Assembly: GCA_014382015.1 (NCBI GenBank)
Contig: JACNKN010000049.1
Coordinates: forward strand, 62,001-126,000
DNA from: Fidelibacterota bacterium
GTDB taxonomy: Bacteria; Fidelibacterota; Marinisomatia; Marinisomatales; TCS55
Direction of reading: 5' to 3'
DNA length: 64,000 nt
Shown: in pieces, positions 1 through 64,000 of the stretch
How the letters are laid out: the number at the start of each line of letters is the position of its first letter
How positions within the stretch are numbered: the first letter of the stretch is position 1
Notes under the pieces: model-generated
Told to the model about the DNA's origin: nothing
The model's input: the letters and a program-made list of their open reading frames with translations, nothing else
The model's database searches: none
Translations under genes and position numbers: made by a program

Positions 1-486
1 ATAGATGCCTGAAAACAATGCCATTATTCCCCCACAGAGGAATGCATCTGCCCCTCCACCATCGGCTAAAAAAACAACAGTTGCAACGCCACCTAACCCC
101 ACAGACACCAAGCCACCAAGCTTTACGCCACCCCAAACATATTCCTTCATACTTTTTGTTTTTCCTGTAAAAATCGAACCAATTTCATCTATAGGGATTT
201 CCCTTTCAAAGGGTTCCCCTTTCTCCTGGATGCGGAGTGCATCAACCGTCATACCCATATATAGACCACCCACTGTATTACTGGGATCGTAGGCACTGGA
301 TACAATCACCCATTCCTCAAGGGGAATCAACACTTGTTCACCATCCTTTTCCAGCGTTAATCCGATCCCATCTTCCTGGGCGATAAGTGGTTGAGATTCC
401 AGTTTGAGAAATCCCGCTTCAATTAAAGTTATGGTTAGCGTAACGGTGGCTAATCCTGATAATAAGATTGTGCGTGCTTTATTCAT
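1..486 (-). CDS. Partial small membrane protein, paralogue of the gene at 2443-2979
   Basis: Open frame of 162 codons from an ATG at 486 to the window edge, so the C-terminus is missing. The N-terminus is a hydrophobic segment (residues 5-24), then a charged beta-rich stretch, then a glycine-rich hydrophobic region from about residue 120 (GGLVSVGLGGVATVVFLADG) resembling glycine-zipper membrane hairpins. The ATG overlaps the end of the radical SAM gene (ATGAATAA), indicating translational coupling. Layout and short motifs (GLTLEKDGE versus SLILEKEND) match the protein at 2443-2979, so the two are paralogues either side of the radical SAM gene. Function unknown; no family recognised. Confidence 0.75.
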   Translation of the reverse strand, partial: MNKARTILLSGLATVTLTITLIEAGFLKLESQPLIAQEDGIGLTLEKDGEQVLIPLEEWVIVSSAYDPSNTVGGLYMGMTVDALRIQEKGEPFEREIPIDEIGSIFTGKTKSMKEYVWGGVKLGGLVSVGLGGVATVVFLADGGGADAFLCGGIMALFSGIY

Positions 487-2059
487 AAGTTGCCTTTTCT
501 TTTGTGGGTGTTTTTTGTCCATTTAATTGTCCATTCGATTTTATAGCGCCATTGCCATTTTGAGATACAAATCCATAAGGCGTGGGCATGGGTACTTTAT
601 TCGGTACATTGCCATTCTGCCAATGCTTCACTTCGTGGGTCTCACGATACAATACATTGTATGCATCAAATGGGATGGTCCGTCCATCAGGCATGGCAAA
701 ACCAATGCAGCATTTTTTCACCACCTTCATATCCCAGTTATACTTATCCTGGAACTGAATCATAATAATGCGAAATGCATTTTCGTCGGCAATTTTCTGG
801 CGCCCTTTTTCTGTAAAGAAATCCTTTTTCACTGGGATGCCACAAACGCAGGAAAAATCGTAGAGTGTCTTCATAGAGTTAAAACTGGATGAAGCAGACC
901 ACAATCCTTCGATGGCCTTTTTATAAATAGGCCGGGGATCCGTATAAATGGTATTAATAAATTGATCCATATAAGGATCCAGATCGATAAAGCGGGGGAT
1001 GGGTTTTACTTTTTTTCCCTTAATGTAGGCATAAGTGAGTGCAATCTCGGAGGGATGGCTGCAGGGCAATGGCATAAAATCTGTTTTGCGGAACATGCCG
1101 TCGGTCTGTTTTTCCAACCGATCCATAATCTCCGTATTGGTGACGCGGTCCATGGGATTCATATCATGATCATAGCGCCCGGCGAAAAATGCAGGCTGAA
1201 AATTCACACCGCGGATACCCTTGGTTTCAATGCCAAATTCTACAATTTTACCCACTTGATCTTCATTCACTCCCCGCTGAATCACCGATGCCAAATTAAT
1301 GGGCAAACCATGTTTCAGCATATTTTCGATCGCTTTCATTTTAATGTCCGCCAACTTCGCCCCGCGAATGGCTTGATGCACCTCATCTGTGAAACCGTCA
1401 AACTGGAGGTAGATTTCTAATTTATTTTCACTCACATCCACCAGTCGTTTAATCAAATCTTCATCTTGGGCGAATTTGATTCCGTTGGTGTTAATCATCA
1501 CCACTTCTGTGGGGCGATCCACCGCTTCTTTCACTGCTTCTACTATTTGGGGATGCATGGTGGGTTCACCGCCGGAGAATTGAATCACAGCGCCCACGCC
1601 CTCCTGCGCGATGAAGCCATCCAAGGATGCTTTAATCTGATCCATAGTAAGATAGGCAGATCCTTTGCTGTCGGCAAAACAGGTGGGACAGGCCAAGTTA
1701 CAATCGTCTGTCAGATCAATGAGGCCGAGACACATGTGCTGTTCGTGGTCCGGACAAACACCACAATCGTAGGGGCAGCCTCGTTCGACCGCTGTGGGGA
1801 ATTTTAGGGGAATGTCGCCGGGACGATTATACTTCTGGGCATGGAGGTACCAATCCGCATCAGAATGAAGGAGACAGGATTCAAAGCCGTGTTCACGGCA
1901 CCATTTACGGAGGACTATTTTATTATCGTCAGTTCGGATGATCTTCGCATCCACCACGCGCAAACATTTAGAACACAAACTTTGGGTGTGTTCCAGATAC
2001 ACATAATTCCGCCGTTTCCGGGGGTTATCTAATATATTGGTCTTTTCTACAGAAAACAT
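479..2059 (-). CDS. Radical SAM enzyme of the class D / tetraether synthase (Tes)-like family
   Basis: 526 aa. The radical SAM cluster motif CxxxCxxC is C120, C124, C127 (DDCNLACPTCFAD), with GGEP at 163-166. Before it are a possible rubredoxin-like metal site (C29, C32, C54, C62) and a second Cys group (C95, C99, C102, C110; CPYDCGVCPDHEQH); more Cys occur near the C-terminus (CVCG, KCC). Length and Cys layout match the class D radical SAM family typified by Methanocaldococcus MJ0619, known as tetraether synthase, which joins lipid tails by C-C bonds; bacterial relatives are implicated in membrane-spanning lipids. Lipid substrate here is inference. ATG at 2059 has an AAGG SD. It overlaps the next gene (ATG at 486). 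Alternative: another class D radical SAM reaction such as methyl transfer. Confidence 0.85.
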   Translation of the reverse strand: MFSVEKTNILDNPRKRRNYVYLEHTQSLCSKCLRVVDAKIIRTDDNKIVLRKWCREHGFESCLLHSDADWYLHAQKYNRPGDIPLKFPTAVERGCPYDCGVCPDHEQHMCLGLIDLTDDCNLACPTCFADSKGSAYLTMDQIKASLDGFIAQEGVGAVIQFSGGEPTMHPQIVEAVKEAVDRPTEVVMINTNGIKFAQDEDLIKRLVDVSENKLEIYLQFDGFTDEVHQAIRGAKLADIKMKAIENMLKHGLPINLASVIQRGVNEDQVGKIVEFGIETKGIRGVNFQPAFFAGRYDHDMNPMDRVTNTEIMDRLEKQTDGMFRKTDFMPLPCSHPSEIALTYAYIKGKKVKPIPRFIDLDPYMDQFINTIYTDPRPIYKKAIEGLWSASSSFNSMKTLYDFSCVCGIPVKKDFFTEKGRQKIADENAFRIIMIQFQDKYNWDMKVVKKCCIGFAMPDGRTIPFDAYNVLYRETHEVKHWQNGNVPNKVPMPTPYGFVSQNGNGAIKSNGQLNGQKTPTKEKATYE

Positions 2060-2066
2060 GGTTGCC
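2028..2066 (-). repeat. Direct repeat copy A: translation start of the radical SAM gene
   Basis: 39 bp covering the SD end, ATG and first 11 codons (MFSVEKTNILD) of the radical SAM gene. It recurs at 2283-2321 with two mismatches. The two copies bracket the 104-bp palindromic element at 2177-2280. Confidence 0.85.
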
Positions 2067-2176
2067 TTTCCATTTTTGTTCTTATTCGTCCCCCAATAGT
2101 TTTATCGCTCAATATTTATGGATTACTAATCTCTATTTTGCATTCGGCCTAGGAAACTTTCTCTTCCATTTTTTAA

Positions 2177-2280
2177 ATCCCCTTTGTGTTCCCCCACAAT
2201 GGGGAAAATTAAAAGGACAAATCCAATCGCCATATTATTTCTTCCCCAATGTGGGGAAGATGCCGAAGGCAGATGGGGAT
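2177..2280. repeat. Palindromic MITE/REP-like element, copy 1
   Basis: 104 bp bounded by ATCCCC and GGGGAT. It contains nested palindromes (TTCCCCCACAATGGGGAA-like on the left, CTTCCCC-AATGT-GGGGAAG on the right) and the tail GATGCCGAAGGC. A second copy at 13609-13710 shares both ends but has a diverged middle. No coding capacity, so a non-autonomous mobile or REP-type element. Confidence 0.8.
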
Positions 2281-2282
2281 TG

Positions 2283-2321
2283 TCTAATATATTCGTCTGT
2301 TCTACAGAAAACATGGTTGCC
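2283..2321 (-). repeat. Direct repeat copy B: orphan radical SAM gene start
   Basis: 37 of 39 bases match 2028-2066. On the minus strand it encodes MFSVEQTNILDN from an ATG at 2314, with a better SD (AAGGGTGG) than copy A. This suggests the gene once started here and the start was duplicated when the palindromic element arrived. Confidence 0.8.
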
Positions 2322-2442
2322 ACCCTTTTGTCTATTTGCAAAATTCTCTCGAAAATCTCTCCACCAAATTTAAATCATTGAATCAAATTGGATTGAATAA
2401 ATGCCTTCTTTTCATTTAAGGACTAAAAATTAACTATACTGA

Positions 2443-2979
2443 TTATTCATTTGTAATTTTCCAACCATTTTCACCCAATGAATAGGTTTGAGTTTTCTTT
2501 TCTTTGTAACCGATCCCTGCCCCTACAATGCCGAAAGCAACCCCATCCACGGCGGCACACATGGGGACTGTTAAAGCCAAATAATGGTAATATCCCTCAT
2601 AAGATCCCAAGACAGCGCCCACTGCGACTCCAACCATCCCGCCAGTCTTTAATCCTTTGAGTCCGCGTTCTTTCATTTTCGTCCCAGTGATATAATTGAT
2701 AGCACTAACGTCACCTAAGGGAAGAGAACTATTTTCCAAAAGAAGTGTTTGGGATGCCATATCCACAGACTTGTAGGTATAAATTTTATCATTGATGATG
2801 ATTTGTTTGCCCGGTTGAATTTCAAACGTGTCATTCTCTTTTTCCAAGATTAAAGAAACACCATTCTCGTTTCCATAAAGAAAAGGGCCAGAAAGGTGCA
2901 CCGTCTCCGACTCAAGAATTCCAATAGTTAAAGCTGTGGCAATCATCCCGGTGATGAGAGATTTATTTTTAATATTCAA
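2443..2979 (-). CDS. Small membrane protein, paralogue of the left-edge gene
   Basis: 178 aa, likely TTG start. N-terminal hydrophobic segment (8-25), a polar beta-rich domain (30-95), then glycine-rich hydrophobic segments (about 112-127 and 140-157) typical of glycine-zipper or two-helix membrane proteins, and a charged tail. Same layout as the protein at 1-486. No family recognised. Its place beside the Tes-like radical SAM enzyme suggests a membrane-related role, but that is inference. Confidence 0.75.
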   Translation of the reverse strand: MNIKNKSLITGMIATALTIGILESETVHLSGPFLYGNENGVSLILEKENDTFEIQPGKQIIINDKIYTYKSVDMASQTLLLENSSLPLGDVSAINYITGTKMKERGLKGLKTGGMVGVAVGAVLGSYEGYYHYLALTVPMCAAVDGVAFGIVGAGIGYKEKKTQTYSLGENGWKITNE

Positions 2980-3042
2980 ACTATGTTTCTCTAATTATAC
3001 CTATCAGCTACTTTGATACTACCCATATTGCTGCTTCCTTAA

Positions 3043-4164
3043 CTAAAATTTGTAGTAGAAAGCGATCCACGGTCGTTGAAAATGAATCCCAATTTGAAGA
3101 CTTTCGCTATAAGCGTATATGAATCCGAAATCGAAATCAACTTCAGTTATTTCTTTATTATCAGCAAATTCTAAAGCGGAAGCCCAGTAGGGATCATAGA
3201 ATGCTTCAAAGATGAGTTTCAGATTTCGCCTCGCGTCCGCATGAATGGCATAATAAGCTCTGGGCATGGGATCATAGCCGGGATAAGTTGTAAGGGTCGC
3301 ACCAATTGTATGATTCACTCTCCCCTGTCCCGACTTTTTTAAATTGGATATGGTGTAGGCTGCAAAATATTCCATCCACATTTTATCACCGCCGCGGTCT
3401 TCATCGAATAAATATCCTTCTTCTCCTACTCGTCGCCATTCATTTCGTGGTTCATACCAGGTTGTATCCGTTTCATTCTCCCAGTTAACGCTATAGTCTT
3501 TCACTGTTTTCAATTCATATTTAGAAGGATATCCCCGCATATGAAAATGACCACCAATAGCAAAAGCATGTTCCGATTTTAACGTCCCTTTTTTAAATAC
3601 CGTATATTTGGGTCTAAAATTTAAATCACCCAAAAAGTAGCCACCCCATTTAGAGGTAATCTGAAATCGGTCTGATAAACCATATCCCCATGATAAAAGG
3701 CTTAAATACAAAACATTATCCCCCACTGTATATCCCGTGGGGTCAAAGTAAACATCAATCAATCTTTCTTTACCATAATACCAGCGGCCATCTTCCGTTT
3801 GACCGGGCCTTTTAAATCCACGCCCCACGGCACCCATACTTTTAAAATCAATCCGTTCAATCTTTTCTTTCGATATGGATACTTCTCCAAATTGCGCTTT
3901 GACTTTGATGCCTTCATCACTTTCAGATAAAATAACACCTTTCAGTTTGTCACCAGATTTCAGATAAACAATGGCTTCTTCCGGTTTAATGTCTTTTTTA
4001 TTAATGGTAACGGAGCCAAAAGTAGTTTCAATGGCATAAGTAGAATCGGTTTCGGCTGTAAGTGTGCCAGAAACTTTATCACCAGATTTGAGAAAAAATG
4101 TTTTTTCCTGGGCATAAATGATCCCGGAATACAAAAGAATGATTATTAATATTGATTTTTTCAT
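3043..4164 (-). CDS. Secreted or outer-membrane protein with two tandem SGDK repeats
   Basis: 373 aa from the ATG at 4164, which has an AAAGGA SD 7 nt upstream; longer frames lack this. Signal peptide at 1-18 (ends YAQ). Residues about 20-110 hold two tandem ~45-aa beta units (FLKSGDKVSGTL... and YLKSGDKLKGVI...), each ending in a KKDI/KEKI turn, similar to small barrel repeats of periplasmic proteins. The C-terminal ~250 aa are rich in alternating hydrophobic/aromatic residues and end in Phe (AFYYKF), typical of an outer-membrane barrel. Divergent from the HTH-PAS regulator, which may control it (inference). Confidence 0.8.
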   Translation of the reverse strand: MKKSILIIILLYSGIIYAQEKTFFLKSGDKVSGTLTAETDSTYAIETTFGSVTINKKDIKPEEAIVYLKSGDKLKGVILSESDEGIKVKAQFGEVSISKEKIERIDFKSMGAVGRGFKRPGQTEDGRWYYGKERLIDVYFDPTGYTVGDNVLYLSLLSWGYGLSDRFQITSKWGGYFLGDLNFRPKYTVFKKGTLKSEHAFAIGGHFHMRGYPSKYELKTVKDYSVNWENETDTTWYEPRNEWRRVGEEGYLFDEDRGGDKMWMEYFAAYTISNLKKSGQGRVNHTIGATLTTYPGYDPMPRAYYAIHADARRNLKLIFEAFYDPYWASALEFADNKEITEVDFDFGFIYAYSESLQIGIHFQRPWIAFYYKF

Positions 4165-4212
4165 GGTTTTTCCTTTACAAATCTCCATCCTAATTATCAA
4201 TTAAGTTGAAGA

Positions 4213-4235
4213 ATTATTCATATTACTTGAATAAT
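4213..4235. promoter_or_regulatory. Inverted repeat in the divergent promoter region
   Basis: ATTATTCA-7 nt-TGAATAAT, a perfect 8-bp dyad between the SGDK-repeat gene and the HTH-PAS regulator. It is a plausible operator for the regulator or an autoregulatory site; no direct proof. Confidence 0.4.
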
Positions 4236-4274
4236 ATTACAGATTATGTTAATTTATTTCAAGTATTATTTAAG

Positions 4275-4307
4275 AATATGACAAAAGATTTAACAATATG
4301 ACAAAAG
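4275..4307 (+). repeat. Direct repeat making a 7-codon upstream ORF before the HTH-PAS gene
   Basis: AATATGACAAAAG occurs at 4275-4287 and 4295-4307. The first ATG (4278) opens MTKDLTI and stops at a TGA (4299-4301) that overlaps the real ATG (4298) as ATGA. This is a small leader peptide potentially coupled to the regulator, or simply a duplicated start. Confidence 0.5.
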
Positions 4308-4990
4308 TTCAAGAAATTATCTCTCAAGTAATGACCCATGAAGGCTATCGCCATAAATATGAAGTGGCAGAATATTTTGGCGTCACACCCCAGGCGCTGA
4401 GCACTTGGCTCACCACAGGCCGAATTCCATCGAAACATTTACTCAAAGTTCGGTCAGAAATTCAAACGCCTGATTTACCCCCTGCTATTGATCCCACAAT
4501 GGAAGATAAACAGACGGTTATTGATTATTTCGTCAATGAAAATGTGCGTCTAAAAAATGAGATCGCTCAACTAAAAAGTAAAGTTCACAATCTCCAATCA
4601 TCAAAAAGCAAAGATGATTTAATTGAGCGAATCAATGCACGCTCTCTATTTATTGCCGGGCGGTTATCCGATGGTATCATTACGAATGTAAGTGGCGATT
4701 GGAAAAAGGCCATGGGTTACAACGAAACAGATTTGGTGGGGCATCGTTACGACGAAGATTTTATTCATCAAGATGAATTTGATCGAACCCAACGCCATCG
4801 TGAGATTCTACAAGATTCTACAGGAATAAAAGAAACAAGATTTAGTACCATCCAGCGATGGAAAAACGGCCAGACCGGTAGTTATATGATGCTAAGCATG
4901 GTCTGGTATGTGGATGTTGAAAACGATATGGTAGAAATTGTCGCCAAACCGATTGATAACGATTTTGGTGAAATGGGAATTATGAATTAA
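4298..4990 (+). CDS. HTH-PAS transcriptional regulator
   Basis: 230 aa, probably cytosolic. Residues about 5-50 form a helix-turn-helix of the phage CI/DNA-binding type (YEVAEYFGVTPQALSTWLTT). A short coiled coil follows (about 72-102), then a PAS domain (about 110-220) with the usual GxIxxVSxxWxxxxGY pattern (GIITNVSGDWKKAMGYNETD). PAS domains sense ligands, redox or oxygen; no cofactor can be named from sequence. Divergently transcribed from the 3043-4164 gene across an inverted repeat, and followed by a terminator. Confidence 0.85.
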   Translation: MTKVQEIISQVMTHEGYRHKYEVAEYFGVTPQALSTWLTTGRIPSKHLLKVRSEIQTPDLPPAIDPTMEDKQTVIDYFVNENVRLKNEIAQLKSKVHNLQSSKSKDDLIERINARSLFIAGRLSDGIITNVSGDWKKAMGYNETDLVGHRYDEDFIHQDEFDRTQRHREILQDSTGIKETRFSTIQRWKNGQTGSYMMLSMVWYVDVENDMVEIVAKPIDNDFGEMGIMN

Positions 4991-4993
4991 AGT

Positions 4994-5026
4994 GGAGGCG
5001 AAATATGCCTCTCCCCTACATTTTTT
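4994..5026 (+). terminator. Rho-independent terminator after the HTH-PAS gene
   Basis: GGAGGC-GAAATAT-GCCTC stem-loop followed by a run of six T (5021-5026), 4 nt after the stop codon. Confidence 0.65.
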
Positions 5027-5097
5027 ACCCGTAACCACCAGCATCCTGGTCCAGCCAGAGATTACATCGATGGGTAATTTCGTTATATTTGATTTAA

Positions 5098-5117
5098 AGA
5101 TGTAATTAATTACATCT
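5098..5117. repeat. Perfect 20-bp palindrome between convergent genes
   Basis: AGATGTAATTAATTACATCT, followed by CTAC. It resembles a degenerate member of the GTAGAGAC...GTCTCTAC-type palindromes (see 38011-38042). It lies 11 nt past the stop of the selenoperoxiredoxin gene and may also act as its terminator. Confidence 0.6.
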
Positions 5118-5128
5118 CTACACAGAAT

Positions 5129-5581
5129 TTACAATTCCGCTAAAATATCTTGGGCGTGTGTTTTGACCTTTACTTTTGGATACACATGTGAAATGTTTCC
5201 AGATTCATCAATCACATAGGTATATCGGAAAATGCCTTCGTATTCCCTGCCGTAGAGTTTCTTCTTTCCCCATGCACCATAGGCCTTAATCACATTCTTT
5301 TCTTCATCACTCAACATGAGATACTGAAAGCCCTGTTTTTCACTAAAGTTTTTTTGACGCTGAACTGAATCTGCACTCATTCCAATAATAACGGTATTTT
5401 TATCTTCAAATTTTTGGCGTTCATCCCGGAACCCCTGACCTTCAACCGTTCAACCAGGTGTACTGGCTTTTGGAAAAAACCATAAAACAACTTTCTTCCC
5501 TGAAAAATCACTTAAGGATACATCATTCCCATCTTGATCCGGGAGTGCAAAACTTGGTGCTTTGTTGCCTACTTCTAACAT
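5129..5581 (-). CDS. bcp: Selenocysteine-containing PrxQ/Bcp peroxiredoxin (TGA at the catalytic position)
   Basis: 150 aa if the in-frame TGA at 5452-5450 is read as Sec44. ATG at 5581 has a strong AGGAGG SD. The frame reads NKAPSFALPDQDG, then WFFPKASTPG-U-TVEGQGFRDE, then the rest of the thioredoxin-fold peroxiredoxin to LAEL. In the PrxQ/Bcp family the TPGC cysteine (Cys45 in E. coli Bcp) is the peroxidatic residue; here exactly that codon is TGA. The flanking residues are intact and there is no other lesion, which argues against a pseudogene. A SECIS-like hairpin follows. No resolving Cys five residues later, so a 1-Cys/1-Sec mechanism is expected. It reduces peroxides in the cytosol. 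SelA/B/C/D are not in this window. Confidence 0.85.
5416..5435 (-). promoter_or_regulatory. Bacterial SECIS-like hairpin for the TGA at 5452-5450
   Basis: In the mRNA, GGGGUUC pairs with GAACGCC (six pairs around one G-G mismatch), closing a 6-nt apical loop CGGGAU. The loop begins 21 nt after the UGA, within the 16-37 nt spacing described for bacterial SECIS elements, and a G lies in its first two bases as SelB recognition requires. It is inside the coding sequence. Confidence 0.7.
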
Positions 5582-5645
5582 TTTTCCTCCTTATGCTTCA
5601 TCGGTTATGGTAAACGGCAAAGAGGCCCGTCGAGCATCGTTTCCC

Positions 5646-6113
5646 TTAAACGTCTAACGATATTTCAGACCATCTCATTCGCTCATCATTATTCATCACC
5701 ATATCATAAACTATTTGAATACCTTCTTTTTGTCCATTCCATACCAAGGTATTCAAGGCTTCTTCAATGTCAACCCATTTGAAATCAACATGCTCATGGG
5801 AAAGAATAACCTTATCTGAATTTACCTCTATCCCAAAAACGGGCACAAGGTTAACGCGATCCCCATGGACTTCATAAAAACGACTCACATGATCCGCCAC
5901 AAACATATTCACAGGCTTCAGGCCTGTTTCTTCTTTCAATTCACGGATGGCCGTTTCCGATGCCGTTTCACCCGCTTCAATTTTCCCCGCCACGCCTTGC
6001 CAGAGGTGTTCATAAATTTTATTTTTGTTCCGTTTCAATAATAGAAATATTAAACCATGATCCGTTTTCAGGTAAATATAACAATCCACGACTCTGACTT
6101 TAATATCTGTCAT
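5646..6113 (-). CDS. Nudix hydrolase (NudB-like)
   Basis: 155 aa. A full Nudix box lies around residues 42-64 (GKIEAGETASETAIRELKEE), giving the Mg-binding REx2EE catalytic helix. The C-terminal part (HEHVDFKWVDIEEAL...W) resembles dihydroneopterin-triphosphate/dATP pyrophosphatases such as E. coli NudB. It hydrolyses a nucleoside diphosphate-X substrate; folate synthesis is possible but unproven. Last gene of the long minus-strand run, 7 nt after the multiheme gene. Confidence 0.85.
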   Translation of the reverse strand: MTDIKVRVVDCYIYLKTDHGLIFLLLKRNKNKIYEHLWQGVAGKIEAGETASETAIRELKEETGLKPVNMFVADHVSRFYEVHGDRVNLVPVFGIEVNSDKVILSHEHVDFKWVDIEEALNTLVWNGQKEGIQIVYDMVMNNDERMRWSEISLDV

Positions 6114-6120
6114 GAGATTA

Positions 6121-8715
6121 TCAATGTGTATGATGCAGTTGAGATTCGATCATGGCCCAGTCATGCGTTAAAATAAATGATGTTTTATGCGCAGGCGCTG
6201 AAGGATCTTTTTTATATTTAAGAAATTTCTTTTGGGCAATTTTAGCGTCTTTTTTGTTCCCCATAGCTTTATAACAAAGTCCTAAATTGAAATACACACC
6301 TGCTTGTTCAGGATCAATATCCAGTGAACGATTAAATAAACGTATTGACGATTGATAATTTCCCGATAAATAATGATTCCTCCCTAATTGGAATAATATT
6401 TTCCGGTCTTTCGGATATGCTGCCAAGACACGCGACAGATAGGTTTCAGCTTCCCCAAAACGCCCCTGCCGTTGTTTGATCATCCCAAGATAGGCCTTTG
6501 CCCGCAAGGAACTGGAATCCACATTTATCGCTTTGTCAATCCAAGCTTCTGCTCTTCCTAAAAATCCTTCATTTAAATTAGCCATAGCTGCATTGATGTA
6601 GGCTTCAGTGTAATCATTTTTAAGATTGATTGCTTCTTGGAATGCATCGATCGATTCAGCATATCTTTCCTGTCTGAATAATCCAATACCATACCGATTC
6701 AACCGTAAATGATCATTGGAATGGTGAATAAATGTTTCAGGGGACGTTGAAAAAACCAATGTGTCGGCACATAAATCCACAATAGGAAATTCTGGCGCAT
6801 CCCTGCCCAAAACCCATTCGGTATACCAACGGTTAAATCGGCGATAACGCACACGGGCTGACAGCGTAATTGGCGGTTTGGTTAATTCAGGTAAATCAAT
6901 TTTATAATGAATCACATCCGATGCCTGAGCCGGTATGGATCGATTAAATAGAATGGTTCTGTCATTCCACAAATCATGTTTCTGAATCCAATTTCCATCT
7001 TCTGTAATAGGAGGAGCAATAAATTGATGGGCAAAAGAATCGACATGTCCACTTTCATCAATTTTTCCACTGGCATAAATTTCTTTACCCTCCCCATCAG
7101 CTACGATGAATTCCAGCCAGGCTTCGTACAAATCAAGAGGACCTGTTGGAAAACTATGTGCAATATTATTGGTAACAGATACATCAATTATGACGGACTT
7201 ATTTAAAATAGATATAGGCATTTTTTCGTGAAGTGGTTTAATCACGCTATTGGATGACCCACTCTGTTTCATTGCAACTATATCTACAATTAATTCATCG
7301 CGCTGAAGCCACTCTTTGGTTTGTGCTAATTGAGAATCATATCCCCGGATAAATGGTATGGCGGTATTTGCAGCAATATACCTGTGAGATTTTACTTTAC
7401 CACCGCTCCCGGAAGGATCTTTGGACTCCACCTCTCTCATATGACAGCCATTACAAGTTTGAACTTCTTCCTGACGGTAAGCCAACACAGATTCACCGGA
7501 AAATCCGCTTTCCTGCCAGGGATCATATTGGTCCTGAAGCCGTAACCATCGATAATCATTGGTCATTTCATCAATCGATTGTTTATGGCACACGGCACAA
7601 TATTCTGATGTGGTGTAAAATGGTTTCATAAAGGTTTGTTTATGATGTTCCGGTTTTAACCGAATCAATAGATAATTGAGAAAAGATGGAATTTCCCCTT
7701 CCCTGTCCCAAAATAAATATCTTTCCGGCGGGTTATACACGTATTTTCCCGTCCCTTCCAAATCTCCTGAATCCTCAATGGAATGGCATACGATACAGGA
7801 AATTCCTTCATCCGGATGGTCGTTACGAATGGTTCCCTTCGAATCCATTTTACCAGACAATAAAGCCAGTGGATCGTGACATCCACCACAATACCGTGTC
7901 GCATCTGCACCTTCAGTTTCCGCCATATATTCAAGAGTATGTTTAAAGTAAATGTTATCCGTAGAAAACCGATGAACCGACTCCGACCATTGTTCATGAA
8001 TATCTGGGTGACAGTTTTCCTGTCCGCAACCATCAGAACCAGCCATTGTATTTTCATTGATAAACTGATTCCCCGGTGTAGTGGTCATACTGGGGGAAAA
8101 GGGATTTGAGCCGAATGGATAGGCATAATCATTTTTTACAATATATGTGGGTTCTTCATGAAGGTAGGTCCAACTTCCAAAAGCGGTTACAGCCAGGAAT
8201 AGGATCAAAAAAACACTACTTTTTAATAACCCAGAACCGGCACCGATCAATCGCCGTCTGACCATATTTCCAGTCGGGATCCATAAATGAAATCCTAAAA
8301 AGGCTAAAAACAAAACACTGACCAATATATGAGCCCAATAAATCAATGATGCCGATCCGGATATGCCGATAAAAATAAGGAGGATGCCACTCAAAAAGGA
8401 AAATAGAACAAATTGACCCGTAAAATGACCCACCTTTGAATCCATTGGTCGCATGAAATTTCTATGGCGGAGCCAATGTCGGATATAAAATAAGCTGATT
8501 AACCCACCCGCAGGAATACCAATTAGGGTATGAAAAAGCACATTAAATTGAACAAAAAATGACCCGGTTTCCCAAAAGAAACTGATGGCTCCAGAAACAA
8601 ATAAAAAAAGAAGTAGTCCCAAACTAACCAGGTATAAAGGTGAATCCCAGGACCGGTTGGCATATAGGGATGTCTGGTTTATCTCCTGATTTATTTTTTG
8701 GTAATATTTCCCCAT
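6121..8715 (-). CDS. Membrane-anchored multiheme cytochrome c with TPR domain
   Basis: 864 aa. About five N-terminal membrane segments (about 28-48, 55-80, 105-122, 125-145, 165-182). A periplasmic haem region follows: CX4CH (C230, C235, H236) and four CxxCH motifs at C276, C317, C373 and C421, similar to cytochrome c554-type domains. Then a beta-rich region, and at least four TPR repeats in the last ~190 residues. Periplasmic electron transfer is the likely role; partner and acceptor unknown. The CX4CH first motif is unusual and may bind haem through a modified ligation or not at all. It lies between the secreted nuclease and the Nudix gene. Confidence 0.85.
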   Translation of the reverse strand: MGKYYQKINQEINQTSLYANRSWDSPLYLVSLGLLLFLFVSGAISFFWETGSFFVQFNVLFHTLIGIPAGGLISLFYIRHWLRHRNFMRPMDSKVGHFTGQFVLFSFLSGILLIFIGISGSASLIYWAHILVSVLFLAFLGFHLWIPTGNMVRRRLIGAGSGLLKSSVFLILFLAVTAFGSWTYLHEEPTYIVKNDYAYPFGSNPFSPSMTTTPGNQFINENTMAGSDGCGQENCHPDIHEQWSESVHRFSTDNIYFKHTLEYMAETEGADATRYCGGCHDPLALLSGKMDSKGTIRNDHPDEGISCIVCHSIEDSGDLEGTGKYVYNPPERYLFWDREGEIPSFLNYLLIRLKPEHHKQTFMKPFYTTSEYCAVCHKQSIDEMTNDYRWLRLQDQYDPWQESGFSGESVLAYRQEEVQTCNGCHMREVESKDPSGSGGKVKSHRYIAANTAIPFIRGYDSQLAQTKEWLQRDELIVDIVAMKQSGSSNSVIKPLHEKMPISILNKSVIIDVSVTNNIAHSFPTGPLDLYEAWLEFIVADGEGKEIYASGKIDESGHVDSFAHQFIAPPITEDGNWIQKHDLWNDRTILFNRSIPAQASDVIHYKIDLPELTKPPITLSARVRYRRFNRWYTEWVLGRDAPEFPIVDLCADTLVFSTSPETFIHHSNDHLRLNRYGIGLFRQERYAESIDAFQEAINLKNDYTEAYINAAMANLNEGFLGRAEAWIDKAINVDSSSLRAKAYLGMIKQRQGRFGEAETYLSRVLAAYPKDRKILFQLGRNHYLSGNYQSSIRLFNRSLDIDPEQAGVYFNLGLCYKAMGNKKDAKIAQKKFLKYKKDPSAPAHKTSFILTHDWAMIESQLHHTH

Positions 8716-8728
8716 TTACAAAATACCA

Positions 8729-10888
8729 CTATTTCAATAAGATCATTTTTTGGGTAAGGATGGTTTCTCCCGCTTCCAATCGTGCAAAATAAATACCTGC
8801 CGGCATGGGTTCACCTTCATCGTTTTTACCATACCAAACCACCTTATTCGAATTAGGGATACCATGAACCAAGGTTGCCACTAACCGGCCATTAATGTCC
8901 AAAATATCCAATTGTAGGTGTGGCAATAATGCGTCCCCTAAAGAAAATTCGATCGTGGTGGACGGATTAAAAGGGTTTGGGTAATTCGTAAGTAATTTAA
9001 ATTTGTCCGGAAGTTCATCTCCTACTGCCGTTACAGGATCATTAAAATCGCCGCTATTTCTTGGCATAAGTTTATAGGTGCCATAAGAATAATGGAGTAC
9101 ACCGGTAATACTGATGAAATGGGTGCCATATTCAGGCTGGGGCCAGTCTCCATCAAACATATAACCATCCATCATTGCAGAACCTGTCCAGTCGGATACG
9201 AACCACTGGCCATTTTCATTTGTACTTTGGGTCACATCCACATTCACCAATCGCACCAACATACCTTCATATTTTTCTACCCACACACGACAGTCACCGG
9301 ATATACTGGCGGCCGTGACAGTAATGGGTTCAACTATATTGTTGCTGGACAAAATTTCCGCAGGGGCCAAATTCTTTATTTCTGTCATACCAAAATATTC
9401 TGAAATATCGCCTTTCAGTTTTACCAAGTCACCCACTGCTGGGGCATTATATCCTTTATTGATATACACAAACATACCCGCCCATTCGGTCCTATATGGA
9501 TCCTGAAAAAAGAAATTAGGATATTCCTGATCAGGACGGACCGCTGTAACCACGCCGGTAACTTCTACATTCTGTCCTTCAAATTCCGAAGGATAGCAAT
9601 TTTCCCCTGTGCCCTGATTCTCCGTGAATTGAATATCGTAAGGAGAATATCCGCCGATGATGGGAACTGTCACATTTACAAAATCTTTTGCCCATTCACC
9701 GTCGTTGTCTGTAACCGTCAGTTGGAATGTGAAAACAGTTGTGCGATTCACTTCCGGAACCACAAAATCAGCTTTTTCAGTTGTGGCATTATTGATATTA
9801 ACGTCCGGTCCCGAGGTCTGTGCCCATACGTAACTCACAATGCTTCCATTAGGATCATAACTTTGAGACCCATCTAATGAAACAGTTTCACCAATAGCAG
9901 AGACAACATCTCCACCGGCATGAGCCACAGGACTGGTGGACGATTTTGTTGTATAAGCAATTTTTGCCACAACCGGATAATGGTCCGATGCCAGATAGAT
10001 AGCTTCAGCGATGCTGTCCGGCACCGCGCTGTTTCCACCGTCAATGAGTGCTTTATCAAAATGATTTCCGTCATTCCCAATCACTGTGTAGGATCCTTCC
10101 ACATACTTCAAATCCGGATCACTTGAAGTAAAGTGTTCCGAAAAAAGAATAAAATCAAACCGATCATCCAATCCACCAGTGGAACCCCCATCTCCTAAAT
10201 GATCTGTCCGTGTGGATTGAGTATATTTAGTTACATGAGCACTTTCTTTCCGCACCCAATGCCCCACCACATCATCCAAATCCACCGTCATGCTGTCCGT
10301 TAATAATTTATAAGCCGGTTCATCCGTTCCATATAAATTGAAATCACCCCCAAATATATAATGATAATTTTGATCCTTTTGTGCCACATATTTATATAGT
10401 TCTTTTGCTTCTTCCCATCGCTGTTCCGATTCACTGGTTCCATCGCTTGCCTTCAGGTGAGCACCAAAAACCGTAAATGGATTTACATTAGAATGGGCAT
10501 TTTTTATGGAAAGTGTATAGCCGGGGATACTCCGAAGCACAGTAGAAATGACCACATCTTCCGATAAATCCAATTTGGATTTTCGATATATCATGCCGGT
10601 TTTCATCCATTGAGAACTGGGAAGCGTCCCTGCTGCGAATGCGGTACTGTCCACATTAAACACATCACTCAATAGTAAATCGATACCGCTTTGGTGTTCC
10701 AACTCTTCAAAAATCACGATATCGGGCTGTGCATAATCCATGACTTTTTTGATGGACAAAACACGCCCCGTTGTATTGCCTGAAAAGTGGAGCACATTAT
10801 AAGTCATAATGGTTAATGTATCCTGGCTGTAGATGCTCGAAGAAAGGATGATAAATATTAAAATTTTCTTTATGCGAAACACGTTCAA
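8729..10888 (-). CDS. Secreted endonuclease/exonuclease/phosphatase with PKD, OB-fold and T9SS sorting tail
   Basis: 719 aa; likely TTG start (GTG two codons on is possible). Signal peptide ends near SIYSQ (22). Residues about 25-315 are an EEP-family nuclease/phosphatase (TIMTYNVLHF, FGAHLKA, FGGDFNLYG, DHYPVVAKI). A PKD domain follows (about 320-410), then an OB-fold region like extracellular nucleases (about 425-620). The end is a FlgD/T9SS-type sorting domain starting YPNPFNPSTTIEF. It probably degrades extracellular DNA or phosphoesters after T9SS export, consistent with SprA and PorV in the same gene run. Confidence 0.85.
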   Translation of the reverse strand: MNVFRIKKILIFIILSSSIYSQDTLTIMTYNVLHFSGNTTGRVLSIKKVMDYAQPDIVIFEELEHQSGIDLLLSDVFNVDSTAFAAGTLPSSQWMKTGMIYRKSKLDLSEDVVISTVLRSIPGYTLSIKNAHSNVNPFTVFGAHLKASDGTSESEQRWEEAKELYKYVAQKDQNYHYIFGGDFNLYGTDEPAYKLLTDSMTVDLDDVVGHWVRKESAHVTKYTQSTRTDHLGDGGSTGGLDDRFDFILFSEHFTSSDPDLKYVEGSYTVIGNDGNHFDKALIDGGNSAVPDSIAEAIYLASDHYPVVAKIAYTTKSSTSPVAHAGGDVVSAIGETVSLDGSQSYDPNGSIVSYVWAQTSGPDVNINNATTEKADFVVPEVNRTTVFTFQLTVTDNDGEWAKDFVNVTVPIIGGYSPYDIQFTENQGTGENCYPSEFEGQNVEVTGVVTAVRPDQEYPNFFFQDPYRTEWAGMFVYINKGYNAPAVGDLVKLKGDISEYFGMTEIKNLAPAEILSSNNIVEPITVTAASISGDCRVWVEKYEGMLVRLVNVDVTQSTNENGQWFVSDWTGSAMMDGYMFDGDWPQPEYGTHFISITGVLHYSYGTYKLMPRNSGDFNDPVTAVGDELPDKFKLLTNYPNPFNPSTTIEFSLGDALLPHLQLDILDINGRLVATLVHGIPNSNKVVWYGKNDEGEPMPAGIYFARLEAGETILTQKMILLK

Positions 10889-10894
10889 AATCTT

Positions 10895-11875
10895 CTAAAA
10901 ATCAATTCCTGAAGAAATTTTACCCACTGTAATCTTCCGATGATTTTTTAATACCGGTTCTCGATATTTATTTAATTGATGATTTTCTTCATCCGTGAGC
11001 AATTCCAACTCATTCAAAAATGCCATAGAAGATGGTTCAAGTGCCCGAATATTTCCATCCAATACTTTAACGACTAGGCCGAGAACAGTACCATCGGACT
11101 TCCGAAACCCGAAACCGCGAATGGCTTCTCCACCCACCTTACACACCGCTTTCCCATTCATGGTTTTAATAAAGTCTGTGTCGAATCTTTCACGTCCTCC
11201 AATCAAGTAAGGATGGTTAGACATGGCATTATATAATAGATCCAACTCAGGATATTTTCCAGATGCCAATTTTTGAAACATACCTGCAATAATGGATAAT
11301 GTTAAAAAGGGTGTAGGTGCGCTGCATCCATCGATAGCTGTAGATAATTTATCCAATCCTGTTAAGTTTTTGATTTGGTCAAAAATCACTTTTTGAACCG
11401 GGTGATCCGGATGGATATAATCGGCGGAATCGACGCCTAAATTTTTGCATAACGAAAGCATCCCTGCGTGTTTCCCGCTGCAATTATTGTGCAGTGGACT
11501 CAATTCAACCCCACTTTTGATGAGCGCATGATGGGAATCAATATCATAAGGCGCATGAATTCCGCAGCAATAATCATCTGGCGTAAAACCCAGTTTTTTC
11601 AGCATAGATTGGGCAGTTTTCTCATGGATTTCCTCTCCATTATGAGATGCGCACATGAGGGCAATTTCATCTTCAGAAAATCCAGCCGCCTCAACGGCAC
11701 CAGCCTTTACTGCAGCAGATGCTTGAAAAGGTTTGCAAGAAGATCGGATACAGGTTAAATAATGGGGATCGCCTGTGGCATACACCACATCCCCTTTTTC
11801 ATCCACCGCAACTCCGTAGGCCACATGGATGCTTTCGATAAAATCCCCCCGCATAACTTTTGATAAAATAGGCAT
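10895..11875 (-). CDS. L-asparaginase II (Rhizobium etli type, PF06089)
   Basis: 326 aa. Family motifs are all present: RSSCKPFQ (S45/K48 catalytic pair), CASHNGE and NNCSGKHAGML, plus the cysteine-rich CCGIHAP segment. This family converts L-asparagine to aspartate and ammonia and is unrelated to the classical threonine-nucleophile asparaginases. No signal peptide, so cytosolic. It is 9 nt after the deacetylase gene and 6 nt before the secreted nuclease gene in the same run. Confidence 0.92.
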   Translation of the reverse strand: MPILSKVMRGDFIESIHVAYGVAVDEKGDVVYATGDPHYLTCIRSSCKPFQASAAVKAGAVEAAGFSEDEIALMCASHNGEEIHEKTAQSMLKKLGFTPDDYCCGIHAPYDIDSHHALIKSGVELSPLHNNCSGKHAGMLSLCKNLGVDSADYIHPDHPVQKVIFDQIKNLTGLDKLSTAIDGCSAPTPFLTLSIIAGMFQKLASGKYPELDLLYNAMSNHPYLIGGRERFDTDFIKTMNGKAVCKVGGEAIRGFGFRKSDGTVLGLVVKVLDGNIRALEPSSMAFLNELELLTDEENHQLNKYREPVLKNHRKITVGKISSGIDF

Positions 11876-11884
11876 TGTTACTTT

Positions 11885-12736
11885 CTAATTAACGATTTGT
11901 GATGCAAACTTAAATTGAAATCCCTCAACCAACAATCCGGGGATTTCTTTTTTGAGAATGTCTAATGTATTGGGCCGTGCATGACCAATGCCCAGCGCTA
12001 TTCCCTGTTTCCTGGCTATTTTAACCAATTTTTTCAGTTGAACTTCAATCTTCTTTTTATCTGAATCATTATCCAAAAAAACATGGCGCCGCATGGTCGG
12101 CACCCCCAAAGACCGCATAATCTTTTCACCCACCGTGGCAGACGATGTACGGCTATCGATAAAATATTTACCCTTTTGTTTCAGAACAGATCCGACCACA
12201 CTCATGACTTTTCCATTGGTCGTTGCTTTGGACCCCTGGTGATTATTCATCCCCACAGCTTCCGGCATTTCCTTCAGGACTTCTCCCATCCGCCATTCAA
12301 TTTCTTCGCTGGTCATTCCAGTTCTGATTTTATAATCCTCTTCGCCAGATTCACGAACGGTCGATTCCATGGGCATATGAATAATGACTTCCTGCCCGGC
12401 AGCTTTGGCTTTTTGAGCAAATTTTCTACTTTGGGAATGGCCCGGAATAATGGCACACGTAATGGGAATCCCCAAGTCTAAAAATCCATCAGAAACTTGA
12501 TCGTTTCGGTATCCAAAGTCATCAATGACCAAAACAATTGTACCGACCCATTCTTTAGGTTCGACCTTAGATTCGGGTTTTGAGACGGTATCTTCTTTCA
12601 CATCTTCTACAGGCGCATAACCACGTGTAGCTAAATCCAGTCTGCGTAATGCTAAATAGTTTGTCAAGAGTAAAAACAAAACAGAGATACTGAGAAAGCC
12701 GATAACTTTTTTATATGCTGCCGGTTTCATGCTCAT
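11885..12736 (-). CDS. YibQ-type divergent polysaccharide deacetylase
   Basis: 283 aa. Start chosen at 12736 because its ATG overlaps the upstream TGA as ATGA. One N-terminal membrane helix (about 9-27) anchors it. The domain has the family signatures VIDDFGYR, AIIPGHSQS, IHMPMEST and MNNHQGSKAT. The family has the NodB-like fold; activity on cell-wall or envelope glycans is expected, but the native substrate is unknown. Cotranscribed with PorV/PorQ-like barrels, so an envelope role is likely. Confidence 0.88.
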   Translation of the reverse strand: MSMKPAAYKKVIGFLSISVLFLLLTNYLALRRLDLATRGYAPVEDVKEDTVSKPESKVEPKEWVGTIVLVIDDFGYRNDQVSDGFLDLGIPITCAIIPGHSQSRKFAQKAKAAGQEVIIHMPMESTVRESGEEDYKIRTGMTSEEIEWRMGEVLKEMPEAVGMNNHQGSKATTNGKVMSVVGSVLKQKGKYFIDSRTSSATVGEKIMRSLGVPTMRRHVFLDNDSDKKKIEVQLKKLVKIARKQGIALGIGHARPNTLDILKKEIPGLLVEGFQFKFASQIVN

Positions 12737-13590
12737 GGCAGTCGAATGGTAATATCCATCATTTGAGGCATACCCAAATGCTGATCGCCCCATTGAAATC
12801 CATACGTCACAGAATAAATTCCAAACTGAATACCGGTACCACCAGAAATGGACTTCACACCTTTTGATGTCATGGCAGTGATCCCAAAAATCAAATTTTT
12901 ATATCGACCATTTCCACCACCGTACATAATGGGTTTCTCGACAAAAATGTTTGATTCCACAGCCCCAAAAAGTACATAATGGTTCTTTTCATAAGACAAT
13001 GAACTGATTACCCGTCGTGGTAACTGAGGTGATTCGGAAACAATGGTTTCCATTTTACCTAAATTGAGAGCAGAAAAATTTATATGAATATTTTCAGACA
13101 CACCCCATTTTAATCCTATATCCAATGCAGTGCCACTGGATTTTTCCTGGTAAATTTGGATATCCACCCGTTTCACGCCCACACCAAATCCCAGGGATCC
13201 TTTACGCCAACTGTACACCCCTCTAATGGAAGATCCATAAGCTGCATAATATGCCAGCGGTTTGGAAGTCGGTTTATTGGGGCGCAATTCAATATCATCC
13301 AACCCCACATATCGAATGTCAATGCCTCCACTGCCATTTTTGATTTGGCCCTTCCATCTGAACCCAAAAGATTGAACACCTGCCAGCCAATTGCCATACG
13401 CCAATCCCAATTCCGGTACTTTATTCAATTGATTCAGAACAGCTGGATTACGCCAAGGAGAATTAAAATAAACCAAATCCCGGGCAGATGGTGGAATCGA
13501 TAAAAATTGGGTGCCTACTGCCCCAACCTGAGAGAAAAAAAGAATAATCACTGATTTGAAAAAAAAATTTATACAATATTTATTGTACAA
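12733..13590 (-). CDS. PorQ/PorV-family outer-membrane barrel with no ATG start
   Basis: 285 aa if it starts at the TTG at 13590; the frame continues further upstream, but only through the palindromic element at 13609-13710. A signal-like segment (FFFKSVIILFFSQVGAVG) precedes FLSIPPSARDLVYFNSPWRNPAVLN, the typical PorQ/PorV N-terminal pattern, followed by alternating barrel strands to TIRLP. Probably a T9SS accessory or cargo-shuttle barrel. A run of nine T sits just after the proposed start, so a frameshift or sequence error near the N-terminus cannot be excluded. Ends in ATGA with the deacetylase gene. Confidence 0.75.
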   Translation of the reverse strand: MYNKYCINFFFKSVIILFFSQVGAVGTQFLSIPPSARDLVYFNSPWRNPAVLNQLNKVPELGLAYGNWLAGVQSFGFRWKGQIKNGSGGIDIRYVGLDDIELRPNKPTSKPLAYYAAYGSSIRGVYSWRKGSLGFGVGVKRVDIQIYQEKSSGTALDIGLKWGVSENIHINFSALNLGKMETIVSESPQLPRRVISSLSYEKNHYVLFGAVESNIFVEKPIMYGGGNGRYKNLIFGITAMTSKGVKSISGGTGIQFGIYSVTYGFQWGDQHLGMPQMMDITIRLP

Positions 13591-13608
13591 ACTTATCTGC
13601 TTTTTGTT

Positions 13609-13710
13609 ATCCCCTTTTAATTCCCCCACGATGGGGGAAACAGAAAGATTTAAATCCCTTTCTTTTAACGCTTCCCCAATGTGGGGAAGATGCCGAAGGC
13701 CGATGGGGAT
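13609..13710. repeat. Palindromic MITE/REP-like element, copy 2
   Basis: 102 bp bounded by ATCCCC and GGGGAT. The first ~28 bp and last ~45 bp closely match 2177-2280, including the CTTCCCC-AATGT-GGGGAAG hairpin and GATGCCGAAGGC tail; the middle differs. It lies between PorV and the PorQ-like gene, 19 bp before the latter's proposed TTG start. Confidence 0.85.
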
Positions 13711-13795
13711 AAAATATAAAGTAGATCTTTTTGATTTGGGGAAAATGTGAAATATCATTTGGTTAACGAATACAATCAAATAGTGTAAAGAATTA

Positions 13796-14731
13796 TTAAA
13801 ATGAAAACGCATAGGTAAATATATGGGCTGTTCCGGCAGGGTTTTCAAATACAAAAGCATAATCCAGTTTTCCATCATTATCTTTCAGCAAGGACCAATC
13901 CACACCTACACCAACGGACATACGTCCGTTACCCAATCCAGCTCGAATAAAATAATGATCGAGATAGGGGTATTCACCCCCAATGCGTAAAGAATACCCT
14001 AGGAATTCATTCCCATTCATCACCATACCACCATCTGCAGCCACATAGATATTTCCATATTGAAATGTGGTCCCCACACGATATAGCGTTGGAAATTGTT
14101 CCACGTAAACTTTACCCCGCTCAAAAATTTTATCTGTTTTCCATTGGTATCGGGAATTCAAATCCTGAACCATAAAAGCCAGGTTGGCCCCTTTTTCTGT
14201 ATGGATAAAAACACCAAAGTCAACGCCCATCCCTTTACCGGCCAAGTCCATGGTGTTCATGGGTAATTGATGTTTCAGAATTTTTATATTTAATCCAGCG
14301 GAAAACCATGGCAGAATTTTCTGAGCAAAGGAAATGATAAATGCATCTTCTGAAGTGGATAAATATTGGGTATGCTCTCCTGCACTGGTTCGGCCATCAA
14401 TTTGATCAGTACCGGCGCTGACCCATGCAACACCCAAACTGGCAGATGGCGGTAATTGTGTGGAAAAATTAGCTGCCATAAATCGACGAGATAAAGGTAA
14501 AAAATGATGACTGAATCCCAGTTGTCGTTTTTGAATAAATACCAAAGAAGCGGGATTATGGTATGCAGCAAATCCTTTATCAATCTCGGCGGTGAAACCA
14601 CTGCCCATAGCCATGGCACGGGCGGACGACCCCATCCGCAAAAACCCACCGGCATAGGACCCTTTGGATCCGGCACTCAACCATGTAATTGCCAATAAAC
14701 CAAAAATGAAATATTGTTTAATCCGATTCAT
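13796..14731 (-). CDS. porV: PorV-family outer-membrane protein (T9SS)
   Basis: 311 aa. ATG at 14731 overlaps the previous stop as TAATG. Signal peptide to about 27 (SKGSYAGG). Then the PorV hallmark FLRMGSSARAMAMGSGFTA and YHNPASL, followed by barrel strands ending Phe (TYAFSF). PorV shuttles T9SS cargo from the translocon to the attachment complex and binds SprA. Its location in the sprA gene run supports that. PorQ-like function is an alternative; the family assignment itself is secure. Confidence 0.88.
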   Translation of the reverse strand: MNRIKQYFIFGLLAITWLSAGSKGSYAGGFLRMGSSARAMAMGSGFTAEIDKGFAAYHNPASLVFIQKRQLGFSHHFLPLSRRFMAANFSTQLPPSASLGVAWVSAGTDQIDGRTSAGEHTQYLSTSEDAFIISFAQKILPWFSAGLNIKILKHQLPMNTMDLAGKGMGVDFGVFIHTEKGANLAFMVQDLNSRYQWKTDKIFERGKVYVEQFPTLYRVGTTFQYGNIYVAADGGMVMNGNEFLGYSLRIGGEYPYLDHYFIRAGLGNGRMSVGVGVDWSLLKDNDGKLDYAFVFENPAGTAHIFTYAFSF

Positions 14732-16410
14732 TATTTGATGACGATGAGTTTCATCCATTTGATTTTTTGGTCATATTCTAAACGAATAAAATATGTACCA
14801 TTGTCCACGACTCTGCCATTGGAGTCCTTTCCATCCCATTTAATGGATCCGGTGGTGGCCTGGCGACGGTCAAAGTTCTTACTGTGCACGGACTCCATGG
14901 CAAAATTGAATATATCCATTTTAACTACAAATGAAATTTTCACATCCGCATGAATGTGGACATATCCGGATCCCCCCACCTGGTTATGCTCATATGGAGA
15001 AAATGGGTTGGGATAAGCATATACCTTATCCGCATCAAAGTTGGTTCGGTAAATCTGCCAATTCATCCCATGGGGGTCCATGGCTCTGGCAAGGCCATCC
15101 CATGAACCAATCCAAATAGTTGCGGAAGACGTATAAAAGGGCCGGATATCGTAGGCAACTCCAAGCACAGCATCGTTTAGGAGTTCATCCATACGATAGG
15201 TTTCCGTCGAACCGATCAAAATGGCCTGCTTAGCTGGATTATATTTTGCCCATGGTTTGGCCACATCCAATGGATTATCCGTCACCGTTTTCCATAACCC
15301 TGATCGACTCGCCACCAGCACAATGGAGTCCGCTGCAGTCATGTTATACACCCGTTCACCTTGAAGGGTTGTATGCCATGTGTCACCCCCATCTAGGGAA
15401 TAACTGGCGGCGTTTGTTTCACCGGGCTGGGCCGCCACTGTTGCTGCCCATACAATTTGATACCCTTGATATTCCTGGAGTGTAAGTGCCACCACAAATC
15501 CACCGGACAACCCAGCGGTCGTGGGAGAGTAATGGGTCCAATCCACACAGCCGTTGGCTCCGATAATACCCCGATTAATGCCATTGGCCGTTCCCACCCA
15601 AACCGTATCACTGTAGGCAATGACTGAGAATGCCTTATGATTATGATGCCCATATGCATGAAGTTTGTCTGATTTGGGAGAAACGCCATCCCAAGGATCC
15701 CGCGGATTCAAGTAAAAATCTTTTAATACATCACCACTTTGAGTATCCTCATAATTGGATGATTCGCAAGTGAATAAAATCTGATCATTATCTTCGGGTA
15801 ATGGTACACGTTCCCAAACTTTTTGAGAAATATTATAACGTCGTAATCCGCCAGCCCAACTGGTGATCCAAATATAGTTCCCGGAAATTGCCGCATCATA
15901 AGTCACATTAAATCCAGACACAGTAATGGGTAATGTTTTAAAGAATCGTTTTGCAAATGGCGCTAATGAATCTGCCTCCGTATCTACCGGTTGATCAAAA
16001 TAGGTCCAGTCGATTGAATTCCCCGTAGCATCTGTAGAATATATTAGTCCGTTGCCAAAAGTAGTATCCGCTACAGTTGTTGCAAATGCAGCGAATAGAG
16101 TATTTTGACTGGCTGCTAAGGCCGATACACCACCTGCAGGAGTTTCATTGGATAATTGTCCTGCCTCTGCAACTGAATTTGATGTGATGGTATAAATGGA
16201 AGACGTATCCCTTAACACTGCCAATCCGGCACCCGTCCCAAGCCAAACTAAGGTATCTCCTAAGGGGACAATATCACTAATAGAGTTGCTCCTGAGCCCC
16301 TGATAAGCGGATGTATCAAAATCTACGAGTGACATTTTATATGTCCCCGGAAGCAATCCCTGGGGGAATGACAAATTCATAAATAATACTACTTGGATAA
16401 ACCGCCTCAT
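14731..16410 (-). CDS. Secreted beta-propeller-like protein with FlgD/T9SS sorting tail
   Basis: 559 aa. Signal peptide to about 18 (SFPQG). The main body has repeated W/G-rich blades such as LVWLGTGAGLAVL, TVWVGTANGINRG and TIWIGSWDGLARA, as in ligand-binding or two-component-type propellers. From about 465 (YPNPFSPYE) a FlgD-like Ig domain ends in FIRLEYDQKIKWMKLIVIK. Likely exported by T9SS and held at the cell surface. ATGA overlap with the lipoprotein upstream and TAATG with porV. Substrate unknown. Confidence 0.8.
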   Translation of the reverse strand: MRRFIQVVLFMNLSFPQGLLPGTYKMSLVDFDTSAYQGLRSNSISDIVPLGDTLVWLGTGAGLAVLRDTSSIYTITSNSVAEAGQLSNETPAGGVSALAASQNTLFAAFATTVADTTFGNGLIYSTDATGNSIDWTYFDQPVDTEADSLAPFAKRFFKTLPITVSGFNVTYDAAISGNYIWITSWAGGLRRYNISQKVWERVPLPEDNDQILFTCESSNYEDTQSGDVLKDFYLNPRDPWDGVSPKSDKLHAYGHHNHKAFSVIAYSDTVWVGTANGINRGIIGANGCVDWTHYSPTTAGLSGGFVVALTLQEYQGYQIVWAATVAAQPGETNAASYSLDGGDTWHTTLQGERVYNMTAADSIVLVASRSGLWKTVTDNPLDVAKPWAKYNPAKQAILIGSTETYRMDELLNDAVLGVAYDIRPFYTSSATIWIGSWDGLARAMDPHGMNWQIYRTNFDADKVYAYPNPFSPYEHNQVGGSGYVHIHADVKISFVVKMDIFNFAMESVHSKNFDRRQATTGSIKWDGKDSNGRVVDNGTYFIRLEYDQKIKWMKLIVIK

Positions 16411-17231
16411 TGTACCACCAACACTTTCTTTACACTATCACTATAGGCATTGGAAAAATCCTGGGCTTCAAATGTCCAGTAATAAGTGCCGGTGGTGGCA
16501 TTTTCTGTTAAGGAAATGGTAACGGTATATGTGCCATCTCCTTTTTGCAGATCACCGGACCCCTCCGCACCGGTGCCATCATCATAAAGTAAGATTGGGT
16601 TCCCTCCATTCATCATGGAATCCAACCCAACGTGGTATGTACGAAAAAATACGCGCTGAATATCCTCGAGTCCGTTCGGATCAGAAACAGATGCTGTTAC
16701 AGAAAATTTTACCGTATTTGTTATATCTGGATCCGGGTTCGCTGTAGGACGGTTGACTGTATCCGGAACAAAAATGCTCCCCAATTTCGGACGGATATTC
16801 CCCAGAACAAAGATGGACTCATTGGCCTGTTTTTTTCCGTTGTACAATCCCAATATCGAAAAGAATATCGAGTCCTTTGCCGTAGAGGGTATTGCATTTT
16901 TTAATCCACTGTCGTTGAGGAATTTTCGGCTGTAAACTTGATCTTTAGACAAAATATCGCCATTACTTCCGTCATCAAATAACTTGAGTGTATCCCCCGT
17001 GTTCGAGGCGCTGATCCCCTGCCACAGAACCATGACTGAATCCAGAGAACCTCCTTGAAACCCTGAGGAGACTTTTGCAGAAACAAACAGTTTATTGGAT
17101 GCCTGGAGAAACGCAAAATCAATATCCGAAATAGGATTCGATTCCACGATGGGTGTGGCTTTTTCGCACCCCCACATCAAAAGAAATGCAGTCGAAATCA
17201 AAAAATTAAATTTGGATTTATAATCTGTCAT
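16407..17231 (-). CDS. Lipoprotein with Ig/cadherin-like domains
   Basis: 274 aa from the ATG at 17231, which overlaps the upstream TGA as ATGA. Lipobox LLMWGC gives an acylated Cys near 22. Two beta-sandwich-like regions contain VLWQG...LFDDGSNGD and LYDDGTGAEGSGDLQKGDGTYT, the dGDGxYT pattern of Ig-like repeats. No catalytic motif seen. Probably an envelope adaptor or surface protein in the sprA-porV run; function unknown. Confidence 0.75.
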   Translation of the reverse strand: MTDYKSKFNFLISTAFLLMWGCEKATPIVESNPISDIDFAFLQASNKLFVSAKVSSGFQGGSLDSVMVLWQGISASNTGDTLKLFDDGSNGDILSKDQVYSRKFLNDSGLKNAIPSTAKDSIFFSILGLYNGKKQANESIFVLGNIRPKLGSIFVPDTVNRPTANPDPDITNTVKFSVTASVSDPNGLEDIQRVFFRTYHVGLDSMMNGGNPILLYDDGTGAEGSGDLQKGDGTYTVTISLTENATTGTYYWTFEAQDFSNAYSDSVKKVLVVQ

Positions 17232-18142
17232 TGCTGATTGTATATATGGTGAACCATGAGCGTGCCTACTTGCCAAAGACTCTCGGGTGAACAATTTTCC
17301 ACCAAATCATTATAGGTGTGATGGTAATTCGTTTTTTCATCTGGATAATCAAAATCAATAATATCCACTGCGGGGATTCCGGCAATCTCGTAAAGGGGTA
17401 CATGATCATCAAAAATTGAGTGGTAAGCCATTTTTTTAAATCCACTTAGCTTTAATTCTTCAGCTAGTCCCCATAAATCTAAGACCAGTTCAGGATTTTG
17501 CTTATAGGAAAATCGTTCAATATAGATTTCCAGATTCGCATCCCCAACCATATCCAAATTAATGGCATAACTGGGAAAAGGAATGGGTAGGTTATTGGCA
17601 AAATATTGAGAACCTTTGCAGTAAGACCAGGAATCACCGGTTGACCCATAATCCTCTGCATCAAACAGAACCAGGTTTACGCCGATTTTCTGGGGATGGT
17701 CATGAAGTACCTTCGCTAATTCCAGAAGAATAGCCACGCCACTCGCCCCATCGTTAGCGCCCAAAATTGGCTGATCTTTTCTCATGATACTTAAGCTGCG
17801 ATCACCCCAGGGACGGGTATCCCAATGAGCCGATATCATGATTTGCTTCTTTGCCAAAGGATTGAATCTGGCCACCACATTATTCATGTTCACTTTTTGT
17901 TTTGTCCTGGGCATCATTTCTGTGAAAGGCTGGGTAAATACCGTATCAGCCAGGGGGGTAAAATTTTGTATAAAATAATCTAATGCTTTTTGATGACCAA
18001 CTGAACCGGGATTCCGGGGACCAAAATCACATTGGGCAATCAAATGGGCAAAGGCCCCATCTCCGCTAAATACGGGTGTATTTGACTGGCAGCTTGTGAT
18101 AGATGCAAGTAAGAAAAAGATGAATTGGATGCGGTTTTTCAT
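17228..18142 (-). CDS. M28-family glutaminyl-peptide cyclotransferase-like lipoprotein
   Basis: 304 aa. Lipoprotein signal (LLASITSC). Catalytic-fold signatures are AHWDTRPWGD, GANDGASGVA (bridging metal Asp) and LFDAEDYG, with DDHVPLYE and HHTYND towards the end, fitting the M28/QC group. It may cyclise N-terminal Gln to pyroglutamate or act as an aminopeptidase. Pyroglutamate formation is known for T9SS-exported proteins, so a QC next to sprA is suggestive (inference). ATG overlaps the sprA stop. Confidence 0.85.
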   Translation of the reverse strand: MKNRIQFIFFLLASITSCQSNTPVFSGDGAFAHLIAQCDFGPRNPGSVGHQKALDYFIQNFTPLADTVFTQPFTEMMPRTKQKVNMNNVVARFNPLAKKQIMISAHWDTRPWGDRSLSIMRKDQPILGANDGASGVAILLELAKVLHDHPQKIGVNLVLFDAEDYGSTGDSWSYCKGSQYFANNLPIPFPSYAINLDMVGDANLEIYIERFSYKQNPELVLDLWGLAEELKLSGFKKMAYHSIFDDHVPLYEIAGIPAVDIIDFDYPDEKTNYHHTYNDLVENCSPESLWQVGTLMVHHIYNQQ

Positions 18143-21100
18143 TATCCTCGTATGGCCAGATTTACATCAAAACCAAAATCTCTGTCGATTTTCTTTCCTG
18201 TATGTTTTGAATCATTTTCCCTGTATTCCCATATCATACTCCCGCTGACAGTTTTTGAGAAAGTGTAGGTCAATCTTATCCCTGTTTTCCAACTGGAGGT
18301 AAAGGCCGTTTCAGCAAACTTCGTTGCTTCCTGAGCTTTCTGAAGTGTCCTGTTTTTATTCATATCAAAATTAAAGGTGAAGTTAACCTGATTATTAACC
18401 TTATAATTATCAAAAAATGGAAATGGGATTGTGAATCCACCCCGATGAGTATAGTTTGCTGTCATCATATAAGATTGATCCTGAAATATTTTCTCTCCCC
18501 CATTGGCAGATTCTTCTCTGGAAAGGGTACGGTTATGACGCATGGTAATTGCGACTCCTTTTTTCAGGGCCATGGTCACCCCAATCAAAGGTGCAAAATT
18601 CATATTCACGCGGGATGTTCGTTCATTGTCTTTATAATTTGAAATAAAATCATCCACACTAAAAAATGAAATGGATGGACCGCTGAATTGATCAAACTGC
18701 CAGGCTCGTGTTTCCTTTCCATTGGTAACATGATCTAAACTTAAGGTACGAACATACTTTTTGAGAAATTTATTTCTTTCCAAACCGGTTAACCGAATTG
18801 ACCACCCAACAAAAGGCAATCCATTTTCTAAATGTTTCCCATAAGAAAAATAATCCCGGGACATAGATCGCTGTTCCAATCCGGATCCCCGTCGATTGCT
18901 GGATACATTCTGGGCATAATTAAAGGATATTGACATGGCTCGGGTGAGATTTAATCCAGATCGAACAGAAAAATCACGCTTATGATCCCAGTTCCCCGTA
19001 TTGGACCCCACCTGATCAGAATGATCCAAACCATGATCCCTATTCCATCCCAGGCGATACCCCAACGGAATGTCACCAATGACACCTATACCCGTTTTAT
19101 TGACATTTTCTGTATACGAAAAATTAATTGGATTGACTTTCCTCGCCCAACCATGCACTTTTTTTAGCAGTTTGCTATCCACAAATTTTGACTGTTTCTC
19201 TTCGGTTTCTTTCGGCGTCTCTTTTTGCGTTGGCTCCGGTACAACTCGTCCCCGGCCTCTATCCTCTGAATCTTCACCCGTTTTTTCTTTTCCAGAATCG
19301 GAACCGCGTGTTCGAGGTGGTGGCGGAACTGTTCGGGTTCGTTGGGGCACACGTCCTCCCCGGGATGGTTTATAAACCAATTCAACCAGTTTAACCGGAG
19401 ACAGACTGATGCCGGATGAAAACCGAAGTTGATTCCCAATATTCGCCCCATCCACACTACTGTCCCTTGCTTTATTCCATCGGTAATTTGCAGAATAATT
19501 AAAGGTCGGCTTCAGCCAATCCAGTAAAATGGGCCGGAATGAAGAATTAAAACTTTCGGAAATATCCGTAACAATTCCAGATTCTCGATTTTTGATTGCG
19601 TTGGCCATATATCCCCGATAATCATTTAAGTTACTTTTGATGGCCCGACTGTATTTCGAACTAATGGATTCTGTAATTTTATAATCCATGGCATAGGATT
19701 GATTGAGCCCAAAATTATAATCATCCGGAGATTTATTTCCCCGACGCGGTGTTTTCTGGATCAGCCTTTCATTAAAATTTATGGACGCATTAAAATTTGA
19801 TGGTGAGTAATAAAAATGTGTTTTGCCCAATTTTTCACCAATCCATGGTACCGAAGAAATCCATTTGAAAGGCATGACATAATTATTTCTACCAAAGGGA
19901 AGTGCATAACTCACCTGCCCTTGATATGTTTCATTCAATATTTCTTTCTGGATTTCATTAGACATGGATCGGCGGCTGGCAGAAAAACGCGTATTCAACC
20001 GATCCAGCGTATATTTAACAAATTTATTATCAGACTTGGATGACTTCGCTCCAGATATGGAAAATGTCATTGCATTCGTTTTAGATAAAATAGAATCTGG
20101 AGCATTATTCTGATTAACCAACACATCCTGCCCGGGGAAATATTTCGGCCGACTGACTGAATTGGATAAGGAAGTGGTAATCGGAATTCTCACCCCCCAG
20201 GACGATGGTAAAAATTTGTCCACATTCAACCCTGTATTCATGTTGATACTTTCGTTAGATTTATTCGAACCCAGCCTCCGTTGGAGCATGTGAAAATCTC
20301 CATCCTGTCTTTTATATGCAATGGATGTTTTGAGTATATCCCCCAGGTTAAATCGACTCTGGAGGCGCATGGAGATTCCTTTGTCACGCTTCACGCCACT
20401 CAGGCGTAATTCATCCAGCCAAACCTCACCGGTAATCGGTGATTCAGACAGATTACGTATCCCCAGCACAAAATATTGAATACGGTTCAACGCCGGCTGG
20501 CCTTTGATACGAATGATCTTATTCGTTTCCACCCCTAATTCATCCGTAAAACGGTATTCCTTAAAATCGGTGGAATCCATAAAAATATCTGTTTCCCGAT
20601 ATTTTTTCACTGAGGTTGAATCCTGTAATTTGAGCCGGGTCAGCCATTCCAAATCTAAATTAACAGCATTTCGGTTTTTTACTTCATCCCACCCATCATA
20701 AACGGGCTGAGTAACTTCATAATAATTATCTCCAAAACCAAACCGCATAAACATTTCAACATCCGTATTTTCATTGCTAATCCACGGACTGGTTCCATAA
20801 ACATACATTTTCATATTTTTATAAGAGAGGTAACTCCTGGCCCGATCTCCGGACATGGATATAAGCGTTTTCATGGCTGCGCCGCTGGCACGGCCCGGAA
20901 GTTCTGTAAATTTTAATATGAGCGATTGTTCCTTGGAACGGATTTGATTGATTCGGTCAAATTCTCCCTGGACACCTTCAGGAGGACGGTAGTCCGCATT
21001 ATCATCTGTATTAATAATTGAAACAGCAAAAATTGAATCTGCGTTCTCTTTGCTGAATTTTTCAGTGCTGTCTGCCGCAATACCCAATTCCTGCCATTCA

Positions 21101-24100
21101 TTCCCCACCAATTCTATCTTGGCAATTTGAACGATAGCGGATTTGTCCACATTACTTATGGTCAGGCGTAAATGATTAATATTGTTCCATTCCCGTTGCT
21201 GGGACCCAATGCTTTGATCAAACTCTGATAGGGGTACCCGGTACAGCCGCCACCCGGTAGGTATGCCATCTTTTTTTGTTTCCCCGGCAAAATAGGTTGT
21301 ATCTACCAGGTTAAATGATTTGGTAAAATAATCATTGGTCCGATCTAAAAACCCGGTTCGATCCAAATCTTCTGTATCCGGATACCGGCCTGCATCCAGT
21401 GCATTTTTTTCCGTCCCATTGATACGGGAATAATCGTTACTGCCTTCGGAATATTCCCAGTTATCGTCATTGGGGTCTTCCGGGTTCACATCACCAAAAG
21501 CATTAATTAACACTTTTTCTCCGGCGGCAGTATAATCTGTGTATGAAGGCCCTTCAGGGTCCAAACAAGACCCCCATCCGTTTTCAAAGGCATCGGGGCA
21601 CCCATCCAGCCCAATATCTTCTTCGTCATCCAGAATCCCGTCGCCTATCAGTCCGCCTACAGGAATATCTTCCGTATTCAAAATACCATTCCCATCCCGG
21701 TCTTCACTGATTTGCCCCAAATCAATGGTGAGCATTCCTATCTCACCTTTGACCCACATTTCAAAAAACTTTGTCTGAGTCTGGTCATAATCACCGGAAT
21801 AGAACGGAGTAATAATTCCGCCCCAGATGGAATCTTGCGGAACATCTGCCTGATGTTCACGGTGATCAAACTTAAGCAGCATAATATCTGTGGTTTCGTT
21901 CTGAGCCTGAATCGATGTGGATAAGTTTGGCCAAATATCCTTGGTTCGTACCTGGACAAATGGATTGAACCAATTGAGTTTCCCGCGATTACGCTGGGCA
22001 AACTCTTTTCCTGTTTTATAGTCCGTTGGTGCGGAGGACTCTCTCCAAAATCGTCTCAAAATTGGGATGGATGTGGTGCGTTTTGACCCCTCAAAATCAT
22101 CAATAAATGCCACACCATTCGGATCGCCAGTGGCTCGGTTATTGATTGGATTGGGGTTTGGTAGAATTTGGGCAAATTCTCCTTCAAAAGAAAAAACCGA
22201 TAATTGTTCAGTTTCAATCAATGGCATTCGATCTAAAGTCCGGGTAACCCTGGGTAAATCTTTTTGGAAGCGGCCATTCAATCCCCAGATAAAATTGCGC
22301 ATGGGTTCGTAACCCACTTCCACTTTTTCATTCACAACAGATTGATTATAATACAGTGCCGTACCTCCAATAAAGGATTTTTCTCCGAAATCCATTTGGG
22401 ACCGAATACCTAAGATTGTCTTTTTATCAAAGGTGACCAATTGATGTTTATCGTAAATCACTTTGATATCCGCATTGGGATCCACATCATCTGATAAAAC
22501 GATTGTACCACTGAAATAATCCACTTGATAATCCACACCTTTTTTAAGGGGGATTCCTCCTTTATAAACTTGCTCACTTCCTTCCACAATCATGAATCCC
22601 AAGTTGATGGTGGCACTCTGGTTGGCGTAATCCACTTCGATGGTAAAGCGACTATCATTATTGATTTGGGTTCTCTGGGTACTGAAATACATTTTACCTT
22701 CTCCCAATGAACCCTTCAAACCCGGTGCCTGGTTTCCTCCGGTAACTGTATCTGCTGCAAATGGATGATAAGTGGGAAAAAACAATTCACCGTCCGCCAG
22801 GCTGATAATATTGGGATTGGCTAAATCAATTTTTTGGTCAGAAGTGCGAACACCACTTTCATTTAAACTATCTAATCCGAATTGGGTAATATAGGGATTC
22901 CCTTGAGGATCCAAGTGACTGGGCACGGGTAAACGGTCGTTCACAATCCGCAATTCAAACCCATCTTTATTGATGTTGGTTGTCCCAAGGTAATAGACAT
23001 TTTTAAACATGAGGGGCCACACGGGATGGCTCGGCGTAAGTTTTCTGGGTTTCAGCATTTTCATCAATAACTGATCTGAATCTACTGAAATACCTTTCCC
23101 AATGATTTTTAAAGTATCTCCTGTAGTCCGATCTGCCAAAACAAAGGTACAACCCAATACCTCATCATTCGCCCTCTGCCTCAGTCGAATAAATCCCAAG
23201 TCTTCGCTTAATATATAATCCTGACCCTGCTCGAGCCGTTTAAAATTTCCTGTTTGATCGTCGCCTTCATTCGGATTCTCCAAATCAGCAAAAGCAGTTC
23301 CGGGGTTTGTTTCTGAATTTGTGGTTTGATCCAGCTGATACAGTTCAAAATTTCGAACAACAATATTTCCAATTTGATGGAGGCCATCTTTCAACGGATA
23401 AAATGGTGGTACATATACAGTGGCACCGCCGACTTGAGTAATCTCACCGTTCCGAAACCATTCATGGATAAAGAAATATTTATTTTCCACATATCGATGA
23501 TCCTGAATTTTTATGGTTTGCGCTTCACTCTTTCCTTTATATTCCTGTGATTTCTTCTCCGTATTGACTACAGATGCAATAGCTGTAATATCCATAGGAC
23601 CCAGTTTAGAAACTGTTTTGACACCAAATAAACCCTGATGACTGGCAGACCCCATGAGAGATTGAGAACCGGGTAAGGTTAATGATACATTTCCCGCGTC
23701 CACGGTTTGTACAATATCATCTTCTTCCCCCTTGTATGAAATCCGAATATTATTTTCCCAGTCAAAATCCCGTTCAGAATCATGATCCACATTAATAGAA
23801 ACCCGATCGCCAATTTTTCCTTCCACACTGATGCGCTGAGTCTGGTCAAATTCTAAATGAGTGTTTTGAGTTTCGCTCAATTTGGAACGAATAAGTTCCT
23901 GATCCTGGAATACCAGGTTTCCTTTCACCGTCACATTTCCTCGAGCTGTGAGGGAAACACGTCCGATATTACCCATATCCACACCAATCACTTCGATGCC
24001 TCTCCCCCGGCGATCCTGGAGAATTTGCGTTTGAGGGGACCTGCGTCGACTGGTATCCTGAATCGCTCTTACAAATGCCAATTCTCTATTGAGTTGCACC

Positions 24101-24438
24101 TGTTTTTCGAAAAACCAATCCACAGGTGCTACAAAGGGCATTGTATAGAGTTTTCCAAACAACTTGCCCGAAAGTGTAACCGTGGACCAATCCTTGGAAA
24201 TTTCCGCAGATTGAATAATAAGGAACGGTTTTCTGATTAATCCCCGGGGAGTATAGGACGAGGAATCATAAGGCATAACCAAAGACGGCCGGTCCGTTTC
24301 ATATGGATTATGGATAAATGGCGTAGGGGGATGCCAGCGATTCGGGAGATTTTGGACAGACGGATTCCCCTGGCCGTAGGCAGGAAAAACCACGGTCATC
24401 CATAGGAGTAAGCTGACGAATCGGATCCTTTTCTGCAA
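18142..24438 (-). CDS. sprA: SprA/Sov, the T9SS outer-membrane translocon
   Basis: 2098 aa from a TTG at 24438, chosen because GGAGGTG lies 8 nt upstream; the ATG at 24453 overlaps that SD. Signal peptide then runs RFVSLLLWMTVVFPAYGQ. SprA signatures include YETDRPSLVMPYD near the N-terminus, GNVTVKGNLVFQDQE, NHLEFDQTQRISVEGKIGDR-like strands and GVAFIDDFEGSKRTT near residue 780, plus an acidic Ca-binding-like stretch (DRDGNGILNTED) near 915. The protein is a giant barrel that conducts T9SS cargo. A little shorter than Flavobacterium SprA (~2400 aa). Heads a run with M28/QC, PorV and PorQ-like genes. Confidence 0.95.
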   Translation of the reverse strand: MQKRIRFVSLLLWMTVVFPAYGQGNPSVQNLPNRWHPPTPFIHNPYETDRPSLVMPYDSSSYTPRGLIRKPFLIIQSAEISKDWSTVTLSGKLFGKLYTMPFVAPVDWFFEKQVQLNRELAFVRAIQDTSRRRSPQTQILQDRRGRGIEVIGVDMGNIGRVSLTARGNVTVKGNLVFQDQELIRSKLSETQNTHLEFDQTQRISVEGKIGDRVSINVDHDSERDFDWENNIRISYKGEEDDIVQTVDAGNVSLTLPGSQSLMGSASHQGLFGVKTVSKLGPMDITAIASVVNTEKKSQEYKGKSEAQTIKIQDHRYVENKYFFIHEWFRNGEITQVGGATVYVPPFYPLKDGLHQIGNIVVRNFELYQLDQTTNSETNPGTAFADLENPNEGDDQTGNFKRLEQGQDYILSEDLGFIRLRQRANDEVLGCTFVLADRTTGDTLKIIGKGISVDSDQLLMKMLKPRKLTPSHPVWPLMFKNVYYLGTTNINKDGFELRIVNDRLPVPSHLDPQGNPYITQFGLDSLNESGVRTSDQKIDLANPNIISLADGELFFPTYHPFAADTVTGGNQAPGLKGSLGEGKMYFSTQRTQINNDSRFTIEVDYANQSATINLGFMIVEGSEQVYKGGIPLKKGVDYQVDYFSGTIVLSDDVDPNADIKVIYDKHQLVTFDKKTILGIRSQMDFGEKSFIGGTALYYNQSVVNEKVEVGYEPMRNFIWGLNGRFQKDLPRVTRTLDRMPLIETEQLSVFSFEGEFAQILPNPNPINNRATGDPNGVAFIDDFEGSKRTTSIPILRRFWRESSAPTDYKTGKEFAQRNRGKLNWFNPFVQVRTKDIWPNLSTSIQAQNETTDIMLLKFDHREHQADVPQDSIWGGIITPFYSGDYDQTQTKFFEMWVKGEIGMLTIDLGQISEDRDGNGILNTEDIPVGGLIGDGILDDEEDIGLDGCPDAFENGWGSCLDPEGPSYTDYTAAGEKVLINAFGDVNPEDPNDDNWEYSEGSNDYSRINGTEKNALDAGRYPDTEDLDRTGFLDRTNDYFTKSFNLVDTTYFAGETKKDGIPTGWRLYRVPLSEFDQSIGSQQREWNNINHLRLTISNVDKSAIVQIAKIELVGNEWQELGIAADSTEKFSKENADSIFAVSIINTDDNADYRPPEGVQGEFDRINQIRSKEQSLILKFTELPGRASGAAMKTLISMSGDRARSYLSYKNMKMYVYGTSPWISNENTDVEMFMRFGFGDNYYEVTQPVYDGWDEVKNRNAVNLDLEWLTRLKLQDSTSVKKYRETDIFMDSTDFKEYRFTDELGVETNKIIRIKGQPALNRIQYFVLGIRNLSESPITGEVWLDELRLSGVKRDKGISMRLQSRFNLGDILKTSIAYKRQDGDFHMLQRRLGSNKSNESINMNTGLNVDKFLPSSWGVRIPITTSLSNSVSRPKYFPGQDVLVNQNNAPDSILSKTNAMTFSISGAKSSKSDNKFVKYTLDRLNTRFSASRRSMSNEIQKEILNETYQGQVSYALPFGRNNYVMPFKWISSVPWIGEKLGKTHFYYSPSNFNASINFNERLIQKTPRRGNKSPDDYNFGLNQSYAMDYKITESISSKYSRAIKSNLNDYRGYMANAIKNRESGIVTDISESFNSSFRPILLDWLKPTFNYSANYRWNKARDSSVDGANIGNQLRFSSGISLSPVKLVELVYKPSRGGRVPQRTRTVPPPPRTRGSDSGKEKTGEDSEDRGRGRVVPEPTQKETPKETEEKQSKFVDSKLLKKVHGWARKVNPINFSYTENVNKTGIGVIGDIPLGYRLGWNRDHGLDHSDQVGSNTGNWDHKRDFSVRSGLNLTRAMSISFNYAQNVSSNRRGSGLEQRSMSRDYFSYGKHLENGLPFVGWSIRLTGLERNKFLKKYVRTLSLDHVTNGKETRAWQFDQFSGPSISFFSVDDFISNYKDNERTSRVNMNFAPLIGVTMALKKGVAITMRHNRTLSREESANGGEKIFQDQSYMMTANYTHRGGFTIPFPFFDNYKVNNQVNFTFNFDMNKNRTLQKAQEATKFAETAFTSSWKTGIRLTYTFSKTVSGSMIWEYRENDSKHTGKKIDRDFGFDVNLAIRG

Positions 24439-24469
24439 GGAATCCACCTCCATTTTTATTGTTAACAAT

Positions 24470-24503
24470 GCCCATTTGGGCACAGTGTTACCGCTTGTGC
24501 GGT
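24470..24503 (-). promoter_or_regulatory. Two short hairpins between rdgB and sprA
   Basis: GCCCATTTGGGC (24470-24481) and ACCGC-TTGT-GCGGT (24490-24503) lie just upstream of the sprA SD. They could form a 5'-leader structure of the sprA mRNA or weakly terminate rdgB transcripts; no T-run follows. Confidence 0.35.
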
Positions 24504-24562
24504 GAGTTTATACCGTTAACGTTGAGGCAATAGTGTCAGCTCCTTATGTTTGACATTTGTAA

Positions 24563-25150
24563 TTAAATCCGTTTTTCAAGGATTGCACAGAAGTTACGTA
24601 AAGCTTTCCCACGATGTGAAATACTATTCTTTTCCACCGAATCCAGCTCTGCAAAGGTTTTTTTAAGGGGTGGATAGTAAAAAATCGGATCATACCCAAA
24701 TCCGCCACTACCTCTTCTCTCCTCGAGAATTTGACCTTCTACAACCCCTTCGACCCATTCTTTTTCGCCACCATTTACAAATGCAATCACGGTGCGAAAA
24801 CGGGCCGTTCGCTTTTCTGCAGGAATACCTTTTAATTCTTTCAGCATTTTTTGACAATTATCATCAAAAGTCGCATCCTCACCGGCATATCGAGCAGAGT
24901 AAATCCCCGGTGCTCCGTTGAAGGCATCTACTTCTAATCCAGTGTCGTCAGCCAGAGCAGGTAATCCTGTAAGTTTTTGAACCGTTTCCGCCTTAATAAA
25001 TGCATTATCCTTCAGTGTATCCCCAGTTTCAGGAATATCACCAATGTGATGAAATTCATCTAATGTGAGGAGTTCAATAGAAAGGTGCCCCAGAATAGCA
25101 GACATTTCTTCCATTTTACCCCGGTTGTGGGTGGCTAAAACTATTTGCAA
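24563..25150 (-). CDS. rdgB: RdgB/HAM1 non-canonical purine NTP pyrophosphatase
   Basis: 195 aa. Starts MQIVLATHNRGKMEEM (family T/SHNxxK motif). Contains ALADDTGLEVDAFNGAPGIYSARYAG and FGYDPIFYYPPLKKTFAEL, and ends with SHRGKALR. It hydrolyses ITP, XTP and dITP to monophosphates, keeping deaminated purines out of nucleic acid. Cytosolic. Confidence 0.95.
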   Translation of the reverse strand: MQIVLATHNRGKMEEMSAILGHLSIELLTLDEFHHIGDIPETGDTLKDNAFIKAETVQKLTGLPALADDTGLEVDAFNGAPGIYSARYAGEDATFDDNCQKMLKELKGIPAEKRTARFRTVIAFVNGGEKEWVEGVVEGQILEERRGSGGFGYDPIFYYPPLKKTFAELDSVEKNSISHRGKALRNFCAILEKRI

Positions 25151-25230
25151 TTTAATACCTCGAAAAACGCCGGGTAAACTACCGGTTTTTCAGAAGAGAC
25201 CCAACGGGAAATCGAAATGGTATTTATATA

Positions 25231-25443
25231 TTATTCACATTCACCAATGGTCCATGATGTGACCCCTGCCCTTTCGGCTTCACACGCGTTACCATATGTT
25301 TTTTTATCACAGCCGCAGACGGGGAAATAGATCGTTATACAATCCACATCATTTCTGATTTTATTTTCATCAATACAAATTTCATTCGTCTTTTTATCCT
25401 CACATGAAAAAAGTGAAAATAAAATAATGACAAATCGTTTCAC
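25231..25443 (-). CDS. Tiny lipoprotein with a Kazal-type domain
   Basis: 70 aa, GTG start. Lipoprotein signal ILFSLFSC, then one Kazal-like domain with six Cys (CIDENKIRNDVDC...PVCGCDKKTYGNACEAERAGV...GEC). Kazal domains usually inhibit serine proteases; bacterial lipoprotein versions are known but rarely characterised. It is 5 nt after the SEC-C gene and probably in the same operon. Surface or periplasmic exposure is likely. Confidence 0.75.
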   Translation of the reverse strand: MKRFVIILFSLFSCEDKKTNEICIDENKIRNDVDCITIYFPVCGCDKKTYGNACEAERAGVTSWTIGECE

Positions 25444-25448
25444 TTGAA

Positions 25449-25814
25449 CTATTTATCCACAATATCGTGCCAATGACCATGTTCTGTTGACCAAACTTTC
25501 CCCTCCGGAACCGGACCTTCCGGCTGGGGTACGTTCAAGGATCGTTGTACACCGGATGGCATGGGAGGAATGGGGGTGGGGTTCACGTTAATATCATGGT
25601 AATGGCCATGTTCTTCTGACCAAACCTTCCCCGGTGGTGCATTTCGTCCTTTGTCTGTATTCATGATATTGAGAATAAACCAAATAACTGCAATCGCTAT
25701 GCCTCCATAAATGGCCATTTTTTTCCATTGTTTATTCTGATCCATGGCGCCGTGGCAATCCTTAAACTTTTTTTCACTCCCGCAATGACAGAGGTCGTTC
25801 CGTCCTATTTTCAT
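25449..25814 (-). CDS. SEC-C zinc-motif membrane protein with duplicated GKVWSxEHGHxHDI
   Basis: 121 aa. N-terminal SEC-C-like zinc motif (RNDLCHCGSEKKFKDCHG; C9, C11, C20, H21), one transmembrane helix (about 33-51), then two copies of GKVWSEEHGHYHDI / GKVWSTEHGHWHDI (62-75 and 105-118). The His-rich repeats may bind metal. The ATG overlaps the end of the gamma-carbonic anhydrase gene. Function unknown. Confidence 0.75.
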   Translation of the reverse strand: MKIGRNDLCHCGSEKKFKDCHGAMDQNKQWKKMAIYGGIAIAVIWFILNIMNTDKGRNAPPGKVWSEEHGHYHDINVNPTPIPPMPSGVQRSLNVPQPEGPVPEGKVWSTEHGHWHDIVDK

Positions 25815-26338
25815 TGTTGATACTCCTTATGAATATGAGCCAACTGCACATACTTATGGGCCCACTTTTCATTCTTTTCAAATATATCAGTTGATAATGT
25901 TTTCACAATTTTCCCCGGAACACCCACCACTAATGATAATTCAGGTATGATCATATTCTCTTTTATCACGGCACCGGCACCAATGACAGACCCTTTACCC
26001 ACCACAGCACCATTCATAATAATGGCACCCATGCCAATGAGGGCACCGTCTTCTATGGTACAGCCGTGAATAATGGCATTATGCCCTACGGTCACGTCAT
26101 CGCCCACGATTACACCCTGGTCATTCTCTAAATGAATCACGCTATTATCCTGGATATTCGTCCGTTCACCAATCACAATTTGGTTAATATCTCCCCGGCA
26201 AACTGTATTGTACCAAATTGAACTGTCTGCTTTCAAAATCACGTCACCAATAACCTGGGCCCCTTTGGCCACAAAAGCAGAATCATGAATCTGGGGCTGT
26301 TGTATGGTTACATTGTCTCTTAAATCTGTTTTATCCAT
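25811..26338 (-). CDS. Gamma-class carbonic anhydrase family (left-handed beta-helix)
   Basis: 175 aa hexapeptide-repeat protein. Metal-site motifs are present: YNTVCRGDINQIVIGERTNIQDN, VIHLEN and VTVGHNAIIHGC, matching the YrdA/PaaY/gamma-CA group. It may interconvert CO2 and bicarbonate, although many members have other or no detectable activity. The start overlaps the transporter gene by 8 nt and its end overlaps the SEC-C gene. Confidence 0.9.
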   Translation of the reverse strand: MDKTDLRDNVTIQQPQIHDSAFVAKGAQVIGDVILKADSSIWYNTVCRGDINQIVIGERTNIQDNSVIHLENDQGVIVGDDVTVGHNAIIHGCTIEDGALIGMGAIIMNGAVVGKGSVIGAGAVIKENMIIPELSLVVGVPGKIVKTLSTDIFEKNEKWAHKYVQLAHIHKEYQQ

Positions 26339-27653
26339 GGATTAATTTGATTCTCCTATAACGATATCTCAAAAAGAAAGTTTGACATAATCCTGAAATG
26401 ACAAAAACATTGATTGTCCAGTAAATTCCCGGAAAAGTAGCCAGTTTTGTTCCAAGCCATAAACCGAATAGAGCCATAGAGACGTACACCAATACTGCTT
26501 CACTGATGCCCCGTGTTTTATGGTGATGAACCAGCATACCACCGTACCAGGATTGATACACCTGATATCCCGGCATAAGGATGGCGAACATGACTGTGAC
26601 TGAACTTAAATGAGTTAATTCGGAAGACAATCCTGATACTCCGCTAAACCAGATTTCTCCCAAAGGTGTTAAGGCCACCACGGCCAGGATAGCCATGGTG
26701 GCAAGGGCAAGCATCCGGGCGAATCGCTGGAGTTGAATTTTGCCAGATGGTCGCCCGGCCATGGACACCACCACTTCATTAAATGCAAATCCCAGTCCCC
26801 GGGTTAAGAAGATTAATCCATATACAACAGGCCAGGATGCCAAAGATGCCAATGTGTCTGGCATACGGCTCATCCCCGCTGCACCTGCCGGGTGAATAAG
26901 TAAGGTCATAAGTGGCGTCATTGCCAGAGGCAAATAAAAATGGGTGAAAGAATTCAGGGTGATTGGCTTTGCCTCACTGGAAGGGGGTAAAATTTTGTTC
27001 AAAATATTTTGAACGGTAAAGTGAGCAAAGAGTGCTTCCATGGAAACCGATATGGCTACCGCTACTGAACCCACCTTTGCGCCGGACCAATCCGTATAAG
27101 TAATTCCCAGGAATAATATTGAAACTAATGTCACCAATCGAATCACCGTTCCATAAGCCACTGCCCGTGAATTTCCGTATTTAATCATCACGCCCTGGTT
27201 CAGGCGGCGCCAGGCAATCATAAACGTCCATGGTGTCATGATTTGGAGACCGATCCGTCCCGGTTCTAAAAGTGGCTCCGGTACATTTAACAATCCACTG
27301 ACCACCACGTAAAACAGAGGTGTAAAAGCAATAAGTACATGAATAGTGGTGAGAACAAGAGACATGACAATCATGTAATTGAACAGTTTACCATATGCTT
27401 TTTTGTCCGTTGCCAGTGCCGTACTGGCCGCCAATAACATTATGATGGGTCCTTCCACAGCCAGGGATATTGGATAAATAATTGACCCCCATGCAGCCAG
27501 GTTTATTTCCGGCATGGCCATGCGAGCCACAAAAGCTGTAAGCGTGGGGGATTCGATTCCCATGAGAAACCAGCTCCCGGCTAATGGGAGCCACAGGTGG
27601 AATACCTGCTTTAAAGTCACATTTTCTTTTATATTCAGAATAACTCCAACCAA
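26331..27653 (-). CDS. Multidrug/oligosaccharidyl-lipid (MOP)-superfamily membrane transporter
   Basis: About 440 aa with roughly 12 hydrophobic helices arranged as two similar halves (residues about 15-215 and 235-430). RRLNQGVMIKYGNSRAVAYG sits between helices. Layout resembles MATE/flippase proteins and also the ANKH group within the MOP clan; a firm family call needs a profile search. Likely TTG start; an internal GTG before TLKQVFHLWLP is possible. First gene of an operon with gamma-carbonic anhydrase. Substrate unknown. Confidence 0.7.
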   Translation of the reverse strand: MVGVILNIKENVTLKQVFHLWLPLAGSWFLMGIESPTLTAFVARMAMPEINLAAWGSIIYPISLAVEGPIIMLLAASTALATDKKAYGKLFNYMIVMSLVLTTIHVLIAFTPLFYVVVSGLLNVPEPLLEPGRIGLQIMTPWTFMIAWRRLNQGVMIKYGNSRAVAYGTVIRLVTLVSILFLGITYTDWSGAKVGSVAVAISVSMEALFAHFTVQNILNKILPPSSEAKPITLNSFTHFYLPLAMTPLMTLLIHPAGAAGMSRMPDTLASLASWPVVYGLIFLTRGLGFAFNEVVVSMAGRPSGKIQLQRFARMLALATMAILAVVALTPLGEIWFSGVSGLSSELTHLSSVTVMFAILMPGYQVYQSWYGGMLVHHHKTRGISEAVLVYVSMALFGLWLGTKLATFPGIYWTINVFVISGLCQTFFLRYRYRRIKLIHG

Positions 27654-27897
27654 AAAATGAAGGAAATGGAAAATTTCCTTCTATTATTAAGCGCGAAAAT
27701 TAAGCGGAAATAGAACCCAATTTAGGTGGAATTTTAAATGGAGACATTCATGAACTCAACATTGAACAATTAACATATCCAACGAGTAGTGCCAAATTCA
27801 AATCATCCTTATTGGTTTGTGATTCGTGTCACTTGAAAAGTTAAAAGAAGTTCGGTATCTTTACCCTAACCGAAATCATGAAATAAAGGAATCTGTT

Positions 27898-29142
27898 ATG
27901 AACCCTCAACACATACTCAAAATATTTTTAGTACTTTTATTTGGACTGATGGGCTGCGAACCCATCGAAGAAGAGGATGGAAAAAATAACCCGGAAAACC
28001 TGGTTGGGAAATGGATAGGAAAAAGTATCCAGGTTGGATTTGAAATCACGACAAATTCTGATCAGGAGTTTGTAGATCTTTCAAAAGCCGGAATCGGTAG
28101 TGGTATTTCTATTTCCGGTAATAATCAAAATGAAAATTTACAATATATTAACCCTATGTTTATGATGGGTCCAGATGACGAAAATGGCGGTGGAAATAAT
28201 GATGGCCCTGATTTCCTTTTTGCAGCCCAAAACCTGGATTGGGCCGCTTTACGAAATCCTCAAGATCTGATAGGACAAACTTTGAAAATGTTTGTCCTAA
28301 TGGAAGATTATGAAAGAATTCATCGCAATGACGGCACCGAAAAAGATACAATGGTTATTCGGGGGGCATACTTTCAATGGGTCATTAATGATTCCAGTAA
28401 TTTTTTTATGGGAGATCGTCCACCGGACAGCCTGTATTTAGCAGATCGAGTCAACCCATCGGATTTTACAATGGATACAACTAATCATAAATTAACGTTG
28501 AATGATTTGTCACTTTATTTTGCAACATTCATCCAACTCCCGAATGATCGTGATTCCCTATCCTGGGACAGTTCCAGAGTCACCATTGCCAGCGGAGATC
28601 TCATGCCTGCAACCATTACAATCCCAAGCAATACACCCACCATTTTAGCCACTCCGTTTATGGAAGAAGAAATGATAGAGGGGCCACCGGAAGAAATTGA
28701 TCTTATGGATGATGGAACCATGGAAATGAAGGACACTTTTCTTGATTGTGATGATGATGGAAATTGTAACCCTGTCACCGAGCATTTATCAGGAGAATGG
28801 TGGACAGAAGGACCAGATACATTGATTTTAGCTATCACTGAATCAAGCGGGTTTTTAGATACGGTTGATCTTCAATATGTTGTGACGGCCAACGACCTAA
28901 AGGTTATTCATAGGGAAGACCCATGTGAAGATGATGAATGGAATTCAGAGCATGAGTGCATGACTGAAATATCCCGAGGATTTATCGGTTTGAATCCCAA
29001 CAGTATTACTTCTCTTGAAATTATCATGAACCTTGCATTTGATAAATCAACAACAACCCGTGCCGCACCGTCGAACTTGATGAATGCAAGTAAGGTAAAT
29101 TTCAATCCTGTTTGGTTAAAGCAGATTCGTAATAAATATTGA
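27898..29142 (+). CDS. Large lipoprotein of unknown function
   Basis: 414 aa from the ATG at 27898, which has an AAAGGA SD. Lipobox LLFGLMGC gives acylated Cys19. The rest is acidic, with low-complexity segments (DDENGGGNNDGPD; DCDDDGNCNP, possibly Ca-binding) and no recognised domain. It lies alone between divergent and convergent neighbours. It may be a surface-exposed lipoprotein. Confidence 0.75.
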   Translation: MNPQHILKIFLVLLFGLMGCEPIEEEDGKNNPENLVGKWIGKSIQVGFEITTNSDQEFVDLSKAGIGSGISISGNNQNENLQYINPMFMMGPDDENGGGNNDGPDFLFAAQNLDWAALRNPQDLIGQTLKMFVLMEDYERIHRNDGTEKDTMVIRGAYFQWVINDSSNFFMGDRPPDSLYLADRVNPSDFTMDTTNHKLTLNDLSLYFATFIQLPNDRDSLSWDSSRVTIASGDLMPATITIPSNTPTILATPFMEEEMIEGPPEEIDLMDDGTMEMKDTFLDCDDDGNCNPVTEHLSGEWWTEGPDTLILAITESSGFLDTVDLQYVVTANDLKVIHREDPCEDDEWNSEHECMTEISRGFIGLNPNSITSLEIIMNLAFDKSTTTRAAPSNLMNASKVNFNPVWLKQIRNKY

Positions 29143-29164
29143 ATAAAAAGAGTTTCTTCCCCAA

Positions 29165-30013
29165 CTATTGATGGACAGGGGTGATCACTTTTCGATTCTT
29201 TAAATAGCTCCTGCCAATAGATCCGGCAATGACTAATACACCGCCGGTGAGCGCCCATTCACCGACAGTTTCGCCGATAAAAAGAAATACCCATACCGGG
29301 TTTAGAATGGGCTCAATTGCCCCCAACAGAATGGCATCAATCGCCGGGACATATTTCAAGGCTTTGGTGAATAAAATATAGGGAATGCCCAGTTGTACGA
29401 CACCCAACAATACGATGATCCATCCATCCGTTGGTGAGATATAAGGTAAGGATGGAATTAAAAAGGGTAATGCAATTAAAGCAGTCAAAATATTCCCTAA
29501 AAAAACAATTTCAAATGATGAGGATCCTTTTTCTTTTCGGACAATGACCGTCACTAAGGCGAAACTCACACCTGAACACAATGCCAATATATTTCCCCAA
29601 AATCCTTGGAAAGTGAGTTCATCCATGAAAAAAAGCCCCAAACCCATAAATATAATAATCATGGCGAACCAATCTAATTTAGTTACGCGTTCCTTCAGCA
29701 TAAAATAGCCGAATATCACCACATGAATCGGAGAGGTAAACTGTAAGATAATTGCATTGGCTGCGGTGGTTAGTTTGGTGGATGCCACAAAGAAAAGCAC
29801 GGTAGCGGCATAAGCCAACACACCCATAATCATAAATTTATTCCATATAAATTTAGGCCGTCGGATATAAATTAATAAGACGAGGGCCGCCACAAAACTC
29901 CTGGCGCCGCTCAGGGCGATGGGATGTAAATCTACCATCTTGATAAAAACACCACCCAGACTCCACAACATGGCAGCGATAATTAATAGCAGGTGGGCTG
30001 TGGAAGATTTCAT
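29165..30013 (-). CDS. EamA/DMT-family permease
   Basis: 282 aa with ten predicted helices in two EamA repeats (about 1-135 and 145-280). Typical motifs are WSLGGVFIKMVDLHPIALSGARSF, the ILQFTSPIHVVIFGYF helix and ALKYVPAIDAILLGAIEPILNPVWVFLF in the second half. Inner-membrane metabolite or drug exporter; substrate cannot be told from sequence. Confidence 0.9.
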   Translation of the reverse strand: MKSSTAHLLLIIAAMLWSLGGVFIKMVDLHPIALSGARSFVAALVLLIYIRRPKFIWNKFMIMGVLAYAATVLFFVASTKLTTAANAIILQFTSPIHVVIFGYFMLKERVTKLDWFAMIIIFMGLGLFFMDELTFQGFWGNILALCSGVSFALVTVIVRKEKGSSSFEIVFLGNILTALIALPFLIPSLPYISPTDGWIIVLLGVVQLGIPYILFTKALKYVPAIDAILLGAIEPILNPVWVFLFIGETVGEWALTGGVLVIAGSIGRSYLKNRKVITPVHQ

Positions 30014-30069
30014 CCGGTAATATTATTAGTCCGATTTGGGTTGATCATGTCTTTCATTTTCATTAATCA

Positions 30070-30099
30070 ATCCCCTTAAAATCCCCCACATTGGTGGAT
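30070..30099. repeat. Degenerate fragment of the ATCCCC palindromic element
   Basis: ATCCCCTTAAAATCCCCCAC followed by ATTGGTGGAT matches the left end of the elements at 2177 and 13609, but the right end is missing. Confidence 0.55.
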
Positions 30100-30156
30100 A
30101 TAATAAAGGTAAAAATGAAAATAATTCCGACAAACATCAGCCAGTTTAATATTCTA

Positions 30157-30639
30157 TTACTTTTCTTTTAGAGACAGGGTAATGACGAATTCAGCAACCG
30201 GTTCATCTCCAAATTTATCCGGAACAGTGGCAATCACTTTTACAGGTAAGTTTACCCTTTCTCCTGTTGAAATGGTTTGATTTACCGCTTCAGTAATGGC
30301 TTTTCCTTCATGACAAATAAAATGCACATCCCCTTCCGCACGCTTATAAAAGTCACTTTTTAAATCTTTAAAAATGAGTATTACATTTCTCCTGGATTCA
30401 CGAATCCTGAGCATGGCTGTAAATCCCGTAACCATATCAACCCCCACAACCATGGCACCGATATACATGGACTTCACGTGGTTCCGTGTACGACGATCCA
30501 ATGGCATGAATAACTCAACACCCTCTTCTGTTACATCAAATATTTTCGGACGACAATAATGAATCAATCGGACTTTTTTCCATGAGAAATACCATAAGAA
30601 AAGGTTATACTTTAATCGTTCGGTCCAGGATAATGCCAT
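30157..30639 (-). CDS. DUF4442 hotdog-fold protein
   Basis: 160 aa. The residues around DRRTRNHVKSMYIGAMVVGVDMVTGF match the DUF4442 hotdog group, related to acyl-CoA thioesterases. No membrane segment. A thioesterase-like role on acyl-CoA is possible but unproven. Starts 2 nt after the cupin stop. Confidence 0.75.
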   Translation of the reverse strand: MALSWTERLKYNLFLWYFSWKKVRLIHYCRPKIFDVTEEGVELFMPLDRRTRNHVKSMYIGAMVVGVDMVTGFTAMLRIRESRRNVILIFKDLKSDFYKRAEGDVHFICHEGKAITEAVNQTISTGERVNLPVKVIATVPDKFGDEPVAEFVITLSLKEK

Positions 30640-30641
30640 GA

Positions 30642-31106
30642 CTATTCAGCCTCTCTCTTGGCTCTGATTTTTTTATTCAATTCAATTACTTTTTCATTTC
30701 CTTCAACCCAGGGCGGAAGATGATCCCAGTCAGGGATCCCATCATCTATTAAGGTTGAATTACCCGCTTTTCGCGGAAATCCCTCTGCGGGTAAGGCACC
30801 CAAAATGAGGCAAACCAATTCAGAATGATCATGAGCCTTGACGGCACGTTTAGCGATAGGATCTACTTTAACAATATCTCCAGGTGATAAATCAATATTC
30901 TCTCCGTCAATATAAATGAGACCTTTCCCCGATAGAACAACATAAACTTCTTCCTGTGTTTCGTGCTGGTGCATAAATGTATATCCTCTTCCAGCTGGAA
31001 TCCGCGCAAACCCCATGGCAACACCCTTCAAATCAAGGTCATCTCTCAAGAGGTTTAACCATGGATTGAGATTCTTGAAATCATATGATTGTTTTTTGTA
31101 ATTCAT
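30642..31106 (-). CDS. Cupin-domain protein
   Basis: 154 aa from the ATG at 31106, with AAGGAG SD; longer upstream starts overlap the SDR gene. Central cupin_2 barrel with metal-ligand motif HQHETQEEVYVVLSGKG (His, His, Glu) and a second His at KAHDHSEL. Probably a small cytosolic metal-binding enzyme or isomerase; substrate unknown. Confidence 0.8.
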   Translation of the reverse strand: MNYKKQSYDFKNLNPWLNLLRDDLDLKGVAMGFARIPAGRGYTFMHQHETQEEVYVVLSGKGLIYIDGENIDLSPGDIVKVDPIAKRAVKAHDHSELVCLILGALPAEGFPRKAGNSTLIDDGIPDWDHLPPWVEGNEKVIELNKKIRAKREAE

Positions 31107-31119
31107 ATTGTCTCCTTGT

Positions 31120-31791
31120 TTACCAGGGGAGTTCCTCCCCCTTGAAATTGATAAATTTTCCACTCAAATCATTTTGTTCATCCAGGACTTTTAGCATGCC
31201 CCGTACAGATCGTTTTTTAGATACAGGGGCGATGGGTGTTCCCATTCTTGTCCGGACCCATCCCGGATGAAAAGCGACAACAGTTATCCCTTTACTATTT
31301 AAATCCTTGTGAAGATTTTTAGTCACCATATTTAATGCTGCTTTTGAAATCCGATAACTATACGCACCACCGCTGCTGTCATCTATACTGCCCATGAGAG
31401 AAGAAATATTGGCTATTGTTGACCCCTTACCCAGTAATGATCTGCAATGCTTAGTTACAAACAATGGCCCCAGCGTATTGGTTTGAAAGGTATTCAGGTG
31501 ATCTTTCATTTCAACTTTTTTTAGTCCGGCCCGTGTACCAATAATACCGGCGTTATTGATCAACAGATCTAAATGATTCACTCTTGACTTTAGATTGGTT
31601 GCCATATTAATGATGGACTGTTCATCATTTACATTTAGAAGTAGATGGTTTTCAATCGGAATGATTTTTTTGAGTTTATCTGCACTTTCAGGATTACGGA
31701 ACCCAACCAAGACATGGTGCCCTTTTTCGGAAAGTTGTTTTGCAAATTCCAGCCCGATCCCCCGATTCCCTCCTGTAATGAAACAATTCAA
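31120..31791 (-). CDS. Short-chain dehydrogenase/reductase
   Basis: 223 aa. TTG start directly follows the upstream TAA, with GGAGG as SD. Rossmann motif TGGNRGIG (7-14), NNAG (about 80), catalytic YSYRISK tyrosine/lysine and the PGWVRTRMG loop. NAD(P)-dependent oxidoreductase on an unknown carbonyl or alcohol. Confidence 0.9.
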   Translation of the reverse strand: MNCFITGGNRGIGLEFAKQLSEKGHHVLVGFRNPESADKLKKIIPIENHLLLNVNDEQSIINMATNLKSRVNHLDLLINNAGIIGTRAGLKKVEMKDHLNTFQTNTLGPLFVTKHCRSLLGKGSTIANISSLMGSIDDSSGGAYSYRISKAALNMVTKNLHKDLNSKGITVVAFHPGWVRTRMGTPIAPVSKKRSVRGMLKVLDEQNDLSGKFINFKGEELPW

Positions 31792-32529
31792 TTATCTGCC
31801 TCCAGAAAAATATTGATCCATCACCCAGGTGATTGACCAATTATGCCCCAATCGTCTGCCATCAGGGAAAACGGCAGGAAGTTGGACAACTTCACTCCCC
31901 TTAATCTCAATTAATTGTGGGTTCGCTGCTAAATTTTTAAACGCACCATCCTGTTTATGGACCGTCCGCCATTGGACCAGTTTGCTGGTCAATTTTAAAT
32001 CATTAAAACGGGGATAGTCAGGGCAATTTTTTTCCAATCGGGTGTGCCCGGCCAATGGCGCCGCAATGGAATGGATATCCAGGGAGACATTTAAATGATC
32101 ATCCGCCAAACCTGTCACAATAACACCACCATAACTATGGCCAAATATATTGATATGATTCAATCCCACTTCGGCAGATACTAATGAATCAATAACTGAA
32201 ATTAACATGCGGCTGGCTGGTTCAGGACATTGACTCCAATCCCACCGATAATAATATGTTTTATGCCCCGATTCAGCCATTTTACGCAATGCATAGACCC
32301 ATTCATATCCTTCAGAACCATACCCGTGGACGGCAATAAAGATCGTGTCTGCCCTTGCTTGATCCGTTTGAACCCAATGTAATCCCATGGATTTTTCCTG
32401 GATCATTTTGCCTGTAACTTTGACGTTATCCATATTCAAATCAAAATATGAAATAGTCGAAGTGGTTTTTTGCTCACATCCTGCCAGAAGGATTTGGCCT
32501 ATTATCAAATATTTTAATAGTCTGATCAT
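31792..32529 (-). CDS. Alpha/beta-hydrolase-fold lipoprotein
   Basis: 245 aa. Lipobox ILLAGC. Oxyanion-hole strand IFIAVHGYGSEGYEW and the nucleophile elbow GHSYGG (Ser about 132) are clear. The C-terminal catalytic His may be the one in RRLGHNWS. An envelope-anchored esterase or lipase is likely. Coupled to the SDR gene. Confidence 0.8.
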   Translation of the reverse strand: MIRLLKYLIIGQILLAGCEQKTTSTISYFDLNMDNVKVTGKMIQEKSMGLHWVQTDQARADTIFIAVHGYGSEGYEWVYALRKMAESGHKTYYYRWDWSQCPEPASRMLISVIDSLVSAEVGLNHINIFGHSYGGVIVTGLADDHLNVSLDIHSIAAPLAGHTRLEKNCPDYPRFNDLKLTSKLVQWRTVHKQDGAFKNLAANPQLIEIKGSEVVQLPAVFPDGRRLGHNWSITWVMDQYFSGGR

Positions 32530-32581
32530 TATTATTCGGATTGAAAATTCGTAAAGAATTTACATTCCAATAGACAGCGCG

Positions 32582-33235
32582 TCAGAAATTATATTCTAAA
32601 AATATGGAAATAAAATTGCTTCCACCCTGCGTACGGTTAAACAATTTTATTTTTTTGTAGATACCTGAACGATGATAATCTGCAAATCCAATGGTTATGG
32701 GTGTAAGTGAAGGGTTTTGGAACATATCCCCTAAATTGAAATCAAATCCAATATTGATATAATTCATTAATTGAGAATCTCGTTCATCGCTCAACCGTCG
32801 AGTTTCTCTCCCTTCCACATAGGGAATTTGTTCGGAATAAGATAACCCTTCACCAATAAATAATCGAATTGGAAAACCATTATACTGTGTGCGGTAATGG
32901 ACCATGATAAGCCCATTCACCTGATTATGATTCGGTTGGAATCCATTTTCTTGATGGCGTAAAAATCCTAAACGAATACTCCAATCGATTGGATAGCCTT
33001 TCCAATTGGAAGCAATTTTCTGGCTGATGTCCAATCCATTAATACCTGTTCCGTGGTATTCAGGTCGAATATCACCAATAGATACAATTGCCATGAGGGG
33101 CCGATGGGTGGCATACCCACTATACAGGCGAATGGATCGCCGTGATTCTATTAGATTTTGGGGATAAGCATCCGCATTCACATTCCCGGAAATAAGTGAG
33201 AAAGTGAATAATGATATTTCAATCCATAAAGCCAT
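32582..33235 (-). CDS. Probable outer-membrane barrel protein
   Basis: 217 aa. Signal peptide to about 22 (SLISGNVNADA). The rest is aromatic-rich with alternating hydrophobic strands and ends in Phe (FLEYNF), as in C-terminal barrel signals. No family recognised. Stands between the lipoprotein hydrolase and the DadA-type gene. Confidence 0.65.
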   Translation of the reverse strand: MALWIEISLFTFSLISGNVNADAYPQNLIESRRSIRLYSGYATHRPLMAIVSIGDIRPEYHGTGINGLDISQKIASNWKGYPIDWSIRLGFLRHQENGFQPNHNQVNGLIMVHYRTQYNGFPIRLFIGEGLSYSEQIPYVEGRETRRLSDERDSQLMNYINIGFDFNLGDMFQNPSLTPITIGFADYHRSGIYKKIKLFNRTQGGSNFISIFLEYNF

Positions 33236-33278
33236 AACTGACTGAATTTAGTATAATTTAAGTTTAATTGGAAATAAA

Positions 33279-34529
33279 TCAGAATCGGTCAGGAGAAAGC
33301 ATACTCATATCCACCCCGGGATCATTTCCTGAAATAATATGGTTCACCAATTGCCCGGTGATGGGCGCTAAACTGATTCCCAACATGGCGTGGCCTGTGG
33401 CCCCTATCAAATTTGGATATTGACCAAAAGGACCAATATAGGGCAAACCATCAGCGGACAAAGGACGTAGTCCAACCCATGGTTCTAAATTTTTAACCCA
33501 GGCCAAATCAAAATCAGGATAATAGTTTTGAACAGATTTGAACATGGCATTCAATTTTCTCTCATTGATATTTTTATTTGATTCAGTAATCGTCATTGTA
33601 CCGCCAATTCGCCATTGGTCTTCCATGGGGGTAGAAGCAATCCGTGCATCGATTAATAATGCCGGTATGGCCGGTTTTTGAATAGGAGATTTTATCGTAA
33701 CACTATAACCTTTCCCTCCCATCATTGGCAACTTCAATCCAATTGATTTCACTAAATTCCCCGACATTCTTCCTGCCGCTAAGACAAAATAATCTGCTGA
33801 CCATGATTGATCTTCAACAAGCACAGATTTTATTTTTCCATGATGAACCGAAAATCCTGACACAAGTGATTCGTAAACAATATTCACACCCTGATCCACG
33901 AGAAATTTTTGCATCAATTGTAAAAATCGGGCAGGATTAATATGACAGTCCAACGGATAATGGACCCCGCCTAACGCATTGGATTTCATATCGATTTCCA
34001 CCGATTGAATATCGGTTTGATCAAGATCAACCGCTTCGATGCCAAGTGCCCTTGCCATGGCAGAAATTTCATATTCTTCTGCCAATATTTCTTCCTGTTT
34101 ACACAACATCATGATCCCTTTATTCTCTAATCCAAAATCCATTTTCTTTCCCAGTTCTAAATATAAGGATCGGCTTTCGAGGCCTAATGCTCTTAAGGTA
34201 TTTGCCCCTGCTTTCACATGATTCGGATTGGCGGCTTTGCGGAATTTCCATAACCATGATATCAAATTTAATGTGGGTTTAAACTCTATAGAAAAAGGAC
34301 TTTCTGGAGCCAAAAGCCATTTGAGTCCTTTTTTGAATACGCCAGGGGAAGCCAGTGGAATAATATGACCGGGGACAATCATGCCAGCATTTCCCCAGGA
34401 ACAGGATGACTTTCCTTCAGAATCACCCTCGTTTATAATGGTGACTTCAAAACCCGATTGATTTAAATAATATGCAGTACAAAGCCCCACTGCACCCCCA
34501 CCAATAATGATGACATCTGATTTTTTTAT
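33279..34529 (-). CDS. dadA: DadA-type FAD-dependent D-amino-acid/hydroxyproline dehydrogenase with ATA start
   Basis: 416 aa if the ATA at 34529 is the start. The protein then begins (M)KKSDVIIIGGGAVGLCTAYYLN, the normal N-terminus, and ATA overlaps the prodh TAA as ATAA. No ATG, GTG or TTG occurs nearby in frame; a longer start at 34622 would overlap proline dehydrogenase by 97 nt. FAD Rossmann motif GGGAVG, then AGRMSG, PLSADGLPYIG and GATGHAMLGISLAPITGQ near the end. It oxidises D-amino acids or D-hydroxyproline to the imino acid and feeds electrons to quinone. The proline dehydrogenase neighbour favours a proline/hydroxyproline role (inference). Confidence 0.85.
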   Translation of the reverse strand: MKKSDVIIIGGGAVGLCTAYYLNQSGFEVTIINEGDSEGKSSCSWGNAGMIVPGHIIPLASPGVFKKGLKWLLAPESPFSIEFKPTLNLISWLWKFRKAANPNHVKAGANTLRALGLESRSLYLELGKKMDFGLENKGIMMLCKQEEILAEEYEISAMARALGIEAVDLDQTDIQSVEIDMKSNALGGVHYPLDCHINPARFLQLMQKFLVDQGVNIVYESLVSGFSVHHGKIKSVLVEDQSWSADYFVLAAGRMSGNLVKSIGLKLPMMGGKGYSVTIKSPIQKPAIPALLIDARIASTPMEDQWRIGGTMTITESNKNINERKLNAMFKSVQNYYPDFDLAWVKNLEPWVGLRPLSADGLPYIGPFGQYPNLIGATGHAMLGISLAPITGQLVNHIISGNDPGVDMSMLSPDRF

Positions 34530-35437
34530 AATGGATTCTTCTCGCTTGTAAAAAGTGCTTTTAATACATATCCAGCGATGGTTGGATTTTTTCGGAGCCG
34601 CCGAATGGAGTAGGGATACCATGCCGGTCCAAAGGGAACTGCAACACGTAATCGGTGCCCCGATTCACGTATGGAGAGCCGAAGCTGTGGTGTTACGCCA
34701 TAGAGCATTTGGAATTCGTATTCAGAAGGACTCAATCCTATCGTTTCAATTGTTTGAAATGCATCCCGGACTAACCATTCATCATGAGTGGCAATCCCAA
34801 CGTAGCATCTTGCTGTCAGTAACTCTTTCAATAATGAACTATAATTCTCCCGAACATTCCGGTAATCATTGTAGGCAATATTCCGCGGTTCAATATAAAT
34901 GCCCTTGCACAATCTTACATTTGCTTTCAATGCGATGAGCTTTTGAATATCATGCTTACTCCGACGCATGCATGCTTGAATGACAATTCCCACATTATCA
35001 AATTCACACTGTGCTTTTTCAAATATAGATAATGTATCATCTGTACAAGATGAATCTTCCATATCAATTCGGACAAAATTATGGGTTTCTTCTGCCTTTG
35101 TTAAAATGGACTTTAAATTCGAATAACATAATTCTTTATCCAGTTTTAAACCCAAATGTGTCAGTTTAACATGAATGTTGCTATCCAATTTTCGGGATTG
35201 AATTTCGGTTAACGCTTCTATGTAGTCCATACTTGCTTCTAAAGCTTGGTCCCGGTCATTTACAAATTCACCTAAGATGCTGGTCGCCGCTGTGAACCCT
35301 GCCAAATTTATATCCTCCACAACATTCACCAAGTCCTCCAAAGATTCACCGGCGATATATGGTTTGGCGATTTTTCGCACCCACGATTTAGGTGTTAATG
35401 GTAACAGCGTTCGAATAAAGGGGTTAAAAATATTCAA
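34526..35437 (-). CDS. putA/prodh: Proline dehydrogenase
   Basis: 303 aa, likely TTG start. Monofunctional PRODH barrel: VKLTHLGL, RIDMEDS, RLCKGIYIEP, IATHDE and EFQMLYGVTPQLRLSI, ending in the substrate-site RLRVAVPFGPAWYPY. It oxidises proline to P5C with FAD. No P5C dehydrogenase is adjacent. Overlaps the DadA-type gene by 4 nt (ATAA). Confidence 0.9.
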   Translation of the reverse strand: MNIFNPFIRTLLPLTPKSWVRKIAKPYIAGESLEDLVNVVEDINLAGFTAATSILGEFVNDRDQALEASMDYIEALTEIQSRKLDSNIHVKLTHLGLKLDKELCYSNLKSILTKAEETHNFVRIDMEDSSCTDDTLSIFEKAQCEFDNVGIVIQACMRRSKHDIQKLIALKANVRLCKGIYIEPRNIAYNDYRNVRENYSSLLKELLTARCYVGIATHDEWLVRDAFQTIETIGLSPSEYEFQMLYGVTPQLRLSIRESGHRLRVAVPFGPAWYPYSIRRLRKNPTIAGYVLKALFTSEKNPL

Positions 35438-35573
35438 TTAAACAAACACCCAACTATGGATTTGATCCAATATATAGAAGCGGTAATGATTATGGTTTCC
35501 ATATCATCTAAAATTTGGAATATATTTAACTATAAAACCAAGCCTCTTATTTCTCATCATTACCTCCATCCCC

Positions 35574-35717
35574 ATGATTGATATCTTAATTTCATTCAAA
35601 TCAAAACATTATCCCAAGACAATGCCAACGACTAAAATGGGACGAAGTGTGTTTGCTCTGGTGGCATCAGCTGCTTGGGTGACGGCCTTGGTATTTACAA
35701 TTTTGGAATATAATTAG
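35574..35717 (+). CDS. Possible small membrane protein (47 aa)
   Basis: ATG at 35574; a second in-frame ATG at 35622 gives 31 aa. Basic N-terminus (SFKSKHYPKTMPTTKMGRS) then one hydrophobic helix (VFALVASAAWVTALVFTIL) ending EYN. No good SD seen. Plausible single-span protein in an otherwise empty 375-bp gap; the rest of 35438-35812 shows nothing. Confidence 0.4.
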   Translation: MIDILISFKSKHYPKTMPTTKMGRSVFALVASAAWVTALVFTILEYN

Positions 35718-35812
35718 AGCCGTATTTATTCTAATGGGTTGGTCCAACCCCGTCAGAAAATAAGTTTATGAAAAGTGGGATAATCTATCTATTAATTGGC
35801 AATAATCTGTAT

Positions 35813-36004
35813 TCAAGGGAGACCGACGGGTTTCCCCCCAATTGCCCATTCTCCAGGATTTGTTTCTTCGATGAGAACCCAATTACCATTACGTTTTTCT
35901 TCCCCGGTTACTTTCACCATCGCCTCAGTAACCTCATGGATCATTTCAGATTTCTGTTCATCGGTAAAAACGCCACGGACAATTTTAATAGTAGTTATAG
36001 GCAT
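35813..36004 (-). CDS. 4-oxalocrotonate tautomerase-family enzyme
   Basis: 63 aa from the ATG at 36004 (AAGGGTAATAAAT precedes). The start is set by MPITTIKIV: removal of Met leaves the catalytic Pro1 needed in this family. Small beta-alpha-beta subunit working as an oligomer, tautomerising keto-enol acids or related substrates. Last gene of the alpha/beta-barrel operon. Confidence 0.85.
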   Translation of the reverse strand: MPITTIKIVRGVFTDEQKSEMIHEVTEAMVKVTGEEKRNGNWVLIEETNPGEWAIGGKPVGLP

Positions 36005-36073
36005 ATTTATTACCCTTTTTACTTTTAGTTTATAAAAGGAAAGCATTCCACCAAGTGGCGGAATGCGTCACCA

Positions 36074-36457
36074 TTATTTGTGGTTATTTAAATAACCAAA
36101 TTTACCATACGCCAACTGGAAAGCAGCGAAAAGGAGAACTGTTGACCAACCCAGCGGACCGATTTCTCCTGATAATTGATTAACAATACTCACAGCTGCA
36201 CTAATACCAAAGCTAATGCTTAATGCTTTTGCCACCGCTGTTTTTGCATCGGAATCAGGTGCGTTACTCATAAACCATGTAATAAGCGCATATCCAATAT
36301 TAGCGGCACCAAACCATCTGGCCATCATGATAGAACCATCAATAATGTCCTGTGATAACCCATATGGCGCCAACGTAGCTGCAGGTGCGAAGATGAAACC
36401 AATGCCAAACAGTCCAGCCACCACTGTATTTATTTTGAAAAGTGTGTTAAGAGTCAT
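36074..36457 (-). CDS. Small four-helix membrane protein
   Basis: 127 aa with four hydrophobic helices (about 8-28, 40-62, 72-92, 100-118). Similar in size to DUF4345-type proteins. SD AAAAGGAG before ATG. Function unknown; same operon as the ABM-like genes. Confidence 0.7.
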   Translation of the reverse strand: MTLNTLFKINTVVAGLFGIGFIFAPAATLAPYGLSQDIIDGSIMMARWFGAANIGYALITWFMSNAPDSDAKTAVAKALSISFGISAAVSIVNQLSGEIGPLGWSTVLLFAAFQLAYGKFGYLNNHK

Positions 36458-36494
36458 TTTATTCTCCTTTTGGTTATTGATCCAATTGTCCCAT

Positions 36495-36553
36495 TAACCC
36501 CCGGCTTAAGCCGGGGGTTATGAAAGAAATGAGATCGAACCGCTTTAGCGGTT
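36495..36553. repeat. Perfect 26-bp palindrome plus second hairpin
   Basis: TAACCCCCGGCTTAAGCCGGGGGTTA (26 bp, 36495-36520) is fully symmetric. AACCGC-TTTA-GCGGTT follows at 36538-36553. They lie between the 250-aa secreted protein and the 127-aa membrane protein, 38 bp before the latter's start. A REP-type element or a terminator. Confidence 0.75.
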
Positions 36554-36563
36554 TATCGTTTAT

Positions 36564-37316
36564 TTAATTGTCTTCTGGCGTACTTAAATCTCTGCGCGTT
36601 TTGATTATTTCCCGCACACGATATTTCACCACTTTTTGGTAAATCGCATTTAATCGCTTGGCCTCTTCTTCACCTAATACATCATCCATACCCAACTGGC
36701 CCGCAGGCGATTGCATACTGCCTGATATTTCTTCCAAAGATTCTCCGGGATATTCCCAGACCCATGCATCAGGATATTTGCCAGAAGCCACACGATAGAT
36801 ATTATGAGAAAGGGGATCTTTATTGGCCGCCTTCGTCTTTTTTATTGCTTCTAAAAACTCGATATATTCACCATGGGCTCCGGGTCGAACCATATTGTAT
36901 GAATAATGCCAATAGGGGCCTTTTAATTTGGGGTTATAGCTCAAATCCTTTTCATAAACCATAAAACTAATCCCAGTGTTTGTACTATTATCCACATAAG
37001 GGGCAACGTATTTTTGCCAATGTTTAAAATCTTCTGGACTGCGAACGCGTTCATCCATGGCTTTGAACGTGTGTGGACCGGACCACCCCATCAATAAACC
37101 TGCATTAGGCCCTGTTAAAATATCGTGGTAATATTCTGGCCATTGGCCTTTTCCATGGAATTTTGCCACATGAGCTTTAAGACCTTCTTCTAGCTGAACA
37201 ATTTTCCCAGCGGCTGGTTTTAGGTACCATGTCCGCCATACATTGCCTTTTTCTTGTGCAAATAAGACGGCACATGTCATTAATGGGACTAAAATCCCCA
37301 TGATTCTTTTCATCAT
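36564..37316 (-). CDS. Secreted protein of the alpha/beta-barrel operon
   Basis: 250 aa. Signal peptide to about 20 (CAVLFAQ). The rest is helical and aromatic-rich with repeated W/Y motifs (WRTWYLKPAAGKI, WHYSYNMVRPGAH, ending KVVKYRVREIIK). Two similar halves suggest a dimeric alpha/beta-barrel-like fold as in ABM/NIPSNAP proteins. Exported, unlike its neighbours. Function unknown; SD AAAAGGAGAA. Confidence 0.7.
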   Translation of the reverse strand: MMKRIMGILVPLMTCAVLFAQEKGNVWRTWYLKPAAGKIVQLEEGLKAHVAKFHGKGQWPEYYHDILTGPNAGLLMGWSGPHTFKAMDERVRSPEDFKHWQKYVAPYVDNSTNTGISFMVYEKDLSYNPKLKGPYWHYSYNMVRPGAHGEYIEFLEAIKKTKAANKDPLSHNIYRVASGKYPDAWVWEYPGESLEEISGSMQSPAGQLGMDDVLGEEEAKRLNAIYQKVVKYRVREIIKTRRDLSTPEDN

Positions 37317-37360
37317 CGGTTTCTCCTTTTGGTTAGTTTATTGTTTATTTTATTTATACG

Positions 37361-37678
37361 CTAATTTATTCCGGTTACCTTACTCGGCCCATCCAGTACA
37401 TCAAATCCTTTATCAAAAAGATTGGTGAAATTCGGATTGTTGGCTAAAGCACCGGCGTAGAGTTCGCCACCTCGGTAAGCTTCACAGGCCTCTTTACTTT
37501 CCCATGAATAAACACCGCCGTAAGTGTTATTGGCTTCATCAGAGAGCCACACTTTAGAAATCAAACCGGGAAGGGCAGCAAAATGCGGTGCCACTTCATT
37601 GGCTACACCCATAAAGTCATCATGGGTAATACCTGCCAGATTAAAATTGACTACTTGGATGTATTTGATTTGACTCAT
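37361..37678 (-). CDS. YdhR-like monooxygenase family protein
   Basis: 105 aa. YIQVVNFNLAGITHDDF, PGLISKVWL and GGVYSWESKEACEAYRG match the YdhR/ABM dimeric alpha/beta-barrel family, thought to act on aromatic compounds. Cytosolic, no cofactor motif expected. Strong AAAAGGAGAT SD. Confidence 0.8.
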   Translation of the reverse strand: MSQIKYIQVVNFNLAGITHDDFMGVANEVAPHFAALPGLISKVWLSDEANNTYGGVYSWESKEACEAYRGGELYAGALANNPNFTNLFDKGFDVLDGPSKVTGIN

Positions 37679-37702
37679 ATTTATCTCCTTTTCTTGGTTT
37701 GA

Positions 37703-37990
37703 TTAATCACCTTTTGATATTGCATCCAAAGCCGCCTGCATGCTCATGACGGGGTGGATATCCGTATCACCCAATTCCAGTATTGGATCAAAAAATTGAA
37801 CGATTTGTTCCATAGAGTTTGCTTCCAGAATCATGTAAAAAACATGCCCTGGCGGGTCCACATATATACCATGGACGTTTATACCAATATCACCTGCGTT
37901 CTGAATGGTCTGCATCATTTTTGCTTTTTTGTTTTCATCATGGGCATGGCAGGTCTGGTAACTATGGGTATGGGTTGCATGAAATAGCAT
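37703..37990 (-). CDS. Small dimeric alpha/beta-barrel (DUF3303-like) protein
   Basis: 95 aa from the ATG at 37990, with AAAAGGAGAAACA SD; the longer upstream frame runs through a palindrome. MLFHATHTHSYQTCHAHDENKKAKM then a ferredoxin-like fold with QFFDPILELGDTDIHPVM. His- and Cys-rich N-terminus could bind metal. Role unknown; same operon. Confidence 0.75.
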   Translation of the reverse strand: MLFHATHTHSYQTCHAHDENKKAKMMQTIQNAGDIGINVHGIYVDPPGHVFYMILEANSMEQIVQFFDPILELGDTDIHPVMSMQAALDAISKGD

Positions 37991-38010
37991 TTGTTTCTCC
38001 TTTTGGTTTT

Positions 38011-38042
38011 GAGTAGAGACACGGCACGACGTGTCTCTACTC
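38011..38042. repeat. Perfect palindrome GAGTAGAGACACG...CGTGTCTCTACTC
   Basis: 13-bp perfect arms around GCACGA. It lies 21 bp upstream of the start at 37990. Member of the GTAGAGAC...GTCTCTAC palindrome family seen in many bacteria. Confidence 0.8.
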
Positions 38043-38128
38043 CACATTGTTAATTTCATTGGGGCCACCATAGGGGGTTATCAAGGATTTTGACCATAGA
38101 AGGATTGGTAGCCCCAACTGAATTTATT

Positions 38129-38968
38129 TTATCGTTTCGCCAGTTTTACCCAATTTGTATGGACAGCAATATCCTTATGACCCCAGGCAATATACTTATT
38201 ACGTTTTTGAAAAAAGGCTTTTCGTTCTTCTTCAACGGGCCATGCTTTTTCAATCGCTTCCTTACTTAAGCTATTATTATCCGCATCAACCATATTTGCA
38301 TATTCAGTTACATTATGAACAGGGATTTTTCCACCACCCAGAGAACCAGACCAATAATGTTTCAGTTCTCTTCGGCTGATTATTTTATCATTCTTCATGA
38401 CAACCTTTTTAAAATACTCATCAAATAATGCTTCCCTTTCTTCTATACTGCCACCTTCTACTTGACTCATGGGTTTAAGGTAATATTCTATAACTGTAAC
38501 GACTGAATTTTCCGTAATTTTCTTTTTATTCCTTTTTACCCGACTTGTAACCATTTCCATTACGGCCAGATCTGTATGTTTGCTTTGCCAGTATTTTCCA
38601 TAATCCTTAAAAAAGGCTTTTCGTTTTTCTTCATTTGGCCAGCCCTTTTTACGCATATCCCCACTACCTACTGTACTTTTATCTGCGTCAGCAATGGATT
38701 TCCATTCCCTAATATGAACAACTTCATTTAATGAACCAGACCAGCGATGGCCCAAGACCAAACTACTGATCATATCCTTATCTAAACGATTCATTATGGT
38801 TGATTCTTTTTCCATTAATTCACCCATTTTAGTCCAGGAACCATCTTCAACTTCATCCATGTCGTTCATGTAGTACATAGAAACTGTCACGACATGGTTA
38901 TCCGGGTTATACTGGCCGAATATGACACCTGTCATTACAACCAATGTAAATAGGATCTTTGTTTTCAT
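38129..38968 (-). CDS. Secreted protein with two tandem alpha/beta-barrel-like repeats
   Basis: 279 aa. Signal peptide to about 19 (MTGVIFGQ). Two ~120-aa halves are clearly homologous: VVTVSMYYMNDMDEVEDGS / VVTVIEYYLKPMSQVEGGS, HRWSGSLNEVVHIREW / HYWSGSLGGGKIPVHNVTEY, KRKAFFKDYGKYWQSKHTDLAVM / ERKAFFQKRNKYIAWGHKDIAVH. First gene of the operon; strong SD AAAAGGAGAA. Function unknown. Confidence 0.75.
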   Translation of the reverse strand: MKTKILFTLVVMTGVIFGQYNPDNHVVTVSMYYMNDMDEVEDGSWTKMGELMEKESTIMNRLDKDMISSLVLGHRWSGSLNEVVHIREWKSIADADKSTVGSGDMRKKGWPNEEKRKAFFKDYGKYWQSKHTDLAVMEMVTSRVKRNKKKITENSVVTVIEYYLKPMSQVEGGSIEEREALFDEYFKKVVMKNDKIISRRELKHYWSGSLGGGKIPVHNVTEYANMVDADNNSLSKEAIEKAWPVEEERKAFFQKRNKYIAWGHKDIAVHTNWVKLAKR

Positions 38969-38989
38969 TGTGTTCTCCTTTTCGTTTGT

Positions 38990-39354
38990 TTACGTGTTTT
39001 CACAATTTATATAATCAATAAGACTTGAGGAAATATCATAGGATAAATAGCTCAAAATAAAAATATTAATGACAAGTATTTGGCGTAAAAAATGGAAAGG
39101 AAGGCTTTGACGGACCGGTATTTCAGGGGTGTAACCTCTGTGAAGATGGGCCCCCCATGAGTCCAAACATATATTCAAATGTGTCTCTATTTAAATAGTT
39201 TAAGAAACGACTTTGCCTATTCAAATATAGATTTAGGCTGTTATATAAAACAAGAAATAATTAAAGACCATTCAGGATACGAGTGTCTTTATATCCTTAT
39301 ATAGATGTATTTAGGGAATATTATCGGGATTTCTTTGTCTGAAAACTACCCTAT
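38990..39354. other. Gap upstream of the alpha/beta-barrel operon
   Basis: Only a weak 62-codon minus frame with atypical composition; no SD, signal or family match. The region probably holds the promoter and leader of the operon. No riboswitch recognised. Confidence 0.4.
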
Positions 39355-39495
39355 TTATTCGGTCTCATCTTCCACATCTTCTACCCGGATAAAGTTTTTA
39401 AACGTCCACCCTTTTTCTGCAAAGATTCGCTTGACACTCAGTAGGGCGATGATGATGAGAATGATCCAAAATATTTGTACAAATGTGAAATTCAT
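39355..39495 (-). CDS. Small single-span membrane protein (46 aa)
   Basis: ATG at 39495. One hydrophobic helix (FVQIFWIILIIIIALLSVK) then a conserved-looking polar tail (RIFAEKGWTFKNFIRVEDVEDETE). No clear SD. The helix-basic-acidic composition is gene-like; function unknown. Confidence 0.6.
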   Translation of the reverse strand: MNFTFVQIFWIILIIIALLSVKRIFAEKGWTFKNFIRVEDVEDETE

Positions 39496-39640
39496 AGAAG
39501 AAAATACAACATGGAATGCGTTCTTAGGGATTCTGAAGTTTCCATAATTTATTTTTCCAACTCACCCCAGCTTTAGTCCAATATTTAATGATGTAAATAC
39601 CGCCACACTCTTCCAAGAGAGGGGTTGGGGTGAGTTAAAA

Positions 39641-40678
39641 TTAAAATGGCTTTGAATTGAATTGTCCATCCACCACGGACCAGTGATGCCACGTGCCCCC
39701 AACTCCTGTTTCCCAATCAGTAAGATCAAAGACACCACTTACAGGTGCTTTATAAACTTTCAATGCCTCTCCATTTCTATCCCACGTAAGGGGTTGCCCT
39801 GATTCACACACTTCTGTTAAACCCATTGCCCGAATAAAATAGGCATCGCCAAGGCCGTACACCCTTGCCATTCCACTTGGATCAATGGTCACCGCCGTTC
39901 GTTCATCGATACCGATACCCTTTGTTAAGGTGTTGTTATCCTTGGCAATCCGCGCCAAGAAGGCCACATGCCTTCCTTGTCTTGAACGCTGACTATAATG
40001 GGTATCCGTAATGACATTTTTTAAATATTTAATACCAATAAATTTTAGTGAATCTATAGAAACATCATCTCGATATGGATCACCCAACGCTTCTTCAGAA
40101 GTAACCGTTCCATTCTTCGCATTAAAAATATATTCACCTAAAATAGCCATCCCGGCACTGGTGCCGCCGACAACAATGTTCCGGTTATTGATTCCTGCAT
40201 TTATGAGACTATCAATCGGTGTGTTTCGCCAATAGTTTACATAATTCCACTGGTTGCCCCCGGCAAACCAAATGCCTTCTGCTTGATTAATTTTTCGATG
40301 AAGTGTGGTATCGTAACTGGCATCCTTGTTTTTCACCACAATGGATTCCACCGAATTGATGGTAACGCCCAAATCGGAATACATATAATCATTATACCCA
40401 TTCGCCCCAGAAGCGCGGAGCACTAAGATGTCGCCCCCATCCGATTGGTTTAAAAACCAGCGCATAGCATTGTCATCTTCACTGGAGCCACCCATAAGAC
40501 AAACACCCCCTTTTGGGGATGTCTTTTTATCCACTGTGTTTCCTGTAAAGTACGATGTGTATTGATGGACAACTGGTGGAACGATTATTTCTTCTTCTTT
40601 TGGCTTATCCTCGCAAGCGAAGAGGAAAAGGAAAATAAAGTTCAAAAATAAATTGAAATGCATAAATATAGAAACCAT
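39641..40678 (-). CDS. Cyanophycinase-like S51 peptidase lipoprotein
   Basis: 345 aa from the ATG at 40678; upstream frame runs through the palindrome. Lipobox LFLFAC. S51 signatures are PKGGVCLMGGSSEDD, WFAGGNQWNYV and the nucleophile elbow VVGGTSAGMAIL, with THYSQRSRQGR and GIDERTAV. Hydrolyses beta-Asp-Arg (cyanophycin) or Asp-dipeptides; no cyanophycin synthetase is seen here. Envelope location suggests use of environmental peptide polymer. Confidence 0.85.
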   Translation of the reverse strand: MVSIFMHFNLFLNFIFLFLFACEDKPKEEEIIVPPVVHQYTSYFTGNTVDKKTSPKGGVCLMGGSSEDDNAMRWFLNQSDGGDILVLRASGANGYNDYMYSDLGVTINSVESIVVKNKDASYDTTLHRKINQAEGIWFAGGNQWNYVNYWRNTPIDSLINAGINNRNIVVGGTSAGMAILGEYIFNAKNGTVTSEEALGDPYRDDVSIDSLKFIGIKYLKNVITDTHYSQRSRQGRHVAFLARIAKDNNTLTKGIGIDERTAVTIDPSGMARVYGLGDAYFIRAMGLTEVCESGQPLTWDRNGEALKVYKAPVSGVFDLTDWETGVGGTWHHWSVVDGQFNSKPF

Positions 40679-40687
40679 TTTATTTGA

Positions 40688-40739
40688 CGCCCCCTTTTTA
40701 AACTCCCCCCTCATACGAGGGGGGAGTTTAGGGGGTGCG
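40688..40739. repeat. GC-rich palindrome, 10 bp before the cyanophycinase-like start
   Basis: Perfect 13-bp inner arms AAACTCCCCCCTC / GAGGGGGGAGTTT around a 4-nt loop, with outer GCCCCC / GGGGGTGC arms. The GGGGG arm could itself serve as SD or hide it. Confidence 0.8.
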
Positions 40740-40808
40740 TAAAAATGAGAGTTAAACTGTTTATCACATTCTGCCTGTTTTCAAAGGACATTGTGAGTTC
40801 ATAAATAA

Positions 40809-42242
40809 TTACTTTTGCGGCACTGGCGGCGGGCCTGGGGGAATCATTGCTTCATATTTTTCCGAGCCCTTCCGTTCCTTGAATTCTGCTGTCACTTCTT
40901 TTACCAATTGAGGGTCTTCAAACAAATCGACCATGGTCATGCCCAAAGCCTTTGTTGCTTGGATCATTCCTTTATGTCCAATGGACATGCCGGTGCAAGC
41001 CACCACCGCCCATGAATGCCAGGGCGCATCTTTAGGGGCTGCCGGTGTTGATAACCGTACCACAGGTACAATTTGACTCACATCCCCCACATCCGTGGAG
41101 CCGCCTTGTGCAGGCTTGGTTTCTTTCAATGGATAAATAGCCCCATCCATACCCACCTCCGGTTTGCCTGTGGCCCGTTGAATCTCTTTCGCATATTCTA
41201 TTTCTTTTTTAGTGTACTTGATGGGCCCCAACATTTCAAAATTTGCTTGAATGGCAGCAGCACCACGACGATTCGGTAAAATTTCGTATATACCAGAAAT
41301 CAGTTCAATCTTATGATCCACTTCTGCCATAAGTGCTCCGGCAGCGGCCATTTTCATCACACGTTGATAAACCACATCTAAACTTTCCCGATCATTTTCT
41401 CGCACTCGGACCCAGATCTGGGCTTTGTCCGGAACCACATTTACCACATCCCCGGCCTTTTCAATTTGGTAATGAATTCTCGCCGTGGGTTTAATATGTT
41501 CCCGGTAATAGTTGATGCCCGTGGTAAAGAGTTCCATTCCGTCCACAGCACTAAAACCGTTATAAGGATCCGCAGACGCATGGGCACTCTTCCCATAAAA
41601 ATTAACGCGAAAATCGATAAGTGCTTTGCTGCTTTGTGTGGCCGCTTCCATATCATCCCCGGGATGCCAATCCACACACACATCAAGATCGTTAAAGAGA
41701 CCGGCCCGGGCGAACCATACCTTGCCGAAAATGGTTTCTTCTGCAGGGGTGCCGTAAAATACCACAGTCCCCTTAATCTTGCCCTTGGCCATCAATTCTT
41801 TTATGGCGACGGCGGCGCCGAGACTGCCGGTACCGAATAAATTATGGCCGCAGCCATGGCCGGGCGCACCTTCGATTAATGATTCTTTTTGGGATTGCGC
41901 TTTCTGGGAAATGCCTGCATTGGCGTCAAATTCCCCAAGGATACCGATCCGCGGACGGCCGGATCCATAGGTGGCGATAAAAGCGGTAGGCATCCCTGCC
42001 ACACCTCGTTCTACATTGAAGCCGTTTTTTTCTGCATAGTCCGCCAAAATTTTGGATGACTTATACTCTTCCAATGCCAATTCCGCATTGGACCAAATGG
42101 CATCACTGATTTTGATAAGCGCCTTCCGGTGTCTCTCAACTGACTTGTCGATGGCTTTTTTATTTTTGGACCAATCATCACCGGCCGTAAGTAGCACAAC
42201 ACTCAATAGACCAATAAAAACTAATTTCATTTTTGTTAACAT
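40809..42242 (-). CDS. Secreted M20-family amidohydrolase (AbgB-like)
   Basis: 477 aa. AAGGAG SD. Signal peptide to about 21 (VVLLTAGDD). M20 motifs GILGEFDA, GHGCGHNLFGTGSLGAA, GTPAEE and DWHPGDD. The group cleaves amide bonds such as p-aminobenzoyl-glutamate or N-acyl amino acids. Periplasmic. Tail is Pro-rich (PPGPPPVP). Confidence 0.87.
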   Translation of the reverse strand: MLTKMKLVFIGLLSVVLLTAGDDWSKNKKAIDKSVERHRKALIKISDAIWSNAELALEEYKSSKILADYAEKNGFNVERGVAGMPTAFIATYGSGRPRIGILGEFDANAGISQKAQSQKESLIEGAPGHGCGHNLFGTGSLGAAVAIKELMAKGKIKGTVVFYGTPAEETIFGKVWFARAGLFNDLDVCVDWHPGDDMEAATQSSKALIDFRVNFYGKSAHASADPYNGFSAVDGMELFTTGINYYREHIKPTARIHYQIEKAGDVVNVVPDKAQIWVRVRENDRESLDVVYQRVMKMAAAGALMAEVDHKIELISGIYEILPNRRGAAAIQANFEMLGPIKYTKKEIEYAKEIQRATGKPEVGMDGAIYPLKETKPAQGGSTDVGDVSQIVPVVRLSTPAAPKDAPWHSWAVVACTGMSIGHKGMIQATKALGMTMVDLFEDPQLVKEVTAEFKERKGSEKYEAMIPPGPPPVPQK

Positions 42243-42346
42243 TATTCTACTCCTTCTTTCAATTCATTAAATTACAGAAAGAACTTTTTACAAAACTAAA
42301 TATAAAAACAACGTCTTTGTAATGGTATTGTAATAGCTTAAACCAA

Positions 42347-43339
42347 TTATTTTGAGTTACTAAATAAAAATTTGATAATCCCATTGGCGTAGGTATCTGC
42401 ATCATCCCACATGGCCAAGTGACTTCCTTTTTTGCATAGTAAAAAAGAGCCATTCGGCAATTCATTGGACATCCATTCCATATGGGCAGGATCCATGGTA
42501 TCATGAGATGCGCCGATGACCAAACTGCGTGTTTTAATATCCTTAAGATCATTTTTTCGATCCCAGAATTCCAACAATCCGGATGCACCAAATTCGCTGG
42601 GGCCCTGCATGGCCACGTACATTTCCTGATTAATATGGGCGAATGCATTATTCACTTCATCGGGCCATGTATCTGCAGGCATTCTGAGAATATGTTGTTC
42701 ATAGTGGTGAGGAATAAGGAGCTCCATATACCGTGGATTCCCATAATCCTTATTTGCTTCTAACTGCTTAATTTCTGCCAACACTTCCGGTGGCATTTCC
42801 GGACCCAATACGGTATTCGCATAATCATTATAGTCGGGAATGCTGGCCATCATATTGGAAATAATAAGTCCTTTAAGATTCTGCTGATATTTTAGTGCAT
42901 ACTCCATGGCCAAAATACCACCCCAGGAATGACCCAATAAATAAAAATTGGATGCATTTAATCCCAATGCTTTTCGCACCGATTCTACTTCTTCTACAAA
43001 GCGATCAATCGTCCAATCGGCAGGGTCATTGGTGGGATCACTATTATGAGATCCAAACTGGTCGTAGTAATAATATTCTATATCTTTACCGAAAAAATAT
43101 TGATCCAAATTTTTGAAATATTCGTGGGTGGCACCGGGACCACCGTGAAGTAAGAGTAATTTAATACTATCACTATTCCCCATTTTCTGGGTCCATACTT
43201 TATGACCACCGGCAATTTCAATCATTTTAATGTTGGTTGAAACAGGTGCTTTTTCAACCACAGTAGGTTTTGGCGTATTTGCACACCCACTTATTAATAA
43301 CACCGTAAATGCGATAATTGATATACTTTGCTTTTTCAT
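42347..43339 (-). CDS. Proline iminopeptidase-like alpha/beta-hydrolase lipoprotein
   Basis: 330 aa from the ATG at 43339 with AAAGGAG SD. Lipobox LLISGC. S33 motifs LLLHGGPGATHEYF, YYDQFGSH and the nucleophile GHSWGG; Asp in GASHDTMDPAH and His in KGSHLAMWDD complete the triad. Likely periplasmic N-terminal proline peptidase or esterase. Confidence 0.87.
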   Translation of the reverse strand: MKKQSISIIAFTVLLISGCANTPKPTVVEKAPVSTNIKMIEIAGGHKVWTQKMGNSDSIKLLLLHGGPGATHEYFKNLDQYFFGKDIEYYYYDQFGSHNSDPTNDPADWTIDRFVEEVESVRKALGLNASNFYLLGHSWGGILAMEYALKYQQNLKGLIISNMMASIPDYNDYANTVLGPEMPPEVLAEIKQLEANKDYGNPRYMELLIPHHYEQHILRMPADTWPDEVNNAFAHINQEMYVAMQGPSEFGASGLLEFWDRKNDLKDIKTRSLVIGASHDTMDPAHMEWMSNELPNGSFLLCKKGSHLAMWDDADTYANGIIKFLFSNSK

Positions 43340-43356
43340 TTTGACTCCTTTTGTGA

Positions 43357-43407
43357 CTCCCCTCTTTTTCATTCCCTCATCGATATGAGGGGGGATTTTA
43401 GGGGGAG
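43357..43407. repeat. GC-rich palindrome upstream of the S33 hydrolase gene
   Basis: CTCCCC...ATTCCCTCAT-CGAT-ATGAGGGGGGAT...GGGGGAG, imperfect, 18 bp before the start at 43339. Confidence 0.7.
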
Positions 43408-43475
43408 AATATTAAATAATGATATGTCCTAAAATATTTTTCATGTTAATCTTCCGACATTATCCCTACACGCTT

Positions 43476-44399
43476 TTATTCAACCAATATCTTTTCAAAG
43501 AAGATTTGATTGAATGCTTCAAACTGTTCTTTATGAGGCAAATGACCTGAATCTTTAATGACAAATAATTTTAATTTTGGCATGATGAGAGGAATTTTAT
43601 CCGCCACTTCATTCAAGGGTAACACAGGATCTGAATCTCCCCAAATGGCATATTGTGCTATGTCCATTTGACCAATTTTTGTATTAAGATCGTCAAGGAT
43701 AGTTTGATGCTTTCGTGTTGAAAGTAACGCTCTTGCAAATCCATTATATTTTAATAATGACTCATACTTTTTATCCCACCCTTTAAACTTTGACGGATCT
43801 TTAAAATCAGCCATTTGTCCCTGAGAAATTGTGGGGTACTTGTTTTTGATAAAATTGGATATTTCTTCTTCAGTCACTTCTTGATTATCATAGACAGTCC
43901 ATGGCGGATGAAAACCACCCGGCGACACATAAATCAATCGTTTAATCCGATCTGAATGGTTTTCCGCAAATTTTGAGATCACTCTGCCACCATTGGATAA
44001 TCCCGCAAAGGTTACTTTTTGGGTTATGTTGAGGGCATCCAATAGTTCAACCACTTGAGTGGCAAATAATTCATCGGTGTAATCCACATCCGGATTATCT
44101 GAGTATCCTCTGCCATAAGTATCAAGACGCAATACGCCAAATCCACGTTTAATCGCTTCGTAATAGGTTTCGTCCCAGATGTATCCAGGGACAGAAAAAC
44201 CATGTATAAAAACGATGACGTTTTCATTGTTTAGGTCTTCAGATTCATAATAAGTAAACCCTTCGCTCAGTTCGATAAAATGACCGGTTTTTAACGTTTG
44301 CCTAAATGCATCATTTTTTTCGATATATTCATATTTCTGTCCATCACCATTGCAGGCATTTAGAGAAAGAATGATAAGGATTGACGAAAAATATTTCAT
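43476..44399 (-). CDS. Alpha/beta-hydrolase lipoprotein
   Basis: 307 aa. Lipobox LSLNAC. VIVFIHGFSVPGYIW (oxyanion region), nucleophile elbow FAGLSNGGRV (GLSNGG, a less common form of GxSxG), Asp in IWGDSDPVLP and His in DSGHLPHKE. Probable esterase or C-C hydrolase. Second hydrolase lipoprotein in tandem with the 42347-43339 gene but not a close copy. Confidence 0.85.
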   Translation of the reverse strand: MKYFSSILIILSLNACNGDGQKYEYIEKNDAFRQTLKTGHFIELSEGFTYYESEDLNNENVIVFIHGFSVPGYIWDETYYEAIKRGFGVLRLDTYGRGYSDNPDVDYTDELFATQVVELLDALNITQKVTFAGLSNGGRVISKFAENHSDRIKRLIYVSPGGFHPPWTVYDNQEVTEEEISNFIKNKYPTISQGQMADFKDPSKFKGWDKKYESLLKYNGFARALLSTRKHQTILDDLNTKIGQMDIAQYAIWGDSDPVLPLNEVADKIPLIMPKLKLFVIKDSGHLPHKEQFEAFNQIFFEKILVE

Positions 44400-44413
44400 A
44401 TTTATCTCATTTT

Positions 44414-44626
44414 CTATCCGTTACGATTCGCAATTTGTATATCAATTAATGCTTTTTCCAAGTTTTTGATATCCTGCTCCAAAGCATTCGAAAGTCTGGA
44501 ATAAGCTTCATACTCCTCAGTCCGGTCATTTCGATTTGTGGATGAATCATCGATCCATAATGAACCAGAGATACCTAACAAAACGGCCAAAAACTCAATG
44601 CCCCCACGGGCTAAAATGTTTTTCAC
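44414..44626 (-). CDS. Short paralogue of the 44728-45417 gene, probably truncated
   Basis: 70 aa from the GTG at 44626 (SD AGGGAG). Starts MKNILARGGIEFLAVLLGIS, nearly identical to the next gene's N-terminus, a single membrane helix then GSLWIDD. Ends after 70 residues versus 229 in its paralogue. A shortened duplicate; could be functional as a small membrane protein. Confidence 0.6.
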   Translation of the reverse strand: MKNILARGGIEFLAVLLGISGSLWIDDSSTNRNDRTEEYEAYSRLSNALEQDIKNLEKALIDIQIANRNG

Positions 44627-44648
44627 ACTCGTCTCCCTACATTTTGAT

Positions 44649-44696
44649 ACCCCCCCCTTTACTTTCCCCCCGTCATGGGGGGAATTGTAAGGGGGT
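44649..44696. repeat. GC-rich palindrome between the two paralogues
   Basis: ACCCCCCCCTTTACTTTCC...GGAATTGTAAGGGGGT, with a TCCCCCC-GTCAT-GGGGGGA core. It is 23 bp upstream of the GTG at 44626. Confidence 0.75.
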
Positions 44697-44727
44697 CCAA
44701 AAATAATGGTCTGTGTTAATATATTTT

Positions 44728-45417
44728 TCATGTTTTCTCCAAATTGGTATCAATCGAATCAATTAAGTCCTTGATATATTCTATATGATTTTCGATAATA
44801 AACACGATAAATCCACGCATGCCCTTCTGTTCGGATAAAAATCCAAATATGATTGGATCGGATAAGAAATCTACCAATTCTTTGTGTTTATTTTTCAAAT
44901 CAGTATTAATTAATAATGGATGGTTTTTTATAATATACTCATTAAATCTTCTATATAAGTCTTTTTGGTTACCAACAGCTTCTGATATATGATCCGGTCT
45001 AATTTGGAACACAACATTGATTTTTTCTTTTAATTCTAAGTTATCGATTAATCCAATACTGCCATCGTTATTTAGACTATTATAAATGGCCATAGGTGGG
45101 TGTACTGCAAAGTAAGCCTTTAACGAAAGAATCAAATCTCTATTCCCAGTTTCCATATTGATTAAAGAGTCCGGATTATTTCTTCCCCAATTTTCGAGAA
45201 TAAAATGAAGCGCATGACTATCATTTTCAATTTTTTGTGCTCTATACTCCTCGTAATCTTTTATCTTTTCCAATTCATTCTTTAAACTTTCTAAGGTATG
45301 AATTGTTTTTTCCTGGTTAGCCAATTCTAAACGGTAATCATCTACCCATAATGAGCCGGATATGCCCAACAATACAGCTATAAATTCAATACCACCTCGA
45401 GCTAAAATATTTTTCAT
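44728..45417 (-). CDS. Single-span membrane protein with MKNILARGGIEF anchor
   Basis: 229 aa from the ATG at 45417 (SD AGGGAG). N-terminal membrane segment MKNILARGGIEFIAVLLGIS then GSLWVDD and a mostly helical charged domain (LESLKNELEKIKDYEEYRAQ, etc.). Similar in layout to Bacteroidetes DUF6090-type anchored proteins but not clearly the same. Function unknown. Confidence 0.7.
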   Translation of the reverse strand: MKNILARGGIEFIAVLLGISGSLWVDDYRLELANQEKTIHTLESLKNELEKIKDYEEYRAQKIENDSHALHFILENWGRNNPDSLINMETGNRDLILSLKAYFAVHPPMAIYNSLNNDGSIGLIDNLELKEKINVVFQIRPDHISEAVGNQKDLYRRFNEYIIKNHPLLINTDLKNKHKELVDFLSDPIIFGFLSEQKGMRGFIVFIIENHIEYIKDLIDSIDTNLEKT

Positions 45418-45438
45418 AAATTTCTCCCTACAATTGGA

Positions 45439-45452
45439 TACCCCCCTTTTAC
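45439..45452. repeat. Half of a GC-rich palindrome cut by the IS
   Basis: ATACCCCCCTTTTAC matches the left arm of the element at 44649 and stops exactly where the IS inverted repeat begins. Confidence 0.7.
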
Positions 45453-45487
45453 TGATCTTGCTACAAAAAAACGGACACATGAAGAAG

Positions 45488-46360
45488 TCATGTTGTGATT
45501 TTGTTTGTTGATTGTTCATACTCATTTGGTGATTTGTAACCCAAATGTGAATGTTTTCTGACTCGATTATAGAATGTTTCGATGTATTGAAACAAGCTGG
45601 TTTTCGCTTCTGCCCGGGTTCGATATGTTTCGTGATAGACCCACTCTGTTTTAAGGGTATGGAAAAAACTCTCTGCTACAGCATTGTCATAACAGTTTCC
45701 TTTTCCGCTCATGCTCTGGATTGCTTCAAATGATTTCAGTAATTCACAAAAGTCACCACAGGCATACTGAACCCCTCTGTCTGAATGGAATATCAGACCC
45801 GGTAAAGGCTGATATTGTTTTACGGCCTGGATAAATGCCGGTATTGTTGTCGTATTGACCGTTAAGCGATCACTCATAGACCATCCCACAACCTTACGAT
45901 TGAATAGATCCAGTATTACAGTTAGATACAGCCACCCTTGCCATGTCCAGATATAGGTGATGTCACTCACCCAAATGCGGTTGGCTGCATTTGTCCAAAA
46001 ATCCTGTTTCAACAAGTTCGGTGCAATGGAGTAAGAATGATCAGAGTTTGTTGTTATTTTGAACTTTTTCTTCATCTTTGCCAAAATGCCGTTTTTATGC
46101 ATTAATCGAGCCACTCTTTGACGACTACAACTATATCCATTCTCCTTGAGTTCCTCTGTAATGCGGGGACTCCCATATGTCTGATGGCTGTTTTTATGAA
46201 TATCCCTAATCTCCTTAACCAGTGCCTTGTTCTCTTTAGAACGCTGACTTTCTGGACGATCATACCAATCATAGTATCCGCTCCTGCTTACTTTCAATAC
46301 CTGGCACATTTTCTTCACCGCAAATACGGAACGGTGAGCTTGAATAAACTCATACTTCAT
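45488..46360 (-). CDS. IS3-family transposase OrfB (DDE integrase domain)
   Basis: 290 aa. HTH_21-like N-terminus (YGSPRITEELKENGYSCSRQRVARLM) and rve core: WVSDITYI (D), FHSDRGVQY (D) and NAVAESFFHTLK (E, K). Start overlaps orfA stop as ATGA. Appears intact. Reading may also come from a -1 frameshift of orfA, as is usual in IS3. Confidence 0.93.
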   Translation of the reverse strand: MKYEFIQAHRSVFAVKKMCQVLKVSRSGYYDWYDRPESQRSKENKALVKEIRDIHKNSHQTYGSPRITEELKENGYSCSRQRVARLMHKNGILAKMKKKFKITTNSDHSYSIAPNLLKQDFWTNAANRIWVSDITYIWTWQGWLYLTVILDLFNRKVVGWSMSDRLTVNTTTIPAFIQAVKQYQPLPGLIFHSDRGVQYACGDFCELLKSFEAIQSMSGKGNCYDNAVAESFFHTLKTEWVYHETYRTRAEAKTSLFQYIETFYNRVRKHSHLGYKSPNEYEQSTNKITT

Positions 46361-46662
46361 CTGGGCGTTTTTGAGAAAATGGCCAAGGCTTTTTTTAATA
46401 TGTCCCGCTCTTCCTGGGTCGAACGGAGTTCACGCTCTAATCTGCGAACCTTTTCATCTTCAGGATCATGTAAATGACCCGATCCCGGAAAGGCTCGATC
46501 CTTGTTCGTTATGGACTCACTGTTCCAGCGATATAATAACTCGGGACGGATGCCCAACTCTCCAGCTATCTCAACTATTGTCTTGTTACTGCGTCTGGCC
46601 AACTCTACAGCTTCTATTTTAAACTCTTTTGTGAAACGTCTGCGCTGTCTTTTGTTTTTCAT
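46357..46662 (-). CDS. IS3-family OrfA (HTH_Tnp_1)
   Basis: 101 aa from the ATG at 46662 with GGAGGTG 8 nt upstream. RRRFTKEFKIEAVELAR then an HTH (VEIAGELGIRPELLYRW) and a leucine-rich coiled coil (KVRRLERELRSTQEERDILKKALA). Binds the IS ends. Confidence 0.9.
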   Translation of the reverse strand: MKNKRQRRRFTKEFKIEAVELARRSNKTIVEIAGELGIRPELLYRWNSESITNKDRAFPGSGHLHDPEDEKVRRLERELRSTQEERDILKKALAIFSKTPR

Positions 46663-46726
46663 CTTTGACACCTCCATGTCTGAATTTATGACTTCTTGGG
46701 GTGTCCGTCATAATGTAGCAAGACCA

Positions 46727-47784
46727 ATGAAGTTACCATAGACAATAACGCTGATTTTGAAGCCTATCTTAGGGAAGAAATGGACATTCAGGATATTCCA
46801 GCAATGTCGGTACTTATTTTTGATGAAAATCAAATTATAAACGAAAACTATTTAGGGTTTTCCAATATTGATGATAATGTAACATTACAAACTGACCACT
46901 TATTTCTATTAGCTTCGGTATCTAAAGTAATCACTGCTACTGCACTTTTGCAATTGTATGATGACAATGAGTTTGCACTAGACGACCCTATAAATAATTA
47001 CTTGCCGTTTAATGTAACTATACCTAACTACCAAGAAGACATAACATTCCGAATGCTATTGACACATACGTCCGCCATAGCCGATGGAAGTGCATTGGAC
47101 GGACAATATTACTACGGAGAAGATAGTCCAGTAGCATTAAGTTCATTTTTAGAAAACTATTTAGTACCCAATGGCACTTTTTACAACGCAAATGAAAATT
47201 TTTATGATTTTCAACCAGGAACAGATTATGAATACAGCAACGTAGGAAACGCTTTGATTGGGCTATTGGTGGAAGAAATATCAGGAATGGATTTTAATGA
47301 CTATTGCAAACAAAACATTTTCATACCATTAGGGATGACAGAGACCTTTTGGCGATTAGATGAAATTAGTCAAACAATAGTTCAGCCATATATCTTTAAC
47401 GGACAATATGAAGGAATTCAACATTACACCTTTACCGACTATCCAAATGGTGGATTAAGAAGCACCGCAAGAGATTTGTACAAATTCTTAAAGGCGTATT
47501 TGAATAACGGAAACGCAAATAATTATCAATTACTAAACCAAAGTACCATCAATGAAATGCTCACATTACAAATTCCTTCTTTAAACAATACAATGGGATT
47601 GCATATGTACAGGCTAAATGCTTCAAATGAATTATGGGGACACGATGGAAGCGAACAAGGTGTAGCTACAATTATGGCATACAATCCGAACACAAAAGTA
47701 GGAGCGATTATTTTAACAAATCAAGGAGATAGTGATTTAGAAGAAATCCTTGTAGAATCTTATAAATACGGAATAGACAAATAA
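46727..47784 (+). pseudogene. 5'-truncated serine beta-lactamase-like hydrolase
   Basis: Frame open from the IS right end; an internal ATG at 46780 with AGGGA upstream gives 334 aa. Serine beta-lactamase/penicillin-binding-type domain: SVSK (S46-K49; SxxK), YEYSNVG (YxN) and HDGSEQG (HxG). The N-terminus, normally with a signal peptide, is missing, the codons upstream (NNADFEAYLREE) look like the remaining mature protein. AT-richer than neighbours, with AAT/ACA/AAA-rich usage, so probably acquired. Catalytic core is intact, but export is unlikely. Confidence 0.8.
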
Positions 47785-47790
47785 TTACTG

Positions 47791-47925
47791 TGGCTAACAA
47801 TGTATAAAAATAATAGCGGTTTAATCGCTAAAACGAAAGTGAGTAAATATAAAAAAGGTGTCTGTTTAACCGAAAAGTTAGTGCGTAAAAAACCCGCTAT
47901 TATTCTTATACTAACCGTTAGGGCA
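47791..47925 (+). repeat. Long imperfect palindrome resembling an integron attC site
   Basis: TGGCTAACAATGTATAAAAA...AATAATAGCGG at the left pairs with CCGCTATTATTCTTATA...CTAACCGTTAGGGC at the right (about 30-nt arms, ~75-nt middle). The ends GGCTAAC and GTTAGGGC are close to, but not exactly, the consensus RYYYAAC/GTTRRRY. It sits directly after the beta-lactamase-like gene on the same strand, as attC follows a cassette ORF. Could instead be a Bacteroidetes intergenic palindrome. Confidence 0.4.
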
Positions 47926-48676
47926 ATCTAAAAAGTTCTACCGCATTTTCGGTAGTATGCTTGGCTATTTCTTCGAATGGAAGCGCATGAATCTCCGCCA
48001 GCTTTTCTGCCACATACCTGGTTCTACCTGGTTCATTTGGTTTTCCACGAAAAGGGGCAGGACTTAAATATGGCGAATCAGTTTCTACCATTACCCGATC
48101 CAACGGGATATCTTTTGCCACCTCTGGTAAATGGCTATTCTTAAATGTGAGATTTCCTGAAAATGAAATATAATAACCCATTTCCAAAAAGGATTGTGCT
48201 GTTTTTAAATTACTTGAAAAACAATGGGCCACACCGATTACTTCCGGATAATCGGCCAGCACTTCAATCACATCCTCATCTGCATCCCGATTATGAAAAA
48301 TGATAGGGTATTTAAATTTTTGGGCCACTTCCATTTGGTCCCGAAATACTTTTTTCTGAATAGAAGGATCTGTAATATTTCGGAAATAATCGAGCCCCAT
48401 TTCCCCCAAAGCAACCATAGAATCAAATGTTATGAGATCGATAATTTGGTCAACATAATCATCTGGAGTATCCTTTGCATCGTGGGGATGGATACCAACA
48501 GAAGCAAAAATATTATTGTGGATTTCCGCAAGGGACAGACATTCCCGGGCATCCTCTAAATTCGTGGCCACACATATAAATCGATTCACATCTAAATCAT
48601 GGGCGCGTTTTAACACACCTTTTATATCATTTTTCAGTTCTTCGTAGTATAAGTGGCAATGGGTATCGATAAGCAT
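47918..48676 (-). CDS. tatD: TatD-family metal-dependent hydrolase/DNase
   Basis: 252 aa. LIDTHCHLYYEEL (HxH metal motif), GIHPHDAKD, GEMGLDYFR, IIFHNRDADEDV, GVAHCFSS and ETDSPYLSP. Acts on DNA ends or D-aminoacyl-tRNA-type substrates; cytosolic. Stop TAA is formed by the end of the attC-like palindrome, so the last codons may come from the insertion. Confidence 0.93.
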   Translation of the reverse strand: MLIDTHCHLYYEELKNDIKGVLKRAHDLDVNRFICVATNLEDARECLSLAEIHNNIFASVGIHPHDAKDTPDDYVDQIIDLITFDSMVALGEMGLDYFRNITDPSIQKKVFRDQMEVAQKFKYPIIFHNRDADEDVIEVLADYPEVIGVAHCFSSNLKTAQSFLEMGYYISFSGNLTFKNSHLPEVAKDIPLDRVMVETDSPYLSPAPFRGKPNEPGRTRYVAEKLAEIHALPFEEIAKHTTENAVELFRLP

Positions 48677-48836
48677 TTTGGTATTTATTATTCTTAAATT
48701 GGAATGTAAAGATAAACCTGTTTTATGAGAGGATTAAAGGAATAACCCATCAAATATCATTTAACACCATTTATAATATGAAAATCAATTTACTCAGAAT
48801 TGGACACCATCACCTCATTCCAAAAGGAAGAATCAT

Positions 48837-50093
48837 ATGAGTTTCTACATTTCCTCACTTATGGTTGCTATTCCAATCTTTATGATTCTAATGGGGATTG
48901 AAATATTCGTCGCTAAAAAAAGGGGCGTTCAGGTGAATCGTCCGGCAGACATGATATCCAGTTTAAGTTCTGGCGCAACGAATACAATTCGTGACGGAAT
49001 GAAAATTGGAATCGCTATTATCAGTTATTCATGGCTCGTAGAAAGAATCACTCTAATTAAAGTAGAACCGGTTTGGGTAGCCGTTGTTATTGCTCTCATT
49101 GTCCAGGATTTTGCAGGATATTGGTCTCACCGTTTAAATCATCGGGTGAATATTTTATGGAACCGGCACATTATTCATCACAGCAGCGAAGAATTCAACC
49201 TCGCTTGTGCCCTTCGGCAATCCATTTCAGAAGTTATAAGGTTTGGTGCAATTTTTATGATTCCTGCTGCGATTTTAGGGGTTCCCACTGCCATTTTTAC
49301 AATTATTTCTCCGATTCATTTGTTCTTACAATTTTGGTATCATACAAGATTAATTGATAAAATGGGGTGGTTGGAGCAAATTATTGTAACGCCATCTCAT
49401 CATCGCGTTCATCATGCAATCAATTCAATCTATATCGATAAAAATTATGGACAAATTTTAATCCTATGGGATAAGCTATTCGGATCATTTCAACCTGAGC
49501 TTAAAGAGATTCCACCCGTTTATGGTATTCTTCGCCCTGTAGATACTTGGAATCCCATTATCATTAATTATAAACATCTTTGGCAATTGATTCAAGATGC
49601 GTTCCATACAGAAAAATGGTGGAATAAAATCCGAATCTGGTTTATGCCTACAGGCTGGCGACCGGAAGACGTTATCAACAATTACCCAATTCAATTTATT
49701 TCAAACCCTTCTGATTTTACCAAATATAAAACACATAATTCGCAGTCAATCATTGGCTGGTCTTGGATGCAATTGGGCATTACGTTAGGGCTCATGTTTC
49801 ATATGTTCTTTGTTAGCATACAAGTCGAACCCATATTGATATTTTTATATACACTATTTTTACTCATAAATGTTTTTGCATACACATCATTATTAGATGG
49901 TAAAAACTTTGCAATTATCGCAGAGGGAACAAAATTTATTTTGGGCGCAGGACTTATATGGGTTCAAAAGTTATCATGGTTTGGGACCGATGGCATACTA
50001 CTATTAATCTTGGGGATATATCTGATCTTGTCTTTAGGAATAACTATATATTTTTTAGCCAAACCGAAATCGTCTGAAGTAACAACCGCTTAA
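48837..50093 (+). CDS. Sterol-desaturase / fatty-acid hydroxylase family membrane protein
   Basis: 418 aa; SD AAAAGGAAG. Several helices and the di-iron His motifs HRLNH, HIIHHSSEEFN and HHRVHH. Family includes alkylglycerol monooxygenase and sterol/carotenoid hydroxylases; substrate unknown. A C-terminal ~120-aa membrane extension follows the catalytic part. Confidence 0.88.
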   Translation: MSFYISSLMVAIPIFMILMGIEIFVAKKRGVQVNRPADMISSLSSGATNTIRDGMKIGIAIISYSWLVERITLIKVEPVWVAVVIALIVQDFAGYWSHRLNHRVNILWNRHIIHHSSEEFNLACALRQSISEVIRFGAIFMIPAAILGVPTAIFTIISPIHLFLQFWYHTRLIDKMGWLEQIIVTPSHHRVHHAINSIYIDKNYGQILILWDKLFGSFQPELKEIPPVYGILRPVDTWNPIIINYKHLWQLIQDAFHTEKWWNKIRIWFMPTGWRPEDVINNYPIQFISNPSDFTKYKTHNSQSIIGWSWMQLGITLGLMFHMFFVSIQVEPILIFLYTLFLLINVFAYTSLLDGKNFAIIAEGTKFILGAGLIWVQKLSWFGTDGILLLILGIYLILSLGITIYFLAKPKSSEVTTA

Positions 50094-50097
50094 GCAA

Positions 50098-50979
50098 ATG
50101 AACAAAATATCAACTATTATATCGGTAACCATATTTTCCTCCCTATGGAGTCAAAACTGTGACACTATTATTCCTGAAATTTATATTAGCGAAAAAGCCC
50201 ATGGGATATATACTAAGAAACTTGTCAAAGCTAAAGCCGATTATGATAAGGACCAATCTGCTGACCATTTAATCTGGCTGGGTCGCCGTACAGCTTATCT
50301 GGGCAATTATGAGGATGCCATTGAAATCTATTCTAAAGGCATCGACCAATTTCCAAAAGATGCCCGGTTTTACCGCCACCGGGGTCATCGGTATATTTCT
50401 TCCCGCTGTTTTGATCTTGCAATAAAAGATTTTAAAAAAGCTGCGAGACTAACACGAGGGAAACCCAATGAGGTAGAACCAGATGGTCTTCCCAATGCCC
50501 TCGGTATCCCTACCAGTACGCTTCAAGGAAATATCTTTTATCATCTCGGGCTCACTTATTACATCCAAGGGAAATATCATAAGGCTCGGTATGCATATGA
50601 AAAATGTTTAAATATCGCTAGAAATCCTGATAGTTATGTGGCAGCAGCCAATTGGCTGTATGTTATTTATCGACATCTTGGGAAAAATAAGAAGGCAACT
50701 GATTTATTGAATTCAATCAAAGATGATATGAACCTGGTCGAAAACCATTCCTATCATAAAATCCTGAAATTACATCAAGGCAAAATAGACTTGATTGAGA
50801 CAGAGCGTCAAATCAGAAATGGTGATTCTCTATCCAATGCCACGTTGGCATTTGGATTAGGAAATTATTATTCTATCATTAGAAATGAATCAAAAGCTCA
50901 AGAAATATTCCAACAAATAGTGCAAGGTTCCCAATGGTCTTCGTTCGGGTACATTGTTGCCGAATCCCGGATTAAGTAA
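50098..50979 (+). CDS. TPR-repeat secreted protein
   Basis: 293 aa. Short signal peptide (MNKISTIISVTIFSSLWSQ). TPR-like helical pairs such as YLGNYEDAIEIYSKGIDQFPKDARFY, and IFYHLGLTYYIQGKYHKARYAYEKCL. Protein interaction scaffold. Overlaps the following gene by TAATG. Confidence 0.8.
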   Translation: MNKISTIISVTIFSSLWSQNCDTIIPEIYISEKAHGIYTKKLVKAKADYDKDQSADHLIWLGRRTAYLGNYEDAIEIYSKGIDQFPKDARFYRHRGHRYISSRCFDLAIKDFKKAARLTRGKPNEVEPDGLPNALGIPTSTLQGNIFYHLGLTYYIQGKYHKARYAYEKCLNIARNPDSYVAAANWLYVIYRHLGKNKKATDLLNSIKDDMNLVENHSYHKILKLHQGKIDLIETERQIRNGDSLSNATLAFGLGNYYSIIRNESKAQEIFQQIVQGSQWSSFGYIVAESRIK

Positions 50980-52481
50980 TGACTCGATCTGCTTTTCTTC
51001 TAACTATTTTTTATTTATCAACTTTGTATCATCCAGTTAAAGGGGGAGAAGTTTTTGCTGATATTTGGATCCAAAATGGGGTGGTGATTGATGGTCTTGG
51101 AGGGCCTGCCTATAAAGCAGATATTCTCATTAAAGGCGATTCAATTTACTTGGTGGGGACATTGACAGAAAGTGTCGTTGCAACCGATACCGTTAATGCG
51201 ATTGGAAAAGTGGTCACTCCCGGCTTCATTGATCCCCACGCTCACGGTTATCCGTTTCAAACACCTGATTTCAAAAACTTTACTTCCATGGGGGTTACCA
51301 CAATTGCTTTAGGTCAGGATGGCTCCAGCCCGAATACACTTGAATTGACTCAATTGTTCGAAAATACCGATACACTTAAACTGGGACCTAATATTGCATT
51401 TTTTATCGGTCATGGTACAATACGAAATTTGTCTGGAATCAAGTATAAAAAAAGTCCATCGAAAGTTGAAATCCAAAAAATGTCTCATTTACTCGCCGAC
51501 GGAATGGCAGCAGGCGCATTCGGTCTGTCCACTGGATTAGAATATACACCTGGACGGTATTCCAACCAATTCGAATTGGATGAATTAGCCAAAGTCGTGG
51601 GACAATATGACGGATTAATTATGAGTCATATGCGTACAGAAAATGATGCGACAATGGAATCCGACTTGGCGGAATTATTCAGCCAAGGTGATTATGCCAA
51701 TATTCATGTTTCCCACATGAAAGTTGTATATGGTAAGGGGCCTGAGCGGGCTGAAGAAATCCTTCAATTATTGGATCAAAAAAGAGGGCAAACATCCTTC
51801 AATGTATCAGCGGATGTATATCCCTATTTTGCCAGTTACACAACTATCGGTATTCTGTTCCCCGAATATGCACTTGCACCCAATCATTATGGCACCGAAC
51901 GAAATAACAGACGAAATGATCTTCTAAAGTATGTGAGAGAAAAGGTAAACCGGCGTAATGGTCCGGTCGCCACACTTTTCGGTACGGAGCCATACACGGG
52001 CAATACACTTAAGCAAATATCCGACGAAATGGGTATCCCATTTGAAGAAGTGCTCGTTGATCATATAGGTCCAACAGGCGCCAGCGCTGCTTATTTCTCC
52101 ATGGATCGGGATTTGCAATATCGATTTTTAATAGACTCTATGGTAATGATTTCATCGGACGGGTCACCCACAATGCACCATCCCAGGGGCTATGGTTCCT
52201 TTGCCAAGGTAATTGAGCAATTTGTTGTGAAAGATTCGTTACTTACATTAGAGGAAGCCATTCGAAAAATGACTGCCCTCCCGGCTCAAATAATCGGCAT
52301 AAAGAACAGGGGCATTCTCCGCTCAGGATTTAAAGCGGATATCCTTATTTTTAATCCTGATCGTGTCCATGCCAATGCCACATATGATTCACCCCATGAA
52401 TTGGCCACGGGATTTGATTATGTCATCATTAACGGAAAGATAGACAAAGGTTATGGCCGGGTGTTACAAAAGGAAAAATAG
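50979..52481 (+). CDS. N-acyl-D-amino-acid deacylase-family amidohydrolase
   Basis: 500 aa. Signal-like N-terminus (to about 24). DADs' metal motifs: PGFIDPHAHGYP, LIMSHMRTE, IHVSHMKVV and SSDGSPTMHHPRGYGSF. C-terminal KADILIFNP tail typical of the dihydroorotase-like superfamily. Hydrolyses N-acyl-D-amino acids; secreted into the periplasm. VOC gene follows at once. Confidence 0.88.
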   Translation: MTRSAFLLTIFYLSTLYHPVKGGEVFADIWIQNGVVIDGLGGPAYKADILIKGDSIYLVGTLTESVVATDTVNAIGKVVTPGFIDPHAHGYPFQTPDFKNFTSMGVTTIALGQDGSSPNTLELTQLFENTDTLKLGPNIAFFIGHGTIRNLSGIKYKKSPSKVEIQKMSHLLADGMAAGAFGLSTGLEYTPGRYSNQFELDELAKVVGQYDGLIMSHMRTENDATMESDLAELFSQGDYANIHVSHMKVVYGKGPERAEEILQLLDQKRGQTSFNVSADVYPYFASYTTIGILFPEYALAPNHYGTERNNRRNDLLKYVREKVNRRNGPVATLFGTEPYTGNTLKQISDEMGIPFEEVLVDHIGPTGASAAYFSMDRDLQYRFLIDSMVMISSDGSPTMHHPRGYGSFAKVIEQFVVKDSLLTLEEAIRKMTALPAQIIGIKNRGILRSGFKADILIFNPDRVHANATYDSPHELATGFDYVIINGKIDKGYGRVLQKEK

Positions 52482-52823
52482 ATGGCTCTAAAAAACTTAT
52501 CCCCCATGTTCTATACTGAAGCGATTGATGATACGGTAAAATTCTATTACAATATTCTATATTTTGAATGCGCCCATAATGATTCAACCCTAGGATGGGC
52601 CTCTGTAAAAAAGGATGGCGTGGAAATCATGTTCTGCCTACCCAACAGCCACATCCCGTTTGAAAAACCACAATTCACTGGTTCTATTTATATTATCAGT
52701 GATAATGTGGATGCCATTTGGGAATCTATTAAAGAAAAAGTGACCGTGTGTTTCCCAATAGAAATTTTCGATTATGGCATGCGGGAATTTGCCATTTTTG
52801 ACAATAATGGCTACCTGATTTAA
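52482..52823 (+). CDS. VOC/glyoxalase-family protein with probable premature stop
   Basis: 113 aa. Glyoxalase fold: MFYTEAIDDTVKFYYNIL, then YGMREFAIFDNNGYLI, where the family normally continues QFGQ. Here the Gln codon is TAA, and the frame after it reads FGQTKSF then TAA. So a CAA-to-TAA change probably removed the last ~8 residues. The fold's metal ligand glutamate (REFAIFD) is kept. Start follows TAG immediately. Confidence 0.8.
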   Translation: MALKNLSPMFYTEAIDDTVKFYYNILYFECAHNDSTLGWASVKKDGVEIMFCLPNSHIPFEKPQFTGSIYIISDNVDAIWESIKEKVTVCFPIEIFDYGMREFAIFDNNGYLI

Positions 52824-52837
52824 TTCGGACAAACAAA

Positions 52838-53467
52838 ATCGTTTTAATTAAAGAAGCCTGTGTCGACACTTTAGCGGAAGCTCTTTTCACGGAACAACAA
52901 GGGGCAAATCGGATTGAACTCTGTGCACAGTTGGATGAAGGTGGGCTATCGCCTACTCATGATTTAATTCAAAAAACCAATTTATCCCTTTCCATCCCGA
53001 TCAAAGTAATGATTCGACCTCGTGGTGGCAATTTTGTTTATTCTGATGATGAACTGAATACAATGGAGGATGAGATTAACCAGTGCAAAATCATGGGAAT
53101 TACCGAAATCGTTTTTGGTGTTTTAACCAAAGATAACACCATTGATTTTGACGTCACTCAAACGCTTGCAAAACGTGCTGTACCAATGAAAGTGACCTTT
53201 CATAAGGCAATTGATGAAGCACCAAACATATTATCAGAATTGAGAAAATTAAAATCAATTCCAGAGATCTCCAGTATATTGACTTCTGGTGGACAAGCTA
53301 CTGCCAAGGAAGGGGCTGAAGTTTTAAAGGAAATGATTCAAATTTCAGGGAATGATATTGTCATTATTCCTGCGGGGAAAATTACAGATGAAAATATTAA
53401 AGAAATTCACGAATTGATAGGTGCCAATGAATATCACGGTCGTAAAATTGTGGGGGAACTCCCCTAA
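52838..53467 (+). CDS. cutC: CutC copper-homeostasis family protein with no canonical start
   Basis: 209 aa if ATC at 52838 is the start ((M)VLIKEACVDTLAEALFTEQQ...NRIELCAQLDEGGLSP). ATT at 52823, overlapping the VOC TAA, is an alternative. A TTG at 52931 would delete the first beta strand and the conserved RIELC. TIM barrel: VMIRPRGGNFVYSDDE, VFGVLTKDNTID, TFHKAIDE, ILTSGGQATA, IIPAGKI. Ends overlap metG by 4 nt. Confidence 0.8.
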   Translation: MVLIKEACVDTLAEALFTEQQGANRIELCAQLDEGGLSPTHDLIQKTNLSLSIPIKVMIRPRGGNFVYSDDELNTMEDEINQCKIMGITEIVFGVLTKDNTIDFDVTQTLAKRAVPMKVTFHKAIDEAPNILSELRKLKSIPEISSILTSGGQATAKEGAEVLKEMIQISGNDIVIIPAGKITDENIKEIHELIGANEYHGRKIVGELP

Positions 53468-55332
53468 TAAATTTGCATTCCGCTGGAGACTTGTTCGCCA
53501 TCGATTGTAATTAATGTCAATTCTTTCCCCTTTTTGGCCGCCAACAACATACCATGTGATTCAATCCCAAAAATCGTTGCCGGTTTCAAATTCGTCACGA
53601 CTACAACCATTTTACCCAGGAGTTCTTCTGGTGTATAATATTGAGCAATCCCAGAAATAATTTGCCTTTTCTCATCTCCAACCTCAACCTCAATCTTCAA
53701 TAATTTATCGGCACCGTCGACTTTTTCTGCTCGTAATACTTTTGCTGTTTGTAGATCCACATTTTTGAATTCATCAAATGTAATAACATTGCTCGGGCTA
53801 ACACTCTTGGATTCAGTTTGGTTGGATTTTTTCAATTTTTTAACATCAATCCTTGGGAATAGGACATCATGCTGGTTGAGCTTATTTCCAGGTGTTAACC
53901 CACCCCAATCCAAACCAGACCCCTGAGCGTTAAATGTCTCCAACACTACCTTTGTTCGATTTGGCATAACCGGATCCAGCAATACGGCACTCACCCGCAA
54001 TGCTTCAGCCGCAGTAAATAAAACTTTCCCCGTAGCGTTTAAATCTTCTTTAGCCATTTTCCACGGAGCTTTGGTTTCCATATATTTATTCACACTCCGT
54101 ACAAATTGAAGCGTTGATTCAATGGCATCATTCACTCTCATGGTTTCTATTTGATCCCATACTTCCGCCACCACTTTTATCCCGTTTTCTTTGATAACAA
54201 TGCCTTCAGGAGAATCATCTTCTTCCTTTGGGATTTTCCCTTCAAAAAACTTATTTAAAAGGTTTGAAACTCGGCTCAACAGGTTTCCGAAATCATTTGC
54301 AAGGTCACTGTTATAGCGCTTGATGAAGGATTCCATGGTAAAGCTGGCATCCTGGCCCAATACCATTTCCCGCATGAGATAGTAACGGACAGGGTCCACA
54401 CCATATTCCTCAATAAGATCAAGAGGATCCACCACATTTCCCAAAGACTTACTCATTTTGGATTCACCGCTGAGCCACCATCCATGGGCAAAAATGCCCA
54501 GAGGCAGCGGCAATTTCGCCGACATCAACATGGTAGGCCAATAGACGGAATGGGTGGTCAAAATATCTTTGCCAATCAAATGATAATTGGCGGGCCAGTA
54601 TTTTTTAAAGTTTGGGTCATGCACATTGTAACCCACAGCGGTTACATAATTAATCAGGGCATCAAACCAAACATAGGTTACATAATTTGAATCAAATGGT
54701 AATTCAATCCCCCAGTTCAACCGTGATTTTGGGCGAGAAATACATAGATCACCTAATGGCTTTTTCAAAAATCCCAGAACTTCATTTTTTCGATGTTCTG
54801 GTTGAATAAATCCGGGATTATTATTTATATGATCAATCAGGGGTTGTTGATATTGTGACATTTTAAAGAAATAATTCTTTTCCTTAATATTCTTGATATC
54901 TCTGAATTCCCCAGACTCTGCTTCTTTCTCCGTAATAAACCTTTCTTCTGATACAGAGTAAAGCCCTTCATATTCATCTTCATAAATATCGCCATTATCG
55001 AAAACTTCCTGAAGAATTTTTTGAACCACTTCCACATGCCGTTTTTCCGTCGTACGAATAAAATCATCATTCTGAATATGAAGTTTTTCCCATAATTCGA
55101 GAAATCTCGGGGCCATTTCATCGCAGTGGTGTTTTGGGGCTACACCTCGTTGTTCGGCGGCTTGCTGCACTTTTTGGCCATGTTCATCCAGGCCTGTGAG
55201 GAAAAAGACATCTTCACCCGCCGTTCGGTGAAATCTTGTTAAAACATCAGCCAATATCGTCGTATATGCATGACCAATATGGGGTTTATCGTTAACATAA
55301 TAAATGGGTGTAGTGAGATAAAAAGTGTTCAT
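53464..55332 (-). CDS. metG: Methionyl-tRNA synthetase
   Basis: 622 aa. HIGH motif PHIGHAYTT (H18-H21), KMSKSLGN near residue 290, and C-terminal tRNA-binding OB domain (DLQTAKVLRAEKVDGADKLLKI...). Class Ia synthetase. Overlaps holB stop and the cutC stop on the other strand. Confidence 0.96.
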   Translation of the reverse strand: MNTFYLTTPIYYVNDKPHIGHAYTTILADVLTRFHRTAGEDVFFLTGLDEHGQKVQQAAEQRGVAPKHHCDEMAPRFLELWEKLHIQNDDFIRTTEKRHVEVVQKILQEVFDNGDIYEDEYEGLYSVSEERFITEKEAESGEFRDIKNIKEKNYFFKMSQYQQPLIDHINNNPGFIQPEHRKNEVLGFLKKPLGDLCISRPKSRLNWGIELPFDSNYVTYVWFDALINYVTAVGYNVHDPNFKKYWPANYHLIGKDILTTHSVYWPTMLMSAKLPLPLGIFAHGWWLSGESKMSKSLGNVVDPLDLIEEYGVDPVRYYLMREMVLGQDASFTMESFIKRYNSDLANDFGNLLSRVSNLLNKFFEGKIPKEEDDSPEGIVIKENGIKVVAEVWDQIETMRVNDAIESTLQFVRSVNKYMETKAPWKMAKEDLNATGKVLFTAAEALRVSAVLLDPVMPNRTKVVLETFNAQGSGLDWGGLTPGNKLNQHDVLFPRIDVKKLKKSNQTESKSVSPSNVITFDEFKNVDLQTAKVLRAEKVDGADKLLKIEVEVGDEKRQIISGIAQYYTPEELLGKMVVVVTNLKPATIFGIESHGMLLAAKKGKELTLITIDGEQVSSGMQIY

Positions 55333-56474
55333 GTGACGGATAAAGGTATTTTGCCTTTTAAAAGTTCTTGAACCGTAATTAACAGGTTGGTCAAAGTTAA
55401 GGGTGCGTACAAATTACGTGCCAGTGATTCAGTAGTTTCTTCCAGAACTTTATTGATTTCTCCTAAATCTGCATGAGGATAAGTATCATTAAATTTCTTC
55501 AGAGATTCTGTTATTCCCGGTAAGAGATGGTTTGTTTTACCGTCTGTTTTCATTCGGTATGCCTGATGAAACCAGAGTTGGAGCAAATATATTTTAAATT
55601 TAAAATCCTCCGGTTTTCGGGAAGCTAACATTGCATTGTTGTTAATAAAATCCCGCCAACCTTTTTCATTGACCCGTATCATCATTTTAGCCAATGCCTC
55701 TGCTTCATCCAAAATATCATCGGTTGAATGATCGGCTAATTCTCTAGCTAAATGTATATCACCATTCGCGATAATTGAAGCTTGGGCAGCAAGGATATTA
55801 TCAAACTCATCATTTTCCAAAATTAATCGGATTTTTTCGCGACTTAAAGTGGGAAAATTGATGGGTTGGCATCGACTAATCACTGTCGGCAATAAAGCTG
55901 ATTTTTTATCCGATACCAATATAAGCGTTGTGTTTGGGGGTGGTTCTTCTAAAATTTTTAATAATGCATTTGCTGATTCACCCATGCCTTCTGATAAGAG
56001 GTGGGCATCAAAAATAATAACGACTTTTCTGCCATTAGACAGGGATTTAAGATAAATGTTTCGGCGTAAATCCCGAATAGAATTAATGGTAATACGCCGG
56101 GCTGAAGGGACTTGAATTTTGTAAAATGGATCGGTGCCTTTATTCAACATTGCACTGCTTAAATATTCAAAATCTTCCTTTTTAAGACTGTCCAGTGGAT
56201 CGGAGCTTTGGCTTGATTTATCACTCCCGGGAAGTGGAACAATCAGTTTAAAGTTTGGGTGTTGAAGGGAATAAAATTTTGTACAGGACGGGCAATCATT
56301 ACATGGTATATCCCCTGGATTGTCGCAATTCAATAGCTTTGCAAATTCGATGGCACCCCATTCTTTGCCACATCCTCTTGGCCCCACGAATAAATATGCA
56401 CTTCCAATTCGCATGTTGGATTTTGCCCGAAGAAGGCGTTCCCAAACATTGGGTTGATAATCTCTAAAAATCAT
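55329..56474 (-). CDS. holB: DNA polymerase III delta' subunit
   Basis: 381 aa from ATG at 56474, overlapping the upstream TGA as ATGA. YLFVGPRGCGKEWGAIEFAKLL: the P-loop has Glu instead of Ser/Thr after GK, as in non-ATP-binding delta'. Zinc module CDNPGDIPCNDCPSC. LLKILEEPPPNTTLILVS and SRCQPINF are clamp-loader signatures. Clamp loading. Confidence 0.9.
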   Translation of the reverse strand: MIFRDYQPNVWERLLRAKSNMRIGSAYLFVGPRGCGKEWGAIEFAKLLNCDNPGDIPCNDCPSCTKFYSLQHPNFKLIVPLPGSDKSSQSSDPLDSLKKEDFEYLSSAMLNKGTDPFYKIQVPSARRITINSIRDLRRNIYLKSLSNGRKVVIIFDAHLLSEGMGESANALLKILEEPPPNTTLILVSDKKSALLPTVISRCQPINFPTLSREKIRLILENDEFDNILAAQASIIANGDIHLARELADHSTDDILDEAEALAKMMIRVNEKGWRDFINNNAMLASRKPEDFKFKIYLLQLWFHQAYRMKTDGKTNHLLPGITESLKKFNDTYPHADLGEINKVLEETTESLARNLYAPLTLTNLLITVQELLKGKIPLSVT

Positions 56475-57667
56475 TTTTTTCTTAACCATTTTTCAGGGTT
56501 CAGCTTTTTCCCTTCACCATAAATTTCGAAATGAAGTTGAGAACCATTTATAGAGCCTGAATCACCCATATAGGCGATTACATCACCTGCACGAACTTCA
56601 CTATCTTCATGGATTTCTACATTGGTTACATGGCTATAAACTGTATAAAACCCATTACCATGATCCACAATTATTGTTGTCCCAAACCCCCGGATAAAGG
56701 TTATTGTTGTAACAATACCTCCCAGAACGACTCGAATTTCTGACCCTGGTTTTCCTTTGATATCAATCCCGGGATTTTCTGTGGTTGTTTTTAGTTTGGG
56801 ATTCCATTGCCGCCCATATTTTGTAATCACCCTCCCCTCTGCCGGCCATGCCAATTGGCCTTTCAATTTAGGGAATTCTTTAGCTTTGAGTGCCATTTGC
56901 TGTTTTCTTATCCGTTCTTCCCGTTCTGCTCGGGCAATATCATCACGAATTTTTTTAATGATGGATTCTAATTGTTTAACACCTACCTGTTTTTCTGTAA
57001 GATATGTTTTTAAATCTTTTTGACTTCGGCGAATTTTGGTTAACTCCCTTTGTTCTCTTCTTTTTTTGTCTCTCACTTGGGACAACGTTTTTTCCCGTTC
57101 CCTTTTTAGCCGGCGTTTTTTTCGAAGTGCAGACTCCAAGTTCAATTTCTGTCTCCCGATTTCAATCAATAGAGATCGTATTGTATCATATGTTTTTTGG
57201 TCTAAATCAGAAATAATTTTTAAATATTTCGTCCTGTAAACAGCTTGCCGCCAGGAAGTAGAACTGAAAATTTTCCCTAAATTTGATAATTGTCCTTTTT
57301 TATACATTTTGACCAGTCGCCTTGCATAACGAACCCTAAGTGTATCCAATTCAATTTCACTTTGGGAAATTTGCTTCGTGGTCCTATAAATATCTGCAAC
57401 AAGCAATTTTTCTTCTTTTTTAATTTCTTTCAACAATCTTTGCAGGAGAGAAATTTCTTCAGAAAGGTTTGAAACACGACGAATAGAAGATTTTTCTTTT
57501 TTACTTTCGGATTGAATACGTTTCTTAGTCGCTTCTATTTCATTACGTAGGGATTGAATGGCGTTGCTTTGAGCCCTTAATTCCTGATTATAATCCTGGG
57601 AATCCTTCTGCGCCCAACAGAACGGAACCATAATGATGGATAAAATGATAATAAATTGCCGAAACAT
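56471..57667 (-). CDS. envC: EnvC-like murein hydrolase activator with M23 domain
   Basis: 398 aa. Signal peptide to about 20 (FCWAQ). Long coiled coil (about 25-250) with EnvC-type heptads, then an M23/LytM domain (WPAEGRVITKYGRQWNP, HGNGFYTVYSH, SGSINGSQLHFEIYGEGKKLNP). Final HxH is HFEIY, and the first metal ligand usually H is absent (KYGRQ), suggesting activator rather than active protease. Confidence 0.9.
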   Translation of the reverse strand: MFRQFIIILSIIMVPFCWAQKDSQDYNQELRAQSNAIQSLRNEIEATKKRIQSESKKEKSSIRRVSNLSEEISLLQRLLKEIKKEEKLLVADIYRTTKQISQSEIELDTLRVRYARRLVKMYKKGQLSNLGKIFSSTSWRQAVYRTKYLKIISDLDQKTYDTIRSLLIEIGRQKLNLESALRKKRRLKREREKTLSQVRDKKRREQRELTKIRRSQKDLKTYLTEKQVGVKQLESIIKKIRDDIARAEREERIRKQQMALKAKEFPKLKGQLAWPAEGRVITKYGRQWNPKLKTTTENPGIDIKGKPGSEIRVVLGGIVTTITFIRGFGTTIIVDHGNGFYTVYSHVTNVEIHEDSEVRAGDVIAYMGDSGSINGSQLHFEIYGEGKKLNPEKWLRKK

Positions 57668-57784
57668 TATCCCTAAAAATACCCCTTCATTTGACGATAG
57701 GTCAATTTTATTGTCAAAATGTCTTTACTTGAATTAATTACAGTAATTTGACTAACATCTGCCTTCTAATTAAAGGAGTCTATT

Positions 57785-58297
57785 TTGAAAAGCGCAAAAT
57801 GGGAGAACATTTTTAAAGGGTGGAATCGTACTGAAAGCGAAACGGTTCTCACACTTAAACAAGTACCCATATTCAGAGATTTTTCCGATAAAGAATTTTC
57901 GGAGGTGGAAAAATTGATTCACCATCGTAATTACAGCACTGGGGAATTTGTATTTAAGAACCGCGCGCCCGGTGAGGGGATGTATATCATCATGCATGGG
58001 GCAGTCAAAATTACGATTGGAACACGGGCTGAGAATGAAAATATTTTAGCTGAATTAGGGGAAGGTGATTTTTTTGGTGAATTATCCTTATTTGATGATG
58101 AACCACGATCCGCCAATGCGATTGCCACTAAGGATTCAGAATTATTGGGTCTATTTGAACAGGATCTGTTGACACTCCAGGCACGAAATCCCGTTTTGGG
58201 TCAAAAAATCCTGTTAAACTTAGGCCGTGTATTAGGTGAACGACTCCGAGGCACAAACAACTTACTCATCAGAGCACAAGCTGAAAAATCCGAATAG
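57785..58297 (+). CDS. Cyclic nucleotide-binding domain protein
   Basis: 170 aa. TTG start with AAAGGAG SD. CNB cupin-like domain (about 30-150) with EGMYIIMHGAVKI and FGELSLFDDEPRSANAIA phosphate-binding cassette (GELxLx...PRxA). No DNA-binding HTH, so a stand-alone sensor or regulatory subunit. Ends 4 nt before the AI-2E gene start. Confidence 0.87.
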   Translation: MKSAKWENIFKGWNRTESETVLTLKQVPIFRDFSDKEFSEVEKLIHHRNYSTGEFVFKNRAPGEGMYIIMHGAVKITIGTRAENENILAELGEGDFFGELSLFDDEPRSANAIATKDSELLGLFEQDLLTLQARNPVLGQKILLNLGRVLGERLRGTNNLLIRAQAEKSE

Positions 58298-58301
58298 TCC
58301 C

Positions 58302-59420
58302 GTGGTAAATCAAAAAAATTATTTTCAGCTCATTTACCGAATCATCGTTGGCCTCATTGCCCTTTGGTTTCTATCTATTATTTGGCCCTTTATCTCCCAA
58401 GTGGTTCTCATGCTTGTATTTGCCTTTTTGTTTACCACTGTTTTGCTTTCCGGTGTAGATGCTTTAGAAAGGAAAATCGGAAGCCGGGGATTATCTGTTC
58501 TGGTGGTGGTCATCATTCTTCTCGGGGGCATTGGTACTTTTATCGGTAGTTTCATTTCGCAAATGTCCAAGCAGGCCGTGGAATTTTCCAGTCGAATTGA
58601 CAAGGATACCTTAACTCAGGAATTTAAAACACTGGGAGAAAAATTCACATCTGCCATGCCTGATTTTCTTCAAAATATGCAGCCTTCCAATGGAGACACG
58701 GCTGGGAAACTCAGTGAAATCATCAATACAGTTGTAGGGTCTTTGGCATCCATGGCGGGTGCAATTGGGAATTTTTTCTTTATCGCCGCTATGGTATTCA
58801 TCTTCACAATCATTTTATTAGCTGAATATCACGGATTCAGAAAGTCATTGGTGGGTGTAATCCCGAATAAATATTTTGAAGTGGGGCTTAAACTAATTTA
58901 CAATATTGAAAAATCGGTATCCAGTTATTTACGTGGGCAATTTCTTTCTGCCGCCAGCGTTGCTGCCATGTCGGTAACAGGACTTTTAATCCTTAACTTT
59001 TTTGGTGCCAATCTAACCCTGACTGTTTTTATTGGTATTATCGCCGGTTTAGCCAATCTAATTCCCCTGATTGGACCTTTCGTAGGCATGATCCCGGCCA
59101 TCTTGATTGCTTTTATGAATAATATCGGGAATGATGCGGCGATGGCTCACCAGTTGTTCGGAGTCATTCCATCACCATTTTATTTGCTCGATATTGTACT
59201 TATGTTTTTAATCGTTCAACAAATTGAAGGCAATTTAATTACACCCGCTCTTGTAGGGAAAAGTGTCGGCCTGCATCCCATAATCGTCATGATATCGTTA
59301 TTAATTGGTGGAACTATATTGGGACCCTTAGGAATGTTATTTGCTGTCCCAGCAACAGGCGTTTTAAAAGTTGTATTACAAGAAATTTCTTTTGTCAGAA
59401 AAAACGCTCACCTTTTATGA
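58302..59420 (+). CDS. AI-2E-family permease
   Basis: 372 aa with GTG at 58302 (start uncertain; a longer start would overlap the CNB gene by 62 nt). Eight predicted helices and the family segments GLANLIPLIGPFVGMIPAILIA, IQQIEGNLITPALVGKSVGLHP and GPLGMLFAVPATGVLK. Transport of autoinducer-2 is proven only for some members. Convergent with the next gene. Confidence 0.88.
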   Translation: MVNQKNYFQLIYRIIVGLIALWFLSIIWPFISQVVLMLVFAFLFTTVLLSGVDALERKIGSRGLSVLVVVIILLGGIGTFIGSFISQMSKQAVEFSSRIDKDTLTQEFKTLGEKFTSAMPDFLQNMQPSNGDTAGKLSEIINTVVGSLASMAGAIGNFFFIAAMVFIFTIILLAEYHGFRKSLVGVIPNKYFEVGLKLIYNIEKSVSSYLRGQFLSAASVAAMSVTGLLILNFFGANLTLTVFIGIIAGLANLIPLIGPFVGMIPAILIAFMNNIGNDAAMAHQLFGVIPSPFYLLDIVLMFLIVQQIEGNLITPALVGKSVGLHPIIVMISLLIGGTILGPLGMLFAVPATGVLKVVLQEISFVRKNAHLL

Positions 59421-59425
59421 CCACT

Positions 59426-61243
59426 TTATTCTTCTTCAATTCGAAATAATATATAATCAGTAAACGTTAAATAAATTTCTTTTCCACCAGAATATCGGTA
59501 AACCCAAAGCTGATTCTTCTTTTCAGATCCATTAGATAATACTTCTGAAGGTTTTCCCATAATTCCTTCTACCTCAGAAATTGTCATACCTATGACTATG
59601 GGATTAATTGCTTCCTTTTTTTCTTGTTCACTCCGCATAATTTCATCGATTTTTTGGCGAGTATTCCATACGTTTTTCGCAGCTAATTTCGATTTTAATT
59701 CATCTAAAACCCGGGTGTTCGTTTTACTCAATCCACCGGTTAATCTTTTAGTCTCTTCCAATGCGTAAACGACAAATTTTAAAGAGTTCAAATCTTTCAA
59801 TGAATCGGCCATGGTTAATAAATCTGAAGCAATTCTGTGTTTGAATGTTGCCACTTCAAAGGTGAGTCCCGGATCCATTACTAATGCTTTATCAAAATAG
59901 GTTAAGGCTCGATCATTCAATCCAATTTTAAATAGCTGCTCTCCTTGATTCATTAATTGAGTGATTTTGAATCTTTTTGCATGGTGGGCGATTTCTGGGT
60001 ACCATCCAGACACCATGGAAACATGAGCAATCGCCGTATCCCCATATCCTTCATTCAGCCATATCTCTGCTTTTTCCACTTCGCGAAATGCAATCTCCCG
60101 AAGTCTTTCATCAATTACGCCGGCTAATAATGTGTCGGCCATGGATTTGGCCCGGATATATTTTTCTACAGCACGTTCGATCATTCCCCGTTCGTCAAAG
60201 CTCATTCCCTCTCGCATAAGTTGGTAAGGGATTTTTCGTTCACTTTCTACAATTAATTTGTTGGCTCGATGAACATTGGCATGATTTGGATTTTCATCTA
60301 CAAATTCTTCCAACAATCTTTTCGCACTGATATAATCCCGACGATAATAATGCAATTTTCCCGTATCCCCTTTGGTTTTTCGACCGCCAAAGAATACCGA
60401 CGCTGTGGCATAAATTCCAGCTGTTTGGATGGTAAATTTGTTTATAGGCGTTACATCGTCAGTATCTTTAATATGATTTATACTGGTGTGGGTGTATTTC
60501 AGATCTACCCCTACAGCAAATCGATTGGACATGCCGGTATCGAGTATTATTCGTGCCCCCATGGTGAAAGATTGGGACGGTCCATATCCTGTGGGAGATC
60601 CTGCTGTCCCATATAATTCAGAAAATGCAATTCCATAGGTATACCTGTATGTGGTGTACCAACTTTCAAACCATTGCAGCATGAGGGACTGACTCCACGC
60701 CACCTCCATCATTTTGCCGGTAAATTTTGTTTCTGCAAGCCATGCAGCGTTGGATGTATTCCATTCACTGGGAATCGTCGAGGGTAAAAATAGAGATGAA
60801 TAGCGGAGGTTAATCCCTGTATGCATATCGAGCCAGCTATTTCCAAACCAATAATAAGCTAAGTTAGTTTTCAGTATATCCAAATCCAATTGATGACCTA
60901 ATCGAGAGGTAAAGCTCCCGCCACTAAATTCCGTAACATCCGATTCATAGGACATCCAATTACTTTTAAGACTGCCTAATCCCAGGAATCCACCCCCGGC
61001 GTTGAAACCAAAACCATATCTTAACTCCATGGGAATAAAATTGATGGGGTGATGAAATTCCCTTCTCCTGAAAATACGATCCCAGACATATCCTTTTTCA
61101 TAATCTCCACTCAATTCCTCATCTAAATCAAACACTTTAAATATGAGTGATTTAGCTGAATCTTGAACAGCTGATGCTTCCGAAGCTGAGAGGAAACTAA
61201 ATATGGTGAGGATGATGGGGATTGATTTTCGTATCACAACCAT
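59426..61243 (-). CDS. Outer-membrane barrel with TPR and BamE-like tail
   Basis: 605 aa. Signal peptide to about 21 (SASEA). Residues about 60-300 look like a PorV/OmpP1-type barrel (FNAGGGFLGLGSLKSNW, LRYSSLFLPSTIPSEW). Several TPR-like helical units follow (about 310-530), and the last ~60 aa match SmpA/BamE (ISEVEGIMGKPSEV, WVYRYSGGKEIYLTF). Unusual three-part composition; role in envelope assembly is inferred. Confidence 0.75.
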   Translation of the reverse strand: MVVIRKSIPIILTIFSFLSASEASAVQDSAKSLIFKVFDLDEELSGDYEKGYVWDRIFRRREFHHPINFIPMELRYGFGFNAGGGFLGLGSLKSNWMSYESDVTEFSGGSFTSRLGHQLDLDILKTNLAYYWFGNSWLDMHTGINLRYSSLFLPSTIPSEWNTSNAAWLAETKFTGKMMEVAWSQSLMLQWFESWYTTYRYTYGIAFSELYGTAGSPTGYGPSQSFTMGARIILDTGMSNRFAVGVDLKYTHTSINHIKDTDDVTPINKFTIQTAGIYATASVFFGGRKTKGDTGKLHYYRRDYISAKRLLEEFVDENPNHANVHRANKLIVESERKIPYQLMREGMSFDERGMIERAVEKYIRAKSMADTLLAGVIDERLREIAFREVEKAEIWLNEGYGDTAIAHVSMVSGWYPEIAHHAKRFKITQLMNQGEQLFKIGLNDRALTYFDKALVMDPGLTFEVATFKHRIASDLLTMADSLKDLNSLKFVVYALEETKRLTGGLSKTNTRVLDELKSKLAAKNVWNTRQKIDEIMRSEQEKKEAINPIVIGMTISEVEGIMGKPSEVLSNGSEKKNQLWVYRYSGGKEIYLTFTDYILFRIEEE

Positions 61244-61394
61244 TCAAAATAGGGGAATTTCACCACTTGCCGCAAGGTATCCGTTCAAGAATCCTTCAAG
61301 AAAGATTCTGTTTATCCTTAGTCGAAAAGCAGTAATTTCTTAAACTTTATTTCAATGGGGAACTATCCCCCATCACAATATTATTAACTAGGAC

Positions 61395-62054
61395 ATGGTC
61401 CATTTGAAATTCATTAAACATATTATATTTTTGGCTTCATTCACTATGTGGTTACCGGCACAGGTATTTTCCATCGCACGGATTCATTATGGCGGCGGAG
61501 GCGATTGGTATGGAGATCCAAGCAGCCTTCCCAATTTGCTGGAATATATATCGGAACAAACATCTATCCTTGTTGAACCGAACGAATATCGAATTAAGCT
61601 AACCGATTCTGAATTATTCAGCCATTCATACCTTTATATGACCGGTCATGGAAATATTCGATTCACAGAAGACGAAGTGGGCTATCTCAGGGATTATCTA
61701 CTCAAAGGCGGATTTCTCCATGCAGATGATAATTATGGCATGGATGCTTCATTTCGTCGGGAGATGAAACGCGTATTCCCAGAAAAAGAATGGGTGGACC
61801 TTCCATTTGATCATGATATTTTTCATTCTTTTTATGATTTCCCCCAAGGATTGCCTAAAGTTCACGAGCATGATGGAAAACCACCTCAAGGATTGGGGTT
61901 GTTTGATGGTAATCGACTTATGGCATTTTATTCTTATGAATCAGATTTAGGTGACGGATGGGAAGATGCTGAAGTTCATAATGATCCTCGTGAGATTCGC
62001 CAGGCGGCTCTCAAAATGGGCGTTAATATTGTATGGTTTTCCCTGACGCAATGA
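61395..62054 (+). CDS. DUF4159 family protein
   Basis: 219 aa. Signal peptide to about 26. IARIHYGGGGDWYGDPSSLPNL, YLYMTGHGNIRF, GGFLHADDNYGMDASFRREM and HDIFHSFYDF match DUF4159, often found beside MoxR-DUF58-DUF4175 clusters. Putative hydrolase-like fold of unknown activity. Overlaps next gene as ATGA. Confidence 0.9.
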   Translation: MVHLKFIKHIIFLASFTMWLPAQVFSIARIHYGGGGDWYGDPSSLPNLLEYISEQTSILVEPNEYRIKLTDSELFSHSYLYMTGHGNIRFTEDEVGYLRDYLLKGGFLHADDNYGMDASFRREMKRVFPEKEWVDLPFDHDIFHSFYDFPQGLPKVHEHDGKPPQGLGLFDGNRLMAFYSYESDLGDGWEDAEVHNDPREIRQAALKMGVNIVWFSLTQ

Positions 62055-64000
62055 AATTGATATCCCAATATTTAACTGAAATTCGCCGGACGGCCATCGA
62101 ATACGATATAAAAATCCTTGGATGGAAGATATATACTTTATGCCTCAGTTTGTTCATCACTGGGCTCATGGTGGAAAATATATTCTATTTATCCAGTTTT
62201 ACACGATTTACTGTTTGGATGGTTATGATAAGCTTTATGGTCATGGGAATTGCCTGGTTTGTGATTGCATCAATGCAAATTAGAGCCAATGCATTTGGGC
62301 GCTATCGTTGGTCTCACTTAGCAAGAACAATGGGCAAATATGCCCTGCCTAAAGAAGATACACTCATTAATGCACTTCAGATTGAACGAGACGCACAGGA
62401 TTCCTCTTCCACAGAACTCAGCCAGTCATTTATTGAACAAACAATTCAAAAACTAAAAAAACAACTTAATCTATCTAAATTATTTCCAATGGATCGTATT
62501 CATTATTGGAAGCGTATCACATTAGTTGGATTAACTATTTCCATCCTGTCCTTGTCTTTTACATGGAAGCATTCCGTTTCATCTTTATACCGATGGACTC
62601 ACCCAAAAACGGAATTTATCCCACCCAAACCATTTAAATTAAAAAGTGTTTCCCGCCACGTTCATGTTCTCGGTGGCGAAAATATAGCCGTTTCTTTTTC
62701 AATCATTGGGGAAATTCCAGACTCCCTTCATATTGAATTCAAACCTGTGGCTTTTGAACCGGGCCGGGATTCACTGATTCTAAAAACAATCTATCCCCCA
62801 AAGGGTAAAAATATTTTCACCGCCGAATTAAAAGAAATATTCCAAAATTACCGTTATCGTGCATTTTATACATCCAATAAATTCTGGCAGCCATGGGATG
62901 AAATTTCATCGAAAGATTATTCTATTTCTGTCACAGATCGCCCTACCATTGAGGATTTCTCCGTCACGATTCGACCCCCAACTTATACACAATTGGCACC
63001 CCAAATTCAAAAAGCAAATCAAGCTGAAATCCAAGCACTAAAGGGATCAAGCATTTCGGTTCATCTTCAATCAAATCGACAATTAGCCAAGGCTGAATTG
63101 ATCTTAAATGGTGAAATCCAAAGAATGAAGGTGCAGCAAAAAAATGCCCAATATGTTTTTAAGATCAAAGAAGATGGTGAATTTTCCATTCATTTAACAG
63201 ACCGTCGGGGTATTACCAATCGAAATCCGATTCCATTTAAATTACATATGATTCCTGATATTTCACCGGAAATGACCATTATCCAACCACCGCCAATCGT
63301 TGAATTGGGGGGAGATCAATCCATTCCCATCATAATGGCCATCGAGGATGATTTTGGTTTTTCAAACCTTCAGCTCGCCTACGAAATTCAGCGTCCGAGT
63401 TATATTCAAGTGGAACCATTTATATCCATGTTTAGCATTCAAATCGACGATCCAAATCAATCTCGACAGGAGATAAATACAGTTTGGGATTTAGGTCCTT
63501 TGGGTCTCATGCCAGAAGATGAAGTCCATTACCATTTTGAATTATACGATAATGATAATATTTCCGGTCCAAAAAAATCCATATCCGGAACCTTTATCGC
63601 CCGGGTGCCGTCTCTCAATGATTTATTTTTATCTTTTAACGAAAAGGAAAATGAAATTTCTGATGCAGTGGAAATAGAGTTAGAAGAAATACAAAAACTC
63701 CAGAAACAATTGAAAAAGGCTGAGTTAACACTTCTTAAAACAGATAAACCGGATTGGAAGGATCAGCAAGCGTTAAAGGAAACGATGGACTCAGTCCAAG
63801 ATAAGTTGACTGATTTTGAGGCATTATCTGAGCAATTGAATGCATTGAACAATTCCGGTGAAAAACATCAATTATTCTCAGATAATTTGATGGGGAAATT
63901 CAAAGATCTACAAAAACTTATTGAGGATATTTTTCCACCAGAAATGCTTCATAACATGGATTGGATGCGTGAGGCCATGGACAATATGGATTCAAAAGAT
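62051..64000 (+). CDS. DUF4175-like membrane protein, partial
   Basis: 650 codons open at the right edge. ATG overlaps the DUF4159 stop. Three membrane helices (about 26-47, 53-74, 157-173), a periplasmic beta-rich domain with VHVLGGENIAVSFSIIG and repeats of Ig-like type, then a coiled coil starting LSFNEKENEISDAVEIELEE. Matches the DUF4175 layout seen beside DUF4159. Function unknown; envelope-related. Confidence 0.8.
   Translation, partial: MKLISQYLTEIRRTAIEYDIKILGWKIYTLCLSLFITGLMVENIFYLSSFTRFTVWMVMISFMVMGIAWFVIASMQIRANAFGRYRWSHLARTMGKYALPKEDTLINALQIERDAQDSSSTELSQSFIEQTIQKLKKQLNLSKLFPMDRIHYWKRITLVGLTISILSLSFTWKHSVSSLYRWTHPKTEFIPPKPFKLKSVSRHVHVLGGENIAVSFSIIGEIPDSLHIEFKPVAFEPGRDSLILKTIYPPKGKNIFTAELKEIFQNYRYRAFYTSNKFWQPWDEISSKDYSISVTDRPTIEDFSVTIRPPTYTQLAPQIQKANQAEIQALKGSSISVHLQSNRQLAKAELILNGEIQRMKVQQKNAQYVFKIKEDGEFSIHLTDRRGITNRNPIPFKLHMIPDISPEMTIIQPPPIVELGGDQSIPIIMAIEDDFGFSNLQLAYEIQRPSYIQVEPFISMFSIQIDDPNQSRQEINTVWDLGPLGLMPEDEVHYHFELYDNDNISGPKKSISGTFIARVPSLNDLFLSFNEKENEISDAVEIELEEIQKLQKQLKKAELTLLKTDKPDWKDQQALKETMDSVQDKLTDFEALSEQLNALNNSGEKHQLFSDNLMGKFKDLQKLIEDIFPPEMLHNMDWMREAMDNMDSKD

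What the first reader, a model, noticed from the sequence alone, without database searches (positions are those of the whole stretch)
35813..38968. Operon of dimeric alpha/beta-barrel proteins with near-identical SD leaders
Five genes plus a tautomerase, two of them exported, share AACCAAAAGGAGAA-type leaders, and the first carries two copies of the fold in tandem. This looks like an uncharacterised detoxification or aromatic-degradation module.
Basis: partly seen in the sequence, partly recalled or inferred. Interest (0 to 1): 0.58.

Follow-up and report, generated by a model that had tools for sequence, protein, structure and literature searches.

The report
Barrel-protein operon with shared gene leaders
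In an uncultured marine bacterium, two exported barrel-shaped proteins of unknown chemistry share an operon with small genes that, in related bacteria, each carry the same start signal, which suggests a small roaming set of co-controlled genes.

Summary
The six genes are real and the leader similarity is far above chance. The 14-base leader AACCAAAAGGAGAA/T occurs exactly three times in the 2.54-Mb genome, all three in this operon. The protein description is partly right. g1 to g4 are dimeric alpha/beta-barrel type (g4 only tentatively); g1 and g4 are tandem two-domain exported proteins. g5 is a small hydrophobic, probably membrane, protein and g6 a tautomerase without the leader.

The main result lies outside the window. 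In related Marinimicrobia the leader is the 3' end of an ~86-nt promoter/5'UTR-like element. A covariance model found 19 copies in 13 of 245 genomes. All 19 end at the start codon of a small gene; 16 of those genes are relatives of g2, g3, g5 or g6. The element is absent from the window's own genome, where only its ~16-nt leader end survives.

g1-g4 is an older, Marinimicrobia-restricted pair. In a same-genus relative g4 follows g1 directly across a similar spacer, so g2-g3 look inserted. g3 and g6 are more alike across families than a housekeeping gene is. Quinone, aromatic or electrophile detoxification remains an inference.

The parts
38129..38968 (-). g1: 279-aa exported protein, two tandem ABM-like domains; no Pfam family
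   Evidence: relatives in 18 of 61 genomes
38973..38986 (-). g1 leader AACGAAAAGGAGAA (1 mismatch)
38060..38118 (-). imperfect inverted repeat after g1; similar to the g1-g4 spacer of relative G006
   Evidence: sequence compared by eye
38011..38042 (.). palindrome GAGTAGAGACACG...CGTGTCTCTACTC between g1 and g2, REP-like
   Evidence: by eye
37995..38008 (-). g2 leader AACCAAAAGGAGAA
37703..37990 (-). g2: DUF3303-family protein, 95 aa
   Evidence: PF11746 35.2 bits, cut-off 21.2; 6 of 61 genomes
37684..37699 (-). g3 leader, variant AACCAAGAAAAGGAGA
37361..37678 (-). g3: ydhR-family protein, 105 aa; closest to the C-terminal half of tandem-ydhR lipoproteins of relatives
   Evidence: PF08803 59.2 bits, cut-off 27.1; 88% to the second half, 77-79% to the first; 8 of 61 genomes
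37321..37334 (-). g4 leader AACCAAAAGGAGAA
36564..37316 (-). g4: 250-aa exported protein, two ABM-like halves, member of an expanded paralogue family; no Pfam family
36498..36517 (.). palindrome CCCCCGGCTTAAGCCGGGGG between g4 and g5, REP-like; similar blocks flank module genes in relatives
36462..36475 (-). g5 leader AACCAAAAGGAGAA
36074..36457 (-). g5: 127-aa small hydrophobic, probably membrane, protein
   Evidence: no Pfam family over cut-off; 8 of 61 genomes
36043..36066 (-). terminator-like hairpin between g5 and g6
35813..36004 (-). g6: 63-aa 4-oxalocrotonate-tautomerase-like protein, without the leader
   Evidence: PF01361 49.6 bits, cut-off 22; 7 of 61 genomes

Best explanation
This is a composite operon. 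Its core is g1 and g4, a pair of exported, tandem-duplicated ABM-fold proteins; g1 is found almost only in Candidatus Marinimicrobia. Into and behind this core came members of a small, patchily distributed gene set: DUF3303 (g2), ydhR (g3), a small hydrophobic protein (g5) and a tautomerase (g6). In relatives, members of that set sit behind copies of one shared ~86-nt promoter/5'UTR-like element. The element has an AT-rich box and a TATATT-like box, an ATCCC-N5-GGGAT inverted repeat, then CAAACCAAAAGGAGAA directly before the ATG, so the genes would be switched on and translated together, as one small regulon. The near-identical leaders in the window would be what is left of that element after the genes were put under one operon promoter; the g1 and g4 leaders, similar in relatives too, may have converged on it or been converted. 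Biochemically the most likely job is handling a reactive small molecule (quinone, electrophile or aromatic) by cofactor-free or metal-dependent ABM-type chemistry, outside the cytoplasm (g1, g4) and inside it (g2, g3, g6). SHOWN: gene families, tandem structure, leader specificity, the element at start codons in 13 genomes, patchy distribution, the g1-g4 neighbourhood in relatives. INFERRED: promoter activity, co-regulation, relic origin of the leaders, transfer, chemistry.
For: Leader unique to this operon in its genome. Among 3,735 ATG starts in 53 sources (the window and 52 loci), 17 rows (16 genes) match CAAACCAAAAGGAGAA at 14 or more of 16: 14 are starts of module genes, 1 is an internal ATG of a module gene, 1 is unrelated (most loci were chosen for holding module genes). 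Element: 14 copies in 9 of 61 genomes, 19 copies in 13 of 245; 19 of 19 end at a start codon; downstream g2 x3, g3 x4, g5 family x8, g6 x1, other x3. Six copies were not used to build the model: 6 of 6 end at an ATG, 5 of 6 before g3 or g5 relatives. Likeness drops at the element's edge: 116 of 136 pairs align within it, 22 upstream, 17 downstream. Transfer: to G043, g3 87% against MetRS 65%; to G052, g6 92% against 60%; the older g1 53% to G043. g4 follows g1 directly in G006, and g1/g4 relatives are neighbours in G012, G029 and G043. ABM fold of g1: Z 16.7 to 3mcs.
Against: No expression data. The full element is missing from the window's own genome, so the relic reading rests on 14-16 matching bases. 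g1 and g4 leaders in relatives are themselves similar and A-rich, so part of the likeness may be convergence or descent. The hairpin is only weakly supported: 79.6% of cells paired (3 of 500 shuffles reached this) but few two-sided changes, within what shuffles reach. For g2 and g5 the excess identity over MetRS is small (77-82% against 72-76%). The G006 g1 gene is split across two contig ends. No substrate or cofactor evidence.
Confidence: 0.55

Rival explanations
1. Ordinary A-rich ribosome-binding sites: the leaders look alike only because the genome favours AAAAGGAGAA before its genes.
For: SD-like sites are common, and g4 leaders in relatives are A-rich without being identical.
Against: 3 of 3 exact genome copies are in this operon; no other window gene exceeds 10 of 14; in relatives the match extends about 60 nt further upstream.
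Confidence: 0.08
2. Gene duplication: the leaders are copies because the genes themselves are duplicates.
For: g1 and g4 are distant relatives (hhalign probability 88%); the g4 family has multiplied in tandem.
Against: g2, g4 and g5 have the identical leader but no detected relationship between their products; in other genomes the element precedes a tautomerase, lipoprotein-like proteins and small hydrophobic proteins.
Confidence: 0.07
3. Integron or other site-specific gene cassettes: the leader is the conserved end of a recombination site.
For: Integron integrases over the curated cut-off in 12 of 61 genomes; in G011 a g5 relative lies in an array of 8 copies of a 29-nt repeat between small genes.
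Against: No cassette-like repeat array in the 5 integrase loci scanned (one showed regular repeats that look protein-coding); the shared part lies upstream of genes with no general common sequence after them.
Confidence: 0.12
4. The operon serves a catabolic pathway for an aromatic compound rather than stress or detoxification.
For: The tautomerase family includes 4-oxalocrotonate tautomerase; ydhR/ABM families include monooxygenases by annotation.
Against: No pathway enzyme was identified among the neighbours scanned (proline dehydrogenase, DAO-type oxidoreductase, S51 peptidase).
Confidence: 0.12

Closest known systems
YdhR family (PF08803; structures 2hiq, 1wd6, 2asy)
   Same: g3 scores above the Pfam cut-off and weakly matches the YdhR structures
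   Different: In 5 relatives the homologue is a tandem two-domain protein (G005, G032, G043, G049, G111), mostly with a lipoprotein-like N-terminus; the window has one domain, most like the C-terminal half
Tandem ABM-type putative monooxygenases 3mcs, 3f44 and marine metagenome protein 2pgc
   Same: Among the best fold matches of g1 over nearly all its length, Z 16.7, 15.8, 14.2
   Different: 6-10% sequence identity; g1 is exported; invariant His, Arg and His-x-Asp in both halves
Sulfur oxygenase reductase (2cb2)
   Same: Fold match Z 15.0, 218 residues aligned
   Different: g1 has no cysteine at all, whereas SOR needs a catalytic cysteine (recalled)
MhqR regulon (B. subtilis, S. aureus; PMC6798810, start of abstract and passages read)
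   Same: Several quinone-response operons share an inverted repeat overlapping the transcription start
   Different: No MarR-type regulator was sought; a Crp/Fnr-type gene lies near only some copies
Mobile promoters (passage in PMC8049555; Matus-Garcia 2012 seen only as a reference there)
   Same: Near-identical promoter-like sequence before unrelated genes
   Different: Here it is tied to one small set of gene families and is rare (1-4 copies per genome that has it)

Membership tests
ydhR (PF08803), g3 | profile score over the curated cut-off | tested here: met
   59.2 bits against 27.1; the NCBIfam equivalog PRK11118.1 was NOT reached, 38.2 against 103
ydhR (PF08803), g3 | monooxygenase activity (only putative for the family) | not testable with these tools
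   needs enzyme assay
DUF3303 (PF11746), g2 | profile score over the curated cut-off | tested here: met
   35.2 bits against 21.2
Tautomerase (PF01361), g6 | profile score over the curated cut-off | tested here: met
   49.6 bits against 22; TIGR00013 just missed, 56.2 against 56.9
Tautomerase (PF01361), g6 | proline directly after the start Met (catalytic Pro1, recalled) | tested here: met
   sequence MPITTIKI
ABM-type dimeric alpha/beta barrel, g1 | ferredoxin-like beta-alpha-beta-beta-alpha-beta domain, here twice | tested here: met
   AF2 pLDDT 81.6, pTM 0.77; Foldseek E 2.7e-9, Z up to 16.7
ABM-type dimeric alpha/beta barrel, g1 | Pfam ABM sequence family | tested here: not met
   no ABM match at E up to 1: fold relative, not a member of PF03992
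ABM-type dimeric alpha/beta barrel, g4 | the same fold | tested here: inconclusive
   pLDDT 52, 3-sequence alignment; weak profile link to g1
Sulfur oxygenase reductase, g1 | catalytic cysteine (recalled) | tested here: not met
   0 Cys in g1
Integron gene cassettes | attC sites next to each gene and an IntI in the locus | tested here: inconclusive
   no repeat array of that kind at 5 integrase loci; no attC model was run
Mobile promoter | near-identical promoter-like sequence upstream of unrelated genes | tested here: met
   19 of 19 copies at start codons, before several unrelated families
Mobile promoter | promoter activity | not testable with these tools
   no RNA data

The most novel reading that the evidence does not exclude
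A travelling regulon: an ~86-nt promoter/leader is handed from gene to gene and from genome to genome among Marinimicrobia, tagging a fixed repertoire of small barrel, membrane, tautomerase and lipoprotein genes so that whichever of them a cell acquires answers the same signal. In the window the set has been absorbed into an older exported-barrel operon, keeping only the translation leader.
Probability: 0.3. Interest if true: 0.65.

Novelty: new variant of a known kind. Interest (0 to 1): 0.48.

Why it matters
g1 and g4 have no Pfam family at cut-off, and g4 relatives have multiplied into an array of seven copies in one genome, so Marinimicrobia export a family of ABM-like proteins whose chemistry is unknown. 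The shared element gives a concrete handle: it predicts which small genes are switched on together in an uncultured phylum, and it can be tested in existing marine metatranscriptomes.

Tried and rejected
Sequence searches of solved structures with g1 and g4 profiles gave nothing useful. Rfam found no family on the element loci over its gathering score. The Crp/Fnr-type gene next to g3 in G032 was tested as the regulator: 7 of 245 genomes at E 1e-20; the three best (G032, G005, G133) all have the element, but 10 of the 13 element genomes do not have it at that threshold, nor does the window's genome, so it is at most a candidate. The integron reading was followed through and not supported. Sulfur oxygenase reductase was considered from the fold and set aside for lack of cysteine. 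Literature: searches for DUF3303 + ydhR + monooxygenase, Marinimicrobia + antibiotic biosynthesis monooxygenase (none), Marinimicrobia + integron, dimeric barrel terms, methylhydroquinone + DoxX, mobile promoters, Marinimicrobia + transfer + operon and sulfur oxygenase reductase; among the titles and abstract starts listed I saw no description of this operon or element. Only passages of PMC8049555 and PMC6798810 were read. A palindrome scan for GTAGAGAC-N10-GTCTCTAC found 0 in the window, though a similar palindrome with another spacing lies at 38011-38042.

Limits: the element model was scanned with Infernal's stricter filters, so copies may have been missed. The 14 rows of A1 were picked by me from loci that hold module genes; one of them (before a g5-like gene in G043) did not pass E 0.001. 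In one search the g4 gene gave two rows (two ATGs). In one search, 17 of the 19 copies were used (two run off their contigs). The window's g1 upstream region gave only a weak match to the element (24.5 bits, E 0.41).
Full report
THE OBSERVATION. Six genes run on the minus strand from 38968 to 35813. In order: g1 (279 aa, signal-peptide-like start), g2 (95 aa, DUF3303), g3 (105 aa, ydhR), g4 (250 aa, signal-peptide-like start), g5 (127 aa, hydrophobic) and g6 (63 aa, tautomerase). g1, g4 and g5 have no Pfam family over its cut-off. The leader claim is real. AACCAAAAGGAGAW occurs exactly 3 times in the 2,538,686-base genome, all three here, before g2, g4 and g5; g1 has one mismatch; 13 places have at most one mismatch against 6 for the backwards control. 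In the window 8 places have at most 2 mismatches (shuffle mean 2.95; 0 of 100 shuffles reached 8). Of 56 called genes of at least 100 aa, none outside the operon exceeded 10 of 14. g3 has a variant leader and g6 does not have it.

THE PROTEINS. The two halves of g1 align with probability 100% and 37% identity; the halves of g4 with probability 90%; g1 and g4 to each other with 88%. The g1 model (pLDDT 81.6, pTM 0.77, 15 sequences) matches tandem ABM-type putative monooxygenases 3mcs (Z 16.7) and 3f44 (Z 15.8), sulfur oxygenase reductase 2cb2 (Z 15.0) and the marine metagenome protein 2pgc (Z 14.2). The g4 model is poor (pLDDT 52, 3 sequences) but its order of strands and helices fits two such domains. 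In 15 aligned g1 proteins (one of them a partial Zhouia match) the invariant residues include two matching sets, H74/R116/H131/D133 and H204/R249/H264/D266, which suggests that both halves keep a working site. g1 has no cysteine, so the sulfur oxygenase reductase mechanism is unlikely (the need for a cysteine is recalled). Of 15 named loci with g1 relatives, 12 are titled Candidatus Marinimicrobia or Neomarinimicrobiota, two are unnamed bacteria and one is a weak match in Zhouia.

WHERE THE GENES ARE. In 61 genomes (the window's own and 60 relatives): g1 in 18, g4 family in 16, g3 in 8, g2 in 6, g5 in 8, g6 in 7. Only the window's genome has all six together. g1 and g4 relatives lie close together in G012, in a second locus of the window's own genome (C69), in G029 and in G043, with a ~154-aa SnoaL/DUF4440-like secreted protein beside the C69 copy (below cut-off) and similar-sized proteins elsewhere. 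The g4 family has seven matches in one 7-kb stretch of G012. In G006, of the same genus, the end of g1 leads directly to g4 across a spacer that resembles the window's g1-g2 spacer (TTTAGTTGGGGCTGCC against TTCAGTTGGGGCTACC), so g2 and g3 appear inserted between g1 and g4 in the window; g1 of G006 is split over two contig ends, a caveat. g2, g3, g5 and g6 occur in other genomes in other combinations: G032 g3-g5-g2, G017 g2-g5, G024 g2-x-g6, and G011 with a g2 remnant before g6.

TRANSFER. Identity to the window's proteins, with methionyl-tRNA synthetase (MetRS) as yardstick: g3 87% in G043 (MetRS 65%) and 87% in G032 (72%); g6 92% in G052 (60%) and 90% in G027 (73%); g2 79-82% in G017, G024, G032 (72-76%); g5 77-78% in G017 and G032 (72-76%). 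The older g1 is 53% in G043 and 49% in G032. For g3 and g6 this is strong for transfer; for g2 and g5 it is suggestive only.

THE ELEMENT. Upstream of module genes in relatives the leader is the end of a longer shared sequence, roughly TCAAAATGCTA - T-rich tract - GAAAAATTCTATATTAA - ATCCC-N5-GGGAT - AAACAAACCAAAAGGAGAA - ATG. A covariance model from 14 examples found 14 copies in 9 of 61 genomes at E 0.01 and 19 copies in 13 of 245 genomes of the phylum at E 0.001, none in the window's genome. All 19 end at a start codon: g2 x3, g3 x4 (ydhR; one cut by a contig end), g5 family x8 (one cut by a contig end), g6 x1, and 3 others (two small hydrophobic proteins and a lipoprotein-like protein). 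Thirteen of these copies were in the training set; the six new ones all end at an ATG, five before g3 or g5 relatives. Likeness drops at the edges: 116 of 136 pairs match within the element, 22 of 136 in the 200 nt upstream and 17 of 136 after the genes, the latter two including REP-like palindromes and shared neighbours. The inverted repeat is kept in most copies (79.6% of cells paired, reached by 3 of 500 shuffles) but two-sided changes are few and within shuffled values; it may be an operator rather than an RNA hairpin. The layout resembles the MhqR regulon, where one inverted repeat at the transcription start is shared by several quinone-response operons (PMC6798810, passages read).

READING. 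The leaders in the window are best read as the surviving translation end of this element, kept when the genes moved into a g1-g4 operon. The g1 and g4 leaders were probably already similar (relatives: AAACCAAAAAGGAAAA before G006 g1, CACCAAAAGGAGAAACCG before a G012 g4 paralogue), so convergence or local gene conversion must have played a part. What the proteins do is not shown. The mix of ABM-type barrels, a tautomerase and small hydrophobic proteins points, by family knowledge only, to handling quinones, electrophiles or aromatics, with g1 and g4 acting outside the cytoplasm. I put that function at about 0.3 and the composite-operon and shared-element reading at about 0.6 to 0.7.

Noticed in passing
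L065 (G000:C69:20000-36000) 5072-9661; L064 (G012:C2) 93-7335: Tandem arrays of g4-family secreted proteins with a g1 relative: 4 g4-family matches in a second locus of the window's own genome, 7 in G012.
   Followed up: partly
L130 (G011:C8) 3086-7410: Eight copies of a 29-nt repeat (AATGAAACGCCTCTGGCTCAAATA...) separate small genes, one of them a g5 relative; looks like a cassette array but lacks evident integron sites.
   Followed up: partly
L170-L177; G000:C76:2-415: Integron integrases over the curated cut-off in 12 of 61 Marinimicrobia genomes, with a fragment in the window's own genome; no cassette array seen at the five loci scanned.
   Followed up: partly
L154, L149, L192: ydhR homologues in relatives are tandem two-domain proteins with a lipoprotein-like start; the window's g3 resembles their second domain.
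   Followed up: partly
window 36498-36554; L124; L126: REP-like palindromes (AACCGCT..AGCGGTT, CCCCCGGCTTAAGCCGGGGG, GTAGAGAC..GTCTCTAC) flank module genes in several genomes and might help them recombine.
   Followed up: no
window 45488-46360: An IS3-type transposase ORF (by eye) lies a few kilobases from the operon.
   Followed up: no
L122, L123, L135, L121: Element-led genes often sit beside a DUF1761 membrane protein and an Asparaginase_2 protein with a twin-arginine-like start, a shared neighbourhood.
   Followed up: partly
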